This document shows positions 1 to 64,000 of a stretch of DNA of 64,000 nt, piece after piece (position 1 is the first letter of the stretch; every line of letters starts with the position of its first letter). This DNA is from Kaistia algarum (GTDB lineage Bacteria; Pseudomonadota; Alphaproteobacteria; Rhizobiales; Kaistiaceae). Location: contig NZ_JAPKNJ010000003.1 of assembly GCF_026343945.1 (NCBI RefSeq), positions 1 through 64,000 of the forward strand. The letters are read 5' to 3'. The notes under the pieces were generated by a model. The model was not told where the DNA came from, ran no database searches, and saw nothing but the letters and a program-made list of their open reading frames with translations. Both the position numbers and the translations under genes were made by a program.

Positions 1-582
<582 letters not shown>

Positions 583-745
583 AGCGGCAGCGCCTTAACC
601 TTAAACATTTACGCAAATTCAAGCTTTGTGGCTCGGCCGGCGCGTTTCGCTGTCGTGGGGCCCCGAAGCGCGATAGAGCTTGCCGATAGCGGTCCCATTG
701 GCGGGGCGGCCCGGCGGCAAGCCGGCGAACCGTTCCTGGCGCGAT

Positions 746-792
746 ACCCTACGGAGTGCTCAGGTCCGCCGCATCTCCTGGGTCCGTAGGGT
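746..792. repeat. 10-bp inverted repeat in the gmd-rpmG spacer
   Basis: ACCCTACGGA at 746-755 is the exact reverse complement of TCCGTAGGGT at 783-792. An inner pair, CAGG (761-764) with CCTG (777-780), could extend the structure. The same ten bases, ACCCTACGGA, occur again at 1153-1162 upstream of rpmG. No T-run follows, so it is not a typical terminator. The rest of the 583-868 spacer shows no gene I would support. Confidence 0.5.
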
Positions 793-868
793 CGGCCCGG
801 CCGGGTGGCGAGAGTGGCCTCCTCTATGACCCATTTCGGCCGGGCCACGACGCTTTCCGACTAGCCTC

Positions 869-899
869 AAAAGAAAAAGGCACCGCGAGCGGTGCCTTT
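869..899 (-). terminator. Rho-independent terminator of rpmG
   Basis: The arms GGCACCG (879-885) and CGGTGCC (890-896) form a perfect 7-bp stem around a 4-nt loop. On the minus strand the stem is followed by a U-rich run, seen as AAAAGAAAAA on the plus strand. It sits 25 bp past the rpmG stop codon, so it is assigned to that gene. Confidence 0.85.
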
Positions 900-921
900 G
901 CAGTTCAATCGAAGCGAGGTC

Positions 922-1089
922 TTACTTGATCTTCGCTTCGCGAAACTCGACGTGCTTGCGCACGACGGGGTCGTACTTCTTGACCGCGAGCTTCTCGGTC
1001 ATGGTGCGGGAATTCTTCTTCGTGACGTAGAAGAAACCGGTGTCGGCCGAGCTGACGAGCCGGATCTTGATGGTAGTGGCCTTAGCCAT
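922..1089 (-). CDS. rpmG: 50S ribosomal protein L33
   Basis: This 55-residue protein is ribosomal protein L33 of the large subunit. It starts [20 protein letters not shown] and continues with [29 protein letters not shown] and REAKIK, which is the standard alphaproteobacterial L33 without the CxxC zinc pairs found in some paralogues. The reading frame was found directly on the minus strand, because the gene is short. A strong intrinsic terminator follows at 869-899. The upstream neighbour on the same strand is an MFS transporter. Confidence 0.95.
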
Positions 1090-1203
1090 GGTCGAACCTC
1101 TGAAATCTATGCCTAAGCGATCCGGAGACCGGCCCGGCGCAATCGTGGGCGCACCCTACGGATTCAAAGCTGATTGTCAAGAAAGCATCACGCTGGCCCA
1201 CGC

Positions 1204-2370
1204 TTATGTCCCGCGCGCCAGCACGATGCGGCCGATGACGAGTGTCAGATAGGCGATGAAGAAACCGGCTATCGCGATAACAAAGCCGTGCGGGGAATAG
1301 GCGTCCATCGCCGCGCCGATCACCGCGGGACCCGCGAGACCGCCGAGGGAATAGCAGAAGATGAAGGCGGCGTTCGCCGCGGCGAGATCCTCGCCGCTGA
1401 AGCGCGAGCCGAGATGGGCGAGGCCGACGGTGTAGAGCGCTCCGACGACGCCGCCCCAAATGGCAAGCATCAGCATGAAGGGCCAGAACGACGCCGCGAC
1501 CATGGGCAGCAGCGCTGCGCCGACGATGCCGAACCCGGCGATCGCGAACAGCAGCTTGCGGCGATCGACCCGGTCAGAGAGAAGCCCCATCGGCATCTGC
1601 AGCGCGATATTGCCGATCGTCACGCCAACGCCCAGCAGGATGACGACGTCGCGGGCATGGCCGACCCTCTGGCCATAGAGCGGCAGCAGCGCGAAGGCCC
1701 CGCTTTCGATCGTGCCGAAGAGCAGGGCTGCGCCGGTGGCGACAGGAGCCAGGACGAGGAAACGCACGAAGGATGTCTTGTGCTGGTCGGTCAGGACCGG
1801 CGCGACCTTGAGGCCCGACAGGACGGGCAGCGTGCCGACGGCAAGCACCACGGCGCCAACCAGGAACGGAAATATGCCGCGCGTGCCGGTGAACCACAGA
1901 ATCAATGGACCCAGGGCAAACCCCACGGACAGCATCGTCGCATAGATCCCCATGACGATGCCGCGCTTGCCGGGCGGGGCGGCGGTGTTGATCCAGAACT
2001 CGGACAGCACGAAGGTGATCGTCAGCGCCGCACCGGCCACGAGGCGCAGCGGAAACCAGAGCCAGAACGGCGACAGGAAGAAGATCGGAAGCGCGGCGGC
2101 GAGCACGAGGATCGAGGCGGCAAGCGTCTGGGCGGTGCCGAAGCGGGCCGCCAGGCGCGACACGAAGGGCGTGATCGCGAGGGAGGACAGGCCCCAGAAC
2201 GCGGTGTTGATTCCGATCCAGGTCGGCGAGATGCCGCGGTCTTCCAGCGTCAGGGCGAGAAGGGGGAGGGTTATGGAAAAGCCGAGGCCGACGCCGGCGA
2301 TCGAGCCGATGGCGGCCACAAGGCCACGCATCCCGCCGCCGTCCTGGTCGCGACTCACTGCACTAGTCAT
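1204..2370 (-). CDS. MFS transporter (YcaD-like)
   Basis: A 388-residue inner-membrane protein with about twelve hydrophobic segments, typical of the major facilitator superfamily. The conserved loop between helices 2 and 3 appears as SRLAARFG near residue 70, and a second copy, GLLSDRVDRRK, lies in the C-terminal half. The overall pattern resembles E. coli YcaD. The substrate cannot be told from the sequence. The ATG at 2370 is used; a second Met at codon 14 is also possible. It lies upstream of rpmG on the same strand, 114 bp away. Confidence 0.85.
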   Translation of the reverse strand: MTSAVSRDQDGGGMRGLVAAIGSIAGVGLGFSITLPLLALTLEDRGISPTWIGINTAFWGLSSLAITPFVSRLAARFGTAQTLAASILVLAAALPIFFLSPFWLWFPLRLVAGAALTITFVLSEFWINTAAPPGKRGIVMGIYATMLSVGFALGPLILWFTGTRGIFPFLVGAVVLAVGTLPVLSGLKVAPVLTDQHKTSFVRFLVLAPVATGAALLFGTIESGAFALLPLYGQRVGHARDVVILLGVGVTIGNIALQMPMGLLSDRVDRRKLLFAIAGFGIVGAALLPMVAASFWPFMLMLAIWGGVVGALYTVGLAHLGSRFSGEDLAAANAAFIFCYSLGGLAGPAVIGAAMDAYSPHGFVIAIAGFFIAYLTLVIGRIVLARGT

Positions 2371-2454
2371 TGGAAGTCTCTGGATTCGTCGTAGGCGGCG
2401 AGAGAGCTTGGCGGCTCGCCGTTTGCGCCGGGCAGTCTGACCTGCTGCCTCAGG

Positions 2455-2907
2455 TCAGCCGATATCCGGCCGCCATGCCGCTGGCGCCTCGTCCGAGACG
2501 CCGTCCGGATCGAATCCATGCATATAGAGCGCCCATTGCAGGCCGACGACAGCGCCTTTGATCGGCCGCAGCAGGCCGAGCGTCAGGATCAGCGTCAAGG
2601 GCAGCCAGATCGCCAGATTGGTGAAGTTGGACAGATGCCATGTCATCTCGACCATCAGCATCAGCGGCACGATGATGTGGCCGACGGCGAGAATGGTGAA
2701 ATAGGGCGGGGCGTCATCGGCGCGCTGGTGCGAGAGATCCTCGCCACAGGCCTCGCAGCGGTCGACGACGGTCAGATAGCCGCGGAAGGCCTTGCCCTTG
2801 CCGCAGGCCGGGCAACGACAGGCGAAGCCGCGCAGCATGGCCTGCTGGACCGAGCGCGGCGGCCGCTTGGCTTTCTCACTTTCGCTGCTGCTTTGCCACG
2901 TCGTCAT
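2455..2907 (-). CDS. DUF983 family membrane protein
   Basis: A 150-residue protein with an N-terminal zinc-ribbon-like section (CRCPACGKGKAFRG near residues 30-43 and CEACGEDLSH near 51-60) followed by two hydrophobic helices around residues 70-115. This layout defines the DUF983 family, widespread in alphaproteobacteria but of unknown function. A good ribosome-binding site (AAGGAGAA) precedes the ATG at 2907. The sugar ABC operon ends 70 bp upstream. Confidence 0.88.
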   Translation of the reverse strand: MTTWQSSSESEKAKRPPRSVQQAMLRGFACRCPACGKGKAFRGYLTVVDRCEACGEDLSHQRADDAPPYFTILAVGHIIVPLMLMVEMTWHLSNFTNLAIWLPLTLILTLGLLRPIKGAVVGLQWALYMHGFDPDGVSDEAPAAWRPDIG

Positions 2908-2977
2908 CAGGTTCTCCTTGCCCCTTCATATCGTGGCGGGGCGCCGTCCCACAAGACGATGCGACGAACTTGCTCCC

Positions 2978-3949
2978 TTAGCGTGTCGAGCGCGGCCGGC
3001 TCGCGGCAACGATGACGGCGATGATGATGCCGCCCGTGGCCAGATAGCGCAGCCCCGCGCCGAAACCGTAGGTATTCAGCATGGTCACGACCAGGAACAG
3101 GAACAGCGCCGCCCCCCAGAGGCCGGGTACGTTGGAGTTGCCACCTGCCACGGACGAGCCGCCGATGACGACCAGCGCGATCGAGGTCAGGAGATATTCC
3201 TCGCCCATGGAGAGCGACGAACCGCCGGAAAAGCCGGACAGAAGATAGCCGCAGAGCCCGGCGAAGACGGCGCTCATGATGTAGGCGGCGAAGCGCGTCC
3301 TGCCCACGGGCACGCCGGCGAGGCGGGCGGCGCGGATATTCTGGCCGATCGCCGTCACCCAGCGGCCATAGAGCGTCCGTCGCAGCACCAGTTCCATCAC
3401 CGCCGCCAGCGCGATCACGCAGATCGCCAGCACCGGCATGCCCAGCACCTGACTGGTGGTGAAATCGGCGAGGGCTGGCGGCGGCTTGATGCGGATGCCG
3501 CGGCCATAGGCGATCGCCGCCGACTGGACCAGGAAGCTCGACGAGAGCGTCGCGATGATTGGCGGAATGCGCAGCAGCAGGATCAGCGCATAGTTGAAGA
3601 TGCCGACGCCGATCCCGCAGGCGAGGGCGACCAGCAGCCCGACGAGGATCATGCCGTCCTGCGTATCCATCACCTTGGTGGCGACGGCGCCAGCAAGCGT
3701 GATTGTCGCTGGAATCGATAGATCGACATTCCCAGGCCCGAGCGTCACGACATACATCTGGCCGATGCCGACGATCACCGAGAAGGTCGCGAAGGTGAAG
3801 GCGGCGGTCAGCACCTCGCCGCCGCTGCGTCCGCCGGTGAAGAGGATCGTGATCACCCAGACGACCATGGCCGCGACATAGGCCCAGAGCCATGGCCGCG
3901 ACATGAGGCGCTTCAGCGGGGAGGGCACGGCCGGCGCGGCGTCGCTCAT
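2978..3949 (-). CDS. Sugar ABC transporter permease (ribose type), second
   Basis: A 323-residue multi-spanning permease of the RbsC/branched-chain family. It carries the motif region GPGNVDLSIPATITLAGAVA in the first third, which marks this permease family, and ends with the GGSSVAGG loop (VVIGGSSVAGGNSNVPGLWG) that contacts the ATPase. The ATG at 3949 overlaps the stop of the preceding permease by 4 bp (ATGA), so the two are translationally coupled. An unrelated open frame extends far upstream in phase; the ATGA junction and the start of homology decide the start. Confidence 0.9.
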   Translation of the reverse strand: MSDAAPAVPSPLKRLMSRPWLWAYVAAMVVWVITILFTGGRSGGEVLTAAFTFATFSVIVGIGQMYVVTLGPGNVDLSIPATITLAGAVATKVMDTQDGMILVGLLVALACGIGVGIFNYALILLLRIPPIIATLSSSFLVQSAAIAYGRGIRIKPPPALADFTTSQVLGMPVLAICVIALAAVMELVLRRTLYGRWVTAIGQNIRAARLAGVPVGRTRFAAYIMSAVFAGLCGYLLSGFSGGSSLSMGEEYLLTSIALVVIGGSSVAGGNSNVPGLWGAALFLFLVVTMLNTYGFGAGLRYLATGGIIIAVIVAASRPRSTR

Positions 3950-4965
3950 TTGCGCTTCTCCGCATGGTCGATGAGCGCACGCAGCGCCAGGACGAGGATC
4001 AGGATCGCGCCCTGGGCGCCGATCTGCCAGTCCGGCGAGATGCGCAGGAAGGAGAGAAACGAGCCGGCGAGCGTCAGCGTCACCGCGCCGATCACCGCGC
4101 CGACGGGCGAGATCCGGCCGCCGACGAACTCGCCACCGCCGAGGATGACCCCGGCGATCGACAGCAGCGTATAGCGCAGCGCGATATTGGCGTCGCCTGA
4201 TGTGGTGAGCCCGATCAGCGACAGGCCGGCCAGCATGCCGAAGAAGCCGGCGAGGGCGAACATTGTCATCTTGACGCGCAGCAGCGACCAGCCGGCCCGC
4301 TCGATGGCGCGCGGATTGCCGCCCGCGCCGCGCAGCACGGCGCCATAGGACGTTCGCATCACGAGGAAATGGGCGCTGATCGCGATCACCGCCACGGCGA
4401 TGATGGGGAACGGAATGTAGAGCGGCTTCAGCGTCATCAGCGAGCGGATCCATGTCGGTGCCTGCCCGCCTGGAACCGGGAGGATCAGCACCGAGAGGCC
4501 GAGCCAGACGAAAGACATGCCGAGCGTGACAACGATCGACGGGAGGTCGCGCCAGTAGATGAGCGCGCCGAGCAGAGCGTAGACCGCAATACCGAAGAGA
4601 AGGACAATAATCCCGGCGATCGGCGTCGTGAAGATCCAGGGCAGTTCTGCCGGCAGCGTGCCGCTGGCCTGCAGTTCCTTCACAAAGGGGAGGGCTTCCA
4701 TTCCGCCCGAAAGCAGTGTCGCGCCGACGCAGGCGACGAAGCCGACATAAGTGCCGATCGAGAGATCGAGATCGTTGACGGTAATGACGCACATCTGCGC
4801 GATCGTCGCGAAGGCGATCGGGATCGCGAGGTTGAGCATCAGGTTGAAGCCGACATAGCTCATCGCGCGCGGCTGCAGATAGAAGATCGCGGCGAGCAGG
4901 GCGGCGAGCGAGAGTGCGGGCAGCAGGCTGCGCAGCATTTTCGGCGAGAGGATCTGGCCGTTCAT
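3946..4965 (-). CDS. Sugar ABC transporter permease (ribose type), first
   Basis: A 339-residue inner-membrane permease paralogous to the next gene. It contains [20 protein letters not shown] near residue 65 and the ATPase-contact loop [19 protein letters not shown] near residue 280. It would pair with the downstream permease as a heterodimeric channel. Its ATG overlaps the stop of the ATPase gene by 4 bp, and its own stop overlaps the next ATG by 4 bp. The substrate, probably a monosaccharide or polyol, cannot be read from the sequence. Confidence 0.9.
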
Positions 4966-6425
4966 GCGACCTCCGCGAAGGATGCGTGCAGCACCTTTTC
5001 CTCGGTCAGTTCGCCTCGCGGCAAATCGGCGACGATGCGGGCATCACGGAAGACATAGACGTGATCGCAGTGCCGCAGTTCGTCCATCTCGGTCGTGTAC
5101 CAGAGAAAGGTGCGGCCCCCCGCCGCCTCGGCGCGAATCATGTCGTAGACTTCCTGCTTGGTGCCGATGTCGACGCCGCGCATCGGATCGTCCATCAGCA
5201 CCGTCTCGGCGGTCGAGCCTAGCGAGCGCGCGAACAGGGCCTTTTGCTGGTTGCCGCCCGAAAGCGACAGGATCGGATTATCGACGTCGGGCGTGCGGAT
5301 CGCGATGCGCTGCCGCCATTCCCCGGCCATCGCTGCCGTCAAGGCCCGGTCGATCAGGGGACCACGGCGCAGGCGCGCGAGCGAGGAGATCGTTATGTTC
5401 TCGGCAATCGACCAGAGCGGGAAGACGCCATCGGTTTGCCGGTCGCCGGCGACGAGCGCCACGTCGCCCTCGACCTCGATGCCGCGGCGGGCGCGCCGGG
5501 CGCCGTCGAAGATGCGTACCAGCATTTCGGACTGGCCCTGGCCGCCCAGCCCGGCGAGGCCGACGATCTCACCGCGATGGGCGAGAAGCTCGATGCCGCC
5601 GGCCTGAACTTCGGAGCGGGCGCGGACCCGAGGCTGGCCTTGGCGCTTGCTCGGCGCCGTCGTGGCAGCCGTCTCCTCGCGCGCCACCGAACCCATCGCC
5701 GCGACGAGCGAGGTTCGGTTGAATTCGGCAGCCGGCCGCTCGGCGACGACGCGGCCATCCTTCATGACGACGACGCGGTCGGCGGCCGAGAGAATTTCGC
5801 CGAGAAGATGGGAGATCAGCACGACGCAGCCGCCTTCGCCGACGAAGCGGCGGACGAAGGCGAGCAGCTGCTTCGCCTGATGCGCGTCGAGCGAGGAGGT
5901 CGGCTCATCGAGGATGACGAGGCGGGCGGCGGCCGTCGTGACGGTGAAGGCGCGCGCGATCTCGACCATCTGGCGCCGCGCAATGGGCAGATCGCCGACA
6001 ATGTCGCCGGCCGTGATCCCATGGCCCGGAAACACGGCGTCGAGCTGGCTCAGGATCAGTGTTCCCGCACGGCGGCGCCAGCCGACGCCACGCAGCGAAG
6101 CATGCATGATGCGGGCATTCTCGGCCACGGTGAGGTTCGGGCAGAGCGAGAGTTCCTGAAAGACGCAGCGTATGCCATGGGCCTGCGCCACCGCGACGGA
6201 ATAGCGCGAGCCAATCTCGACGCCGTCGAGCGCGATCCGGCCTTCGGCGCCGAAGACGCCGGCGAGCAAATTCATCAGGGTCGATTTGCCAGCGCCGTTA
6301 TGACCGACGAGGCCGATGCACTCGCCGACGCGGCAGGCGAGATCGACGCCTTGGAGGGCACGGACGGCGCCGAAGCTTTTTTCGACGCCGTCCAGGCTGA
6401 TGATGGGCACTTCCACGCGGGACAT
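4962..6425 (-). CDS. Sugar ABC transporter ATP-binding protein (two-domain)
   Basis: A 487-residue ATPase with two nucleotide-binding domains in tandem, as in RbsA/MglA. The first domain has a canonical Walker [10 protein letters not shown] at residues 41-49, and Walker [13 protein letters not shown]. The second has a non-canonical P-loop (GLGGQGQSE) but a good signature ([15 protein letters not shown]) and Walker B ([11 protein letters not shown]). A divergent second P-loop is usual in this family. It energises uptake by the two permeases encoded immediately downstream, with 4-bp overlap. The gap to the upstream binding-protein gene is 61 bp. Confidence 0.92.
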
Positions 6426-6486
6426 TCACGCCTTCCAGTTCGAACGCGTTTCCCGCGCGACAGGGCTTGGCCGGGGCTAGCCGAGA

Positions 6487-7512
6487 CTACTTCTTGGCTG
6501 CGGCGTCGACGACTTTCTGGGCGTCCTCGGCCGTGTATTCGACATTGGCGACGCCGCCCTTTTCCGTCGTCTCGAGGGCCTTCTCCAGCCCATCCTGGTC
6601 GATGCGCAGGAACGGCACGACGAGATCCTTCGGCACTTCCTTGCCGTCGAGGATCTGCTGGGCGACCCAGAAGGCGAGGGTGGAGACGCCCGGCGCGATC
6701 GACGAGGAATAGGTCTGGTAGCCGTTGGCGTCCTTCTGTTCCTTCCACCAGGCGAGCTCATCCTGGCGATTGCCCATGATGATGGTCGGGATGGTGCGGC
6801 CGGCGGCCTTGAAGGCCTGCGCCGCACCATAGCCGTCACCGCCCTGCGTCACGACGGCAACGATATCGTTCGGCAGCGATGGCAGGATGCCGGCGACGGC
6901 GGCCTGGGCCTTGGCCTGGTCCCAGTCGCCATGGACCGAGCCGACGATCTTGAACTGCGGGTTCTCGGTGGCGCCCTCATGGATGCCCTTCGAGATTTCG
7001 TCATCGACGAAGACGCCGGCAAGACCGCGAATCTCGAGCACGTTGCCGCCGGCCGGGATCTTCTCCTTCAGATAGCTGATCTCGTCCTTGCCCATCTGCT
7101 TGAAGTCGACCGCGATGCGCCAGGCGCAGGGCTCGGTGACGATGCCGTCGAACGAGACGACGATGACGCCGGCGTCGCAGGCTTCCTTGACCGCGCCATT
7201 GAGCGCGTCCGGGGAAGCGGCGTTGAGGACGATGGCGTTATAGCCCTGCAGCACCAGATTCTGGATCTGGGCCGCCTGCTCGGTCACCTGGTTTTCGGCC
7301 GTGGTGAACGGATCGGCCGCGGCGACGATGCCGGCCGTCACGGCAGGCTTCGTCACCTTGTCCCAGCTGCGCAGCATCGCCTGCCGCCAGGAATTGCCGG
7401 CATAGTTGTTGGAAAGGGCGATCTTCTTGTCGGCCGTCGCGGCGAGTGCCGAGCCGGCGAGCAGAGTTGCCGCGAGGGCGGCAAGCGAAATGGTTCCCGC
7501 AAATCGGGTCAT
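6487..7512 (-). CDS. Periplasmic sugar-binding protein of ABC importer
   Basis: A 341-residue exported solute-binding protein of the ribose-binding (type 1 periplasmic) family. The N-terminus [20 protein letters not shown] is a signal peptide, with likely cleavage after SALA. The mature part has family features such as [20 protein letters not shown] and [15 protein letters not shown]. The ATG at 7512 is preceded by TGGAGGAGAT, a strong ribosome-binding site; the frame is open further upstream, but the signal peptide fixes this start. It is the first gene of the importer operon and is divergent from pyrB. Confidence 0.9.
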
Positions 7513-7718
7513 GGCGTATCTCCTCCAGGCTCGGCTTTGACTTTGGCCTATCGTTGCGATCGTGGCCTTTCGCGAGCTTCCCGCAGTCAGGCCGACAGGA
7601 GACATCTTGTCAAGAAGAAGGCGCGCTCGCTTTGTTTCCAAGGAGCGGTGAACAAGGTCTTCGAGTTCGCGGCTTTGCCTTGCCGTCCTGGCCCTTTCCC
7701 CCTATAGGCATCGCTTCG

Positions 7719-8696
7719 ATGACAGAGCCTTCTTCCCCGGTCGCGGCCTCACCCGCGGCGGTGTTCGCGCACCGCCACCTGCTCGGTATCGAAGGTCTCC
7801 TTCCCGAGGAAATCGTCGCCCTGCTCGACCTTGCCGAAGAGGCGGTCGAGGTCAGCCGGCAGGTCGAGAAGAAGAAGTCGGTCCTGCGCGGGCGCACGCA
7901 GATCAATCTGTTCTTCGAATCTTCGACGAGAACCCAATCTTCCTTCGAACTGGCGGGTAAGCGGCTCGGCGCCGACGTCATGAACATGTCGGTCGCCTCG
8001 TCCTCGGTGAAGAAGGGCGAAACGCTGATCGATACGGCGATCACGCTGAACGCCATGAACCCCGATCTCCTGGTGGTGCGCCATCACGCCGCCGGCGCCG
8101 TCCATCTCCTGGCCCAGAAGGTCGGCTGCTCGGTGATCAATGCCGGCGACGGGGCGCATGAGCATCCGACGCAGGCGCTGCTCGACGCCCTCACCATCCG
8201 CCGCCACAAGGGTCCGATCCACGATCTGACGATCGCGATCTGCGGCGACATCCTGCATTCGCGCGTCGCCCGGTCCAACATCCTGCTTTTGAACGCGCTC
8301 GGCGCGCAGGTGCGCTGCGTCGGTCCCTCGACTCTGCTGCCGCGCGGCCTCGACAGGCTCGGCGTCGAGATCTTCACCGATATGCGGAAGGGACTGGCCG
8401 GCGCCGACATCGTCATGATGCTGCGCCTGCAGCGCGAGCGCATGGATGGCTCCTTCGTGCCTTCCGTTCGCGAATATTTCCATTTCTTCGGCCTCGATGC
8501 CGAAAAACTCGCCTATGCCCGGCCCGGTGCTCTCGTGATGCATCCCGGCCCCATGAACCGTGGCGTCGAGATCGATTCGGCGATCGCTGACGGGGCGCAC
8601 AGCCTCATCCGCGAACAGGTCGAGATGGGTGTCGCCGTCCGCATGGCGGTGCTGGAGGCACTCGCCCGCAACCTCCCGAACGGGGCTGGAATATGA
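7719..8696 (+). CDS. pyrB: Aspartate carbamoyltransferase catalytic chain
   Basis: A 325-residue enzyme joining carbamoyl phosphate and aspartate in de novo pyrimidine synthesis. Diagnostic blocks are the carbamoyl-phosphate site [20 protein letters not shown] near residue 65, the HPTQALLD block, and [11 protein letters not shown] near residue 275. The ATG at 7719 begins [11 protein letters not shown] and gives the usual family length; the open frame starts earlier but without homology. Its last four bases (ATGA) are the start of the pyrC-like gene, so the two are translationally coupled. Confidence 0.95.
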
Positions 8697-10012
8697 ACGT
8701 CGGCAAGCCAAGCGACGTGCGCCCGGTCGTCCTGACCGGTGGGCGGGTTGTCGATCCCGCGCGCGGCTTCGATGCTCCGGGCGTGGTGATCGTCGCCGAT
8801 GGACGCATTGTCTATGCGGGGCCGGAAGCCGGCGCTCCGCCAACGCCGGCCGGCGCCGAGACGATCGATTGTCGTGGCGCGGCGGTGTTGCCGGGCCTCA
8901 TCGACATGCGCGTCTTCATTGGCGAGCCGGGGGCGGAGCACCGCGAGACTTTCGCCTCGGCAGGGCAGGCCGCGGCAGCGGGCGGCGTGACGACCATCGT
9001 CATGATGCCCGACACGGATCCCGTTATCGACGATATCGCGCTGGTCGATTTCATCGGCCGCCGAGCCCGCGATACGGCCGTCGTGCGCGTGCTGCCGATG
9101 GCGGCGATGACCAAAGGACTCGAAGGCCGCGAGATGACTGAGCTCGGCCTGCTGATGGAAGCGGGCGCCGTCGGCTTCACGGATGGCCGCCATTCCGTGA
9201 CCAATGCGCTCGTGCTGCGCCGGGCGTTGACTTATGGCCGCGATTTCGGCGCGCTCATCGTCAATCAGCCGGTTGATCCGCATCTGTCAGGCGCCGGCGT
9301 GATGAACGAGGGCGAGACGGCGACACGGCTGGGGCTACCTGGCATTCCGAAGGAAGCCGAGATCATCGTCGTCGAGCGCGACGTTCGCCTCGCGGCCCTG
9401 ACCGGCGGGCGCTACCACGCCGCGCAGATCTCCTGCGCCGAATCGCTCGACATCATCCGCCGTGCCAAGAAGGCGGGGCTCGCCGTGTCCTGCGGCGTCT
9501 CGGCGGCGCACCTGGCGCTGAACGAGCGTGACGTCGGGCCGTATCGCACTTTCTTCCGCTTGTCGCCGCCGCTCCGGTCGGAGGATGACCGATTGGCCAT
9601 GATCGAGGGCATCGCCGACGGGACGATTGACGTCATCGTCTCCAGCCATGATCCGCAGGACGTCGACACCAAGCGCCATCCCTTCGCGGAGGCTGCCGAC
9701 GGGGCCGTCGGGCTCGAGACGTTGCTCGCCGCCTCGCTCCGCCTTTATCATAATGAAGAGGCGGGCCTACAGGCGATCCTGAAGGCGCTGACCGTGCGAC
9801 CGGCGGAACTTCTCGGTATAGACAGCGGCCGGCTCAGTGCCGGTGCGCCGGCCGATATCATCGTCGTCGATCTGGGCGCGCCGTGGGTTTGCGAGGCAGA
9901 GAATCTGCATTCCCGCTCCAAGAATACGCCCTTCGAGGGCGCACGCTTCGAGGGCGCCGTGTTGCGAACGATCGTCGCCGGGCGCACCGTCTATGAAAGC
10001 GGCGCGGCTTGA
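8693..10012 (+). CDS. pyrC: Dihydroorotase homologue lacking most metal ligands (pseudo-dihydroorotase)
   Basis: A 439-residue amidohydrolase-fold protein of the class I dihydroorotase family. The usual metal and substrate block PGLID-x-HxHxR-x-PG reads [14 protein letters not shown] here, so both His (positions 73 and 75) and the Arg (77) are lost. Other expected ligands also differ: Asn191, Gln245 and Ser318 stand where His, His and Asp are usual, while Asp164 is kept. It is therefore unlikely to be a working dihydroorotase. In Pseudomonas an inactive PyrC' is needed to assemble aspartate carbamoyltransferase, and the 4-bp overlap with pyrB suggests the same role here. Databases usually label such genes dihydroorotase. 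Confidence 0.9.
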
Positions 10013-10071
10013 GCTAATTCCGGTTGCATGGGACGCGGCTCGAGGGGGCGGCGCGAGAGCCGGGGGCAAGC

Positions 10072-10677
10072 ATGATGGAGTGGCAGATCGGACCCGGGCT
10101 GACGCTCGCCATGCTGGCGCTCGGCTATGCGCTCGGATCCATTCCCTTCGGCCTGCTGCTGACCCGGGCAGCCGGGCTCGGCGATATCCGCTCGATCGGG
10201 TCTGGCAATATCGGCGCCACCAATGTGCTGCGAACCGGCAATCGATGGCTGGCCGCCGGCACGCTGCTCGGCGACGCGCTGAAGGGTACGGTCGCCGTGA
10301 TGCTGGCTGACCAGTGGGGACCCGACGCGGCGCTTGTCGCTGGCCTCGGTGCCTTTCTCGGGCACATCTTCCCCCTCTGGCTGGGTTTCAAGGGCGGCAA
10401 GGGGGTCGCGACCTTTCTCGGCATCCTGATTGGGATCTCCTGGCCGATCGCGATTGTCTTTGCGGCGATCTGGCTGGCCGTCGCCCTGGTCACCCGCTAC
10501 TCCTCGCTCGCCGCGCTCCTCGCCGCTCTGGCGGCCCCGCTCGTGCTCGTGGCGCTCGGCGACTATCGAAAGGCGCTGCTGTTCGCCTTGCTAACAATCC
10601 TGATCTGGTACAAGCATAGCGCGAACATTTCGCGCCTCCTGGCCGGCAAGGAAAGCCGTATCGGGCAGAAGGGCTGA
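10072..10677 (+). CDS. plsY: Glycerol-3-phosphate acyltransferase PlsY
   Basis: A 201-residue membrane acyltransferase that moves the acyl group of acyl-phosphate to glycerol-3-phosphate, the first step of phospholipid synthesis. PlsY motifs are all present: GSIPFGLLL, the [13 protein letters not shown] block near residue 45, [18 protein letters not shown] near residue 100, and a C-terminal [14 protein letters not shown]. Several transmembrane helices separate these. The ATG at 10072 follows GAGCCGGGGG; a second Met follows immediately. It lies 59 bp after the pyrC-like gene. Confidence 0.95.
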
Positions 10678-10693
10678 GATCTGTCGGATTGTC

Positions 10694-10710
10694 CGGACGG
10701 GTTCCGTCCG
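10694..10710. repeat. Perfect hairpin between plsY and dprA
   Basis: CGGACGG (10694-10700) and CCGTCCG (10704-10710) form a 7-bp stem with a 3-nt loop, 17 bp after the plsY stop. No T-run follows, so termination is uncertain; it could instead stabilise the plsY mRNA end. Confidence 0.45.
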
Positions 10711-10749
10711 AGGGGGCGCGGTGCAGCAGCCGGATCGGATGGGGGCTCG

Positions 10750-11895
10750 ATGACGGACGCCGAGCGTCGCACGGCCGGCATGCGTTTGACGGACGACCAG
10801 CGCATCTCCTGGCTGCGGCTTATCCGCAGCGAGAATGTCGGCCCGGCCACGTTCCGCGAACTCGTCAACCATTTCGGTTCGGCCTCGGCCTCGCTCGCGG
10901 GTCTTCCGGATCTTGCCGGACGAAGCGGGAGGCGTATCCGCATCGCCGAGACCCGCGACGCAGAGCGCGAGCTCGCGGCGCTGGATTCGATAGGTGCGCG
11001 CCTCGTCGCGATCGGAGAGCCCGACTATCCGCCGTGGCTGCGCGAGATCGACGCCCCGCCGCCGCTTCTCTCCATCCGTGGCGGTGCCGAGGGGTTGATG
11101 CGGCGGCCAATGGTCGCAATTGTCGGTGCGCGCAACGCCTCCGTCGCCGGTCGCAAAATGGCGCAGATTCTGGCGCGCGATCTCGGCCGGGACCATTTCG
11201 TCGTTGCCTCGGGGCTGGCGCGCGGCATTGATGCCGCGGCGCATGAGGCGGCGCTTGATGGCGGAACGGTTGCCGTCTTTGCCGGCGGCCTCGATCGGCT
11301 CTATCCGCCGGAGAACGCCGATCTGGCAGAGCGAATCCTGGCCAAGGGTGGCGCGCATGTCTCGGAGATGCCGCATGGCTGGGAGCCGCGGGCGCGCGAC
11401 TTCCCGCGCCGCAACCGCCTTGTCTCCGGCATGTCGGCCGGCGTGGTTGTCGTCGAGGCGGCGGAGCGTTCCGGCTCGCTGATCACCGCGAGGCTGGCGG
11501 GGACCCAAGGACGCATCGTCTTCGCCGTCCCGGGGTCACCTCTCGATCCGCGCGCGACAGGTGCCAACCGCCTGATCAAGGAAGGGGCGCATCTCGTCAC
11601 GTCCGGCGAGGACGTGGCCGAATTGCTGGCGCCGATGCTCGGCCGCAGCTTCTCCCCGCCGCCCGACTGGTCCGAGCCGTCGCTGGAAGGCGAATTCGCC
11701 AGCCGGCAGCCTCCGGATGACAGCGACCGGGCGCTGCTGATCGAGGCGATGGGTCCGGTGCCGACCTTGATCGACGATCTGATCCGATTTACCGGCCTTT
11801 CGGCTTCGTCGGTGCAGGTTCTGCTGCTCGAACTCGACCTCGCCGGCCGCATTGAGCGTCATCCGGGGCAAAGGGTGGCTCTGATCGAGCCATAG
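10750..11895 (+). CDS. dprA: DNA-processing protein DprA
   Basis: A 381-residue DprA/Smf protein, which loads RecA on incoming single-stranded DNA during natural transformation. The N-terminal part is a helix-hairpin-helix-like section (LRSENVGPATFRELVNHFG with neighbours). The Rossmann-like core has ARNASVAGRK near residue 128, ASGLARGIDAAAHEAAL near 155, FPRRNRLVSGMSAGVVVVEA near 220 and the SGSLITARLA block. A winged-helix domain closes the protein (from about residue 320). It is in the usual alphaproteobacterial position next to plsY and topA. Whether this organism is naturally transformable cannot be told. Confidence 0.95.
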   Translation: MTDAERRTAGMRLTDDQRISWLRLIRSENVGPATFRELVNHFGSASASLAGLPDLAGRSGRRIRIAETRDAERELAALDSIGARLVAIGEPDYPPWLREIDAPPPLLSIRGGAEGLMRRPMVAIVGARNASVAGRKMAQILARDLGRDHFVVASGLARGIDAAAHEAALDGGTVAVFAGGLDRLYPPENADLAERILAKGGAHVSEMPHGWEPRARDFPRRNRLVSGMSAGVVVVEAAERSGSLITARLAGTQGRIVFAVPGSPLDPRATGANRLIKEGAHLVTSGEDVAELLAPMLGRSFSPPPDWSEPSLEGEFASRQPPDDSDRALLIEAMGPVPTLIDDLIRFTGLSASSVQVLLLELDLAGRIERHPGQRVALIEP

Positions 11896-11915
11896 CGCCA
11901 AAGGCCTGGGCTCGT

Positions 11916-12113
11916 TCAGCGATCCTGGCTCGCCGCGCTCTGGCGCGAGGCCTCCTCTTCGACCATGCCGAGTAGATAGGCGAGAAAGCCGAGATCGGCC
12001 TTGGCGGAGATCAATCGCAATTCGGAGGCCATGCGCCCGACATATTCAGCCGTCTGGCGCTGGTCGCTGCGCATGGTCGGCGTCTCCTGGCTTTTTTCCT
12101 TCGGCAGTCCCAT
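11916..12113 (-). CDS. Small conserved alphaproteobacterial protein, unknown function
   Basis: A 65-residue reading frame between dprA and topA on the opposite strand. The C-terminal two thirds (TAEYVGRMASELRLISAKAD and LGFLAYLLGMVEEEA) look like an amphipathic helical pair. I recall similar short proteins in other alphaproteobacteria, but no function is known to me. It is convergent with dprA (20 bp between stops). The pattern of mainly soluble helices suggests a small cytosolic protein. Confidence 0.6.
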   Translation of the reverse strand: MGLPKEKSQETPTMRSDQRQTAEYVGRMASELRLISAKADLGFLAYLLGMVEEEASRQSAASQDR

Positions 12114-12352
12114 ATCGAGCCTTCCTCAAGCTGACAGAACGAGGTTGCGAGCCTCTATAGGTTGCAAAACAACTATTCAGCAATCTTTGAGAGTGGGCAA
12201 TGGGTTTCTGCAGCTTCATTGACACGCCCTGTGCTTTCCGGGATTGTCCTGCCCGGTCGCGACCCTGCCGGCCGACCCGGCGCGATCCTTGATTTTCCGC
12301 CGGCTCGTCGTCGGGTTTGACCGACCGATCCGGCCTCTTGCAAATGGCACAC

Positions 12353-15028
12353 ATGAATCTCGTCATCGTCGAATCGCCTGCGAAGGCGAAAACGATCAAC
12401 AAATATCTCGGCCCGGCCTATCAGGTCGTGGCCTCCTATGGTCACGTCCGCGACCTGCCCTCCAAGGACGGCTCGGTGCTCCCGGACGAGGACTTCGCCA
12501 TGAGCTGGGAGGCTGACCCGAAGTCGGCCAAGCGCCTCTCCGAGATGGCAATCGCCGCCAAGGCTGCCGACCGCATCATTCTGGCAACCGACCCGGATCG
12601 CGAGGGCGAGGCCATCTCCTGGCACGTGCTGGAGGTGCTAAAGCAGAAGCGGGCGCTGAAGGACAAGCCGGTCGAGCGCGTGGTGTTCAACGCGATCACC
12701 AAGCAGGCCGTGCTCGAGGCGATGAAGAATCCGCGCCCGATCGACGAGGCGCTGGTCGATGCTTATCTGGCGCGCCGGGCGCTCGACTATCTGGTCGGCT
12801 TCACGCTGTCGCCGGTTCTGTGGCGCAAGCTGCCTGGCGCGCGCTCGGCAGGCCGCGTCCAGTCGGTGGCGCTTCGCCTCGTCTGCGACCGCGAGAGCGA
12901 GATCGAGACCTTCAAGCGCCGCGAATATTGGTCGCTGGTCGCGAGGCTCGCGACGCCGCGCGGCGATGAATTCGAGGCTCGGCTCGTCGGCGCCGACGGC
13001 AAGAAGATCGCCCGTCTCGATGTCGGCACGGCCGATGAGGCCGAGGCGTTCCGCAAGGCGCTCGATGCCGGCCGGTACAGCGTGGTCGACGTCGAATCGA
13101 AGCCAGCCAAGCGCCATCCCTTCGCCCCGTTCACGACCTCGACGCTGCAGCAGGAGGCGAGCCGAAAGCTCGGCTTCGCGCCGAACCGCACCATGCAGAT
13201 CGCCCAGCGCCTCTATGAAGGCGTCGATATCGGCGGCGAGACCGTCGGTCTCATCACCTATATGCGAACCGACGGCGTCGATATCGCACCGGAGGCGGTC
13301 GCCTCCATCCGCGGCGTGATCGGCGAGGATTTCTCGGCCCGCCACCTGCCCGGCGCGCCCCGCCGCTATCAGGTGAAGGCCAAGAACGCGCAGGAAGCGC
13401 ATGAGGCCATCCGCCCGACGGATCCGCGGCGTCGGCCGCGCGAGGTGGCGCGCATGCTGGATGCCGACCAGGCCAAGCTCTATGAGCTGATCTGGAAGCG
13501 CACCATTGCGAGCCAGATGGAATCGGCCGAGCTGCAGCGCACGAGTGTCGACATTCTTGCCGAGGCAGGCGGGCGAAAGCTCGACCTGCGCGCTTCCGGT
13601 CAGGTCGTCACCTTCGACGGTTTCCTCGCGCTTTATAATGAAGACAAGGACGAGGACGCCGACGACGAGGAGGGCCGTCTGCCGCGCATCGACAAGGGCG
13701 ATGCGCTGGAGAAGCGGGCCATCCAGGCGACGCAGCATTTCACCGAGCCGCCGCCGCGCTACAGCGAGGCGACGCTGGTGAAGCGGATGGAGGAGCTCGG
13801 CATCGGCCGGCCCTCTACCTATGCGGCGACGCTGACCGTTCTGCGCGACCGCGAATATGTCCGCATCGAGAAAAAGCGCCTCGTGCCGGAGGACAAGGGC
13901 CGCCTGGTCACGGCGTTCCTGCAGAGCTTTTTCTCGCGCTATGTCGAATATGATTTCACCGCCGACCTGGAAGAGAAGCTCGACCAGATCTCGGCCGGCG
14001 AAATCTCGTGGAAGGATGTTCTGCGCGAGTTCTGGAAGCAGTTCTCGTTCGATGTCGGCGAGACGAAGGAATTGCGCGTCACGCAGGTCCTCGACGCGCT
14101 CAACGATCTGCTCGGACCGCACGTTTTCCCGGAGCGGGCCGATGGCGGCGATCCGCGCGCCTGCCCGACCTGCGGCACAGGCAAGCTGTCTTTGAAGCTC
14201 GGCAAATTCGGCGCCTTCATCGGTTGCTCGAATTATCCCGAGTGCCGCTATACGCGTCAGCTCGCCGTGACCGGCGAAGAAGCATCGCCCGGCGAGGCGG
14301 GGGAAGGTGGTTCCGTCCTCGGCGCCGATGGCATCAAGGTGCTCGGCAAGGATCCCGAGACGGGCCTCGACGTGACGCTGCGTTCGGGCCGCTTCGGCAA
14401 TTATGTCCAGCTCGGCGAAGCCGAAGGCAAGGAAAAGCCGAAACGCGCCAGCCTGCCCAAGGGCTGGGAGGCGGCGAGCCTAGATCTCGACAAGGCGCTG
14501 GCGCTGCTGTCGCTGCCGCGCGAGGTCGGGCTGCATCCCGAGGATGGCAAGCCGATCCAGGCCGGCATCGGACGCTACGGTCCGTTCGTGCTGCATGACG
14601 GCAAATACGCCAATCTCGATAGCGTCGATGAAGTGTTCATCGTCGGGCTCAACCGAGCCGTCGCGGCGATCGCCGAGAAGCAGGCTAAGGGTCCACGCGC
14701 CGGCCGCGGTGGCGCCGAGCCCTTGAAGAACCTCGGTGACCACCCGACATTGACAGGAGCGATCACGCTGCATTCGGGCAAATATGGCCCCTATGTGAAG
14801 CATGGTGCAGTCAATGCGACCCTGCCGAAGTCGCTTTCGCCCGAGACGATCGGCCTCGACGCCGCCGTCGCCCTGATTGCCGAAAAGGCTGCCAAGGCAC
14901 CGGCCGGCAAGACGCGGACGACCACCGCCCGCTCCAAGGCGCCGGCCGCCGCCAAGACGAAGAAGGCTGCCGCCCCGAAGAAGACGGCCCAGCCAAAGAA
15001 GACGGCTCGAAAGGCCGTGGCGGAATAG
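12353..15028 (+). CDS. topA: DNA topoisomerase I
   Basis: An 891-residue type IA topoisomerase that relaxes negative supercoils. The Toprim domain opens with MNLVIVESPAKAKTI and contains DPDREGEA near residue 80. The active-site tyrosine is in LITYMRTDGV near residue 300. A zinc finger, CPTCGTGKLSLKLGKFGAFI plus GCSNYPECRY, lies near residue 605. Several glycine-rich repeats of the GRYGPFVLHDGKYANL type follow, and a Lys/Ala/Pro-rich tail of about 40 residues ends the protein, as in other alphaproteobacterial TopA. The start at 12353 is chosen because family homology begins exactly there; an ATG three codons upstream and a TTG at 12317 are alternatives. Confidence 0.96.
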   Translation: MNLVIVESPAKAKTINKYLGPAYQVVASYGHVRDLPSKDGSVLPDEDFAMSWEADPKSAKRLSEMAIAAKAADRIILATDPDREGEAISWHVLEVLKQKRALKDKPVERVVFNAITKQAVLEAMKNPRPIDEALVDAYLARRALDYLVGFTLSPVLWRKLPGARSAGRVQSVALRLVCDRESEIETFKRREYWSLVARLATPRGDEFEARLVGADGKKIARLDVGTADEAEAFRKALDAGRYSVVDVESKPAKRHPFAPFTTSTLQQEASRKLGFAPNRTMQIAQRLYEGVDIGGETVGLITYMRTDGVDIAPEAVASIRGVIGEDFSARHLPGAPRRYQVKAKNAQEAHEAIRPTDPRRRPREVARMLDADQAKLYELIWKRTIASQMESAELQRTSVDILAEAGGRKLDLRASGQVVTFDGFLALYNEDKDEDADDEEGRLPRIDKGDALEKRAIQATQHFTEPPPRYSEATLVKRMEELGIGRPSTYAATLTVLRDREYVRIEKKRLVPEDKGRLVTAFLQSFFSRYVEYDFTADLEEKLDQISAGEISWKDVLREFWKQFSFDVGETKELRVTQVLDALNDLLGPHVFPERADGGDPRACPTCGTGKLSLKLGKFGAFIGCSNYPECRYTRQLAVTGEEASPGEAGEGGSVLGADGIKVLGKDPETGLDVTLRSGRFGNYVQLGEAEGKEKPKRASLPKGWEAASLDLDKALALLSLPREVGLHPEDGKPIQAGIGRYGPFVLHDGKYANLDSVDEVFIVGLNRAVAAIAEKQAKGPRAGRGGAEPLKNLGDHPTLTGAITLHSGKYGPYVKHGAVNATLPKSLSPETIGLDAAVALIAEKAAKAPAGKTRTTTARSKAPAAAKTKKAAAPKKTAQPKKTARKAVAE

Positions 15029-15058
15029 ACCGCTTCCGGCAGTCTTCGACCCTGAAGC

Positions 15059-15087
15059 TTCGCCCGCGCGGTATGCCGCCGGGCGAA
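15059..15087 (+). terminator. Hairpin after topA
   Basis: TTCGCCCG (15059-15066) pairs with CGGGCGAA (15080-15087), and inside it GCGG (15068-15071) pairs with CCGC (15076-15079) around the loop TATG. The structure begins 30 bp after the topA stop. There is no T-run, so it may be a weak terminator or an mRNA-end stabiliser. Confidence 0.5.
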
Positions 15088-15181
15088 ACGATCATTCGCA
15101 TAAATCGCCCGGACGGCGTAACTTCCGAGGGCGGCGAACGGTCCCCGTTCAATCCCCCCATAAACCATTGGAATTCACTAC

Positions 15182-17545
15182 TTGGCCAAGACGCCAGAAA
15201 CACAAGATAAAACACGGCGCGTACGAACCGCCGGCGCGAGGAACGCGACCGGTTCGAAGCCCAAAACCCAGCCGATCGAACGCAAGGCTGACGAGCTTCC
15301 CTCTCGTGAGGCGTTGCTCGCTTTCATCGCCGAACATCCCGGGCAGGCCGGAAAGCGCGAAATCGCACGCAATTTTGGCATTGCGGGCGGTGCCCGCATT
15401 GCGCTGAAGCGGGTTTTGAAGGAACTCGGCGAGGAGGGGCTGGTCCAGAAGGATCGCCGCCGCCTCGTGCGGGCCGGCGATCTGCCGACCGTCAGCGTGC
15501 TCGTCATTCTGGAGCGCGACAAGGATGGCGATTTCATCGCCCAACCGGTGAGCTGGGATGACAAACATTCCGGGCCGCCGCGCATCCTGATCGAAACGCA
15601 TCGCGGCCGCCCACTAACGCCCGCCCCCGGAATCGGAGACCGCGTGCTGGCCAAGGTCCAGCCGGCCGCGAAGGACGAGACCGAGGTCGCCTACACGGCG
15701 CGCGTCGTGAAAGTCATCGAGAAGCGCCCTGCCTCCATCCTCGGCGTCGTTCGCACCGCCTCGGACGGCGTGCTGCGCATTGAGCCGGTCGACCGCAAGC
15801 AGAAAGAGTTCATCGTAGATCCCGAGGATCTGAACGGTGCCAAGAACGGCGACCTGGTTGCCGTCGAGGTGAAGCATGTCGGACGGTTCGGGCTTGCCCG
15901 CGTCCGTGTGGCGGAAGTCGTCGGCGAGGTCCATAGCGAGAAGGCGGTCAGCCTGATCGCCATTCACCACCACGACATTCCGCACGTCTTTCCGCCGGCG
16001 GTGCTGGAGGCGGCGGACAAGGCCAAGGCCGCACCGCTGTCCGGCCGCGAGGATTGGCGCGCGGTTCCGCTCGTCACGATCGATCCGGCCGACGCCAAGG
16101 ACCATGACGACGCGGTCTATGCGGAAGCCGACACCGATCCGGAAAATCCGGGCGGCTTCCTCGTCACCGTCGCGATCGCCGATGTCGCCTGGTATGTGCG
16201 GCCCAATTCGCCGCTCGACCGCGAAGCGCTGAAGCGCGGCAATTCGGTCTATTTCCCCGACCGTGTCGTCCCGATGCTCCCCGAGCGAATCTCGAATGAT
16301 CTCTGCTCGCTGCGCGAAGGCGAGGACCGGCCGGCGATCGCCGTGAAGATGCAGTTCACGGCCGAGGGTAAGAAGCAGTTCCACTGGTTCCATCGCATCA
16401 TGATGCGGTCGGCGGCGAAGCTCTCCTATCCGCAGGCGCAGGCGGCCATTGATGGCCGTCCGGACGAGAAGTCCGGGCCTTTGCTGGAGCCGATCCTGAA
16501 GCCGCTCTGGGCGGCCTACGAAGTCATGCGGCGCGGCCGCGATAGCCGCGAGCCGCTGGAACTCGACCTGCCGGAACGCAAGGTGATCGTTGGCGCGGAC
16601 GGCGCGATCGAGCGGATCGTGATTCCGGAGCGGCTCGATGCGCATCGCCTGATCGAAGAGTTCATGATCCAGGCCAATGTCGCCGCGGCGGAGACGCTGG
16701 AGCGGCGGAAGTCGCCGCTCGTCTACCGCGTCCACGATGCGCCCTCGCTCGCCAAGCTCGAAGCGCTGCGAGAATTCCTCGCATCAATCGAGATGAACCT
16801 GCCACGCAGCGGCAATCTCCGGCCGAGCCATTTCAATCTAATTCTCGGCCGCGTGAAGGACAGCGAGCATGCCGCGCTCGTGAACGAGGTCGTGCTGCGT
16901 TCGCAGAGCCAGGCTGTCTATAGCCCCGAGAACATCGGTCATTTCGGCCTGAACCTGCGCCGCTATGCTCATTTCACCTCGCCGATCCGCCGTTATGCCG
17001 ATCTGATCGTGCATCGCGCGCTGATCCGCTCGCTCGATCTGGGCGAGGGTGGGCTTCCCGATGGGATGGAGCGGGAGCTTGAGGCGATCGCGCAGGAGAT
17101 TTCCGGCGCCGAGCGTCGGGCGATGGCGGCCGAGCGCGATACGATCGACCGCCTCGTGGCGCATTGGCTGGCCGATCGGATCGGCGCCAATTTCCAGGGC
17201 CGGATCGCCGGCGTGACGCGCTCCGGGCTGTTCGTGAAGCTCGCCGAGACCGGCGCCGACGGCTTCGTGCCGATCGGGACGCTGGGCGCCGATTTCTATC
17301 AGTTCGACGAGGCGCGCCATGCGGTGATCGGGACCCGCACCGGCGAGATGTACCGCCTTGGCGACATGGTCGAAGTCAAGCTGGTCGAAGTCGCGCCGAT
17401 CGCCGGCGCGCTCCGGTTCGAGATCGTCAGCGAAGGCAAACGCCTGCCGAAGGGTCAGCGAAAAGTCACGGAACGCGGTTTCAGGTCGTCCTCGGGCGGT
17501 CCGGCACGGCCTGCCAAGGGTCGTCCGGGTCCGAAGCGGCGATGA
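15182..17545 (+). CDS. rnr: Ribonuclease R
   Basis: A 787-residue 3'-to-5' exoribonuclease of the RNB family, active on structured RNA. The N-terminus has a winged-helix section, followed by cold-shock OB folds. The catalytic acidic cluster is IDPADAKDHDDAVY near residue 300. The region LNLRRYAHFTSPIRRYADL near residue 590 binds RNA near the exit. An S1 domain (GRIAGVTRSGLFVKLAETGA) and a basic tail end the protein. The start is TTG at 15182 (MAKTPETQDK); no in-frame ATG is better placed. A strong terminator follows at 17561. Confidence 0.95.
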   Translation: MAKTPETQDKTRRVRTAGARNATGSKPKTQPIERKADELPSREALLAFIAEHPGQAGKREIARNFGIAGGARIALKRVLKELGEEGLVQKDRRRLVRAGDLPTVSVLVILERDKDGDFIAQPVSWDDKHSGPPRILIETHRGRPLTPAPGIGDRVLAKVQPAAKDETEVAYTARVVKVIEKRPASILGVVRTASDGVLRIEPVDRKQKEFIVDPEDLNGAKNGDLVAVEVKHVGRFGLARVRVAEVVGEVHSEKAVSLIAIHHHDIPHVFPPAVLEAADKAKAAPLSGREDWRAVPLVTIDPADAKDHDDAVYAEADTDPENPGGFLVTVAIADVAWYVRPNSPLDREALKRGNSVYFPDRVVPMLPERISNDLCSLREGEDRPAIAVKMQFTAEGKKQFHWFHRIMMRSAAKLSYPQAQAAIDGRPDEKSGPLLEPILKPLWAAYEVMRRGRDSREPLELDLPERKVIVGADGAIERIVIPERLDAHRLIEEFMIQANVAAAETLERRKSPLVYRVHDAPSLAKLEALREFLASIEMNLPRSGNLRPSHFNLILGRVKDSEHAALVNEVVLRSQSQAVYSPENIGHFGLNLRRYAHFTSPIRRYADLIVHRALIRSLDLGEGGLPDGMERELEAIAQEISGAERRAMAAERDTIDRLVAHWLADRIGANFQGRIAGVTRSGLFVKLAETGADGFVPIGTLGADFYQFDEARHAVIGTRTGEMYRLGDMVEVKLVEVAPIAGALRFEIVSEGKRLPKGQRKVTERGFRSSSGGPARPAKGRPGPKRR

Positions 17546-17560
17546 ACGTTGCGCTTTCGA

Positions 17561-17588
17561 GGCGCGAGGGCAGACTCTCGCGCCTTTT
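17561..17588 (+). terminator. Rho-independent terminator of rnr
   Basis: GGCGCGAG (17561-17568) and CTCGCGCC (17577-17584) form a perfect 8-bp stem with an 8-nt loop, directly followed by TTTT. It starts 16 bp after the rnr stop codon. Confidence 0.88.
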
Positions 17589-17647
17589 CCACATATTAAC
17601 CTAGTAGCGGCAGTATCGCGCCGACATCGGACGGGGCAGGGAGTGGC

Positions 17648-19291
17648 ATGGTTTCGCCGGACTTCGAGACGCATGAGGTCAGCAACCAGGTCTCCGTGCG
17701 ATCGGGGGTCAATCTCTATTCTTCCGATCCGGTCCTGGCGGCCCTGATCGAGGGCCTGCCGCAGCCTGTCCTCGACACGCTGTCGACCCACGGCGCGCAG
17801 TGGGGGTCGGCCGAAATGGCGGATCTGGCCCGGCTGGCCAACACCGTGACGCCGATCCTGAAGACGCATGATTCGGTCGGCCGCCGCATCGATCTCGTCG
17901 AATATCACCCTGCCTATCACGCGCTGATGCGCCGTAGCGTTGCGTCTGGCATCCATGCTTCAATCTGGGATGCGAGCGGACCGGAGGCTAGCGTGCGCGC
18001 CATGGCACGCGGCGCGCGGATCTACATGTCGGCGCAGGTCGAGGTTGGCCATCTCGGCGTCATGTCGCTGACCAGCGGCGGTATCGCGGCGCTCGCCCAT
18101 GCCCCGGCGCTGGCGCAGGGATGGCTCACGCCGCTCCGCTCGCGCCGCTATGATTCGCGCGTTCTCCCGGTCGAGCAGAAGAGCGGGGCGCTCCTCGCTT
18201 TCGCGACAACCGAGAAGCAGAGCGGCTCGGATCTGCGCGCCGGCTCGACGCGGGCGGATGCCAGCAGCGATGGCACCTATCGCCTCATCGGCCATAAATG
18301 GTTCGTCACGGCGCCGATGAGCGACGCCATGCTGGTGCTCGCGCAGACGCTGGAAGGCCTGTCGCTGTTCCTCGTCCCGCGCTACCTGCCGGACGGCAAG
18401 CGCAATCCCATGCGCATGATGCGCATCAAGGACAAGCTCGGCACGCGGTCGACCGCCAGCGCCGAGATCGAGCTGCCCGGCACGGCCGGCTTCCTCGTCG
18501 GCGAGGCGGGACGCGGCGTGTCAACGATTGCCGAAACCGTGACGCTGCTTCGCCTGGATCAGGGTCTGGTAGCGGCGGGCCTCCTGCGCGCCGCACTTGC
18601 CGACGCCGTTCATGCCGTTCGCCATCGCCGTGCCTTCGGGGCACCGCTCATCGACCAGCCGCTGATGACGCGCGTGCTCGCCGACATGGCGCTTGACGTC
18701 ACCGCCGCCGCGGCGTTGGTCTTCCGCCTTGCCGAGGCGATCGACCGCTCGCACGACAATCCGGCAGAAGCCGCCTTCGCGCGGCTGATGACGCCGGTCG
18801 TTAAATATTGGATCACCAAGATCGCCCCGGCTTTGGTCGCCGAGGCGATCGAATGCGCCGGCGGCAATGCCTATGTCGAAGAGGGGCCGATGGCACGGCT
18901 CTATCGCGACGCGCTGTCGCTTTCCCTGATCGACGGTCCCGGCAACGTCCTCTGCCTTGATGTGATGCGCGTGATGCGGCGCTCCTCAGAGCCGCTCGAG
19001 GCGGCGCTGCGCGTGATCGAGGATGGTCTCGGACCGGCGGCGCGCTCGACGCTCAACGTGCTTCGGGCCGCGACAGCCGTCGCCCTGGCCGATGAGGGCT
19101 CGGCACGCATCCTGACCGAGCAACTTGCGATGACCGTTGCCGCCGCGACCTTGCGCCGCCGCTTCCCGGCCGTCATCGCCGATGCCTATCTCGAATCGCG
19201 CCTCGGCAAGCCGTGGCGGTCGACCTACGGCATGCTGGATGCTCGCTTCGATGCGCGCGCCTTCCTGGATTATGTCTGCCCGAGGGGCTGA
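17648..19291 (+). CDS. aidB: AidB-like acyl-CoA dehydrogenase family flavoprotein
   Basis: A 547-residue member of the acyl-CoA dehydrogenase superfamily, close in length to E. coli AidB (541), a DNA-alkylation-response flavoprotein. The N-terminus ([20 protein letters not shown]) matches the AidB start pattern. FAD-binding and core blocks are [19 protein letters not shown] near residue 185, and [20 protein letters not shown] near 405. The conserved (W/Y)EG(S/T)-type glutamate of the family is replaced: the segment reads [15 protein letters not shown], so Asp429 stands at that site. Dehydrogenase activity is therefore doubtful. Its 3' end overlaps the convergent ruvX by 22 bp. Confidence 0.85.
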
Positions 19292-19785
19292 TCTGCATCG
19301 TCCCGGCGATCGCGGGCAAGCTTCTGCAGGCGGTCCAACGCGCCCTGCAGGATGAAGGCGGCGGCCATCTTGTCGACCAGTTCGGCCCGGCGCTTGCGAC
19401 TGGTATCCGCTTCCAGAAGTGTCCGCGTCACCGCGACAGTCGACAAGCGTTCGTCCCAGAAGGCAATCGGCAGTTCCAGCTTCGGGAGCAGGCTGCGGAC
19501 GAAGGCGCGCGTCGCCTGGGCGCGTGGGCCTTCCGAACCATCCATGTTGAGCGGCATGCCGACGACGAGGGCCGCCGCCTGCCGCTCGGCGAGCAGTGCG
19601 ATCAGCGTCTCGGCATCCTGGGTAAACTTCTTCCGCTCGATCAGTTTGAGCGGCGACGCCATGCGCCGGCCGAGATCGGAAATCGCGACGCCAATTGTCT
19701 TGGTACCTAGGTCGATGCCACCGATCGTCGCCGTGCCGGGGAGGATGGTGGCGAGGTCGGTAAGCTCAATCAGTTGTCCTGCCAT
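19270..19785 (-). CDS. ruvX: Putative pre-16S rRNA nuclease / Holliday junction resolvase-like RuvX (YqgF)
   Basis: A 171-residue RNase H-like fold protein of the YqgF family, thought to process the 5' end of 16S rRNA and once called a Holliday-junction resolvase. It has [16 protein letters not shown] near residue 22 with the first catalytic Asp, [13 protein letters not shown] near 95, and [15 protein letters not shown] near 129 with further acidic residues; [14 protein letters not shown] ends the core. The tail overlaps the aidB-like gene by 22 bp. The YqaA-type membrane protein gene lies immediately upstream. Confidence 0.93.
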
Positions 19786-19788
19786 GGG

Positions 19789-20409
19789 TCAGATATAGAC
19801 GATCAGGACGAAGCCCAGGACGACGAGGATGGTTCCGGCGATCATTACCTTGGAAAAATGCTCGTCGATGATGGTGCGTGCCTGCGGGCCGAACCGGTAG
19901 AACAGCCAGGCGACGAGGAAGAACCGCAGCCCGCGTGTCGCGAGCGCGGCGACGACGAAGGTCAGGAGGTTGAGGTGCACGACGCCTGAAGCGATCGTCA
20001 CCAGCTTGAACGGGATCGGCGTCAGACCCTTGGCGACAATGATCCAACCGCCCCATTCGTCGAATTTGAGCTGAAAGTTATGGAACGCGTCCTGCAGATG
20101 ATAGAAATCGACGAGTGGCTGGCCGATCGCCTCATAGAGGCCGGCACCGATGGCATAGCCGGCGAGGCCACCGACCACCGAGGCGATCGTGCAGACCGCG
20201 GCTGCGATCCAGACGCGATCGCGCCGCGCCAGGACGATGGCAGCAAGGATCGGGTCTGGCGGAATCGGGAAGAACGAGGCCTCGGCGAAGGAGACGGCAG
20301 CCAGAAGCCACAGCGCATGCGGGCCGGCAGAAAGCGCCATGATCTTGTCGAACAGGCGCTTCAGCGGCCCGCGGGGTTCCTGTATGGGGGTCGCTTCCAA
20401 GTCCGTCAC
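19789..20409 (-). CDS. YqaA/DedA-like membrane protein
   Basis: A 206-residue membrane protein of the SNARE-associated/DedA-related YqaA group. Characteristic parts are SFAEASFFPIPPDPILAAIV near the N-terminus and WIIVAKGLTPIPFKLVTIAS in the middle, with about four to five transmembrane segments. These proteins are linked to membrane lipid transport. The GTG at 20409 is preceded by GAGG with good spacing; an ATG at 20448 would add 13 residues and cannot be excluded. It ends 3 bp before ruvX starts, so the two are probably co-transcribed. Confidence 0.82.
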   Translation of the reverse strand: MTDLEATPIQEPRGPLKRLFDKIMALSAGPHALWLLAAVSFAEASFFPIPPDPILAAIVLARRDRVWIAAAVCTIASVVGGLAGYAIGAGLYEAIGQPLVDFYHLQDAFHNFQLKFDEWGGWIIVAKGLTPIPFKLVTIASGVVHLNLLTFVVAALATRGLRFFLVAWLFYRFGPQARTIIDEHFSKVMIAGTILVVLGFVLIVYI

Positions 20410-20526
20410 GCGCGCACCTCGTTTCTGTCCGTGGACCTTATCGGCCATCGCGCGCCCGTCGGCAACCGGCGGCCGGGGTCCGCTCGTCGAACCCTCTAGG
20501 CCGCAGTGGGGCTCGTTGCGGGTCCT

Positions 20527-21954
20527 TCAAGCCAGTTCGATCCGGATCGGCTCGGAGGGCTCCGCCAGAAGCTCTCCGGTGCCGGCATCGACATAGCGAT
20601 CGCCCAACCGCACGAAGCTCTTCGATTCGCCAAAGAGCGTCGTGACCGGCCCGGGTGATCCCGTGCGAGCGCCAATATGTTCGGCCACGACATGCAGGAG
20701 CAGCGCCTTGTCCCTGTCCGTTCCCGAGCGGAAGCGCAGGGTCTCGTCCGGCATGGCGATCCGGTTGCGGCTGCCGAAGATGGAAGCTGCGTCGTCGATG
20801 GAGCGAATGACGTCGATGGCATCCTCGACCGCCGACAGCGTGCCGGCCAGCCGCCGGCTGTTCGGCTGTTGCCGCGCGACCGCCAGATAGGGTCGCAGGT
20901 CTTTCACCAGGGTGGAACGGAATGCATAGAGAACGCCCTGGGAAGCCTCGCTGTCGTCGTCGTCCAGCATCCGTTGGACAGACTCAAGCGAGGCCGCTCC
21001 CAGAAGCGCCCGCAGATACCGCGCCAACGGATCCTCTGGGCGCCTTATCCGCGGTCGCGACAGTGCAAATTCGACCTGTCGTAAGCGAACGCCGAAGAAG
21101 GCGTCTATCCTCGCCACGATCTCCTCGAGCTGGTCGTCCGGGAGATTGGTCTCTCCGGATTCCAGATCGAACGTGCCTGCCACAGCGATGATCCGGTTCA
21201 TGTCCTCATGCAGCCGGTCGAACGCCTGCTGCGCATCGCCCGATCGCGCCTGCGTCACCCAATTCCGCCAGTCTTGCGGAAAGTAGAGCCTGTTCTTGCC
21301 GTAGAACCACCAGGGCTCGCCATTGGCGTTCCAGCCGAAGGCCGACGTATGGGATGGGCTGCTCAAGGCGACGATATGGGCGACAGATCCTTGCGGCATC
21401 GTCATGGCCAGAGCGGCGAATATCGCCGTCTCGTCGACGCATGACGTCACGCCGCGAACCGAGGCGTGCGACTTTCCGGTCAGCCTTCTATTGGCCCGGA
21501 CCAGGTCGATGTTGCCATAGATGTAAGCGGGAAAACGGCCTCCCGTCATGCGATCGATTGCGGGCTGAAGCGCTTCGGGCGGAATATCTCCGGTCCGAAT
21601 TCTGGCTTCGAACGTGCGAAGAATCTGTCGGAGCGCCGCATCGACACTTTCATCGCCGAGCCGGGTCCGCTCCTGCGCGATGTCGATCTCCCCGTAAAGT
21701 TCGGCCACCTGCGCGACATGCAGATGCTGGAAGTTGCGGTCCAGGATCTTCTGGATCTCACCAACCAACGATCGGCTCGAAGGCTCGCCGGTCCCAACTG
21801 CCTCCGCGGCCCGCTTCTGGATCTTGTCGGATAGATCCCAGGTGGCCGGTGACAGGAGATTGCTGGCGACGAGGTAGAGCAGCAGGTTGGGATCGGCATA
21901 GGCGTCGAAGATATTCGGCGCCACAAGCGATTTGAAATGCGGGGTCGATGTCAT
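20527..21954 (-). CDS. Protein of unknown function with a possible Cys-His-Asn site
   Basis: A 475-residue soluble protein that I do not recognise. It has no signal peptide or membrane helix. The most notable part is GVTSCVDETAIFAALAM (Cys172) followed by SSPSHTSAFGW (His202) and EPWWFYGKNRLYF (Asn221). This order resembles the Cys...His...Asp/Asn arrangement of transglutaminase-like and papain-like enzymes, but that is inference from spacing only. The rest is mainly helical and rich in acidic and arginine residues. It stands alone, with 360 bp of non-coding sequence upstream. Other possibilities remain open. Confidence 0.6.
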   Translation of the reverse strand: MTSTPHFKSLVAPNIFDAYADPNLLLYLVASNLLSPATWDLSDKIQKRAAEAVGTGEPSSRSLVGEIQKILDRNFQHLHVAQVAELYGEIDIAQERTRLGDESVDAALRQILRTFEARIRTGDIPPEALQPAIDRMTGGRFPAYIYGNIDLVRANRRLTGKSHASVRGVTSCVDETAIFAALAMTMPQGSVAHIVALSSPSHTSAFGWNANGEPWWFYGKNRLYFPQDWRNWVTQARSGDAQQAFDRLHEDMNRIIAVAGTFDLESGETNLPDDQLEEIVARIDAFFGVRLRQVEFALSRPRIRRPEDPLARYLRALLGAASLESVQRMLDDDDSEASQGVLYAFRSTLVKDLRPYLAVARQQPNSRRLAGTLSAVEDAIDVIRSIDDAASIFGSRNRIAMPDETLRFRSGTDRDKALLLHVVAEHIGARTGSPGPVTTLFGESKSFVRLGDRYVDAGTGELLAEPSEPIRIELA

Positions 21955-22314
21955 GAAGCCGTCCTGGCATTCGATCGGGGCAAAGCGCGGTCGATGGGCG
22001 AGCCTGCAAGCCGACGAAGGACCCGGGTTCCTGCTGCGCTGTCCATCGCCAAGTCATAGCATCCGGGCGATTTCCTTGTCCTCAGCGGGCGATAATCGGC
22101 GCTGCCAAAAGGAGTTCCAGGCGAGGCCAGAGGCGGCTGGAGGGCCGCATGGTGGTGTGCGCGGCGCGGCATCGAGGGCTCGTCGTTCCTAGGCCGGCCG
22201 ACGGCCCGCGACCGGATCCCTAGCGTTGCTCGCCATCGCTGTCGCTGGTGGCACGGCACGGACTGCACTGCAGCGCTATCGATGCTACTGTCGCAGCCGG
22301 GAACGGGGCATCAG
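21955..22314. other. Non-coding spacer between divergent genes
   Basis: This 360-bp stretch separates the unknown 475-residue gene (minus) from yciB (plus). Short open frames cross it on both strands but are arginine/proline-rich and look like GC-bias artefacts. It should contain two promoters; I could not identify a convincing -35/-10 pair. Confidence 0.5.
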
Positions 22315-22878
22315 ATGAAAAGTCTATTTTCAGCGGCGTCCGTACTGCTCGCCGACATGGCGTCGACGTTTCTTTTCCTGGTCGTTTATCTGGTGACGAA
22401 GAACCTGCCGCTGGCCATCGTGCTCGGCATGGCTCTCGGAATCGGCCAGATCGGCTGGCGGCTCGTGTTCAAGAAGCCGATCGAGACGATGCAGTGGATG
22501 AGCCTGTTCCTGGTGCTGGGCTCGGGCGCCGCCACGCTTGCCACCGACGATCCCCGCTTTGTCATGTTCAAGCCCAGCGTGATCTACGTCATCGTCGGGA
22601 TTGTGATGCTGAAGCCGGGTTGGATGATCCGGTATCTCCCGCCGGTTGCCACTGCGCTCGTGCCCGACATCGCGGTGATCGTCGGCTATGCGTGGGCTGG
22701 CCTGATGTTCTTCTCCGCAGCGTTGAACATCGTGGTCGCCATGAATTTCAGCCTCGTGACGTGGTCGGCGTTCATGTCGGTCTACGCCATCCTCAGCAAG
22801 GCCGGGCTGTTCCTGATCGGCTACGCCACCATGCGCTATGTCGGATTTCGTCGCCGCGTCCCCGAGGCGGTGCCCTGA
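22315..22878 (+). CDS. yciB: Inner-membrane protein YciB / septation protein A family (IspZ)
   Basis: A 187-residue membrane protein with about five transmembrane segments. Family marks are MASTFLFLVVYLVTKNLPLA near the start, GWRLVFKKPIETMQWMSLFL near residue 45, and DPRFVMFKPSVIY near 73. YciB proteins are associated with cell division and envelope integrity. The ATG at 22315 starts MKSLFSAASV; an upstream in-frame ATG at 22282 would add 11 non-homologous residues. Most alphaproteobacterial copies sit near ftsY/dapF or similar; here it stands alone. Confidence 0.85.
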   Translation: MKSLFSAASVLLADMASTFLFLVVYLVTKNLPLAIVLGMALGIGQIGWRLVFKKPIETMQWMSLFLVLGSGAATLATDDPRFVMFKPSVIYVIVGIVMLKPGWMIRYLPPVATALVPDIAVIVGYAWAGLMFFSAALNIVVAMNFSLVTWSAFMSVYAILSKAGLFLIGYATMRYVGFRRRVPEAVP

Positions 22879-22971
22879 ACCCGCCGTCGGACGACCTCTC
22901 CCAGAGGCCCCGCGGTCGCGCGACCCGCAGGTTGACTTGGTGAACCGCAATTTCGAGCTTGGTTGTCGGTC

Positions 22972-23000
22972 GGCGGCCAGGCTGGTTCCTGACGGCCGCC
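22972..23000. repeat. Hairpin after yciB
   Basis: GGCGGCC (22972-22978) and GGCCGCC (22994-23000) can pair around a 15-nt loop, 93 bp after the yciB stop. No T-run follows. The function is uncertain; it may contribute to termination. A separate 12-bp palindrome, GGTCGCGCGACC, lies nearer the stop, around 22914. Confidence 0.35.
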
Positions 23001-23082
23001 CGCGGCACTTGAATCACCCGTCGTCAGCCCGGAGAATCTCTCCTAAGAATTGGGTACCAGTCCCCACTGATGGAATTCACGC

Positions 23083-23784
23083 ATGAAACTGACCTGGCTC
23101 GGCCATTCCGCCTTCCGGATCGAAATCCGCGGCGCCAATCTTCTCATCGACCCGTTCTTCAGCGGCAATCCGAGCTTCCCCGGCGACCGCGCCGCCGCTA
23201 CCGCGGGGCTGACGCACATTCTCCTGACCCATGGCCACGGGGATCATCTCGGCGACACGCTGGCGATCGCCAAGGAGACCGGGGCGAAGATTATCGCCGA
23301 TGCCGATATCGTGGCCTATCTCGGCGCCCATGGCGCCAAGAATCTCGATCCGATGAATACGGGCGGCACGACGGACCAGGACGCCTTCCGCGTTTCGCTG
23401 ACGGTGGCGCACCACTCATCGGGCTTCCTCGCGCCGACAGGCATGTCGCATTCCATGGGGCATCCGCATGGCATCGTCATCCGCGCCGAGGGCGAGAAGA
23501 CGCTCTATCATGCCGGCGACACCGACATCTTTTCCGACATGGCGCTGATCGACGAGATCTATGAGCCGAAGATCGGCATCCTGCCGATCGGCGACCGCTT
23601 CACCATGGGCGGGGCCGTGGCGGCGATGGCGGCCCGCCGCTTCTTTCATTTCGAAACCGTGCTGCCCTGCCACTACGGGACGTTCCCGCTGCTCGATCCG
23701 ACGGCGGATCGCTTCGTTGCGGCGATGCAGGGGTCTTCGACGCAGGTTCTCGTCCCGAAGCCCGGCGAGACATTGTCGCTTTAG
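23083..23784 (+). CDS. UPF0173 metal-dependent hydrolase
   Basis: A 233-residue metallo-beta-lactamase-fold hydrolase of the UPF0173 family. The metal site is visible as LLTHGHGDHLGD near residue 47 (HxHxDH type). Further ligands are in VAHHSSGFLAPTG near 110, HAGDTDIFSDMAL near 145 and LPCHYGTFPLLDPTADRF near 195. The ATG at 23083 begins MKLTWLGHSAFRIE, the family's usual start. The physiological substrate is unknown. It is convergent with sciP, with a shared hairpin terminator between them. Confidence 0.93.
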   Translation: MKLTWLGHSAFRIEIRGANLLIDPFFSGNPSFPGDRAAATAGLTHILLTHGHGDHLGDTLAIAKETGAKIIADADIVAYLGAHGAKNLDPMNTGGTTDQDAFRVSLTVAHHSSGFLAPTGMSHSMGHPHGIVIRAEGEKTLYHAGDTDIFSDMALIDEIYEPKIGILPIGDRFTMGGAVAAMAARRFFHFETVLPCHYGTFPLLDPTADRFVAAMQGSSTQVLVPKPGETLSL

Positions 23785-23798
23785 GCTGCCATGACAAA

Positions 23799-23820
23799 GG
23801 GGCCGGTAGAAGCCGGCCCC
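23799..23820. terminator. Hairpin between convergent hydrolase and sciP genes
   Basis: GGGGCCGG (23799-23806) and CCGGCCCC (23813-23820) form a perfect 8-bp stem with a 6-nt loop. It is 15 bp after the hydrolase stop and 25 bp after the end of sciP read on the minus strand, where TTTG follows. It probably serves both genes. Confidence 0.7.
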
Positions 23821-23844
23821 TCGCAGACGGGATCAGAGCATAAT

Positions 23845-24120
23845 TTACTGGCGATATTGCTGAATTCGGGTCGTGCGAAGACCTGCAAGGCCGTGTTCAT
23901 CGATCGACTGTTGCCAGGAGATGAATTCTTCGACGGTCAGCGTATAGCGCTGGCATGCTTCTTCCAGACTGAGCAGTCCGCCACGAACCGCGGCGACGAC
24001 TTCGGCCTTGCGGCGGATAACCCAGCGCTTCGTGTCCCGCGGCGGGAGATCCGCGATCGTCAGCGGACTTCCGTCCGGTCCGATCACATATTTAACGCGC
24101 GGACGAATTGGATCGGTCAT
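23845..24120 (-). CDS. sciP: CtrA inhibitor SciP (DUF1153)
   Basis: A 91-residue helix-turn-helix protein. DUF1153 is the family of Caulobacter SciP, which binds the cell-cycle master regulator CtrA and blocks its activation of transcription. The conserved core is nearly the whole protein: DTKRWVIRRKAEVVAAVRGG, LLSLEEACQRYTLTVEEF and GLAGLRTTRIQQYRQ. It acts in the cytoplasm as a timing element for flagellar and division genes. In Caulobacter sciP is itself under CtrA control; here four half-sites at 11-bp spacing lie 54-90 bp upstream of the ATG. Confidence 0.93.
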   Translation of the reverse strand: MTDPIRPRVKYVIGPDGSPLTIADLPPRDTKRWVIRRKAEVVAAVRGGLLSLEEACQRYTLTVEEFISWQQSIDEHGLAGLRTTRIQQYRQ

Positions 24121-24173
24121 TCTACACTCACACTCAACCTGACCTTGTCATCCACGAGACTACGGATCGGCTC

Positions 24174-24210
24174 TTAAATTTTGGCTAAGCGCAATCTAAC
24201 AATTTGCTAA
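24174..24210. promoter_or_regulatory. Four TTAA/CTAA half-sites at exact 11-bp spacing (candidate CtrA array)
   Basis: TTAA at 24174 is followed by CTAA at 24185, 24196 and 24207; each interval is exactly 11 bp. The CtrA consensus is TTAA-N7-TTAA, so every neighbouring pair is an N7 pair with one or two C-for-T changes. It lies in the sciP-mnmA divergent spacer. What binds is inferred; the periodicity is directly visible. In the rest of the spacer, a perfect hairpin GCGGCGC/GCGCCGC is at 24226-24247. Confidence 0.6.
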
Positions 24211-24444
24211 GATATGCAGTTATTTGCGGCGCTTCATGGGGCGCCGCGACGGCCGAAACCCTCGCTCGGGATCGTCTATCCAACGCCTTGCCTTGCGCGT
24301 TGATCGTCTGATTCGCCGGCGCATCGTCTTGAAGATGGCTCGATCGAGGTTATATTCGCCGCGGACCCGGCTGTTGCCGCCGGAGCCCTATCCTGGCCGG
24401 CCTTGCTGCCGAGTGCCAAGTCGGAAAAGGCAGAGACAGCGGCC

Positions 24445-25638
24445 ATGCTCAACAGCCTCGATCTTCCTGGACGCCCGCAGGACAACCGCGTCGTCGTCGC
24501 GATGTCGGGCGGCGTCGATTCCTCCGTGGTTGCCGGCCTGCTGAAGCGTGAGGGCTATGACGTCGTCGGCATGACGATGCAGCTCTATGATCATGGCGAG
24601 GCTACACACCGTCCCGGCGCCTGCTGCGCGGGGCAGGATATCCGTGATGCGCGCCGCGTCGCGGAGCGCCTGGGCATCCCGCATTACGTGCTCGACTATG
24701 AGGATCGCTTCCGAACCTCCGTCATGGATCGGTTCGCCGAGAGCTATATGGCCGGCGAGACGCCGATTCCCTGCGTCGCCTGCAACCAGACGGTCAAGTT
24801 CTCCGATCTGCTGGTGACGGCGCGCGAGCTCGGCGCCGCGGCGCTCGCCACCGGGCATTACGTATCGACCCGGCGCCTTTCGGACGGACGACGCGGCCTG
24901 TTCCGGCCGGCCGATCTCGCTCGCGACCAGAGCTATTTTCTCTTCGCTACGACGCCGGAGCAGCTCGGCTTCATCCGCTTCCCGCTGGGCGGACTGACCA
25001 AGCCGGAGACGCGCGATATCGCCCGCGAGCTCGGATTGGAGATCGCCGAGAAGCCCGACAGCCAGGACATCTGCTTCGTGCCGGGCGGTCGTTATTCGGA
25101 CGTCATCGCCAAGTTGAAGCCCGGCGCCGCCGAGCCCGGCGATATCGTCCATGTCGATGGCCGCGTGCTCGGCACGCATCGCGGGATCATCCACTTCACC
25201 GTCGGCCAGCGCCGTGGCATCGGCATCGCGCAGGCGGAGCCGCTCTACGTGCTGCGGCTGGACGCGGATCGCCGTCAGGTCGTTGTCGGCCCGCGCGAGG
25301 CGCTGCTTGTGCGCCGCCTGCGCCTGCGCGACGTCAACTGGCTCGGCGACGAGGCTCTTGACGCGCTGCCGGCGGAGGGCCTGCCAGTCTTTGCGCGCGT
25401 TCGCTCGACCCGCCCGCCGCAGGCCGCCAGGCTCAGCCTCGTCGAGGGCGAAGTCGCTGTAGATCTGCTGGGCGAGGAGACCGGCGTCGCGCCCGGCCAG
25501 GCCTGCGTCCTCTATGAGCATGCCGGCGAGGGCGCTCGCGTCCTCGGTGGCGGGTATATCAGGCGCAGCGAAAGGGCAGGGGAAACGGAACGCGCATCGG
25601 CGCCCACCGTTGAACCCAAGGTTATGCTGGCCATCTGA
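24445..25638 (+). CDS. mnmA: tRNA 2-thiouridine(34) synthase MnmA
   Basis: A 397-residue enzyme that puts sulfur on U34 of tRNA-Lys, -Glu and -Gln. The PP-loop is [20 protein letters not shown] near residue 16. The catalytic cysteines are in [14 protein letters not shown] near residue 110 and [12 protein letters not shown] near 210. [11 protein letters not shown] and [15 protein letters not shown] also match the family. The ATG at 24445 begins [15 protein letters not shown]; an earlier in-frame start is possible but has no homology. A methyltransferase gene starts 27 bp downstream, suggesting one transcript. Confidence 0.96.
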
Positions 25639-25665
25639 GCCGAAACGGCCATCTGAGGGAGCGAG

Positions 25666-26355
25666 ATGCCGGATTTCTTCGAGGATGTTGCGCGAAAGTG
25701 GAAGTCGTTCTCGGGCGGGCGCCATCCGTCGACCCGGATCGACGAGGAGGCTGTCCTCACGACTTATGCGCGCTGGGCACCGGTTTATGATGTGGTCTTC
25801 GGCGCCGCGTTCCGCGCCGGGCGCCGCGCCGCGGTCGGCTTCGTCAATGAGCTGCCGCCGGGCCGCATTCTGGAATGCGGCGTCGGCACCGGTATATCGC
25901 TGCCCTATTACGCGAATGATCACCGTATCCATGGCATCGATCTCAGCCCGGAGATGCTGGAGATCGCCCGGCAGCGTGTCGCCGACCAAGGACTGCCAAA
26001 TGTTGACGCGCTGGTCGAGGCCGATGCGTCGGATCTTCCCGATGGCGACGCAACCTTCGATGCCTCCGTCGCCATGTTCGTGATGACGGTCGTACCCGAT
26101 CCGCAGGCCGTGATGTCCGAACTGATCCGCGTCACGAAGCCCGGCGGCGCCGTCGTTCTGGTCAGCCATTTCGCCGATCAGAAGGGCTGGCGCAAATGGT
26201 TCGGCGAGAAGCTCTCACCGCTTTCGGCCTCGCTCGGCTGGCACATGGATTTTTCCGTCGAGCGCATCCTCGGCCGCAGCGAATTGCGGCTTGTGCAGCG
26301 CCGCCGCGTCGGTCCGTTTGGGTTTTTCACGCTGATCGTGTTCGAGCGGCTGTGA
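25666..26355 (+). CDS. SAM-dependent methyltransferase, PmtA-like
   Basis: A 229-residue class I methyltransferase. The SAM-binding motif I is ILECGVGTGISLPYY near residue 67, with the acidic end of motif II in IHGIDLSPEMLEIARQR, and motif III near TKPGGAVVLVSHF. The N-terminal block YARWAPVYDVVFGAAFRAGR is typical of the UbiE-related phosphatidylethanolamine N-methyltransferases (Rhodobacter-type PmtA) that make phosphatidylcholine. That role is likely but not certain; a related small-molecule methyltransferase is the alternative. It follows mnmA by 27 bp. Confidence 0.78.
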   Translation: MPDFFEDVARKWKSFSGGRHPSTRIDEEAVLTTYARWAPVYDVVFGAAFRAGRRAAVGFVNELPPGRILECGVGTGISLPYYANDHRIHGIDLSPEMLEIARQRVADQGLPNVDALVEADASDLPDGDATFDASVAMFVMTVVPDPQAVMSELIRVTKPGGAVVLVSHFADQKGWRKWFGEKLSPLSASLGWHMDFSVERILGRSELRLVQRRRVGPFGFFTLIVFERL

Positions 26356-26383
26356 GTGACGGGCCCGGAATGGCCAAGCCCGC

Positions 26384-26413
26384 TTGACACGATTTGCCTG
26401 CACTCCCTATAAG
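26384..26413 (+). promoter_or_regulatory. Sigma-70 promoter of tRNA-Met
   Basis: A perfect -35 box TTGACA (26384-26389) and a -10 box TATAAG (26408-26413) are 18 bp apart, upstream of the tRNA. This is a strong housekeeping promoter for this GC-rich genome. Confidence 0.8.
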
Positions 26414-26415
26414 CG

Positions 26416-26442
26416 GGCCGTTCGCGCCTCGGCGGAACGGCC
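26416..26442 (+). other. Terminator-like hairpin in the tRNA-Met 5' leader
   Basis: GGCCGTTC (26416-26423) and GAACGGCC (26435-26442) form a perfect 8-bp stem with an 11-nt loop, followed by TTT. It lies between the -10 box and the mature tRNA start, so it would be in the precursor transcript removed by RNase P. Confidence 0.6.
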
Positions 26443-26448
26443 TTTCGG

Positions 26449-26525
26449 GGCGGGGTAGCTCAGCTGGTTAGAGCAGCGGAATCATAATCCGCGTGTCGGG
26501 GGTTCAAGTCCCTCTCCCGCTACCA
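26449..26525 (+). tRNA. tRNA-Met (CAU)
   Basis: A full cloverleaf of 77 nt including the encoded CCA (26523-26525). The acceptor stem pairs GGCGGGG with TCCCGCT (two G-U pairs). The anticodon arm is GCGGA-ATCATAA-TCCGC, giving anticodon CAT. The T-loop is TTCAAGT. Read as elongator tRNA-Met; a CAU anticodon could also belong to tRNA-Ile2 after lysidine modification, but the sequence resembles rhizobial elongator tRNA-Met as I recall it. Confidence 0.9.
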
Positions 26526-26871
26526 AAATTTCTCAATGAATTAGGTGACTTGTTGACTATGCTGCGTCGGGCAGCTTCAAGGGAGTGCTGCGGCTTGTCG
26601 TGAATTTCGACGGTCACTACCCATTAGGCGTCTGATCCTATCGAATGTGGCACGTGGCCCTAATGAGGATGTTGGATAGGTCCTTCGTCAAAGCCGGCAC
26701 CAAGAATGAGTTGGCGGGTGGCATTCATACGGCGAGGTGCCACCTTTGCCGGGAATTCCAAATGAACCTTCGGTCTGGCCACAGTGCGGTATAGCGGCAT
26801 TTGATCTATGGGCTGACTCGACTCGTGCGTGTATAGTGTTAACCTACACAAGTTGGCGAGAGGGGGACGTG
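26526..26871. other. Gene-poor spacer behind the tRNA
   Basis: This 346-bp stretch is AT-richer than the flanking core genome. It contains only short open frames with stops and no recognisable protein. No copy of the tRNA 3' end (a possible attachment repeat) was found by eye between here and 27560. It may be a decayed part of an insertion that includes the next gene. Confidence 0.45.
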
Positions 26872-27477
26872 ATGGACGATGCTTTTCTCAACCGTGTCGG
26901 CAACGATCGCATCTCGAATCGCCAAGTCAACGAACTAATCGGCATTTCTCGAGGGCTTGTCGCGGATGGGATAGTCAATCAAGCTGAAGCTGAATTTCTA
27001 CAGCGATGGTTGGCAGCCAATTTCATTGCAGGTGATCAGCCACTAATTCGCGACCTATACAATCTCGTCGCTGGATTTCTTCAAGATGGAGTCTTGGACG
27101 ACGAGGAGCGCGCTACACTCTTTGATACATTGAGAGAATTTACGGCAGAACAATTTGAACTTGGAGAATTATTGAAGCCAACGACACTCCCACTGTGCCG
27201 TCCGGCACCCAAACTGGTATTTTATGGCAAGCAATATTGCTTTACGGGTACTTTTGTTTACGGGCAGCGCAAAGCGTGTGAAGAGGCCGTGTTGGAAAGA
27301 GGGGCGGATGTAGGAAGTCTGACGCAAGGAACAGACGTCTTGGTCATTGGGTCCTACGTCACAGACTCGTGGAAGCACTCGTCCTTCGGTACTAAGATTT
27401 TGAGAGCAGCTGAGTGGCGATCAAAGGGGCGCCCCATTTCGATTGTCTCAGAAGACCATTGGCGGCAGCATTTATAG
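26872..27477 (+). CDS. BRCT-domain protein
   Basis: A 201-residue protein. The C-terminal half is a BRCT domain like that at the end of bacterial DNA ligase: QYCFTGTFVYGQRKACEEAV, then RGADVGSLTQGTDVLVIGSY, ending SIVSEDHWRQHL. The N-terminal ~100 residues (ISNRQVNELIGISRGLVADG and GVLDDEERATLFDTL) look like helical EF-hand/TerB-like repeats. The ATG at 26872 follows AGAGGGGGA. Codon use is clearly AT-richer than its neighbours, and it lies just behind a tRNA gene, so horizontal acquisition is likely. BRCT-only proteins of this type occur in mobile regions, and a role in DNA repair or defence is a guess. Confidence 0.8.
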   Translation: MDDAFLNRVGNDRISNRQVNELIGISRGLVADGIVNQAEAEFLQRWLAANFIAGDQPLIRDLYNLVAGFLQDGVLDDEERATLFDTLREFTAEQFELGELLKPTTLPLCRPAPKLVFYGKQYCFTGTFVYGQRKACEEAVLERGADVGSLTQGTDVLVIGSYVTDSWKHSSFGTKILRAAEWRSKGRPISIVSEDHWRQHL

Positions 27478-27559
27478 AATCGCCGGGCTACGAGTTTCTC
27501 GGCTGGACTTCTTTATTTTTGTATTATGAGTAACGTCGAGAATAACCGGTGAATATCCT

Positions 27560-28012
27560 TCAATTCCCCACACCCCTGAACGTCACCATCTTATGCGCGA
27601 CGAAGTTCACGAACACCGGCAGGACGATCGCACAGCCGTGTGAAACCGCGCGGGCGAGGCCTTCGGGCAGGAAATGCGAGAAGACATACCGGTCGAAGCC
27701 GATCGCGGCGAGAATGACGACCGGGAAGGCGAGGGCGTTGAAGAGGAAGAACCAGGCCATTTCCTGATGCAGCGGCTTGCCGGAGGCCGGGAAGACGAAG
27801 ACGCGGTTCAGGAAGAAGGCGGTCAGGAAGCCGACGACATAGGCGGCGGCGACGGCAGCCCAGAAGCCCATGAAGGGCTCGAAGGCGAAGCGGCTGGCAA
27901 AATTCGCGATGGCCGCGAAGCCGCCGGCGATGAGGAACTTGCCGAATTGCCCCGTGAAATAGAGCGAGGCGAGGCGGCGGAGGCCGGTCGGGGTTGCGGA
28001 CGCGTCGCTCAT
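27560..28012 (-). CDS. GtrA-like membrane protein
   Basis: A 150-residue protein with four hydrophobic helices, typical of the GtrA family, whose members are thought to flip polyprenyl-phosphate-linked sugars across the membrane. Family features are FGKFLIAGGFAAIANFASRF near residue 23 and LNRVFVFPASGK near 68. It is the last gene of the minus-strand operon, overlapping the FAD-oxidoreductase gene by 4 bp. In Mycobacterium a GtrA protein (Rv3789) is encoded next to dprE1 and dprE2, and has been proposed to flip decaprenyl-phosphoryl-arabinose; the same pairing appears here. Confidence 0.87.
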   Translation of the reverse strand: MSDASATPTGLRRLASLYFTGQFGKFLIAGGFAAIANFASRFAFEPFMGFWAAVAAAYVVGFLTAFFLNRVFVFPASGKPLHQEMAWFFLFNALAFPVVILAAIGFDRYVFSHFLPEGLARAVSHGCAIVLPVFVNFVAHKMVTFRGVGN

Positions 28013-29325
28013 TGGAAGATCGGCTCCCGGCGCGGCTGGTGATCGGTGCCGATCGCCTTGGCCATTTCGATGGCGAGCCGCGCTCCCTCGGAAACGCCGC
28101 GGTCCTCTGGGTAATAATAGCAGGTATCGGCAATCTGGAGGCCGGCGATCTCGGTGCGGATCGGCGGGATGCGGGCCGCGAAGCCCGGCTCGCAGAGCGG
28201 CTGCGCGTGCTTCAGCCGGCCAACGGTCGACGATATCCGATCGGCATCGGTAAGCGACGGGTTGACCCGCTTCAGATAGCCGAAGCTCTCCTCGATGAAA
28301 GCCTCGTCGCTCGCCGCGAATTTCGGGTTCGTCGTCGGCATGTAATAGGGGATGTAGACCACGGTGTCGTCGACCGGGCGCAGGTTGGAGAACTCGATGA
28401 ACCCAGGGATCTGCATGGTCTCATCGACGACATTGACCCAGAAATGCGGCGTCACCGGTTTCTTCAGCTTGTGCAGCACGCAGACGACGCCAATGTTCTC
28501 GATGCTGTCATACGAGGCTTTTGTCGCGTCGGTGAAATCCGGCACGAGGCGCGAGACGTAGGGCGTCGGCACGGTGGCGATGACCGCGTCGGCTGGGATG
28601 AACTCGCCGCCAGCCACGACGCCGGTGACACGGCCATCGGCCGAGACGACATGGGTTGCGGCGCTCGCCAGCCGGATGCGCCCGCCGAGCCGCTCGATCG
28701 CGGCGACCAGCGCCTTCACCAGCGTTTCGGAACCGCCTTCGATATAGCCGAGTTCTTCCTGGAACATGGAACGGCGGGACGAGCCGACGCGCTTCACGCG
28801 TGTCGCGATCCAGGCGGCCGAGACATTGTCGGCATATTCGTAAAACTTCAGCTCCATCAGGCGGCGCCACATGCGCTCATAGACCCTGCGGCCGGCGCCC
28901 TTCTCGATCCATTCGCGCGCCGAGACGTTTTCGAGGTCGTCGAAGCTCTTGCGCTTTGTCGTCAGGAAGGCCTGCGCGCCATAGCGGATCTTGTCGACGA
29001 GACCCAAATGAGGAAAGCGGAGCAGCGAGATCGGATCGCCCCATTTGTAGAGCGCGCCTTCCGTCCAGTAGCCCATCGATGTCGGCCGCCAGCGCATCTT
29101 GTCGCCGATGCCGAGTTCGTCCAGCAGGGCGAAAGTCGGCCGGTCCGTCTTGCAGACGAAATGATAGAAGCGCTCGATCGAGAGGCCGCCAAAATCGAAA
29201 TGCGCGGCCATGCCGCCAGCGATCTTGTCGGCCTCGACGACATCGACCTCATGTCCCGCCTTCAAAGCATGGTAGGCGGTGGCAAGGCCCATGGCGCCGG
29301 CGCCGATGACGACTGTCTTGACCAT
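28009..29325 (-). CDS. FAD-dependent oxidoreductase (amine-oxidase/protoporphyrinogen-oxidase-like)
   Basis: A 438-residue flavoprotein with an N-terminal FAD dinucleotide-binding motif, VVIGAGAMGLATAYHALKAG followed by the acidic end VVEAD. The middle part (REWIEKGAGRRVYERMWRRL) and the second FAD block near the C-terminus (PEDRGVSEGARLAIEMAKAI) match the family that includes protoporphyrinogen oxidase and UDP-galactopyranose-mutase-like enzymes. The substrate is unknown. Tight packing in the dprE-type operon suggests a role in sugar or lipid-carrier chemistry, not established here. Confidence 0.8.
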   Translation of the reverse strand: MVKTVVIGAGAMGLATAYHALKAGHEVDVVEADKIAGGMAAHFDFGGLSIERFYHFVCKTDRPTFALLDELGIGDKMRWRPTSMGYWTEGALYKWGDPISLLRFPHLGLVDKIRYGAQAFLTTKRKSFDDLENVSAREWIEKGAGRRVYERMWRRLMELKFYEYADNVSAAWIATRVKRVGSSRRSMFQEELGYIEGGSETLVKALVAAIERLGGRIRLASAATHVVSADGRVTGVVAGGEFIPADAVIATVPTPYVSRLVPDFTDATKASYDSIENIGVVCVLHKLKKPVTPHFWVNVVDETMQIPGFIEFSNLRPVDDTVVYIPYYMPTTNPKFAASDEAFIEESFGYLKRVNPSLTDADRISSTVGRLKHAQPLCEPGFAARIPPIRTEIAGLQIADTCYYYPEDRGVSEGARLAIEMAKAIGTDHQPRREPIFQ

Positions 29326-29335
29326 GGTGGCCCCT

Positions 29336-30262
29336 TCAGAAGGAAAGCGTGATTTCGGCGTAGCGCTCGTCGAGGAAGGTTTCCTCTATCGCCTTGCGAA
29401 GCGGCGTTTCCGTGACGCTAAAGATACCCGGCCAATCGATCACCGGAAATGTCTCGGGAATGACGAGCGCCTCAAGCTGGCGGACGGTGAAAGGCGGATT
29501 GCTGTCGACCTTGGTGTAGGCCCAGAGCAGCACCCAGAACAGCCGGTAGGGGATGTGGACGATCCGCGCCTTGGCGTGGGTAACGTCCTTGATCAGGCGG
29601 ATCAGATCGCCATAGCCGATCGGCGTCCGGCCGGAAATGTCGTAGCTCCCGGTGATCCGCGTCTCGACCGCCGAGGCGATGATGGCGGCAAAGTCGCCGG
29701 CATAGAGCGGCTGGCGCACGAAGCGGCCATCGCCGGGAATCGGGAACACCGGCGCCTTGTCCATGAAGCGGCGCAGCCAGCCGAGATGCTTGCGGTCGAA
29801 CCAGCCGAACATCAGCGTCGGCCGGAGAACGACATGCGGGATTTCGACCGTCGCGAAGAGCTTTTCCTGCGCCGTCTTGGTGCGGGTGTAGAAATCGTCA
29901 GCGCGCGAATTCACCACCGAGGAGGATATCTGCACGATATAGCCAACGCCATGCGCCCGGGCGGTTTCGATCAGCCGTTCCGTCGCGGTGACGTTGTTGC
30001 GGACGAACTCGCTCTCGTCGAGACCGCCGATCTGCGCTTGCAGGATGATCAGCGTGTCGGTTCCGACGAGATGGTCCTGCCAGGTGCCGGCCACCGAGAG
30101 ATCCGCTTCGACGACCTCGATATCGGGATGGAGCTCGCGCAAGATCGCCGTATTCTCGCGATGCTTGTCGAAGGCGACGATGGAATAGCCGCGCGCCTTC
30201 AGCCGCGGGACGAGATTCTGGCCGACGAGACCCGCTGCACCGGTGATGGCAATTCGCTTCAT
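29336..30262 (-). CDS. NAD(P)-dependent epimerase/dehydratase family protein
   Basis: A 308-residue extended short-chain dehydrogenase. The nucleotide-binding motif is RIAITGAAGLVGQNL at the N-terminus, and the catalytic Tyr-x-x-x-Lys is in ADDFYTRTKTAQEKL near residue 120. The protein is probably a nucleotide-sugar or lipid-linked sugar modifying enzyme. The ATG at 30262 overlaps the stop of the DprE2-like gene by 4 bp. An unrelated frame runs on upstream in phase, but homology begins at this ATG. Confidence 0.85.
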   Translation of the reverse strand: MKRIAITGAAGLVGQNLVPRLKARGYSIVAFDKHRENTAILRELHPDIEVVEADLSVAGTWQDHLVGTDTLIILQAQIGGLDESEFVRNNVTATERLIETARAHGVGYIVQISSSVVNSRADDFYTRTKTAQEKLFATVEIPHVVLRPTLMFGWFDRKHLGWLRRFMDKAPVFPIPGDGRFVRQPLYAGDFAAIIASAVETRITGSYDISGRTPIGYGDLIRLIKDVTHAKARIVHIPYRLFWVLLWAYTKVDSNPPFTVRQLEALVIPETFPVIDWPGIFSVTETPLRKAIEETFLDERYAEITLSF

Positions 30263-31014
30263 AGACGGGTCTTGTGAAAGATCGGCGCGGGAACCAGGCG
30301 GATGATGAGCAGGATGAAGCGCCAGAACCATGGCGCATAGACGATGGGCCCGCTGCCCGCCGCCGCCTTGCGGATGATGGCCGCGACCTGCTCGGGCGTC
30401 GCCCAGAGCGCGCCGCCCTTCTTGAGGCCATCGGTCATCGGCGTATCGACGAAGCCCGGCTTGACGAGAACCGCGTGCAGGCTCTTGCGGCGCTTCAGGG
30501 CGAAGCGATGCGCGATGCCCTGGACCAGCACTCCGAGCCCGGCCTTGGCGGCGCCATAGACATAGTTGGATTGCCGGCCACGGTCGCCGGCGACCGAGCC
30601 AACCACGACCAGCGCGCCGCTGCCCTGCGCTTCGAGGTGCTTGGCCGCCGCGAGCGACCAGAGCGCTGCCGAGGTGAAGTCGATGTCGAGGATCTTCCGG
30701 GCTTCCGATAGATCGCGTTCTGCCTCCGCCTGGTCGCCGAGTACGCCGTAGAAGAGCAGGACATGGTCGATGCCGCCGAGGTCGGCGACGACGCCATCGA
30801 AGGCTGCCTCGATGCCTTCCATTTCCGCCAGATCGCGGGCGAGGATCGACGTGGCGCGGGCACCGCGTGCCGACAGGTCTGCCGCGATCGTCGCGAGCCG
30901 TGTGGGGTCGCGCCCGGCGAGCGCTATGGCGGCGCCTTCGACTGCATAGAGCCGCGCGGTGGCCTCGGCCATGGCGGATGTCGCGCCGAGGATGAGTATG
31001 CGGAGGGTCTTCAT
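30259..31014 (-). CDS. DprE2-like short-chain dehydrogenase (2-keto-pentose reductase)
   Basis: A 251-residue SDR. It has the motif LRILILGATSAMAEATARLY at the N-terminus and the catalytic YVYGAAKAG near residue 150. The atypical GATSxMAEAxARxYA motif is characteristic of DprE2, the enzyme that reduces the 2-keto intermediate left by DprE1 to give polyprenyl-phosphoryl-arabinose. A hydrophobic, basic C-terminus (FWRFILLIIRLVPAPIFHKT) suggests membrane contact. It is sandwiched between the DprE1-like gene (5 bp away) and the epimerase gene (4-bp overlap). Confidence 0.85.
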   Translation of the reverse strand: MKTLRILILGATSAMAEATARLYAVEGAAIALAGRDPTRLATIAADLSARGARATSILARDLAEMEGIEAAFDGVVADLGGIDHVLLFYGVLGDQAEAERDLSEARKILDIDFTSAALWSLAAAKHLEAQGSGALVVVGSVAGDRGRQSNYVYGAAKAGLGVLVQGIAHRFALKRRKSLHAVLVKPGFVDTPMTDGLKKGGALWATPEQVAAIIRKAAAGSGPIVYAPWFWRFILLIIRLVPAPIFHKTRL

Positions 31015-31019
31015 GTCCG

Positions 31020-32354
31020 TCACGGGGCGACGCGCCTCCAGAATGCCGAAGAGAAATGCGGATCGACGTGGGGGGTGAATTCCGCCAGGCGAGGATAGCC
31101 GTTTTGGAACAGGCGTGCACTCATTCGCCCATCCTTGGCCGGGTAGAGGCGGCCACCGGCGGCGAGTACGATTTCGTCCAGTCGCGCCATCAGGGCGAGT
31201 GTCTCCGTGCCGCGATTGCGGAAATCCAGCGCCAGCGTGGTGCCCTCGCGCGGGAAGGAGAGCATTCCCGGCGATGCGCGGTCGCCAAAGGTCTTCAGCA
31301 CCGCGAGGAACGAGCCCTCGCCGCTGGCCGCGATGGTCTGCAGGAGTTCCGCGATCACGGGCAAAGAATCGGTTGGCGGGACGACGCATTGATATTGATA
31401 CATGCCGGGCCGACCATAGAGCCGGTTCCAGTTCATGATGCTGTCCAGCGGGAAGAAGAACGGCGCGTAATGGGTGAGGCTCCTCCCCGCCCGCCAGCGG
31501 CCGAGGCGGAAATAGAGATCGTTGAAGAGGCGCAGGCTCAGCGGGTTCAGCGCAAAGCTCGGGAATTCGATCGGAATGCCGGCCTTCGGCTTGGCCGGAT
31601 GGGGCAGGCGGGCCGGGTCGCGGCTCCAATTGCCGCGCGAGAACAGCCCGCGCATGGCTGTGCCTTCAACGCGGGTGCAATCGATCCAGGAGACGGTGAA
31701 TTCGTGGCTCGCAATGCTCTCGTCGGAGAGCGCGAAGAACTCTTCCAGCGAATGGAAGGGAACCGTCTCGCCGTCGATCGACGATCCGTCGATGCGGGTG
31801 AGTTCGAGTTCGACCCATTCTACGAGGCCGGTGAGTCCGAGGCCGCCGATCGTTGCGGCGAAGAGGCCGGTCGAATCGTCCGGGCCGAGTTCATGCAGGC
31901 TGCCGTCCGAACGACGGAGGCCGAGCTTGCGGACGTGATTACCGAAGGAGCCGGACCTGTGGTGGTTCTTGCCATGCACATCGTTGCCCACGGCACCGCC
32001 GAGCGTGACGAAGCGCGTGCCCGGTACGACGGCCGGAAACAGGCGATGCGGCAAGGTCGTGCGGATCAACGCGTCGAGCGATAGTCCCGCATCGGCGCGC
32101 AGAACGCCGCTCCGTGGATCGAAGGCGTGGATGCGGTCGAGCGCCGTCATGTCGACTACAGCGCCACCAGGATTAAGATTGCTGTCGCCATAGGAACGCA
32201 TCAGCCCGACGGCGAGGAGCGGTGTGCTGCCCCTCACCGCCTCGCCGACGAGCGGCGGGACCTCGTCGGGGAAATGCGGCTTCGCCACCTTCTGCGTCGG
32301 CCGCGTGACCCGTCCCCAGGATTGTCGCCGATCGGTCGAGATGAATCCGCTCAT
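31020..32354 (-). CDS. DprE1-like FAD-dependent oxidase
   Basis: A 444-residue flavoprotein matching DprE1, which oxidises the 2-hydroxyl of polyprenyl-phosphoryl-ribose in the first step of its epimerisation to arabinose. The FAD-binding signature VGNDVHGKNHHRSGSFGNHV is at residues 122-141, with His132 at the place where mycobacterial DprE1 binds FAD covalently. The C-terminal YPAKDGR places Lys407 where the catalytic Lys418 lies. Where benzothiazinones attack Cys387 in M. tuberculosis, this protein appears to have Ala375 (my alignment from memory). The start codon directly abuts the stop of the HAD-UbiA gene. Confidence 0.88.
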   Translation of the reverse strand: MSGFISTDRRQSWGRVTRPTQKVAKPHFPDEVPPLVGEAVRGSTPLLAVGLMRSYGDSNLNPGGAVVDMTALDRIHAFDPRSGVLRADAGLSLDALIRTTLPHRLFPAVVPGTRFVTLGGAVGNDVHGKNHHRSGSFGNHVRKLGLRRSDGSLHELGPDDSTGLFAATIGGLGLTGLVEWVELELTRIDGSSIDGETVPFHSLEEFFALSDESIASHEFTVSWIDCTRVEGTAMRGLFSRGNWSRDPARLPHPAKPKAGIPIEFPSFALNPLSLRLFNDLYFRLGRWRAGRSLTHYAPFFFPLDSIMNWNRLYGRPGMYQYQCVVPPTDSLPVIAELLQTIAASGEGSFLAVLKTFGDRASPGMLSFPREGTTLALDFRNRGTETLALMARLDEIVLAAGGRLYPAKDGRMSARLFQNGYPRLAEFTPHVDPHFSSAFWRRVAP

Positions 32355-33824
32355 TCAGACGGCCAGCAGGAAAGCGACGACGACCACGAGACCGAGACCG
32401 AGGCTCAGCCTGTCTTTGAGCGCGAAGATGACGGGGTCGTCTGTCATGAAGCCGCGATGGGAAAGCAGCCATACCCGGCTGATCCAGAGAAAGATGACGG
32501 CGGGTACCGCCCAGAGCCAGTTCGCGTTTGAATAGACGTCGCGGGAGAAGACTTCCGCCATCAGGAACTGGACCATGATCAGGATGGACGCAATGGCCGA
32601 AGCCACGCCGAAGGCCAGCGTCACCTCGCGATCCTCGACATGATAGCCGCGTCCGCCAATCTTTCCGGTGGTCCGTTCGCCGGCCCGGAGGATTTCGGTG
32701 TGCCGCTTGGCGATCGCCAGCGAGAAGAAAAAGAACATCGAGAAGGTAAGCAGCCAGGGCGACGGCTCGAGAGCAGCGGCTTCAGTACCGATCAGCAGGC
32801 GCAAGGAGAACAGCGCCGCGATGATGAAAGTGTCGAGGATGGCGACGCGCTTCAGGCCGAAGGAATAAGCGAGCGTGATGACAACATAGGCGAGCAGGCC
32901 GAGGCCGACCCCGGGCGACACGAACGCACCAAGGATGAGTAGCAGCGGAATGCCGAGGGCCGCCGCGATCATGCCGTCGCGAACCGGGATGCGGCCTGAG
33001 GCAAAGGGTCGATTGCGCTTCGACCAGTGACGCCGGTCGGCGCCGAGATCGGCAATGTCGTTGACGCAGTATGTCAGTGAAGCAACGGCACAGAGCAGCA
33101 GCGCCGCGATCAGCGTCGACACCAGGTTCGTCATACCGATCTGCGTCCAACCTAGGGCCGGCGGGATGAAGACCAGGGCGTTTTTGGCCCATTGGTGCGG
33201 CCGAAGCGCCTTCCACCAGGCGGCGATCTTGTCGGAAGGCTCGGGGAATATCCGCTCGATCGGCGTCCCCAGAGCGTTCACCTTCTTCGGCAATCCGTCG
33301 CCCCGATCGACGATGAGCGCAGCCTTCGCCGCAGCCCAGACCGGCAGGTCGGTCGTACTGTCACCGACATAGGCATATCCATCCGGAAAATGCTCGGCGA
33401 GGCGGGCGGCCTTGCTCGATCCCTTCAGATTCCGCGTCCCATCGCTCGCGTCAAAACCATCAAAAAGCTGGTACTCCTCGACGACACGCGCCGCGATGCG
33501 CCGGTTCGCGGCCGTAGCGAGATGAATGTGTCGTCCCTTGCCGCGTTCCTGGCGGATGAACTCCACCAGATCCTCGCGGACCGGCATGATCTCCGCGTCG
33601 GGCACGGCAATGTCCGACAAAGCGGTCTTGAATCGCGCGATTCCCAGCGGCAACTTGCTAAAAGCTGCAAAAGCCCGCCACGGCTGGCTGAAGACCGCCA
33701 GTGCGAAGGTTTCGTATAGCGTGTCGACCTTGAGGAATGTCCCGTCCATGTCAACGACCAGGGGCCAAGAGCGCTCCGCGGTTGTTGATTCCAGACGGTC
33801 CATATCGGGTTCTAGACGGTCCAT
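32355..33824 (-). CDS. HAD phosphatase-UbiA prenyltransferase fusion (probable polyprenyl-phosphate pentose synthase)
   Basis: A 489-residue two-domain protein. Residues ~20-190 form a HAD phosphatase (DMDGTF with Asp25 and Asp27; GDSTTDLP near 154-161). Residues ~205-489 form a UbiA-family membrane transferase: RPHQWAKNALVF near 208, then NDIADLGADRRHWSKRNRPF at 255-274 with the Asp-rich motif. The UbiA half resembles 5-phosphoribosyl-1-diphosphate:polyprenyl-phosphate transferases (mycobacterial Rv3806c). The HAD half could remove the 5-phosphate that follows. The first 14 codons contain a 7-codon duplication (MDRLEPD, MDRLEST), so a start at 33803 is also possible. First gene of the six-gene operon. 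Confidence 0.88.
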   Translation of the reverse strand: MDRLEPDMDRLESTTAERSWPLVVDMDGTFLKVDTLYETFALAVFSQPWRAFAAFSKLPLGIARFKTALSDIAVPDAEIMPVREDLVEFIRQERGKGRHIHLATAANRRIAARVVEEYQLFDGFDASDGTRNLKGSSKAARLAEHFPDGYAYVGDSTTDLPVWAAAKAALIVDRGDGLPKKVNALGTPIERIFPEPSDKIAAWWKALRPHQWAKNALVFIPPALGWTQIGMTNLVSTLIAALLLCAVASLTYCVNDIADLGADRRHWSKRNRPFASGRIPVRDGMIAAALGIPLLLILGAFVSPGVGLGLLAYVVITLAYSFGLKRVAILDTFIIAALFSLRLLIGTEAAALEPSPWLLTFSMFFFFSLAIAKRHTEILRAGERTTGKIGGRGYHVEDREVTLAFGVASAIASILIMVQFLMAEVFSRDVYSNANWLWAVPAVIFLWISRVWLLSHRGFMTDDPVIFALKDRLSLGLGLVVVVAFLLAV

Positions 33825-34033
33825 GTCTGCCTGCTGCTGCGTGTAACGCTCTCTATGTCAGGCCGATGCAACAAGCAATTGTCGATTCCGGACACGGCGG
33901 AAAGAACGCGGCACTTGCGACCCTTCTGGCGTTTCGACTTCACAGGGTGCTTCTTCCTAGGTCACCGCTCTTGCCAAGATGGGCAAAGCGTCCCTTTATC
34001 CCGGCCTCAGCACCAAGAACGGAACCGCCGTCA

Positions 34034-35572
34034 ATGCAACTTGCGATGCCCTCATCTCTTGCTCGGCCGCTGGTATTTGTGCTGGCGGCCTTGGTGCTGG
34101 CTCTCGTCGCCTATGACGTCTATTGGCTGGTCATCGGTCTTGACCAACCTATTCTGGGGAGCCATGCGTTCCGCCAGACGCAGACCGCTATCTCGGCATA
34201 TTGGCTCAAGCAGGGCGGTCCCCTCTTCGCTTATGAGACTCCGGTCGTCGGTGCGCCCTGGTCGATCCCGTTCGAGTTTCCTCTCTATCAGTGGTTGGTC
34301 GCGCTGCTGTCTTTGACCGGCCTTTCGATCGAGGTCTCGGGTCGTCTGATCGCGTTTGGCTTCTTCCTGGGCTGCCTCTGGCCGATGCGCATGCTGTGCC
34401 GGCAATACAAGCTGCCGGATACGACGTTCCTCTTCGCGGCCGCGCTCTTTCTGGCTTCGCCGATCTACACGTTCTGGTCCCGAACGTTGATGATCGAGAC
34501 GACGGCACTCTTCTTCGCGATGGTGTGGCTGGCGCTTTTCGCCAGAGCTCTCGACCGACAGTCCGTGCTGGTGGGCATCGCGACGTTTGTTTGCGGCACG
34601 GGTTCGGTTCTTGCGAAATCGACGACGTTTCCGGCATTCGTCGTGTGCGCTTTCTGTCTCTTTGTCGCGCGTGTCTGGCCGTTGGTAACTCGGCGTAAAT
34701 GGCGCCATGCGATCGGTCTCAGCCTCCTTGCGGGAATCGTCACGCTTGGGCCGTTGGCAGTCGGAAGCTATTGGGTTCACTTCTCCGACATCGTCAAGCT
34801 ACGTAGCCCGGGCGGTACGTTGCTAACGTCTTCCGCCTTGACCGATTGGAATTTTGGCGCCTGGGACGCGCGCTTCTCCGCCAAGCTCTGGGTAGAGACT
34901 ATTGGCAACCGCGTCGCCAACGATTCTTTCGGAAAGCTGGCCGTTGTAGCGCTGATCCTCACGCTCTTTGCCCTGACCCAGCGGCGCTACGTCCTGCCGA
35001 CGTTAATTTGCCTGCTCGGCTTCCTGACGCCGTTCCTGCTTTTTACCAACCTCCACACGACGCACAATTACTATCAGGTCGCCAATGTGGTCTTCGCCAT
35101 CGGGGCCTGCGCGCTTGGGATCCAGGCCCTGTTTGATCGCGCATGGATTGCTGGAATTGCGGTGCTGGTCCTCGTGCTGGCCTCGCAGATCAGTTTCTTC
35201 GGGCAAACTTTCGGGAAGGAGGTGGTGGAGGATTTTACGACCAATGAGGTCTACCAGATCGGCCAGATCATCCAGCAGAAGACGCCTGATAACTCTGTGA
35301 TCGTGGTCTTCGGTCAGGACTGGTCTTCCGCTGTCCCTTATGAAGGCAAGCGTCGCGGTGTCGTCCTGGCAACTTGGTTCCCGCGGACGATGTTCGAGGC
35401 TCTGGTCCAGCAGCCAGACGCGTTGCTTGGCAGTCTGTCGCTTGGCGGCATCGTTGATTGCGGCACCAACGGCTACGACGATGTCATGGATCTAGTCGGA
35501 CCCTATCTCGCCGGTCGCTCGGTTCTTGGCGAGGCCGGAAAATGCCGGCTTCTGTCGCCCGTCAAGCCTTGA
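34034..35572 (+). CDS. Probable GT-C type membrane glycosyltransferase
   Basis: A 512-residue inner-membrane protein with about ten or eleven hydrophobic segments and a C-terminal periplasmic-looking tail from about residue 400. The motif LGSHAFRQTQTAISAYWLKQ near residue 41 follows the first helix and resembles the first loop of GT-C enzymes such as ArnT, which take sugars from polyprenyl-phosphate donors. It is divergent from the HAD-UbiA operon (209 bp apart), which fits use of the donor made there. Start at ATG 34034; the frame is open to 33737, but earlier codons overlap the divergent gene. The acceptor is unknown. Confidence 0.75.
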   Translation: MQLAMPSSLARPLVFVLAALVLALVAYDVYWLVIGLDQPILGSHAFRQTQTAISAYWLKQGGPLFAYETPVVGAPWSIPFEFPLYQWLVALLSLTGLSIEVSGRLIAFGFFLGCLWPMRMLCRQYKLPDTTFLFAAALFLASPIYTFWSRTLMIETTALFFAMVWLALFARALDRQSVLVGIATFVCGTGSVLAKSTTFPAFVVCAFCLFVARVWPLVTRRKWRHAIGLSLLAGIVTLGPLAVGSYWVHFSDIVKLRSPGGTLLTSSALTDWNFGAWDARFSAKLWVETIGNRVANDSFGKLAVVALILTLFALTQRRYVLPTLICLLGFLTPFLLFTNLHTTHNYYQVANVVFAIGACALGIQALFDRAWIAGIAVLVLVLASQISFFGQTFGKEVVEDFTTNEVYQIGQIIQQKTPDNSVIVVFGQDWSSAVPYEGKRRGVVLATWFPRTMFEALVQQPDALLGSLSLGGIVDCGTNGYDDVMDLVGPYLAGRSVLGEAGKCRLLSPVKP

Positions 35573-35594
35573 CTCGCGGCGGAGCGGAAGAGGC

Positions 35595-37904
35595 GTGAGC
35601 AAATCATGGAGCTATTCAGCTTTGGCGGCGGATACGGCGCGGTCTAGGATTTTTCGGCTCGGGATCTGGGGCCTTGTCGTGGTTGCGCTTGCCTGGGCGG
35701 CGGCTGGTCTTTGGACGGGGCTCAGTTCATCCGGTGCGCCCCGTGCGTTGGTCATGGCCGATGGCTGGACAGCGACTGGCGATTTTGCCGAGACAGCGGG
35801 CATGTCCAACGAGCAATCCATCCCATCCGCTTTCTTCCTCGATCCCAACTTTCGCTTCTGGCAGGCGATCGGCGACAAGGCCAAGCCGGCACGAGGCACC
35901 GTCGTATCCGCATCTTTCGCGGCGCCCGGCTTTCTCGCCGTTCCTTATGCCGGGTTTCCCGACGAGGTGATCGGAAATCGGATCGCAATCCAGTGTGTGG
36001 CTTCGGGAGACGAGTTTCCCGTGTCACGGTTCCGGATGAACGATCAGCGCGCCACCAGTTTTGTCCAATTGCCCGGAGAGTTCTGCTCGGGTCCCGTGCG
36101 GGTCGTTGCCTCCATTGATGGCAGTGAGTTCATCTCCGTGGGAACGCCTTTTGCGATCTCGGAAGCGATGTATGTAGGGCAGACCGGGATACACTCCCGC
36201 GCCATGGTTGTCGCTGCAACATGGGCGATGGGGCTCATCATCTGGTTCCTGTCGGCATTCGCCGTTTCGCGCGGTTCAACCCAAATCGGAGCGGTCACAT
36301 CAGGGATGGTGGGGACCGCTGTCGTCGGTATGGTGTTGATTGCTGCCTTCACGATCGGGCCCGTGTCGGGAAAGGCGGTGGTCTCCACCCTGGCTGTCGC
36401 GGCTCTGGTCGGCGCAGCGCTCGTCTCCTGGAAATGGCGGGACTGGTCGATCGGCTGGCTGCGGAATGTCGCCCTCCCGGCCTCGCTTTGGCTCTTGTTC
36501 GCGTTGTTTGCCGCCGGCCTCGTCACCGCAGCCGACAATGGCAGTGGCGCGTGGTGGATCAATTCGCTCTTCACTCCGCTTCGATGGTCTTCGGACAATC
36601 AGATTCCCTATCAGTTCGCAGAGGCTCTTGTTACCGGCACGCCTCCGTCCGATATCCACTGGGGCCCCTGGCTGGCGACCGATCGCACGCCGCTGCTGAG
36701 CGGATTTCTCCTCGCAGCGCGCGTATTGATAATCACGCCTTTCCAGCGCAGCTTCGGACCGACCTTTATCCCGATCGCCTACATGATGAGTTCGATCGTG
36801 TTCTTGACGGCCTGGGTCGCCGTCTTGGTAGAGATTGTGCGCAGGGCCGATGTAAAGGCCTTGGCGGTCGTCGTACTTCTGGCCTGCACGACCCCCTTCC
36901 TGCTGTTCAATTCCGTCTATGCTTGGCCGAAACTGCTTGGCGCGGCCTATGTGCTGATCGCGTTTGGCCTGCTTATGGACCTGTCGGTTCGCCGCTCGCG
37001 CAATCCGATCGCTCTCTATCTGGTCGCTCTCGCCGCCGTGAGTGCAATACTGGCCCATTCGAGCAACGCTTTTGCGCTCTTCCCGATCGCGCTTCTGTTT
37101 GCGCCAACGCTACTGCGTCAAGGGATTGTGCCCCTGTTCTGCGCTGCGCTCGCCGCGATACTCGTGACGTTGCCATGGCTCTATTGGCAGGCCATTCTGC
37201 AGCCTGGAGGGAATGCCCTTCTGCGCTTCGCTCTCGCCTTCGACTATGAAGCGGGCAACCGCAGCCGTCCGCTGCTTTCGGCCATTCGTGATGCCTATTC
37301 GTCCATGACGTTCAATGGCTGGCTGGCTGGGAAACGGTCCTCCGCGGCACTTATGCTCGGGTTGGAGGCGCCTGATTTCGGAATGCCGGAAATGGCGGCG
37401 CATTCCGCCGGGGCAGGGCCGCTCGGGGCGGCCCGCGTCCTCGACTTTCTTTCTGTCGGCCACGCGCTATCCATCGCTGGCCTGGGTCTGCTGGCGGTCC
37501 CGTTCCTCTCGCACTTTGCCCGCACGGGATTTGCGGCCTCTTCCATGGCGCGGATGGCAGCGCTCGCCGGTGTGACCGGTGTGCTGCTCGGTCTCCTTGT
37601 CATGCTCCCGCCGGGGATCGTGCACCACCAGCCTTATGGCTCGCTGCTGCTCCTTGTTTTGGCGGGAGCACTTGCTATTGCCGCTGCGCCGGCCTGGCTC
37701 ACGGCGAGCGCGACAGTACTGTCGGTTGGCTATTTCGCGGTTGTCTGGGTCTGGCATCCCATTGCTACGGCGGTCACCGTCCATGGATCCGCCATCGCGC
37801 TCATGGTCTGGTCGGCCGCGGGGATCGGCTGGCTGCTCTTCATGTGGCCGAGAGATGACGACGCGGTCCTCCGCGGCTCCAGCGTGGAGGCCAAAGAAGC
37901 ATAG
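35595..37904 (+). CDS. Large multi-spanning membrane protein of unknown function
   Basis: A 769-residue protein with one N-terminal membrane helix (residues ~15-38), a periplasmic domain (~40-205), and then about twelve or more hydrophobic segments. The periplasmic domain contains FRFWQAIGDKAKPARGTVVS, QLPGEFCSGPVRVVASIDG and two cysteine-bearing strands. No catalytic motif is clear, but the layout resembles polysaccharide-modifying or GT-C-like membrane enzymes. The start is GTG at 35595 after GGAAGAGG; the gene begins 23 bp after the previous gene, so they are likely one transcript. A role in the same envelope glycan pathway is inference. Confidence 0.65.
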   Translation: MSKSWSYSALAADTARSRIFRLGIWGLVVVALAWAAAGLWTGLSSSGAPRALVMADGWTATGDFAETAGMSNEQSIPSAFFLDPNFRFWQAIGDKAKPARGTVVSASFAAPGFLAVPYAGFPDEVIGNRIAIQCVASGDEFPVSRFRMNDQRATSFVQLPGEFCSGPVRVVASIDGSEFISVGTPFAISEAMYVGQTGIHSRAMVVAATWAMGLIIWFLSAFAVSRGSTQIGAVTSGMVGTAVVGMVLIAAFTIGPVSGKAVVSTLAVAALVGAALVSWKWRDWSIGWLRNVALPASLWLLFALFAAGLVTAADNGSGAWWINSLFTPLRWSSDNQIPYQFAEALVTGTPPSDIHWGPWLATDRTPLLSGFLLAARVLIITPFQRSFGPTFIPIAYMMSSIVFLTAWVAVLVEIVRRADVKALAVVVLLACTTPFLLFNSVYAWPKLLGAAYVLIAFGLLMDLSVRRSRNPIALYLVALAAVSAILAHSSNAFALFPIALLFAPTLLRQGIVPLFCAALAAILVTLPWLYWQAILQPGGNALLRFALAFDYEAGNRSRPLLSAIRDAYSSMTFNGWLAGKRSSAALMLGLEAPDFGMPEMAAHSAGAGPLGAARVLDFLSVGHALSIAGLGLLAVPFLSHFARTGFAASSMARMAALAGVTGVLLGLLVMLPPGIVHHQPYGSLLLLVLAGALAIAAAPAWLTASATVLSVGYFAVVWVWHPIATAVTVHGSAIALMVWSAAGIGWLLFMWPRDDDAVLRGSSVEAKEA

Positions 37905-37964
37905 CCGGCTTACGAACTTTACGCGGCGCTGCCGACGACCAGAATACGGCGGCTCTTCCCTTCG

Positions 37965-38357
37965 CTATTCGACAGGCTTCGCGGTCACCTTGCTTGCCGC
38001 CGTGCCTTCCTTCGCCTTAGGCTCGGCCTTTGCTTTCGGCGCTGCCTTCGTCTTGGGTTCGGCTTTTGCCTTGGGCTCGGCCTTGGGCTTCGCTGGCTTC
38101 TCAGCCCTCTCGGCGGCGGGCGCTTCCGAGGGCGCGAGTGCGGCAGCCTTTGCCTTCGCCTTGGCCGGCTTCTTTTCGGCTCGCTCGGCCACATCGGTCT
38201 TGACCGGGCTGGCTTTCTTGGCTCTTGGCGTCAACTCGATTTCGAGCTGCGAGCGGGCGAGCCACCAATGGTCGTTGTCGCGGCCATGGGGCCGGCCTTC
38301 CGCGACCCAGATCTCATAGGCTCTGACACGGATCTGTTCGTCGTTCGGTCCTGGCAT
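37965..38357 (-). CDS. DUF2934 protein with Lys-Ala-Pro-rich tail
   Basis: A 130-residue protein. Residues 1-45 are a DUF2934 domain (IRVRAYEIWVAEGRPHGRDN then DHWWLARSQLEIE). The rest is a low-complexity basic tail of repeated PKAK/EPKAK and similar units, suggesting nucleic-acid or protein binding. The function of DUF2934 is unknown. A ribosome-binding site (AAGGAG) precedes the ATG at 38357, and a perfect EcfG-type promoter lies about 40 bp upstream, so the gene is probably in the general stress regulon. Confidence 0.82.
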   Translation of the reverse strand: MPGPNDEQIRVRAYEIWVAEGRPHGRDNDHWWLARSQLEIELTPRAKKASPVKTDVAERAEKKPAKAKAKAAALAPSEAPAAERAEKPAKPKAEPKAKAEPKTKAAPKAKAEPKAKEGTAASKVTAKPVE

Positions 38358-38396
38358 GCTCGATCTCCTTGTCGTCCGCGAAACGGGGCGTTTGCC

Positions 38397-38421
38397 AACG
38401 CCTCAAGGCCACCAGAGTTCC
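38397..38421 (-). promoter_or_regulatory. EcfG-type general stress promoter
   Basis: On the minus strand, GGAAC (38421-38417), a spacer of exactly 16 bp and CGTT (38400-38397) match the consensus GGAAC-N16/17-CGTT of the alphaproteobacterial extracytoplasmic sigma factor EcfG. The -10 element is 40 bp from the DUF2934 start codon. Confidence 0.78.
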
Positions 38422-38616
38422 AGGATGGCCGCCCCAGACCATACTGCCATCGAGGCGGAGTCCTTAGGAAGTCTTACTTGTCGTCATCTGGCCCGGTTTT
38501 GCAGCTTTGGTTGCCCGAAGATTCATCCTGCGCGTTGCAAGCCGGGAGATGAATAAAGGCGCGACAAGACAAACGGATGTAGCGGCGCGCCGTAGAACGG
38601 CGCCTCGCCACGGCTC

Positions 38617-39384
38617 TCAGCCTTTCCAGGAGCCAAGATGCCGGCCGAGACGATCGAAGGCGAGGTCGGTGACGATGGCGAGCAGGGCGACGACGAGTGC
38701 GCCCTGCAGCACATAGGCCGTGTTGAAGCCGGAGAGGCCGACGATGATCGGCAGGCCGAGCGTCTTCGCGCCGACCGTCGAGGCGATCGCCGCCGTTCCG
38801 ATGTTAATGATGACAGAGGTTCGCACGCCCGACAGGACGACCGGCGCTGCCAGAGGCAGCTCGACGCCGAACAGGATGCCTCGCTTTGTCATCCCGATGC
38901 CGCGTGCTGCTTCGCGCACGCTAGCGGGAACGGATTCGATGCCGGCGACGGTCGCCTCGGTGATCGGCAGCAGTCCGTAAAGCGCCAGTGCGATCAGCGC
39001 CGGCGCCGGCCCGAAGCCGAGGAGGGGAACCGCGACAGCGAGGACCGCGACGGGCGGAAAGGTCTGTCCCATGGCGACCACGGTCTCAAGCAGCGGCCGA
39101 AACTCGCGCCCGGACCGGCGCGTGACGAAGATCCCGCCCGCAACGCCGACCAAGGTCGCGGCGGCGCTGGAGATGGCGACGAGGCCGATATGAGCGAGGG
39201 TCAGGCTCCAGAAGCTGTCCTGCTCGAAAAGCGGTCGCTCCTGTCCAGGGAAGAGCGCCGCGAACACCGGCTTCAGCCACGGCATGCCGAAGACGAGCGC
39301 GACCAGTGCGAGGAATGCGACTACCAGCGGATCGATCGCGAACGGGCGCCGGGCTGGCGCTGGATCGGCAGGGGCAAGGCTCAT
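38617..39384 (-). CDS. yehW: Osmoprotectant ABC transporter permease (YehW-like)
   Basis: A 255-residue permease of the glycine-betaine/choline importer family. The ATPase-contact segment is [20 protein letters not shown] near residue 155, and [20 protein letters not shown] precedes it. It is the shorter of the two permeases, as YehW is in E. coli. Its start overlaps the ATPase gene by 4 bp. It is the last gene of the operon, and the E. coli homologues import osmoprotectants with low affinity. Confidence 0.88.
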
Positions 39385-40313
39385 GATCGCGGCACCGCGA
39401 GGTCGGCGAGATGCAGGACGCCGAGCGGCCTGCCGTCGGGACCGACCACCCCCAGCTTGTCGACGCCGCGCGACACCAGCAGCGACAGCGCCTGGCGCAG
39501 GCTCGTGGACGCCGCGACCGGCTCGCCCGGCGCCGTCTCCCCGGGGCGCAGGCGCTCGGCGACGGTCTCGATGGCCAGCAGCTTGATGCCGATGTCTTCG
39601 CGGCCCACGAAATCGGCGACAAAATCGTTGGCTGGCCGGGTCAGGATCTCGCGCGGGGTTCCGGTCTGCGCAATCCGGCCGCCTTCGAGAATTACGATGC
39701 GCGAGGCCAGCCGCACCGCCTCGTCCATGTCGTGCGTGACGAGGACGATGGTCGTTCCCGATCCCGCGTGGATGCGGAGCATTTCGGCCTGCAGCGTATC
39801 GCGGGTCACCGGATCGAGCGCGCCGAACGGCTCGTCCATCAGGAGGATCTGAGGGTCAGCTGCCAGCGCCCGTGCCACGCCGACGCGCTGCTGCTGACCG
39901 CCCGATAGGTGGTGCGGATAGCGGGCGCGATAGGTTTCGGGGTCGAGGCCGAGGAGGGTGAGGAGTTCGGTGACGCGGTCGCGGATACGCGCCTTTGGCC
40001 ATTTCAGCAGCTTCGGCACCGTCGCGATATTCTCCTCCACCGTCCGGTGCGGAAAGAGGCCGATGGACTGAATGGCGTAGCCCATGCGGCGGCGCAGTTC
40101 CTCGATCCGGAACGACCGGATCTCTTCGCCGGCGAAGAGGATGCGGCCGCGGTCGTGCTCGATCAGGCGGTTGATCATCTTCAGCGTCGTCGTCTTGCCG
40201 GAGCCGGACGGGCCGATCAGCACGCAGAACTCGCCGGCCTCGATCTTGAGAGAAAGATCGTCGACGGCGGCAAACTCGCCATAATGCTTGCCGACATGTT
40301 CGAACTCGATCAT
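39381..40313 (-). CDS. yehX: Osmoprotectant ABC transporter ATP-binding protein (YehX-like)
   Basis: A 310-residue ATPase. It has Walker [18 protein letters not shown] near residue 36, the signature [16 protein letters not shown] near 137, and Walker [15 protein letters not shown] near 155. The C-terminal part (from about residue 255) is a CBS-like regulatory segment, common in the OpuCA/ProV group and thought to sense ionic strength. It overlaps both neighbouring permease genes by 4 bp and so is translationally coupled to them. Confidence 0.92.
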
Positions 40314-41518
40314 GCGGCGTTCCTCCTCATCATCGATATGGCGAGCTTCAGCAGGACATCGGCGGCAACGGCGAGCGCGACCAGCGGCACGACGCCGAGC
40401 AGCACCAGATCGAGAGCGCTCGCCGCGAGGCCCTGAAAGATGATGGCGCCGAGGCCGCCGGCGCCGATGAGGGCGGCGACCGCCGTCATGCCGACCGCCT
40501 GGACTACCGTGACGCGCAGCCCCGCCAGCAGCACGGGCAAAGCGAGCGGCGCCTGGACGCTGCGGAAAATCTGGCCGCGCGTCATGCCCATTCCAGTGGC
40601 GGCATCGACGGCGGAAACGGGAACCTGTTCGAGCCCCGCCGCGGTACTCCGCGCGATCGGCAGCAGCGAATAAAGCGTCAGCGCGATGATCGCCGGGGTC
40701 GCACCAATGCCGGAAATGCCGAGCGCTCCCAGCGCTGGGGCGATCGCGACGAGGCCGGAGAGCGGCGCGATCAGCAGGCCGAAGAGGGCGATGGAGGGGA
40801 TCGTCTGGATGACGTTCAAGACGGCGAAGAGCGGGCCTCGCAGGCGGGCGCTCCGAAAGGCGGCGATGCCGAGCGGGATGCCGATGAGAAGCGTCGGAAC
40901 AAGCGTCGCGCCCACGATCTGGATGTGGCGGAGGACCGCCTCGGCGAAGACTTCGCGGCGATTGGCATATTCCTTGAGGATGGAAAGGCTGTCGGCGCCG
41001 CCCAAGAAAAGCACGGCGAGCGTCGGCAGCGTCAGCGCCAGGCCGGCCGCGAGCCTTGCGGCGGGAGAAAGACCCAGGCGCTGCATCGCGTCGGCCGCGA
41101 TCAGGACAGTCGCCGCCTCCAGGATCCAGAACGCGCCGCCGAAGGAGGTTCGCGCCGCTGGCGCAGCCGGATCGAACAGCCGAAGCGCGGCGTCGCCGGC
41201 AAGCCAGAGCAAGGAGGCCGCGAGGATCGCGGCCGCAAGCGCCACGGCGAGGTGAAGCCCGCGTCGTCCCGGCATGAAGATGCCGACGAGGATCACCACC
41301 GCCGGAGCGAAGGCGACGATACGGCCGCCCTCAATGATGACGCCCCACGGCACGGGCTGGCCGGAGAGGAGCCGATTGGGCGAACGCGACAGGAAGTCGA
41401 GCGCAACGGCTCCGATGAGGCCGATGGCGACGAGGAGGAGACGGACCCGGTTCAGCCGCGGCTCCGCCTCGCCCTGATCACCTTCGACTTCGCCAGCCGG
41501 CTCCGATGCGGATCGCAT
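40310..41518 (-). CDS. yehY: Osmoprotectant ABC transporter permease (YehY-like)
   Basis: A 402-residue permease. The N-terminal ~170 residues carry extra hydrophobic helices, as in E. coli YehY (385 residues), followed by a permease core with the ATPase-contact loop DAATGMGMTRGQIFRSVQAP near residue 305. IQIVGATLVPTLLIGIPLGI is also typical. It lies between the binding-protein and ATPase genes, 13 bp after the former and overlapping the latter by 4 bp. Confidence 0.9.
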   Translation of the reverse strand: MRSASEPAGEVEGDQGEAEPRLNRVRLLLVAIGLIGAVALDFLSRSPNRLLSGQPVPWGVIIEGGRIVAFAPAVVILVGIFMPGRRGLHLAVALAAAILAASLLWLAGDAALRLFDPAAPAARTSFGGAFWILEAATVLIAADAMQRLGLSPAARLAAGLALTLPTLAVLFLGGADSLSILKEYANRREVFAEAVLRHIQIVGATLVPTLLIGIPLGIAAFRSARLRGPLFAVLNVIQTIPSIALFGLLIAPLSGLVAIAPALGALGISGIGATPAIIALTLYSLLPIARSTAAGLEQVPVSAVDAATGMGMTRGQIFRSVQAPLALPVLLAGLRVTVVQAVGMTAVAALIGAGGLGAIIFQGLAASALDLVLLGVVPLVALAVAADVLLKLAISMMRRNAA

Positions 41519-41531
41519 CGAACCCTACCGC

Positions 41532-42473
41532 CTATTTCAGCAATCCCTTCGACTTCAGATAGTCCGTCGCGACCTGCTTCGGATCGAGGCCGTCGACCGC
41601 AATCTTGGCGTTGAGGCTCTGCAGCGCCGGGCCGTCCAGCGTCTGGAAGACGGGCGCCAGAAGGTCGGCGATCTGCGGATAGTCCTTCAGCACGGCCTCA
41701 CGAATGATCGGCGCGGGCGCATAGACTGGTTGGACGCCCTTGTCGTCGGCGAGCGCAATGAGGCCGAGCGCGGCGAGCGCACCATCCGTGCCATAAGCGA
41801 GAGAGCCGTTGACGCCCGAGGTCTGCTCGGCGGCCGCCTTGATGAAGGTCGTGGTGTCACCGCCGGCCAGCGTCACGATCTGGTCGGATCCGAGCTTGAA
41901 TCCATAAGCTGTCTGGAAGGCCGGCAGGGCAGCAGGGCTTTCGACGAACTCCGCCGAAGCTGCCATCTTGAAGGTGCCGCCCCCATTGATCCAGGTCGCG
42001 AACTGCTCCAGCGACGCCAGCTGGTTGGCGTCGGCCACGTCCTTGCGGATGGCGATCACCCAGGTGTTGTCGGCCGGGGCGGGCGTCAGCCAGACAATCT
42101 TGTTGGCGTCGAAGTCGAGCTGCTTGACCTTCTCGTAGCCTTCTTTCGCATTCTTCCAGACCGGATCGCTGTCGACCGAGAAGAAGAAGGCGCCATTGCC
42201 CGTATATTCGGGATAGATGTCGATCTCGCCGGCCGTGATCGCGCCGCGCACGATCTTGGTATTGCCGAGCGACACCTTGTTCACCGTCGGGATGCCGTTC
42301 GCATCGAGCACGGCGATAATGATGTTGCCGAGAAGCGACCCCTCGGTATCGATCTTGGAGCCGACTTTGACGGGTTCGGCTGCGAAAGTCGCGGAAGGAA
42401 TGGCCAGCGGTAGCCCGGCGGCCAGCGTGATCGCGGCCGCGAGGAGCGTGCGGCGGCTGATGAAGGGGGACAT
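41532..42473 (-). CDS. osmF: Osmoprotectant-binding protein OsmF/YehZ-like
   Basis: A 313-residue periplasmic binding protein of the OpuAC/OsmF family. The twin-arginine-containing N-terminus MSPFISRRTLLAAAITLAAG is a signal peptide ending near TFAA. Mature features include VKVGSKIDTEGSLLGNIIIA and GEIDIYPEYTGNGAFFF, the standard ligand-site block. The start at 42473 is preceded by TGGAGAC; an upstream start at 42557 would hide the signal peptide. It is the first gene of the importer operon; 239 bp of non-coding sequence separate it from the cysteine hydrolase. Confidence 0.92.
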   Translation of the reverse strand: MSPFISRRTLLAAAITLAAGLPLAIPSATFAAEPVKVGSKIDTEGSLLGNIIIAVLDANGIPTVNKVSLGNTKIVRGAITAGEIDIYPEYTGNGAFFFSVDSDPVWKNAKEGYEKVKQLDFDANKIVWLTPAPADNTWVIAIRKDVADANQLASLEQFATWINGGGTFKMAASAEFVESPAALPAFQTAYGFKLGSDQIVTLAGGDTTTFIKAAAEQTSGVNGSLAYGTDGALAALGLIALADDKGVQPVYAPAPIIREAVLKDYPQIADLLAPVFQTLDGPALQSLNAKIAVDGLDPKQVATDYLKSKGLLK

Positions 42474-42712
42474 CGCGTTGTCTCCAGTGGGGGCGGCGAA
42501 AGCCGCGTCGGATGACGGTACGGGGTTGCAACGCCTGAGGACCGGCAGGCGATCCATTGTCTAAGTTTAACCTGACGGAGGGATGAAATCATCGGTCGAT
42601 AGGCGAACGTTCGTGCTTTGTTCCTTAAACGATTAGAATGATTTTCCGTATCCGTGCGGAGCTAGGAACATCATTCCCGAACGGTGTCAGTGGCCTTTGC
42701 CGGGGATGCCCG

Positions 42713-43489
42713 TTATGCCGAAACAATGCCGGCGAGAACATCCGCGGAGCGCGTCACGAATCCGAAGCATTGGCGAACATTGTAGACCGTTGCCTGCATG
42801 CAGTAGTCGGGCGACGTCGTCGCCGAGCAATCTTCCAGCAGCAACGTGTCATAGCCATGGAAATTCGCGTCCATCAGGGTCGCGAGCACGCATTGGTCGG
42901 CGTTGACCCCGGCGAAGAGCAGCGTCGTCAGGCCGAGATTGCGCAGGATGCTGTCGAGAGCAGTGTCGACGAAGCCGGACATGCGATATTTCGCGATATG
43001 GATGTCGGAGGGCTCCGGCACGAGTTCATCGACGATCGCCGCCGCCCAACTCCCCGCTTCCAGCACTGGTGCGCCATTCTTCGGGAGCGGGTCGCCGAGG
43101 CCGATGCCGGCGCCCGTCGGATTATAGACGTGGAGAAGGGCCGGGCTGAGATTGAGCTTGTCGGGCCGGTTGCCCCAGTTCACCCACAGGACGCAGACGC
43201 CCTCACGGCGCAAAGCTGGCAGCAGGTGCGCCAGCGGTTCGATCGGGCGACGGGCCGGCTCGACGTCGACGCCGATGCCGGCGAGCCATCCATCCGGATG
43301 GCAGAAGTCGTTCTGCATGTCGATGATGACGATGCCAGTCCGCGCCAGGTCGATGCTGATTTGTTTGGGCGGGGCCGCGAAGGTGATCGGCCGCACTGGA
43401 CGGGGAGCGCGCGCGAGATCGGCGCTCGTATCGCTCACCTGCCAGACGTTGCGCTCGCTGGATCCCAGAGGCCTCAGCCTTTCATTCAT
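42713..43489 (-). CDS. Cysteine hydrolase (isochorismatase-like family)
   Basis: A 258-residue amidohydrolase of the isochorismatase-like cysteine hydrolase family. The catalytic triad is visible: Asp in VIIDMQNDFCHPDG near residue 57, Lys in IHIAKYRMSGFVDTAL near 168, and Cys in FAGVNADQCVLATLMDANF near 203. Relatives cleave ureidoacrylate, biuret, N-carbamoylsarcosine and similar amides; the exact substrate is unknown. The ATG at 43489 follows GGAAGAGAG; an upstream frame start lacks homology. It is divergent from the deaminase, and such pairs often act in one nitrogen-scavenging pathway. Confidence 0.87.
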   Translation of the reverse strand: MNERLRPLGSSERNVWQVSDTSADLARAPRPVRPITFAAPPKQISIDLARTGIVIIDMQNDFCHPDGWLAGIGVDVEPARRPIEPLAHLLPALRREGVCVLWVNWGNRPDKLNLSPALLHVYNPTGAGIGLGDPLPKNGAPVLEAGSWAAAIVDELVPEPSDIHIAKYRMSGFVDTALDSILRNLGLTTLLFAGVNADQCVLATLMDANFHGYDTLLLEDCSATTSPDYCMQATVYNVRQCFGFVTRSADVLAGIVSA

Positions 43490-43738
43490 GTCGCTCTCTT
43501 CCGTGTCGCATTCGAACTGGTGCCGATGGGCCGGCACAGATTTTAGGCAGGTAGGACCCGTGCTTCGACGCAATTTCACGTCGATTTGGATCCCGATGGC
43601 GCAAAACGCGAACTGCGTTCAACACAAGCAATCCGTTCAGCAAGAATCGAGCCGGCAGAGCCGCGCTCGTGCATGGTACAGTGGGTTATAGATGCTCGTG
43701 TGCCAGACCCTGAAGGAAAGACCTTCCGGGGACGCACC

Positions 43739-44296
43739 ATGGCCGCGCATCCACAGGAGAACGACGTGTCGTCCGAACCCGCCCAGCCTGCCGTGACCGG
43801 TCTCGATCACGAGCATTTCCTTCGCCTCGCCTTCGTGGTTGCCGAGCGCTCGCTCGCCAGCGGCCAGCACCCCTTCGGTGCCATTCTCGTCGATGGCGCC
43901 GGCAAGGTTCTGATGGAGCAGGAAAACGGCTTCATGCCGTATCACGACATGACGGGGCACGCCGAGCGCGTGCTGATGACGCGCGCGGGCATCGCCTTTG
44001 GCGCGGAGACGATGGCGGACTGCACGCTCTACACGTCGGCGGAGCCGTGCGCGATGTGCGCGGGCGCTGCCTATTGGGTAGGTGTGGGCCGGGTCGTCTA
44101 CGGCCTCAGCGAGAAGCGCCTGAAGGCGATGACAGGGAATCATCCGGAGAACCCGACGCTGGATCTGCCCTGCGAGGTCGTTTTCGCCGCGGGACAGCGG
44201 AAGATCGAAGTTATCGGGCCGTTGCTGGAGGACGAGGCGGCAAAGCTCCATGAGGCGGCGTGGGCCAAACATGGCCAAGGCGATGTCGGCGGCTGA
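43739..44296 (+). CDS. Nucleoside/base deaminase (CDA-like fold)
   Basis: A 185-residue zinc deaminase of the guanine/cytosine/tRNA-adenosine deaminase group. The zinc site is GHAERVLMTRAG (His and Glu near residue 80) and SAEPCAMCAGAAYWVG (two Cys near 100). It is larger than TadA and resembles guanine or cytosine deaminases, but the substrate cannot be fixed. ATG at 43739; the frame is open further upstream. It is divergent from the cysteine hydrolase. Confidence 0.85.
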   Translation: MAAHPQENDVSSEPAQPAVTGLDHEHFLRLAFVVAERSLASGQHPFGAILVDGAGKVLMEQENGFMPYHDMTGHAERVLMTRAGIAFGAETMADCTLYTSAEPCAMCAGAAYWVGVGRVVYGLSEKRLKAMTGNHPENPTLDLPCEVVFAAGQRKIEVIGPLLEDEAAKLHEAAWAKHGQGDVGG

Positions 44297-44378
44297 AACG
44301 TTGCAGCGCCTTCTGGCGCGATGCCGGATCCGCCTATAGGTTCTCCGTGGATGGTTGCGATGGGACGGGGCGGGCCAG

Positions 44379-46544
44379 GTGGCGGTGGAACTTCTGAAGC
44401 GTATCCGGGCGCGGTTGGATGTGACTTCGCTCGTCGCGGCCATCGGGCTTCTTGGAATTTTCCTGACGATCGCCGGCTCCGCCATTTTCGCGCGGATGGA
44501 GTATTCGCGGCGATTTGATGATATTCGCGCCCAGCTTCGCAGCGAAGACTTCTTCCTGACCGATCACGCCAATCGGCTCTTCGAAGTGGCCCGAGTGGCC
44601 CTCAAAGGTTCGTCAGCGTTAACCGTCGGCCTGGATTGGGACGGGATCGCGTCTTCGACTGAACTTAGCCGGCAGATGACAAGTCTCGTCCGAGCGATTC
44701 CCTATATCGAGGACGTCTGGTTCAATGATGAGACGGGGGAACTGCGCGCCACGACGTTCGACTGGCCGGCTCCGAAATCGAATGCGGCGGATCGAGAGAA
44801 CTTCAAGGCGGCGAAGTTGCCGATCGACGATCTTTTCATCGGGCCGCGAATCGTCGGCCGGGTAACGCACAAGCCGACTTTCCTGCTGTCTAGCCGGCTC
44901 GAAAATCCGGACGGCAGCTTTCGGGGCATGGTCTCCGCAACGGCGGGGATCAGCTATTTCAATGATTATTGGAGCGGCATCGCGCTTCCCTATGATGCAC
45001 GGGTGACGCTGGCCCGAGCGCCGATGGCCGAGGTCGTCGCTCAATTTCCAGATCAAGGTCTGGTCCAGCCCGATGGGCTTGCCGAGCAGATCGCCGAACT
45101 GCCCGCATCCGGGAGCTATTCGAGCCAGGGCGAGGATGAGCGCTTCGGCCAGTTTCGCCGCGTCGGTGACCATCCCCTCTATCTGAGCGTGGATGTCTCG
45201 CGCAGTGCCGTTGTCGCCGGCTGGCAGCAATGGCTCCTGCGCATGCTGGCCTTGCCGGCGATCGCGGTCGTATTGCTCGCGATACTGACGGGGCTCGCTA
45301 TCCGCGATGCGCGGCGCGAGCAGAATGCCCGGCGTTCCCTCGCCGTCGCCAATAACGAGCTGACTTTCGAGATGACGCGCCGGGAGCGCGCCGAGGATCA
45401 GGTTCGCCAGCTTCAGAAAATCGAGGCGATCGGACAGCTTACGGGCGGCATCGCGCATGATTTCAACAACATGCTGGCGATCATCGTCAGCAGTCTGAAT
45501 CTGATTGAACGACGGCTGCAACGCGGCGACACCGATATCGGCAAATATGTTTCGGCCGCGCAAGAGGGCGCGCAGCGCGCTGCCTCCCTGACGCAGCGCC
45601 TCCTCGCCTTTGCGCGCAAACAGCCGCTCTCACCCCAGACTATCGATCCGAACCGGTTCGTTGCCGGCATGTCCGAATTGCTGCAGCGAACGCTGACAGA
45701 GGCGATCCAGATCGAGACGGTTCTGGGTGCCGGGCTATGGAAGACGCACGCCGACCCGGCCCAGCTCGAGAACGCCCTTCTCAACCTCGCGGTGAATGCC
45801 CGTGATTCCATGCCTGAAGGCGGTAAGCTGACGATCGACACAGCCAATGCGAGCCTGGACCCTGGATACGCTTCCGAGCATGCGGGAATACCGGCCGGTC
45901 AGTATGTGCTGATCGCCGTGACGGATACCGGCTCCGGCATGACGCCGGAGGTGGCCAGCAGGGTTTTCGAGCCGTTCTTCACCACAAAGGCCGTCGGCAA
46001 GGGCAGTGGGCTGGGCCTTTCGCAAGTCTATGGCTTCGTCCGGCAGTCCGGCGGCCATGTGAAGATCTATTCCGAGGTGGGACAGGGCACGACGGTCAAG
46101 ATCTATCTGCCGCGCTATTATGGTTCCGACGCGGAGGCCGGACAGGAGCGTTCCGCGTCGGTGCTGGTTCCAGGGGTGCCAGGCGAGGTTGTCCTCCTGG
46201 TCGAGGACGAGCCGGAAGTGCGGCGCCTCACCGTCGATGCGCTGCGCGAGCTGGGTTACACGGTGGTCCACGTCGATCGCGCCGCCGCTGCGCTCGACAT
46301 TGTCCAGTCCGACCGGCGTATTGATCTGTTTTTCACCGACATCGTCATGCCGGAGATGAACGGTCGCCAACTGGCCGAGATGGTGCTCGCGGTTCGGCCT
46401 GGGCTGAAGATTCTCTACATGACGGGCTATACGCGCAACGCGGTCGTGCACAATGGTCTGCTCGACCCCGGCGTCCGCCTCCTCGGCAAGCCGTTCTCGA
46501 TGGAACAATTGGCCGCCAGCGTACGAGGCGCGATCGACGGCTGA
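44379..46544 (+). CDS. Hybrid sensor histidine kinase with periplasmic sensor domain
   Basis: A protein of about 720 residues. A first membrane helix (about residues 17-38) and a second (about 285-305) flank a periplasmic cache-like sensor domain of ~240 residues. A short coiled-coil leads to the kinase: phosphoacceptor box GGIAHDFNNMLAIIVSSLNL, N-box NALLNLAVNARDSMPEGG and the G-box GKGSGLGLSQVYGFV. A receiver domain ends the protein, with Asp in LFFTDIVMPEMNGRQ and Lys in LLGKPF. The start is uncertain: GTG at 44379 or 44385, or TTG at 44355. No response-regulator gene is adjacent, so its output is unknown. Confidence 0.88.
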   Translation: MAVELLKRIRARLDVTSLVAAIGLLGIFLTIAGSAIFARMEYSRRFDDIRAQLRSEDFFLTDHANRLFEVARVALKGSSALTVGLDWDGIASSTELSRQMTSLVRAIPYIEDVWFNDETGELRATTFDWPAPKSNAADRENFKAAKLPIDDLFIGPRIVGRVTHKPTFLLSSRLENPDGSFRGMVSATAGISYFNDYWSGIALPYDARVTLARAPMAEVVAQFPDQGLVQPDGLAEQIAELPASGSYSSQGEDERFGQFRRVGDHPLYLSVDVSRSAVVAGWQQWLLRMLALPAIAVVLLAILTGLAIRDARREQNARRSLAVANNELTFEMTRRERAEDQVRQLQKIEAIGQLTGGIAHDFNNMLAIIVSSLNLIERRLQRGDTDIGKYVSAAQEGAQRAASLTQRLLAFARKQPLSPQTIDPNRFVAGMSELLQRTLTEAIQIETVLGAGLWKTHADPAQLENALLNLAVNARDSMPEGGKLTIDTANASLDPGYASEHAGIPAGQYVLIAVTDTGSGMTPEVASRVFEPFFTTKAVGKGSGLGLSQVYGFVRQSGGHVKIYSEVGQGTTVKIYLPRYYGSDAEAGQERSASVLVPGVPGEVVLLVEDEPEVRRLTVDALRELGYTVVHVDRAAAALDIVQSDRRIDLFFTDIVMPEMNGRQLAEMVLAVRPGLKILYMTGYTRNAVVHNGLLDPGVRLLGKPFSMEQLAASVRGAIDG

Positions 46545-46594
46545 GTTGAAGCGGTCGGCGGAGGCGGGGAATTCCCGGAAAGGGATGTCGAGCA

Positions 46595-48235
46595 ATGCAG
46601 CGATATCATGGCTTTGTCGTGCCCTCTATTCTGAATCGGTACATCATCTTCGGGCTCTGTTGGCTTCTCGCCGTGATCGCGCTCATCCTCGTGGTCGATA
46701 CAGGACGCTACTGGGTGCCGCTCGGGATATTCCTAGGGCTTGGACTTCTCGGCCTGTACGATATTGTACAGACCCGTCACGCCGTGCTGCGCAATTATCC
46801 GGTCATCGGCCATGCGCGCTATCTCTTCGAGTCCGTGCGACCGGAGCTTCGGCAATATCTCTTCGAGAATGACAGCGACAAGGTCCCGTTCTCGCGCGTC
46901 CAGCGCTCGCTCGTCTATCAGCGGGCGAAGAACGAGCCGGATCAGCGCCCCTTCGGAACGCTGCAGGATGTCTACCAGCGTGGCTATGAGTTCATCGGCC
47001 ATTCGGTCCGCCCCGCCCCGGTTGCGGACCCGAAGACCTTTCGGGTGACGATCGGGAATGATCAGTGCTCGCAGCCCTATTCGGCGTCGGTGCTCAATGT
47101 ATCGGCCATGAGCTTCGGCTCGCTCTCGGCCAACGCGATCCGGGCGCTCAATCGAGGCGCCAGCCTGGGCGGCTTCTGCCACGACACGGGCGAGGGCAGC
47201 GTCAGCCCCTATCATATGGAGAATGGCGGCGATCTGGTCTGGCAGATTGCGAGCGGCTATTTCGGCTGCCGCACCGAGGCGGGGCTGTTCGACCCCGAGA
47301 AGTTCGCGGCCCGCGCTGCCAGCCCACAGATCCGCATGATCGAACTGAAGCTGAGTCAGGGCGCCAAGCCCGGCCATGGCGGCATCCTGCCCGGACACAA
47401 GGTCTCGGCAGAAATCGCAGCGGTTCGCGGCGTGCCGGAGGGCGTCGACTGCATCTCGCCGGCCAGCCATCCAAGCTTCGATACGCCGATCGGCATGTTG
47501 CACTTCCTGGCCGAACTCCGGCGGCTCTCCGGTGGCAAGCCGGTCGGCTTCAAGCTGGCGATCGGCCACCCCTGGCAATTTATGAGCATCGTGAAGGCGA
47601 TGCTCGCGACCGGGATCGTTCCGGATTTCGTGGTCGTCGATGGTTCCGAAGGGGGGACCGGCGCCGCGCCGGTCGAGTTCACCGATCACATCGGCGTGCC
47701 AATGCGCGAGGGACTGCTGTTCGTCCACAACACGCTCGTCGGCGTCGGATTGCGGCATCGGGTCCGCGTCGGCGTCAGCGGCAAGATCATCTCGGCCTTC
47801 GACATGGCCCGCGTTTTCGCGATCGGTGCGGATTGGGCGAACTCGGCGCGAGGCTTCATGTTCGCGATCGGCTGCATCCAGTCGCTGCACTGCCACACGA
47901 ACAAATGCCCGACCGGCGTCGCCACGCAGGACAAGTTACGCCAGCGCTCGCTCGTCGTTCCGGACAAGGCCGATCGCGTCGCCGCCTTCCACCGTCATAC
48001 GCTGGGCGCGCTTGCCGAGATGCTGGCGGCGGCCGGTCTTAGCCATCCCTCCGAACTCGGGCCGCAGCATCTGGCGCAGCGGGTCTCGTCTTCCGAGATT
48101 CAGCTGCTGTCGCAGCTGCATGTCTTCCTGAAGCCCGGCGAACTCCTCGATCCGCCCGAGAGCGCCAGCACAAGCTTCTACCATCGCAGCTGGTCGCTCG
48201 CGCAGGCGGAATCCTTCGACGTGCTGCCGAGCTGA
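46595..48235 (+). CDS. FMN-binding glutamate synthase family protein
   Basis: A 546-residue protein related to the synthase domain of glutamate synthase. Two N-terminal hydrophobic helices (residues ~12-55) anchor it to the membrane. The barrel has SAMSFGSLSANAIRALNRGA near residue 170, ELKLSQGAKPGHGGILPGHK near 250, and DGSEGGTGAAPVEFTDHIG near 350. The iron-sulfur cysteines are in CIQSLHCHTNKCPTGVATQD near 428. It lacks a glutaminase domain, so ordinary glutamate synthesis is unlikely without a partner. Its stop is only 2 bp from the stop of the convergent next gene. Confidence 0.9.
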   Translation: MQRYHGFVVPSILNRYIIFGLCWLLAVIALILVVDTGRYWVPLGIFLGLGLLGLYDIVQTRHAVLRNYPVIGHARYLFESVRPELRQYLFENDSDKVPFSRVQRSLVYQRAKNEPDQRPFGTLQDVYQRGYEFIGHSVRPAPVADPKTFRVTIGNDQCSQPYSASVLNVSAMSFGSLSANAIRALNRGASLGGFCHDTGEGSVSPYHMENGGDLVWQIASGYFGCRTEAGLFDPEKFAARAASPQIRMIELKLSQGAKPGHGGILPGHKVSAEIAAVRGVPEGVDCISPASHPSFDTPIGMLHFLAELRRLSGGKPVGFKLAIGHPWQFMSIVKAMLATGIVPDFVVVDGSEGGTGAAPVEFTDHIGVPMREGLLFVHNTLVGVGLRHRVRVGVSGKIISAFDMARVFAIGADWANSARGFMFAIGCIQSLHCHTNKCPTGVATQDKLRQRSLVVPDKADRVAAFHRHTLGALAEMLAAAGLSHPSELGPQHLAQRVSSSEIQLLSQLHVFLKPGELLDPPESASTSFYHRSWSLAQAESFDVLPS

Positions 48236-48237
48236 AC

Positions 48238-49407
48238 TCAGCCGAGCGCCTGCTCGATATCGGCGATGAGGTCGTCGGCGGATTCGATTCCCGCCGAGAA
48301 TCGGACGAGCGAGTCCGATATGCCGATCGCGGCGCGCTGATCGGCGGGAATCGAGGCGTGGGTCATCGTCGCCGGGTGCTCGATGAGGCTCTCGACGCCG
48401 CCAAGGCTTTCGGCGAGCGTGAAGATCTCCACCCGTTCCAGGAAACGCTTGGTGCCGGCAAGGTCGCGGTCGAAGTCGACGCTGATCATGCCGCCGAAGG
48501 CGTGCATCTGCCGCTTCGCCAGCTCGTGCTGCGGGTGGCTTTCGAGCCCTGGATAGACGACGCGGCGCACGTCGGATCTCTGCTCCAGCCAGCGCGCGAT
48601 GGCGAGGCCGTTCTCCGAGTGCCGCTGCATGCGGAGCGCGAGGGTCTTGAGGCCACGCAGCGCCAGAAAGCTGTCAAACGGTCCCGAAATGGCGCCGACG
48701 GCGTTCTGCAGGAAACGCATCTGGGCGACGAGGTCCGAATTGTCGCCAACCACGACCGTGCCGCCGATCATGTCCGAATGGCCGTTCAGATATTTGGTCG
48801 TCGAATGCACGACGATGTCGAGGCCAAGCTCCAGCGGGCGCTGGACGTAGGGGCTGGCGAAGGTGTTGTCGGCGACGGCGATCAGGCCGCGGCGCTTGGC
48901 GAGTGCGGCCACCGCTTCGAGGTCAACGATGCGCAGCATCGGATTGGTCGGCGTCTCGACCCACAGCATCTTCGTCGTCGGGCGGATCGCCGCCTCGACG
49001 GCGGCGAGGTCGGTGAAGTCGACAAAGTCGACCTCCAGCCCGGCCGAACGCTTGCGAACGCGCTCTAGCAGGCGGAACGTCCCGCCATAGATGTCATCGG
49101 TCGCGACGACATGGTCGCCTGAGGAAAGCAGTTCGAGCGTCGTTGCGATCGCCGCGAGGCCTGAGGCAAAGGCAAAGCCCGCCGTGCCGCTTTCGAGGTC
49201 GGCAATGGCCCGCTCGAAGGCGAAGCGCGTCGGATTCTGCGAGCGCCCATACTCGAAGCCCTTGTGGACGCCGGGGCTCTCCTGCGCATAGGTCGATGTC
49301 GCATAGATCGGCACCATGACGGCGCCGGTCAGCGGATCGTGGCTCTGCCCGCCATGGATGGTCCTCGTAGCGAAGGCGAGGCGGTTCGGTCTTTCGGTAC
49401 GGGTCAA
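48238..49407 (-). CDS. Cystathionine gamma-lyase / gamma-synthase family PLP enzyme
   Basis: A 389-residue PLP enzyme of the Cys/Met metabolism family. Main blocks are HVVATDDIYGGTFRLLERV near residue 98, ADNTFASPYVQRPLELG near 180, and VHSTTKYLNGHSDMIGG near 200 with the PLP lysine. A further typical block is AESLGGVESLIEHPATMTHA. Next to cystathionine beta-synthase (4-bp overlap), gamma-lyase action (cystathionine to cysteine) is most likely, giving the reverse transsulfuration route from homocysteine to cysteine. Gamma-synthase activity cannot be ruled out. Confidence 0.88.
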   Translation of the reverse strand: MTRTERPNRLAFATRTIHGGQSHDPLTGAVMVPIYATSTYAQESPGVHKGFEYGRSQNPTRFAFERAIADLESGTAGFAFASGLAAIATTLELLSSGDHVVATDDIYGGTFRLLERVRKRSAGLEVDFVDFTDLAAVEAAIRPTTKMLWVETPTNPMLRIVDLEAVAALAKRRGLIAVADNTFASPYVQRPLELGLDIVVHSTTKYLNGHSDMIGGTVVVGDNSDLVAQMRFLQNAVGAISGPFDSFLALRGLKTLALRMQRHSENGLAIARWLEQRSDVRRVVYPGLESHPQHELAKRQMHAFGGMISVDFDRDLAGTKRFLERVEIFTLAESLGGVESLIEHPATMTHASIPADQRAAIGISDSLVRFSAGIESADDLIADIEQALG

Positions 49408-50810
49408 GGCGCGAGTCTCACGTGGTTGATCAGGTCCATGCGCGTGATGAGGCCGACAAAATCCTGGCCGTCCATGACGATGGCGACCTCATTGCGCTCG
49501 AACACCGGCAGCAGAGCTTCGATCGGGGCGTTTGCGGGCAGCGTGTTGAGCGTCGTCACCATGGCGTCGGCGACCTTGGCCGCGAAGCTCGGGCCGCTGC
49601 CCTCGTGCGAAATGTGGAGCGAGTTCAACACGTCGCTTTCGTCGAGGATGCCGACCAACTGCCCGTGCTCGATGACGGGAAGCTGCGAGACATCGGCGGA
49701 GCGCATGCGGGCATAGGCGGTCGAGAGCGTGTCGCTGGGCGCAACGGTGACGGCGGCGCCGCCGGCCACCGAACGGGCGACGAGATCGCGAAGATTGCCA
49801 TGGCGGACGCGGTCGGAAAGGCCCTGCTCGGCGACCCAGACGTCGTCGAAGACCTTTGACAGATATTTGTTGCCGCTGTCGCATACGAACGTCACGACGT
49901 TCTTGGCCGTCGTCTGCTCGCGGCAATAGCGCAAGGCTGCCGCCAGCAGCGTACCGGAGGATGAGCCGGCCAGGATGCCCTCGCGGGCGAGAAGGTCTCG
50001 CGCCGTGGCGATGCTCTCGCTGTCGGAAATCGTGAAGGCGCGCGCGACGAGCGAAAGGTCGGCATTGGGCGGCACAAAGTCCTCGCCAATGCCTTCGACC
50101 GCCCAACTGCCCGCCTCGATCATCTGGCCGGTCTCAATCAAGGGAGCCAGCACCGACCCCTTCGGGTCGGCGAGCACCATTTGCGTCGTCGGCGAGACGC
50201 GCTTGAAATAGCGGCCGATGCCGGAAAGCGTTCCGCCGGAGCCGACACCAACGACGATCGCGTCGACCTTGCCGCCCAGCTGCTCGAAGATCTCCGGGCC
50301 GGTCGTCGTCTCATGCGCCAGGGGGTTGGCCGGATTGCCGAACTGGTTGACGTAGAAGCCGCCGGTCTCCTCGGCGATACGCTCGGCCATGTCTTGGTAA
50401 TATTCGGGGTGACCCTTGCCGACATCGGAGCGCGTGGTCCGCACTTCGGCGCCGATGGCACGCAAATGCTGAACCTTTTCACGCGACATCTTGTCGGGAA
50501 CGACGAGGATCAGCCTGTAGCCCTTGGGCAGGCCGACCTGGGCGAGACCGAGGCCCGTATTGCCGGCGGTAGCCTCGACAATGGTCCCGCCCGGCTTGAG
50601 GCGGCCGTCACGCTCTGCCGCGGCGATCATCGACAGCGCGACCCGGTCCTTGATGGAGCCCCCGGGATTCTGGCTTTCGAGCTTCACGAACAGCCGACAG
50701 GGGCCGACATCGAAGGTCGACAGCTCCAGCATCGGCGTCTTGCCGATCAATTCCAGGCTGGAATGCACCAGCTTCGGGATTGGCGGGGAAGAAACCTCAG
50801 TCGTCGTCAT
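49404..50810 (-). CDS. Cystathionine beta-synthase
   Basis: A 468-residue PLP enzyme that joins serine and homocysteine into cystathionine. The PLP lysine is in GGSIKDRVALSMI near residue 37, AGNTGLGLAQVGLPKGYRL is near 64, and the phosphate-binding GVGSGGTLSGIGRYF near 178. The C-terminal ~120 residues are a pair of CBS domains (AYARMRSADVSQLPVIEHGQ, then LPVFERNEVAIVMDGQDFVG). The stop overlaps the start of the gamma-lyase gene by 4 bp. Confidence 0.93.
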   Translation of the reverse strand: MTTTEVSSPPIPKLVHSSLELIGKTPMLELSTFDVGPCRLFVKLESQNPGGSIKDRVALSMIAAAERDGRLKPGGTIVEATAGNTGLGLAQVGLPKGYRLILVVPDKMSREKVQHLRAIGAEVRTTRSDVGKGHPEYYQDMAERIAEETGGFYVNQFGNPANPLAHETTTGPEIFEQLGGKVDAIVVGVGSGGTLSGIGRYFKRVSPTTQMVLADPKGSVLAPLIETGQMIEAGSWAVEGIGEDFVPPNADLSLVARAFTISDSESIATARDLLAREGILAGSSSGTLLAAALRYCREQTTAKNVVTFVCDSGNKYLSKVFDDVWVAEQGLSDRVRHGNLRDLVARSVAGGAAVTVAPSDTLSTAYARMRSADVSQLPVIEHGQLVGILDESDVLNSLHISHEGSGPSFAAKVADAMVTTLNTLPANAPIEALLPVFERNEVAIVMDGQDFVGLITRMDLINHVRLAP

Positions 50811-50952
50811 GAGTCACATCCTGCTGCGGGATCGCAGCGATCGAGTTCGGCATGACGTCTATTCGGAGGCAGCGGCCGGCTCAAGCTCAATGCGGGGTGC
50901 GGCGGTCCGGCCTGTGGAACGATTTTTCTACAATCGGCCCGTCCGGGAGCGA

Positions 50953-51177
50953 CTATGCCGCATGGCTCGCATTTATGGCCCTCGATTCATGCAGCGCCAC
51001 GCGTTCGATCTTCGGGATCAGTTCTTCCTCATACAGATTTCGCTGGTTCTCGTTGAGCACGGTAACGCCGTTCTCGATCACCAGCTTCATCACGCGGAAG
51101 GCATTCGATCGGCGCCGGATCTCGCCTTCTTCGATGAGGCGATCAAGAGCGGCCGTCAGAAACATGCGGCGCATCAT
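50953..51177 (-). CDS. Small hypothetical protein
   Basis: A 74-residue protein beginning MMRRMFLTAALDRLIEEGEI and containing RRRSNAFRVMKLVIENGVTV. It is predicted to be helical and highly charged. A good ribosome-binding site (ATGGGAGAT) precedes the ATG at 51177; a longer frame to 51231 is possible. I do not recognise a family, and no function is proposed. It lies 142 bp upstream of the cystathionine beta-synthase gene on the same strand. Confidence 0.55.
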   Translation of the reverse strand: MMRRMFLTAALDRLIEEGEIRRRSNAFRVMKLVIENGVTVLNENQRNLYEEELIPKIERVALHESRAINASHAA

Positions 51178-51391
51178 GGCGAATCTCCCATCGCATTGAT
51201 TCGTTAATGAAAGAATCCGCCATGGATCCACGGCAGGTCAAGCCGAAGCGGCCCTTATCCGGGCAGAGAGGTCGGTATTCCCCAGCAACGACGTGCTATG
51301 TCTCGGAATGAAGGCGCCATGGTCTCAAATCCGCCATTGCCGGCTAGGGCGTGGGTCCTATAATGCGCGCCGTTGTAGGAGTAGTGATTTC

Positions 51392-51586
51392 ATGAACAAG
51401 AAGCTTACCGTTCTTCGGAGCCGTCTCGTCGAGCAGCAGCAGAAGCTGATCAGCCAGGCGGCCCTCGCAGATGGGCTGCCAACGGACAGCGCCATCCGGA
51501 AGATTTCGGATCTCGAGAACGTGATCATGGCTGTAGAGCACATGATCGAGGAGCTTGGCCCGTCGGGCGCGGGCAAGGGACGCTGA
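51392..51586 (+). CDS. Small hypothetical protein (coiled-coil)
   Basis: A 64-residue charged protein, starting MNKKLTVLRSRLVEQQQKLI and containing AIRKISDLENVIMAVEHMIE. The heptad-like leucine and isoleucine spacing suggests a coiled coil. The ATG at 51392 follows TAGGAG. No family is recognised. It may be co-transcribed with the next small gene. Confidence 0.55.
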   Translation: MNKKLTVLRSRLVEQQQKLISQAALADGLPTDSAIRKISDLENVIMAVEHMIEELGPSGAGKGR

Positions 51587-51683
51587 CACCGTCGGTGTAA
51601 CAGGGCCGCGCGGGTACTCGGCGCGGACGCGGGTTGCGCAAGCGAGCGGTAGTCGCGTCAGCAAAGTGCAGGGGGCGCATGTC

Positions 51684-52043
51684 GTGCTTTTTCCACGGTT
51701 TCGGTCCAGGGAGAGAGATCTCCGAGCCGACATAGAGCGGCTTTCGACGATCCAGGTGGCGATCGATCGGGCCATTGCCGACGCCGCAAGCGAACGAACG
51801 GGGCTGGCCAACCGTGTGGAAGATGCGAGATCGCGCGCGGCCTTTCTCTACGGCGATGTCATCGACGGTGAAGTCGAGGGCGACCGCAAGAGCGCGGCGA
51901 TGATCGTCGATGCCGAGCAACTCCTGGTCAGGGGCGAGCTTCGGCGCGAGGAGCTCGAAGCTCACTTCGAGATCCTGCAGGATTTGAAGCGCAGGATCGA
52001 CGCGGCGATCCAGGCGCTTGCCGAGGAGAACGTCGAGGACTGA
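51684..52043 (+). CDS. Small hypothetical protein (long coiled-coil)
   Basis: A ~119-residue protein consisting mainly of charged helices: FRSRERDLRADIERLSTIQ, ASERTGLANRVEDARSR and LRREELEAHFEILQDLKRR. The start chosen is GTG at 51684 because AGGGGG lies 8 nt upstream; upstream starts in the same frame are possible (from 51555). No signal peptide or membrane helix. I do not recognise the family. It is convergent with the D-threonine-aldolase-like gene, 6 bp apart. Confidence 0.5.
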   Translation: MLFPRFRSRERDLRADIERLSTIQVAIDRAIADAASERTGLANRVEDARSRAAFLYGDVIDGEVEGDRKSAAMIVDAEQLLVRGELRREELEAHFEILQDLKRRIDAAIQALAEENVED

Positions 52044-52049
52044 GCGGTC

Positions 52050-53114
52050 CTAGTCGACTCGTCCCCGCGCCTCGACGCGTTCGGTGCGAACAACTCGGCC
52101 TCCCGAGACGAGATGGACGCGGTCAAACAGATTGACCACCGGGCAGACGTGGTTCGGCAGAATCTGTACCCGCTCCCCGATAGCCGGCTTTTCCTTGGAG
52201 GCCGAAAGGTCGATCGTGCCATGCTCTTCGCTGAGGCCGGCGATCACGGCGTCGGGGTAGCCGAGCATCTGACCATAGCCCGACATGCCGAGCAGGTCGC
52301 TGGTGAGTGATTTGGAGCCGGCATCGACGATCGCCCGTCCGTCGTTGGGGCGGCTTACCACCGTGGTGAGCACCGTCAGCGCGCAGTCATCGATCGTGCC
52401 GACGCCCTTCGCGACCTGGAAGCGGTCGAGATAGATATAGGTGCCCGGACGATATTCGGTGGCGGCGGCCGTCTCGTGCGCATGCCAAAGATCCGGCGTA
52501 CCGCCGGTCGACACGATCTTGGGCGGGAATCCAGCATCCGTCAGTGCTGCGACGGCCGCATCGAGCCAGGCGCGGGCTTCTGCTGCCTTGCCCGTCGCGG
52601 GATAGGTCATGATGCCACCGAAGACGAGGCCCGGCGTCGAAGCGATATGGCGAGCGAGCGCCAGGGCTTCCTCCGGGGTCTGTACGCCGGCACGCCCCAT
52701 GCCCGTATCGCATTCGACGAGCACGACGAGGGGCGTGGCGCTGTCGGCGAAGGCGCGCCCATAGCCGTCGATGACGAAGGCGCTGTCGGCGGTCACGGCG
52801 AGCTTCACCCGTTCGGAAAGCTGGCGCAGCCGGGCCAGCTTCGGCTCGCCGATCAGATTGTAGGGCAGGAAGATATCCTCGATGCCGGCATCGGCCATGA
52901 CCTCGGCCTCGCCGAGCTTCTGGCAAGTGATGCCGATGGCGCCGAGTTCGACCTGGCGCCGGGCGAAGGAGGGCAGCTTGTGCGTCTTGATATGGGGCCG
53001 CAGATGCACGCCATGGGCGTCGGCATAGTCCTGCGCGCGTTTCAAATTCGCCTCGGCCTTATCGAGGTCGATGAGGATGCAGGGCGTTTCGAGCGCGTCG
53101 ATGGATTGGGACAT
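52050..53114 (-). CDS. D-threonine aldolase / D-serine dehydratase-like enzyme
   Basis: A 354-residue PLP enzyme with an alanine-racemase-type N-terminal barrel. The PLP lysine is in RPHIKTHKLPSFARRQ near residue 43. VSTGGTPDLWHAH is near 204, and the C-terminal metal-binding block is ILPNHVCPVVNLFD near 320 (His and Cys ligands). This combination belongs to the DSD1/D-threonine aldolase family that breaks down D-3-hydroxyamino acids. The ATG at 53114 follows AAGGAAA. Its neighbours (RpiR regulator, SDR, RidA) fit amino-acid catabolism. Confidence 0.88.
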   Translation of the reverse strand: MSQSIDALETPCILIDLDKAEANLKRAQDYADAHGVHLRPHIKTHKLPSFARRQVELGAIGITCQKLGEAEVMADAGIEDIFLPYNLIGEPKLARLRQLSERVKLAVTADSAFVIDGYGRAFADSATPLVVLVECDTGMGRAGVQTPEEALALARHIASTPGLVFGGIMTYPATGKAAEARAWLDAAVAALTDAGFPPKIVSTGGTPDLWHAHETAAATEYRPGTYIYLDRFQVAKGVGTIDDCALTVLTTVVSRPNDGRAIVDAGSKSLTSDLLGMSGYGQMLGYPDAVIAGLSEEHGTIDLSASKEKPAIGERVQILPNHVCPVVNLFDRVHLVSGGRVVRTERVEARGRVD

Positions 53115-53137
53115 TGTCGTTTCCTTGCTTGAAAAGG

Positions 53138-54019
53138 TCAGTCGCCGATCGGCAGGCGAGGGTCGTTGTGCTTCAGTGTGTTGATGCTCTGCTTGATGCG
53201 GCGCAGCCGTTCCAGGACCTGCGGACCCAGCGCCTCCGCCGTTGCGATCGCCAGCATGTCGACGCAGCCGATCAGCGCATAGCGGGTTGGGGAGGGGCGC
53301 AGCAGCAGGCCTTCGTCCTCCCCGACCAAGAACGGCACGAGAATTTCGCCGGCATCCGCCAAAGGCGAGCCGGGGGCGGTGACCACGATGGTCGAGGCGC
53401 CGTACTGACGGGCGATGGTGACGGCATCGATGATCGGCCGCACATGGCCGGAGATCGAGAAGGCCACGACCGTCGTTTCCGGACCGGCGGCCGATGCGGT
53501 CATGCGCTGCAATTCGCCATCGGAATAGGCGGCGATCGCGAGGCCCAGGCGAAAGAGGCGATGCTGCAATTCGCTGGCGGCAATCGATGAAGATCCGCCG
53601 GAGCCGAAGGCGAGCACCGAGCGCGCGCCGGCCAGACGCTGCGCCGCGGCCTCGATCCGCTCGGGATCCGCGCTGGCCCTCAGCGTCTCGATCGCGAGGA
53701 TTGCGCCGTCGGCGATGGTGTCGACGATCCGCCGGCGACCTTCGGTGCCTTCGGCGCGCGGATTGAGAAAGACGCCGCCGACAGCCAGTGCCTGGGCCAG
53801 GCGGAACTTGAATTCGCGAATCCCGTCAGCCCCGAGCGTCCGGCAGAATCGCGTCACCGTCGGCTCGCTGACGCCAGCGCGTGCGGCGAGATCGACGATC
53901 GAGGCCTTGGAGGCGAAATCGAGGTCGCCGAGCACCGTCGTTGCGAGTCGGCGGTCGGCGCGGCTGCCGTCCGCCTCGATCTCGCGAAGGCGCGCGATGA
54001 CGTCGATGATCGGCACCAT
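53138..54019 (-). CDS. RpiR/MurR family transcriptional regulator
   Basis: A 293-residue regulator. The N-terminal helix-turn-helix includes SIVDLAARAGVSEPTVTRFC near residue 40, and the C-terminal half is a sugar-isomerase (SIS) effector domain with LAFGSGGSSSIAASELQHRL near 133 and VVAFSISGHVRPIID near 180. It is likely to sense a phosphorylated or related small molecule and control the surrounding genes. The start is ATG at 54019; the frame is open upstream but without homology. It lies between the SDR and D-threonine-aldolase-like genes on the same strand. Confidence 0.9.
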   Translation of the reverse strand: MVPIIDVIARLREIEADGSRADRRLATTVLGDLDFASKASIVDLAARAGVSEPTVTRFCRTLGADGIREFKFRLAQALAVGGVFLNPRAEGTEGRRRIVDTIADGAILAIETLRASADPERIEAAAQRLAGARSVLAFGSGGSSSIAASELQHRLFRLGLAIAAYSDGELQRMTASAAGPETTVVAFSISGHVRPIIDAVTIARQYGASTIVVTAPGSPLADAGEILVPFLVGEDEGLLLRPSPTRYALIGCVDMLAIATAEALGPQVLERLRRIKQSINTLKHNDPRLPIGD

Positions 54020-54021
54020 GG

Positions 54022-54783
54022 TCAGGCGCCGATGATCTCGCGCACGAAGCGCAGATTGCCCGCCATCAGCCCGGCGTCCACCGGCAGGGCTACGCCGGTA
54101 ATCCCGCCCGACAGAGGCGAGGCGAGGAACAGCACGGCCTGCGCAACCTCTTCCGGCGTCACGATGCGGCCGAGCGGATAATATTTCGACACCTCGGTGA
54201 TGAGGTCGGGTTCCTTGGATAGGCGATGGTCCCAGGCGGGGGTACGCACAGAGCCGGGGCAGACGACATTGGCGCGGATGCCGGAGCGGCCGCATTCGAC
54301 CGCCAAGGAGCGCGCATAGCCGATCAGGCCCGCCTTCGCCGCCGAATAGGCCGGGTTGCCAAAATGGGCGAGGCCATTCACCGAAGAAACGAAGACGATC
54401 GAGCCGCCGCCGGCCTCGGTCATAGCTGGCAGGAAAGGGGCAACGAGATTGTAGCCGCCGGTCAGGTTGATCGCGATTTCCAAGTCCCACACGGCAGGCG
54501 TGACATTCGCCATGCCTTCGGCGCGGGTGAAGCCGGCATTGCCGATGATGACGTCCGGCGCGCCCGAACGGGCCAGGATCGCCTCAGCGGCGCGCTGCGA
54601 CGCCTCGTGATCCGTGAGCTCAAAGCACTCCGTCTCGACGCCCGAAAGCGCGGCCAGAAGCGCCGGATCTCGGTCGCAGGCGGTGACGCGGGCGCCCGCT
54701 TGCAGAAACACCGTCACAAGCGCACGGCCGATGCCGCCGCCGGCGCCGCTCACGACAACGTGCTTGTCTTCCAATCCGAACAT
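54022..54783 (-). CDS. Short-chain dehydrogenase/reductase
   Basis: A 253-residue classical SDR. Its cofactor motif is VVVSGAGGGIGRALVTVF near the N-terminus, with NAG at IIGNAGFTRAEG near residue 80, and the catalytic YSAAKAGLIGYARSLAVECG near 147. Likely an NAD(P)-dependent oxidoreductase of a hydroxy acid or sugar, but the substrate is unknown. It is first in a minus-strand operon with the RpiR and D-threonine-aldolase-like genes, divergent from ridA. Confidence 0.88.
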   Translation of the reverse strand: MFGLEDKHVVVSGAGGGIGRALVTVFLQAGARVTACDRDPALLAALSGVETECFELTDHEASQRAAEAILARSGAPDVIIGNAGFTRAEGMANVTPAVWDLEIAINLTGGYNLVAPFLPAMTEAGGGSIVFVSSVNGLAHFGNPAYSAAKAGLIGYARSLAVECGRSGIRANVVCPGSVRTPAWDHRLSKEPDLITEVSKYYPLGRIVTPEEVAQAVLFLASPLSGGITGVALPVDAGLMAGNLRFVREIIGA

Positions 54784-54918
54784 GATTCACCTCCGAGGAG
54801 CCTCAGATTTCGCGCAATCGTGAAAAAAAGCAACATGAGTGCTGCGCCCAAACGCCCCTTGACGCCGCTCTATGTCGGGAATTTACATGGACGCGACGAA
54901 TCCGAGGAGAGTCCGATC

Positions 54919-55290
54919 ATGCTCAAGAAGATCACCTATGGCGGCTCGCATGTGCCGCTGTCGCCGGCCGTGCGCGCTGGCGACTTCGTCTACGTGTCGG
55001 GGCAGGTGCCGACCGATTCCACCGGCGTGGTCGTTACGGGGGGCATCGAGGCGCAGACGCGCCAAACGCTGGAGAATGTGAAGGCGGCGCTGGCGCTCGC
55101 CGGATGCACGATGGATCAGGTCGTGAAGACCTTCGCGATCCTTGATGACGCCCGCGAATTCGGTGCGTTCAACAAAGTCTATGCCACCTATTTCCCGTCC
55201 GAGCCGCCCGCACGCACGACAGTAGAGGCGCGCCTCATGATCGACATCAAGGTCGAGATCGAGGCTATCGCCTACGCGCCGCTCGGCTGA
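54919..55290 (+). CDS. RidA family protein
   Basis: A 123-residue member of the RidA/YjgF family, which hydrolyses reactive enamine/imine intermediates formed by PLP enzymes. Family blocks are AVRAGDFVYVSGQVPTD near residue 18, GGIEAQTRQTLENVKAALAL near 41, and EPPARTTVEARLMIDIKVEI near the end, with the conserved Arg. The ATG at 54919 is preceded by GAGGAGAG. Its position next to a PLP amino-acid lyase fits a protective role. The next gene begins 12 bp downstream. Confidence 0.92.
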   Translation: MLKKITYGGSHVPLSPAVRAGDFVYVSGQVPTDSTGVVVTGGIEAQTRQTLENVKAALALAGCTMDQVVKTFAILDDAREFGAFNKVYATYFPSEPPARTTVEARLMIDIKVEIEAIAYAPLG

Positions 55291-55302
55291 TCGGACCCCT
55301 CC

Positions 55303-56781
55303 ATGCGCATCTTCGCCGCCTCGCTCGCTACAGAGACCAACACTTTCTCGCCGGTACCCACCGATCGCGCGAGCTTCGAGGCGGCGTTCTATGCCGGCCC
55401 CGGTGATCATCCGCCGACGCCGACGCTGTGTTCTTCGCCGATCGTCGCGCTCCGCGCGCGTGCGAAAAGCGATGGCATCGATCTCGTCGAGGGCACGGCG
55501 ACCTGGGCCGAGCCCGGCGGGCTCGTGCAGCGGGCTACCTATGAAACGCTGCGCGACGAGATCCTCGGCCAGCTCCGCGCGGCGCTACCGGTCGACGCCG
55601 TCGTGCTGGGGCTGCATGGCGCGATGGTGGCGCAGGGCTATGACGATTGCGAGGGCGATTTGCTCGAGCATGTGCGCGCGATCGTCGGCCCCGACGTGAT
55701 CGTCGCCGCCGAACTCGATCCGCATAGCCATTTGACGCCGAAGCGCGTCGAGAATTCGAACATTCTCGCCGCGTTTCTCGAATTCCCGCATACCGATTTC
55801 TACGAGCGCGGCGAGCACGTCGTCGATCTCGCGATCCGGACGATCCGCGGCGAGATCAAGCCGGTGATCTCGACCTTCGACTGCCGCATGATCGACGTCT
55901 ATCCGACCAGCCGCGAGCCGATGCGCTCCTTCGTCGACCGGATGAAGGCGCTGCACGGCAAGGACGGCATCCTCTCCGTCTCGCTGATCCATGGCTTCAT
56001 GGCGGGCGATGTCCCCGAACTGGGCACGCGCGTCCTCGTCGTCACCGATGATCGCAAGGCCGAGGGCGACGCGCTGGCCGAGCGCCTCGGCCGCGAGGTC
56101 TTTTCGATGCGCGGCAAGACCATGGTGCCGCTGCTGTCGATCGATGCAGGCATCGACAAGGCGCTGGAGATCGCGGCGACCAAGCCGGGCAAGCCGGTAG
56201 TCATCGCCGACACCTGGGACAATCCGGGCGGCGGCGTCGCCGGCGACGGCACGCTGATCCTCCGCCGCATGATCGAGCGCGGCATCGAAGATGTGGCTGT
56301 CGCGACGATCTGGGACCCGATCGCCGTCACTTTCTGCCTCGCGGCTGGGACCGGCGCTCGCATCCAGCTCCGCTTCGGCGGCAAGGCGGGACCGGACGGT
56401 GGGGCGCCGATCGATGCGCTGGTCGACGTTCTGAACGCCACGCCCGAATCCTGGCAGAGCTTCGGCAAGAGCCGGGTGACGCTCGGCCCGGCGGCGCTCG
56501 TCCGCATCGTCGGGACCAAGACCGAAGTAATCTTGAACACCAACCGGACGCAGACCTTCGAGCCCGACATCTATTCCAATCTCGGCCTCGACCCGCTCGC
56601 GAAGTCGATCCTGCTGGTCAAGTCGACCAATCATTTCCACGCCGGCTTCCTGCCGATCGCCGCCGAAATCCTGTATATCGATGCCGGCGCGCCCTATCCC
56701 TCGAACCCGCGCATCACGGACTACAAGAAATTGAACCGCCCGATCTGGCCGCGGGTCGAAGATCCGTTCGCGGTGGGCTGA
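55303..56781 (+). CDS. M81 family metallopeptidase-like protein (MlrC-like)
   Basis: A 492-residue member of the M81/MlrC family, named for microcystinase C. The N-terminus has the family start MRIFAASLATETNTFSPVPT. Metal ligands are in AAELDPHSHLTPKRVEN near residue 140 and VIADTWDNPGGGVAGDGTLI near 305. Most bacterial members are of unknown substrate and often lie beside RidA and amino-acid genes, as here; they may hydrolyse small amides rather than peptides. Co-transcribed with ridA (12-bp gap). Confidence 0.88.
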   Translation: MRIFAASLATETNTFSPVPTDRASFEAAFYAGPGDHPPTPTLCSSPIVALRARAKSDGIDLVEGTATWAEPGGLVQRATYETLRDEILGQLRAALPVDAVVLGLHGAMVAQGYDDCEGDLLEHVRAIVGPDVIVAAELDPHSHLTPKRVENSNILAAFLEFPHTDFYERGEHVVDLAIRTIRGEIKPVISTFDCRMIDVYPTSREPMRSFVDRMKALHGKDGILSVSLIHGFMAGDVPELGTRVLVVTDDRKAEGDALAERLGREVFSMRGKTMVPLLSIDAGIDKALEIAATKPGKPVVIADTWDNPGGGVAGDGTLILRRMIERGIEDVAVATIWDPIAVTFCLAAGTGARIQLRFGGKAGPDGGAPIDALVDVLNATPESWQSFGKSRVTLGPAALVRIVGTKTEVILNTNRTQTFEPDIYSNLGLDPLAKSILLVKSTNHFHAGFLPIAAEILYIDAGAPYPSNPRITDYKKLNRPIWPRVEDPFAVG

Positions 56782-56797
56782 AGCGGATTGCGGGGCG

Positions 56798-58051
56798 CTA
56801 GGTGCATTGCAATATCGAGGCGCTGACGCGGCAATTGTCACACCAGAAGAAATAGCCAACGCCGCCGCTACCCCAGAGCCATTCATAGCCGGACCGCGTC
56901 GCCAGAAGAGAGTCGAACTGGGCGATGAAGGGCATAACTATCTGGCACTTCGGACAATTGGGAAAGTCCGGCTCCTGTACCCACGTTGGGCGCCCGCCGA
57001 GGCGATTAATGTTCTGTTCCCCCCAGCGTTGTTCTTGCCATCGTGAGGGCGTCTGGGACACTCGCACGACCGTCTCAGCGAGCGGTTCGGCGGGAAACTT
57101 GGGTTCGTGAAATTCGCCGTTGCCATCGAGGCTATGCGGCAAACCGCTATCGTCGTGCTCGTAGGAGAGCACGTGCTGCTCCCAAAAGAGACAACTGAGG
57201 CAGGTGGCAAGCACGAGCCGTGGAGCGCTGACGCGAAACTCCGCAGGCAGCCCGGATAAGTCCATCAGTTTGTGAAGTTCGCCGCCGCAGATGCCACAGG
57301 TGTCCTCCAACGCGCCGCCGAAGGCTCGGACGAAATCGTCACTCGAAGTCAAATTAAGTGTCGGATTCAGGTTTTCTCTTGCACCAACCCTTTCCCGATC
57401 GAGTTTTACTTCTTGATTGTAGGCGTCAGGTTCGTACTCGAAATGCAGATGATGACAAGGTCCGACTGTCAGCCGCGTCGTATGGCCCTGATCGACGTGC
57501 AAGGCCGAGAAAAGTGACCAATATTGGAGAGTGCGGCTTGGTATTGCCGGGTGGCAGCCGATCGTTTCGTCAATTACGCCGATGTCGGAAGTCTCGAAGA
57601 GACACATCAGAGGCTGTATCGGATCCTCCTGATCCAGCAGTCGTTCCAGTCGCGCCACCTCCGCCGCATCCGCCGCGCGCCAGGCCGGCGTCAGGCTGTC
57701 GCTGAAGGGTTCGATGAATTCATAGAGACGTGCAAGGTGCGGTCCCAGGACCGACGGCAGTTGGTAGGCAGCCGCAGAAAGTACTGATAGCTGCGCGTCC
57801 GAGGCGCGTTCGGTCCGCAGCTCCAGCGCCAGTTCCCCCAGTTCGGCAAGCTGCTTTTCTTCAAGGTGATCGAGCAGAACCGTCACAAAGATCGGCAGCT
57901 CTTCGAGTTCACGCAGTGCCACGGCCGCGACGTCATAGATCAATGGAGATTTGGTTGTAATAAGATTCCGGACAGTCTCGAAGGGATCGGGCTTCATCCC
58001 CCGCCAACCGCATCTTTTGAATTCGAGAATGAAGTCTCTGGCAGAGTCCAT
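56798..58051 (-). CDS. Unknown protein with four CxxC pairs (zinc-ribbon-like)
   Basis: A 417-residue soluble protein with Cys pairs at 252/255, 284/287, 366/369 and 404/407, likely binding zinc in two ribbons. The segment NRLGGRPTWVQEPDFPNCPK near 349 followed by CQIVMPFIAQ resembles the end of DUF1963/YwqG-like proteins, so a distant relation is possible. The first 150 residues are helical. The gene is AT-richer than its neighbours and lies opposite to them inside the catabolic cluster, so recent acquisition is likely. A start at Met19 (57997) is also possible. Its function is unknown. Confidence 0.65.
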   Translation of the reverse strand: MDSARDFILEFKRCGWRGMKPDPFETVRNLITTKSPLIYDVAAVALRELEELPIFVTVLLDHLEEKQLAELGELALELRTERASDAQLSVLSAAAYQLPSVLGPHLARLYEFIEPFSDSLTPAWRAADAAEVARLERLLDQEDPIQPLMCLFETSDIGVIDETIGCHPAIPSRTLQYWSLFSALHVDQGHTTRLTVGPCHHLHFEYEPDAYNQEVKLDRERVGARENLNPTLNLTSSDDFVRAFGGALEDTCGICGGELHKLMDLSGLPAEFRVSAPRLVLATCLSCLFWEQHVLSYEHDDSGLPHSLDGNGEFHEPKFPAEPLAETVVRVSQTPSRWQEQRWGEQNINRLGGRPTWVQEPDFPNCPKCQIVMPFIAQFDSLLATRSGYEWLWGSGGVGYFFWCDNCRVSASILQCT

Positions 58052-58194
58052 CGCGCACCCAATTCAACCCAAAGACGCATTGGGGCACATAAGGACCTCT
58101 GCCGGCAACAGCTTTGACGGTCCTTGAAGGCTTGTGCCGGCGACGATAAAGCGCGAAGAGAAAGACCCGCCCGCGACCGTCTGCCCGCCTTTCC

Positions 58195-59631
58195 ATGACC
58201 AACTCAACGCCGAAGAGCGAAAAGCCCTCTGCTCTCATCGCCTATCTCGTCGCCGGTGCGTTCTTCATGGAGAACCTCGACGGGACGGTGATTGCGACGG
58301 CTTTGCCGCAGATGGCCAAGTCGTTCGGCGTCGCGCCGGTCGACATGAATATCGGCATGTCGGTCTATATGCTGACGCTGGCGATCTTCATTCCGGCGAG
58401 CGGCTGGATGGCGGATCGTTTCGGGGCTCGGACGGTGTTTGCCTGGGCGGTCGCTGTGTTCACCATTGCGTCGATCTGGTGCGCGATGGCGACCGGGCTG
58501 ACGAGCTTCACGCTGGCGCGCATTCTTCAAGGCGCGGGCGGCGCCATGATGGTGCCGGTCGGCCGCCTTGTTGTTCTGCGCAATACCAGCAAGACCGATT
58601 TGATGCGCGCGATCGCGACGCTGACCTGGCCCGCGCTCTCGGCTCCCATCCTCGGGCCGCCGCTGGGCGGGTTCATCACCACCTATGCGTCGTGGCACTG
58701 GGTGTTCATCCTGAACGTGCCGCTCGGCATCGTGGCGCTCTTGCTTTCGCTCCGGATAATCCCCAACGACAAGCAAGCCGGCCGCCCGGGTTTCGATTGG
58801 CTCGGCTTCCTGCTGACGAGCCTGGCCTGCGCCGGGCTCATGTATGGTCTCGACATGGTCGGCCAGAGCGAGGCGAAGTGGATCGTCGGCGCAGGCGTGC
58901 TGGTGGGAAGCTTTGTGATCGGCATCGTGGCCGTGCGCCATTCCCGACATCATCCGCATCCGCTGCCGGATCTCGCCGCCTGGCGGATCCAGACCTTCCG
59001 CGTCACGATGAATGGCGGCTCGCTGTTCCGCACGGCGGTAAGCGCGGTGCCGTTCCTCGTGCCCTTGATGCTGCAGATCGGTTTCGGGCTCGATCCGTTC
59101 CAGGCCGGCCTCTATGTGCTGGCGCTCTTCGCCGGCAATCTCGGTATGAAGCCGATGACGAGCTGGGTCCTGCGAACCTTCGGCTTCCGCACGACGCTGA
59201 TCGGCAATGGTCTCGTCTTCGTCGCAACGCTGCTGGCGCTGGCCTTCGTGACGCCGTCGACGCCCGGTATCGTCCTTGTCGTCGTGCTCGTCATCTCCGG
59301 CGCTGCCCGGTCGATGCAATATACGGCGATCAATACGATCGCCTTTGTCGACGTGCCGGAAGGCCAGATGGCGGGCGCCAACACGCTGTTCAGCCTGGTG
59401 CAGCAGATCACTTTCGGCCTCGGCATTGCGCTCGGCGCGGTCGCGCTCCGGCTCTCCGATGCGTTTGTCTCGCCCGGCAGCCAGACGCTGACGGTCGCGG
59501 ACTTTCATTCGGCCTTCCTGATCGTCGGTGTTGTGGCCCTCATGGGGCTCTACGACACCCTGGCTCTTCCCCGCGATGCCGGCGCGCTGGTGAGCCGGCA
59601 TCGCCGTGCCATGGTATCGCCACGCTCTTGA
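58195..59631 (+). CDS. MFS transporter, DHA2-type (EmrB/QacA-like)
   Basis: A 478-residue multi-spanning transporter. Blocks characteristic of drug:H+ antiporters are AFFMENLDGTVIATALPQMA near residue 22 and the helix-2/3 loop SGWMADRFGARTVFA near 68, with motif C as LTWPALSAPILGPPLGGFIT near 145. The number of transmembrane segments looks like twelve to fourteen. The natural substrate is unknown; it may export a metabolite of the neighbouring pathway. The M29 aminopeptidase gene starts 55 bp downstream. Confidence 0.88.
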   Translation: MTNSTPKSEKPSALIAYLVAGAFFMENLDGTVIATALPQMAKSFGVAPVDMNIGMSVYMLTLAIFIPASGWMADRFGARTVFAWAVAVFTIASIWCAMATGLTSFTLARILQGAGGAMMVPVGRLVVLRNTSKTDLMRAIATLTWPALSAPILGPPLGGFITTYASWHWVFILNVPLGIVALLLSLRIIPNDKQAGRPGFDWLGFLLTSLACAGLMYGLDMVGQSEAKWIVGAGVLVGSFVIGIVAVRHSRHHPHPLPDLAAWRIQTFRVTMNGGSLFRTAVSAVPFLVPLMLQIGFGLDPFQAGLYVLALFAGNLGMKPMTSWVLRTFGFRTTLIGNGLVFVATLLALAFVTPSTPGIVLVVVLVISGAARSMQYTAINTIAFVDVPEGQMAGANTLFSLVQQITFGLGIALGAVALRLSDAFVSPGSQTLTVADFHSAFLIVGVVALMGLYDTLALPRDAGALVSRHRRAMVSPRS

Positions 59632-59686
59632 CGATGGTCGGTCCCGGCGATACGTCGCGCCGACGTTGAAACGGAAACCAATCTCC

Positions 59687-60940
59687 ATGAACATGGTCAA
59701 CCGCGATCCCTTCCTCACCCAGGAATCCAAGCTGGACCGGCTCGGCGAAGTCGCCGTCCGCGTCGGGCTCGGGCTTCAGAAGGGTCAGGAACTGGTGATG
59801 ACGGCGCCGATCGAGGCGTTGCCCCTGGTCCGCCGGATCACCGAGCATGCTTACAGAGCCGGCGCCTCGCTGGTGACGACGCTGTTTTCCGATGACGAGA
59901 CGACGCTGATGCGCTTCCGTCATGCCCCGGACGGCAGCTTCGATATCGCCTCGGGCTGGCTCTATGAAGGCATGGCCGGTGCGTTCCGGAATGGCGCCGC
60001 GCGGCTTGCCATCGCCGGCGACAATCCCGCGCTGCTGTCGGGTCAGGATGGCGACAAGGTTTCGCGGGCCAATCGTGCCCGCTCGAAAGCCTATCAGCCG
60101 GCCCTTGAGCTCATCGCGGGCTTCGACATCAACTGGACGATCGTCTCCTATGCCTCGCAGGCCTGGGCGAAGGCGGTCTTTCCGGACGAGCCGGATTCGA
60201 TTGCCGTCGCGAAACTCTGGGACGCAATTTTCGCCGCCTCGCGCGTCGATCGCCGCGACCCGATCGCAGCCTGGGCAGAGCACAATGACGCCCTGCATGC
60301 GCGGACGGCGCTGCTGAACGCCAAGCGCTTCTCCGCTCTCCATTTCAAGGGTCCGGGCACCGATCTGAAGGTCGGGCTTGCCGACGATCATGAATGGGAG
60401 GGAGGCGCGTCGACCGCCAAGAATGGCATCGTCTGCAACCCGAATATCCCCTCGGAAGAAGTCTTCACCACGCCGCACAAGGATCGGGTCGAGGGCACGG
60501 TGACCAGCACCAAGCCGCTCTCCTATCAGGGTACGCTGATCGAGGACATTTCGGTCCGCTTCGAGGCGGGCCGCATCGTCGAGGCGACGGCGCGCACGGG
60601 CGAGGATGTCTTGAAAAAGGTGCTCGACACCGATGAGGGCTCCGCGCGTCTCGGCGAGGTGGCGCTCGTGCCCCATTCCTCTCCGATCTCCGCGAGCGGG
60701 CTTTTGTTCTACAACACGCTCTATGACGAGAACGCCGCCTGCCACATCGCGCTCGGCCAGGCCTATGCGAAGTGCATTCGCGGCGGCGACAAGATGAGCG
60801 CCGATGAACTCGCCGAGAAGGGCGCGAACAAGAGCCTCATCCATATCGACTGGATGATCGGTTCGGGCTCGGTTGACGTCGACGGCATCGATGCGGCAGG
60901 CAAGTCCGAGCCGCTCATGCGCCAGGGCGAGTGGGCCTGA
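59687..60940 (+). CDS. M29 family aminopeptidase
   Basis: A 417-residue metallo-aminopeptidase of the AmpS/aminopeptidase T family. Metal-site blocks are NPNIPSEEVFTTPHKDRVEG near residue 250, ARLGEVALVPHSSPISASGL near 320, LYDENAACHIALGQAY near 347, and LIHIDWMIGSGSVDVDG near 385. The ATG at 59687 is used (MNMVNRDPF); a second ATG two codons later is equally possible. The enzyme removes N-terminal residues from peptides in the cytoplasm, consistent with a peptide or amino-acid utilisation cluster. Confidence 0.92.
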   Translation: MNMVNRDPFLTQESKLDRLGEVAVRVGLGLQKGQELVMTAPIEALPLVRRITEHAYRAGASLVTTLFSDDETTLMRFRHAPDGSFDIASGWLYEGMAGAFRNGAARLAIAGDNPALLSGQDGDKVSRANRARSKAYQPALELIAGFDINWTIVSYASQAWAKAVFPDEPDSIAVAKLWDAIFAASRVDRRDPIAAWAEHNDALHARTALLNAKRFSALHFKGPGTDLKVGLADDHEWEGGASTAKNGIVCNPNIPSEEVFTTPHKDRVEGTVTSTKPLSYQGTLIEDISVRFEAGRIVEATARTGEDVLKKVLDTDEGSARLGEVALVPHSSPISASGLLFYNTLYDENAACHIALGQAYAKCIRGGDKMSADELAEKGANKSLIHIDWMIGSGSVDVDGIDAAGKSEPLMRQGEWA

Positions 60941-61164
60941 ATTGCCGGTCTTCTCGCACGTTGCATGCACATTTCCGTGAGGCGCGACGGAAAGGCCGGG
61001 ATGCGGCATTTGGCCGTTTTGGCAGCCATGCCGCAGCCTCAATACAGCCCAATTTGAGCCTCTTGAAGCTGCTATCGCAACATGTAGGCGATTTGCAGGG
61101 AAGGGCGGCCAAGTCCGCGAAACGTAGGACCAAGACGTTTCGGATGAGGCGCCCTGCTGGGGCC

Positions 61165-63831
61165 ATGGTCGATAGAGCACTGACAGTAGATTCCTCGAGC
61201 CAGAACGAGCCGGTGGCGCACAAGGCGCCGCCGGCATCGGAGGCGGGACCTGAATCGCGCGGATTCTGGGTACGAATTGCGGAACTGGCATCGAGCTGGA
61301 AGCCGTTCCTGACGATGGCTGCCGGGATTGGCGTCCTGGTTCTGGTGTGGCTGGCGATCAGTCGGCTGATCGGCGAAGTCAATTATGACGACGTCGTCAA
61401 TACGCTGCATGCGACGCCGATCACCGCGATTCTCGCCGCCGTCGGCTTCACGGCGCTGAGCTTCCTGTCGCTGAGCATCTACGATTATTCGGCGCTTCAA
61501 TATCTTGGCAAGAAGGTTCCCTATCCGCTCGTCGCTCTGACCTCGTTCTGTGCCTATGCGGTGGGCAACACCGCCGGTTTCGGGCCGCTCACCGGCGGTG
61601 CGATCCGCTATCGCTTCTATAGCCGACTCGGTTTTGAGCCCTCCGACGTCGCCAAGGTGGTGGCCTTCATCACCGTTGCCTTCGGCATCGGCCTTGCTGG
61701 AGTCGTGGCGCTCGGTCTCGTCTTCGATCCGGTGGATGTCGCGGCGCCGATCGGCCTGCCCCCGTTCATCATCGCAGCGATCGGCGGCGTGATCCTGATG
61801 GCGCTTGGCGGGCTGTTCCTCGCCTCCGCGACCGGACGGAGCCGCATCGGCTGGCGCGGCATTTCGATCGTTCTGCCCTCGCCGAAGATCATGGGGGCGC
61901 AGTTCGTCGGCACGCTGCTCGACGTTTCGACCTCGGCCGCCGTCCTTTGGGTGCTGCTGCCACAGACCGATCTCGGCTTTCCCGCCTTCGTCGCCGTCTA
62001 TGCGGTCGCTATCGGCCTTGGCGTAGCCAGCCATGTTCCGGCGGGCATCGGCGTGTTCGAGGCGGTGATCGTCGCCGTCATCGGACGCACGGCCTCGATC
62101 GACGAAGTTCTCTCGGCTCTCTTCCTCTATCGCCTGATCTATTACGGGCTGCCCCTGCTGACCGCGAGCGGCGTCGTCTCGGTGCTTGAACTGAGCCGCG
62201 CCACGGCGGGGACGCAGGCCTCCCGCGTGCTCAAAGCCGGCGCGCGCCTGTCGCCGCGCGTCCTATCCGCGCTGACGCTGCTGATGGGCGCCGTCCTGAT
62301 ATTCTCCGGCGTGACGCCGGCAGCCGATTCGCGGCTCGATATCTTGTCGCAGATCCTGCCGCTTCCGATCGTCGAAGGTGCGCATTTCATCGAGAGCGTG
62401 CTGGGCCTGGGCCTTATCGTCATTGCCCGCGGCCTGGCGCATCGCCTCGACGGCGCATGGTGGGCGGCGGTGATCTCGGTTGGCCTGGCGGCCGTCCTAT
62501 CGCTGTTGAAGGCGCTCGCGATCTCGGAATCGATCGCGCTATCGCTGCTGTTCCTGGCGCTGCTGGCGACACGTCGCGAATTCACCCGTCCCGCGTCGCT
62601 CCTGCATCAGACGCTCTCGCCGGGCTGGTACCTCGCCATCGCCACCGTGGTCATCAGCGCGATCGCGGTGCTGTTCTTCGTCTATAGCGACGTCGACTAT
62701 TCGCGGAAGCTCTGGTGGCAGTTCGAGTTCTCGGAGGAGGCGCCGCGCAGCCTGCGGGCCATTCTGGGCGTCGTCATCGCCGCCGGCTCGCTCGGCGTCT
62801 GGTCGCTGCTGCGTCCCTCGAAGGGCAAGACCGGCCTGCCGACGACACAAGAAATCACACTTGCGACCGAGATTCTGCTCGATCAGGCGCATCCAGACGC
62901 CAATCTGGTTCGCCTCGGCGACAAGACGCTTCTGTTCTCGGAAGACCGTAAGGCCTTCATCATGTTCGGCCGGCAGGCCCATTCCTGGGTGGCGCTGTTC
63001 GATCCGGTCGGGCCGCGTTCCTCCTGGTCCGGGCTCGTCTGGCAATTCGTCGAAATGGCGCATGCGGCCGGCGGCCGGGCGGTGTTTTATCAGGTTCAGC
63101 CCCAGAACCTCGCCTTCTATGCCGATGCAGGCCTGCAGGCCTTCAAATTGGGGGAGGCGGCGCATGTCGATCTCGCAGCATTCGACTTGAAGGGCGGCAA
63201 GCGGGCCAGCCTGCGTCATGCCTTCAACCGGGCGCAGCGCGACGGGTTGACCTTCCAACTGCTGTCTCCCGCCGAGGTCGTCGAAGAGATGGACGCGCTG
63301 CAGGCCGTTTCCAATCTCTGGCTGGCCGAGCGCAAGGCGCGGGAGAAGCGCTTCTCGATCGGTGCCTTCCAGCGCGACTATGTCGCGACCCATCCGGTCG
63401 CGGTCGTTCGCCTCGAGGGACGCATCATGGCGTTCGCGACGGTCATGACCACGAACCTTCGCAGCGAGGCGACGGTCGATCTCATGCGTTGTACGCCGGA
63501 CGCGCCGGGCGGGACGATGGAGTTCCTCTTCACCGCGCTGCTGTTCCATCTGAAGGGCGATGGCTATCGCACTTTCGATCTCGGCATGGCGCCGCTGTCC
63601 GGGCTCTACGAGAGCCCCGCCGCCCCGTTCTGGCACAAGCTGGCCCGCGCCGTCGTCGATCATGGCGAGCACTTCTACAATTTCACCGGGCTCCGGGCCT
63701 TCAAGGCCAAGTTCCAGCCCGAATGGCAACCTCGCTACATGGCCGTTTCAGGCGGCGCCAGCCCGGTTCTGGCGCTGGCCGATGTCACGGTACTGATCAG
63801 CGGCGGTCTCAAGGGAGTAGTTGGGAAATGA
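61165..63831 (+). CDS. mprF: Lysylphosphatidylglycerol synthetase/flippase MprF (LpiA)
   Basis: A protein of about 888 residues. The N-terminal two thirds contain around fourteen transmembrane helices (flippase), with AYAVGNTAGFGPLTGGAIRY near residue 130 as the family mark. The C-terminal cytosolic domain transfers lysine from tRNA to phosphatidylglycerol; blocks include FVEMAHAAGGRAVFYQVQPQ near 628 and FLFTALLFHLKGDGYRTFDL near 790, ending AFKAKFQPEWQPRYM. The product lowers membrane negative charge, which aids acid and cationic-peptide resistance. The start is uncertain (61165 or 61144). The stop overlaps the next ATG (ATGA). Confidence 0.93.
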   Translation: MVDRALTVDSSSQNEPVAHKAPPASEAGPESRGFWVRIAELASSWKPFLTMAAGIGVLVLVWLAISRLIGEVNYDDVVNTLHATPITAILAAVGFTALSFLSLSIYDYSALQYLGKKVPYPLVALTSFCAYAVGNTAGFGPLTGGAIRYRFYSRLGFEPSDVAKVVAFITVAFGIGLAGVVALGLVFDPVDVAAPIGLPPFIIAAIGGVILMALGGLFLASATGRSRIGWRGISIVLPSPKIMGAQFVGTLLDVSTSAAVLWVLLPQTDLGFPAFVAVYAVAIGLGVASHVPAGIGVFEAVIVAVIGRTASIDEVLSALFLYRLIYYGLPLLTASGVVSVLELSRATAGTQASRVLKAGARLSPRVLSALTLLMGAVLIFSGVTPAADSRLDILSQILPLPIVEGAHFIESVLGLGLIVIARGLAHRLDGAWWAAVISVGLAAVLSLLKALAISESIALSLLFLALLATRREFTRPASLLHQTLSPGWYLAIATVVISAIAVLFFVYSDVDYSRKLWWQFEFSEEAPRSLRAILGVVIAAGSLGVWSLLRPSKGKTGLPTTQEITLATEILLDQAHPDANLVRLGDKTLLFSEDRKAFIMFGRQAHSWVALFDPVGPRSSWSGLVWQFVEMAHAAGGRAVFYQVQPQNLAFYADAGLQAFKLGEAAHVDLAAFDLKGGKRASLRHAFNRAQRDGLTFQLLSPAEVVEEMDALQAVSNLWLAERKAREKRFSIGAFQRDYVATHPVAVVRLEGRIMAFATVMTTNLRSEATVDLMRCTPDAPGGTMEFLFTALLFHLKGDGYRTFDLGMAPLSGLYESPAAPFWHKLARAVVDHGEHFYNFTGLRAFKAKFQPEWQPRYMAVSGGASPVLALADVTVLISGGLKGVVGK

Positions 63832-64000
63832 AAATGAAACTGGCCGCCATTTTCCTGGCGAGCTGCGTCGCCCTGCCGGCTATCGCTGATACCCCGGCTC
63901 CGGCTCCCATTGATCATTTCACGCCTGGCACCGTCACGACAGCGGATGCCGGCTTCCTTGGCAAGCCGAAAGTCTACCTGCCGACCGGCACGGTCACTGG
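63828..64000 (+). CDS. Exported protein, probably AcvB/VirJ family (5' part only)
   Basis: The first ~57 codons of a gene that continues past the window. It starts MKMKLAAIFLASCVALPAIA, a signal peptide, so the protein is exported. In rhizobia the gene after mprF/lpiA is acvB/atvA, a periplasmic virulence/acid-tolerance protein; AcvB of Agrobacterium hydrolyses lysylphosphatidylglycerol. The 4-bp overlap with mprF and the early sequence FLGKPKVYLPTGTVTG fit this, but too little is visible for certainty. Confidence 0.65.
   Translation, partial: MKMKLAAIFLASCVALPAIADTPAPAPIDHFTPGTVTTADAGFLGKPKVYLPTGTVT

Follow-up and report, generated by a model that had tools for sequence, protein, structure and literature searches.

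Six tightly packed minus-strand genes in a Kaistia genome seem, on balance, to form a single cassette for the cytoplasmic synthesis of a lipid-linked pentose donor, with an extended SDR epimerase (EPI) and a PRK07233-family flavin oxidoreductase (FAD) altering arabinofuranose, and a GtrA-family protein and GT-C-like proteins delivering the product. The core of the cassette can be read as a variant both of mycobacterial DPA synthesis and of the three-component pentofuranose systems described in PMC11127046. The pathway that we infer (its reactions, lipids, flippase and acceptor alike) draws on the domains, the solved relatives, a gene order that recurs and the joint presence of the EPI-FAD pair and the DprE route. 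In it, the HAD-UbiA fusion would convert PRPP to polyprenyl-P-ribofuranose, the DprE1-like enzyme would oxidize and the DprE2-like enzyme would reduce C2 to give polyprenyl-P-arabinofuranose, and EPI and FAD would then modify this lipid further. GtrA would present the donor on the outer face, and one or both of two divergently encoded GT-C-like proteins would transfer the sugar onto a surface glycan.

The stretch analyzed (64,000 nucleotides, hereafter the window) is from contig C3 of a 5.26-Mb Kaistia (Hyphomicrobiales) assembly. A sequence-only reading had located eight genes in it, all of which lie where that reading put them, and the coordinates confirm the packing of the six minus-strand genes. 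These are transcribed in the order HAD-UbiA, DprE1-like, DprE2-like, EPI, FAD, GtrA between 27560 and 33824, and every overlap or gap is 10 bases or less: HAD-UbiA and DprE1 are directly adjacent (32355/32354), gaps of 5 and 10 bases separate DprE1 from DprE2 and EPI from FAD, respectively, and DprE2-EPI (30259/30262) and FAD-GtrA (28009/28012) share 4-base overlaps. The first divergent gene, previously taken to start at 33737, probably begins at 34034, where the Kaistia hirudinis frame begins in the alignment.

Table 1. Genes of the Kaistia cassette and the divergent membrane protein genes, with the basis for each assignment.
Feature	Length (aa)	Position	Strand	Assignment or basis
HAD phosphatase-UbiA fusion	489	32355..33824	-	Predicted polyprenyl-phosphate phosphoribosyltransferase + 5'-phosphatase; PRK08238, 8j8j, motifs
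DprE1-like FAD oxidase	444	31020..32354	-	NF053785, PDB 4aut
DprE2-like SDR	251	30259..31014	-	21gq_C, NF053786, PRK07102
EPI, extended SDR epimerase	308	29336..30262	-	PF01370; no close curated family
FAD, PRK07233-family flavin oxidoreductase	438	28009..29325	-	NF005560
GtrA-family small membrane protein	150	27560..28012	-	PF04138; predicted lipid-linked-sugar flippase
First divergent gene, GT-C-like membrane protein	512	34034..35572	+	Candidate transferase
Second divergent gene, multi-TM protein		35595..37904	+	Candidate GT-C; frame open from 35526, uncertain start

One flank of the locus holds tRNA-Met (26449-26525) and a tRNA thiolase-type gene (24403-25638), and the other a glycine-betaine-type ABC transporter (38617-42557). 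Sigma-70-like promoters numbered 0 in a scan versus 2.6 in shuffles, terminator-like sites were at shuffle level (12 versus 10.8), and Rfam over 20000-44000 returned nothing except tRNA. EPI is present in two of 14 Kaistia genomes. The content of the slot varies, since a Kaistia genome without EPI (G316) keeps both flanks ~13 kb apart with different genes between them.

The HAD-UbiA protein matched PRK08238 at 545 bits (NCBIfam, cut-off 351) and, in Pfam, UbiA PF01040 at 77.2 bits and HAD PF12710 at 32.2 bits; its UbiA half (residues 194-480) matched the DPPRS structure 8j8j (1.1e-26), its best solved relative. In the translation, the HAD domain shows DMDGT and the UbiA domain NDIADLGAD; these fit the DxDGT and NDxxDxxxD motifs of the fusions in three-component systems and correspond to residues D18, N247, D248, D251 and D255 tested in the ORF15 enzyme (PMC11127046). 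The DprE1-like protein has an FAD_binding_4 domain (PF01565, 62.9 bits), and its best PDB match was DprE1 (4aut, 1.2e-76), with the GKNHH and AKD regions aligned; NF053785 (DprE1) was its best-scoring family, at 361 bits, yet below the cut-off of 500. The best PDB match of the DprE2-like protein was DprE2 (21gq_C, 1.8e-28; next molecule 7.9e-19); it scored 163.8 bits with NF053786 (cut-off 250) and higher, 256.9 bits, with PRK07102 (cut-off 267). Because these scores fall below the curated cut-offs for the DprE1 and DprE2 names, the two proteins are, by sequence, relatives rather than curated members of the mycobacterial families. The kinship with the mycobacterial pathway proposed from sequence held up: the closest solved relatives are DprE1, DprE2 and DPPRS, and none of the three proteins best matched an unrelated family.

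In Citrobacter youngae O1/O2, whose ORF12-15 represent the three-component extracytoplasmic pentofuranose systems described in 2024 (PMC11127046), the HAD-UbiA enzyme ORF15 was shown biochemically to make polyprenyl-P-ribofuranose from PRPP, and a single SDR, ORF13, decides for xylofuranose; DprE1/E2 homologues accompany arabinofuranose glycans. Going by the accessible text of that paper, the Kaistia locus shares with this system the fusion of HAD and UbiA domains and has, like it, a candidate flippase, putative GT-C-like transferases and a putative auxiliary epimerase that would set the pentose. Since HAD-UbiA pentofuranose systems with sugar-diversifying epimerases were thus already described, which the sequence-only reading had missed, the core is not new. 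Differences lie in the flippase candidate, which is GtrA in Kaistia and MATE in C. youngae, and in the joint presence in Kaistia of DprE1/E2, an extra epimerase and the PRK07233 flavoprotein. The transferase of the published system is a GT136 GT-C enzyme; the Kaistia candidates are GT-C-like by hydropathy only, and the first is without a Pfam or PDB match. A counterpart of FAD is not named in the accessible text of the paper, and no polysaccharide gene was recognized among the 10 ORFs scanned on the flanks of the Kaistia cassette, which again differs from C. youngae.

With the mycobacterial DPA pathway (Rv3806c, Rv3807c, DprE1, DprE2, Rv3789) the cassette has in common a UbiA phosphoribosyltransferase, a DprE1/DprE2 pair and a small flippase candidate nearby; it differs in having its 5'-phosphatase as a HAD domain of the fusion, in the addition of EPI and FAD, and in a GT-C candidate that lacks a PDB match. 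The FAD family gave no match in Corynebacterium glutamicum, which served as a control. Rv3789 is a GtrA-type protein according to the sequence-only reading. The accessible text of PMC11127046 assigns it to the SMR family. The parallel with Nod-factor arabinosylation in Azorhizobium that the same reading drew is in print: the resemblance of noeC, noeH and noeO to mycobacterial proteins led to the proposal that they supply a D-arabinose precursor (PMC2443382). Unlike in Kaistia, EPI, FAD and GtrA are not mentioned for noeCHOP in that account as far as it is accessible, and no nod gene was recognized among the 10 flanking Kaistia ORFs.

EPI has an Epimerase domain (PF01370, 72-75 bits) and is without a close curated family, its best NCBIfam match reaching 53 bits where the cut-off is 367.65. 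It looks catalytic, because the glycine motif, the serine and YxxxK are kept: G8, G11, Ser113-115, Tyr125 and Lys129 are invariant among 20 aligned sequences, each ≥65% identical to EPI. The AF2 model of EPI, from an alignment of 20 close relatives, is of moderate confidence (pLDDT 83.8, low at 151-157), as is the model of FAD from 22 close relatives (pLDDT 84.6, low at 37-41, 186-188 and 405-411). FAD scored 100.5 bits with Amino_oxidase PF01593 and 506 bits with NF005560/PRK07233 (cut-off 252), a family described only as hypothetical protein. It belongs to the phytoene desaturase/protoporphyrinogen oxidase fold class.

Scanning genome contigs with EPI gave at least 508 confirmed relatives among at least 587 stretches, of which the best 80 were kept, with gene presence scored by tblastn at ≥60 bits. 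Among these best 80 of at least 508 loci, FAD was present in 78 (in 77 of them at most 1.8 kb from EPI), DprE2 in 63, DprE1 and HAD-UbiA in 61 each, GtrA in 56, a homologue of the first divergent GT-C-like protein in 12 and one of the second membrane protein in five. All six cassette genes occurred in 50 of the 80, and 37 had them on one strand in the order seen in the window; a further seven had EPI, FAD and GtrA first. The order count disregards intervening genes, as in one locus (G038) that has a GT-C-like gene between DprE2 and EPI. This recurrence in 37 of the best 80, together with the PRK08238 and PRK07233 scores, argues that the domain calls are not due to chance. Six-gene hosts among the best 80 include Alpha-, Beta- and Gammaproteobacteria; acidobacterial loci have FAD-EPI alone, and a Nostoc contig end has DprE2, EPI and FAD. 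The sequence-only reading missed that the set reaches far beyond the alphaproteobacteria. EPI was also found in seven plasmid records (E 1e-50), and FAD in those seven and one more (E 1e-40); the four EPI plasmids that were opened all had the six genes in order by annotation, and one of these was typed as conjugative. The plasmid record with FAD only is from Embleya and is unannotated at that place. Among phages, one 6.6-kb record matched the UbiA half at 27%.

Co-occurrence connects the EPI-FAD pair with the DprE route. In a set of 200 Pseudomonadota genomes that includes the window's, EPI was found in five (E 1e-50), DprE1 in 31 (E 1e-40), FAD in six and HAD-UbiA in 24 (E 1e-60), and all five EPI genomes had DprE1, HAD-UbiA and FAD. 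Fisher's exact p for EPI with DprE1 was 6.7e-5, rising to 4.3e-4 when the window's own genome was excluded. In 19 of the best 80 of at least 508 loci, no DprE1 adjoined EPI; the genomes of 13 of these 19 were searched (leaving out L007, L013, L025, L040, L074 and L081), and all 13 encoded DprE1 and HAD-UbiA, the latter locally in L030 and L080. Among 80 genomes of an acidobacterial order, EPI was in five and DprE1 in 47, including all five, which was not significant (p 0.07). Pairwise EPI distances across 58 loci correlated with those of FAD (0.82), HAD-UbiA (0.81), DprE2 (0.78) and DprE1 (0.76); these values, to which common host descent contributes, were not reached in any of 2000 permutations. 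Three HAD-UbiA loci without DprE1 (G095, G019, G129), whose open frames were scanned by motif for a counterpart of C. youngae ORF13, gave no extended SDR; this weak scan, which missed a DprE2-like SDR seen by tblastn in G129, does not speak for absence. The co-occurrence with DprE1 and HAD-UbiA makes it probable that EPI and FAD are extensions of the DprE route, and it strengthens, and stops short of proving, the earlier suggestion that two extra oxidoreductases alter the sugar. A lipid-P-hexose product was also considered, prompted by an acidobacterial EPI locus (L033) with a DPMS-type GT2-GtrA gene ~4 kb away, and was rejected as the general case because the 13 searched genomes without local DprE1 all encode DprE1 and HAD-UbiA.

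The donor could instead be plain polyprenyl-P-D-arabinofuranose, with EPI and FAD making another sugar, e.g., a nucleotide sugar for the same glycan, and merely sharing the operon. In mycobacteria, DprE1 and DprE2 are enough to give arabinofuranose (PMC11127046), 26 of the 31 DprE1-bearing Pseudomonadota genomes are without EPI at E 1e-50, and EPI falls within the NDP-sugar epimerase superfamily. We nevertheless consider this unlikely, as the EPI and FAD genes stand between those for DprE2 and GtrA, their ends overlapping or almost touching in the window, in an order kept in 37 of the best 80 loci, and none of the tested EPI genomes is without DprE1, which a role in making a backbone sugar would not need.

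Both kinds of epimerizing enzyme are in the window. The economical reading is that DprE1 and DprE2 would act at C2 and that their product would be altered further by EPI, either alone or together with FAD. In that case a derivative of lipid-linked arabinofuranose may serve as the donor, possibly lyxofuranose, the C3 epimer: by analogy with ORF13 of C. youngae, our first choice for EPI would be C3 epimerization of an arabino substrate. Lyxofuranose, in which C2 and C3 of ribose are both inverted, is in no solved carbohydrate structure according to the accessible text of PMC11127046; the supplement of that paper concerns Xanthomonas and Bacillus systems with several candidate epimerases. The reaction of FAD could be mutase-like, an oxidation or a deoxygenation. 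Our more ambitious proposal, offered tentatively, is that EPI and FAD would convert polyprenyl-P-arabinofuranose to a pentose that is not so far known as a lipid-linked donor in bacteria, D-lyxofuranose or a ring-changed, oxidized or deoxy form, and that the cassette would be a transferable cross-phylum pathway for a sugar overlooked by glycobiology.

The affinities of FAD raise two other readings. In one, FAD would reduce or desaturate the polyprenyl chain near the phosphate to give a special carrier, and EPI would be an alcohol/aldehyde partner or a separate sugar epimerase. The nearest folds of FAD, phytoene desaturase and its kin, would suit this role, as would hydroxysqualene dehydroxylase HpnE as its second NCBIfam match, with a score (99 bits) far below the cut-off of 283. 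The FAD family also occurs in a genome (G155) without EPI, DprE1 or HAD-UbiA, and has matches in Haloferax volcanii and Methanosarcina acetivorans, which have dolichyl-type carriers. On the other hand, the pair should then accompany other polyprenyl-P-sugar systems, and EPI occurred only with DprE1 in the genomes tested; the fold class is also broad, amine oxidases and UDP-galactopyranose mutase (UGM) appearing in the same list of structure matches. This reading is accordingly rather improbable. Slightly less probable still is that FAD resembles UGM and switches the ring of the lipid-linked pentose from furanose to pyranose once EPI has fixed its stereochemistry: phytoene desaturase and protoporphyrinogen oxidases outscored UGM among the structure matches, and the 18 Pfam rows, extending to E 10, included no UGM domain, in a range where HMMER filters drop most matches above ~0.1. 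We favor further modification of lipid-linked arabinofuranose by EPI and FAD.

For delivery, the small membrane protein matched GtrA PF04138 (50.4 bits), and a MATE domain is absent from all eight proteins by Pfam. In genome G095, a GtrA relative (34% identical) adjoins HAD-UbiA, with no DprE1 or EPI match there, a gene neighborhood that weakly suggests replacement of the MATE flippase by GtrA. Both divergent genes encode multi-TM proteins, as had been read from the sequence, and simple hydropathy scans, on which the GT-C likeness is based, gave eight hydrophobic stretches in the first and 15 in the second, with ~150 aa between the first two of the latter. FRQxQ and PWxxPxEFPxYQ are invariant among 10 aligned sequences of the first protein. 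The second matched DUF6541 at 21.4 bits, under the Pfam cut-off of 29, and S355, D357, W382, D386 and R387 are invariant among six sequences.

No description of the EPI-FAD pair or of the six-gene cassette was found in the literature searched; the 'more elaborate systems' of the PMC11127046 supplement may include the pair. If the donor is not plain arabinofuranose, an alpha-, beta- and gammaproteobacterial cassette, whose genes the Acidobacteria searched also have, though split, would make an undescribed surface sugar, and EPI and PRK07233, families without a named function, would gain a substrate. Two open points of PMC11127046, the lack of any known lyxofuranose and the role of the extra epimerases, would become testable in vitro by the published assay.

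The cluster sits in a slot of varying content, flanked by tRNA-Met on one side and by a betaine ABC operon on the other (coordinates are collected in the table). The same position holds different genes in two of the genomes searched, G316 and G309, and the epimerase EPI was present in 2 of 14 Kaistia genomes.

Copies of the six-gene cassette also occur in other hosts. On a Burkholderia stagnalis plasmid (locus L219), annotation places four genes ahead of the cassette, which is positioned as if serving a secondary metabolite. A further copy lies on a contig filed under Streptomyces sp. AcH 505 (L029); its six proteins are 35–61% identical to those of the window, or 52–61% leaving out GtrA, and its layout resembles that of the Rhodopseudomonas cassettes. 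Its presence on this contig may reflect either transfer or contamination.

Features and their coordinates
Feature	Stretch	Coordinates	Basis
Variable slot	window	26449-38400	
DprE1-like protein	window	31020-32354	
DprE2-like SDR	L151 (G129)	7958-8713	
Apparent flavoprotein and small protein ahead of EPI-FAD	L061 (Polynucleobacter)	8118-9889	by eye
Isonitrile synthase, nucleotide-sugar-binding protein, hypothetical protein, methyltransferase	L219		annotation

The HAD phosphatase-UbiA fusion was also found in genomes lacking a DprE1 match. In G129 a DprE2-like SDR follows the fusion in gene order, and no DprE1 match was found in this genome, which is 75% complete. Two other loci, L149 (G095) and L150 (G019), are possible ribofuranose systems using non-MATE flippases; in L149 the fusion occurs with a GtrA relative. 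Judged by eye, the fusion has a multi-TM protein as a further neighbour in L149; its neighbours in L150 are a small SMR-like membrane protein and a protein that looks GT-C-like.

Among 14 control genomes, those of Haloferax volcanii and Methanosarcina acetivorans also gave matches to the family of the flavin oxidoreductase FAD (NF005560). In the Polynucleobacter locus, the apparent flavoprotein and small protein stand immediately ahead of EPI-FAD, and the small protein has a twin-arginine-like start.

Alignment places an alanine in the window's DprE1-like protein where the mycobacterial CVDFP stretch has cysteine. Relatives of DprE1 are common outside Actinobacteria, occurring in 31 of the 200 genomes of the Pseudomonadota sample and in 47/80 of those sampled from an acidobacterial order.
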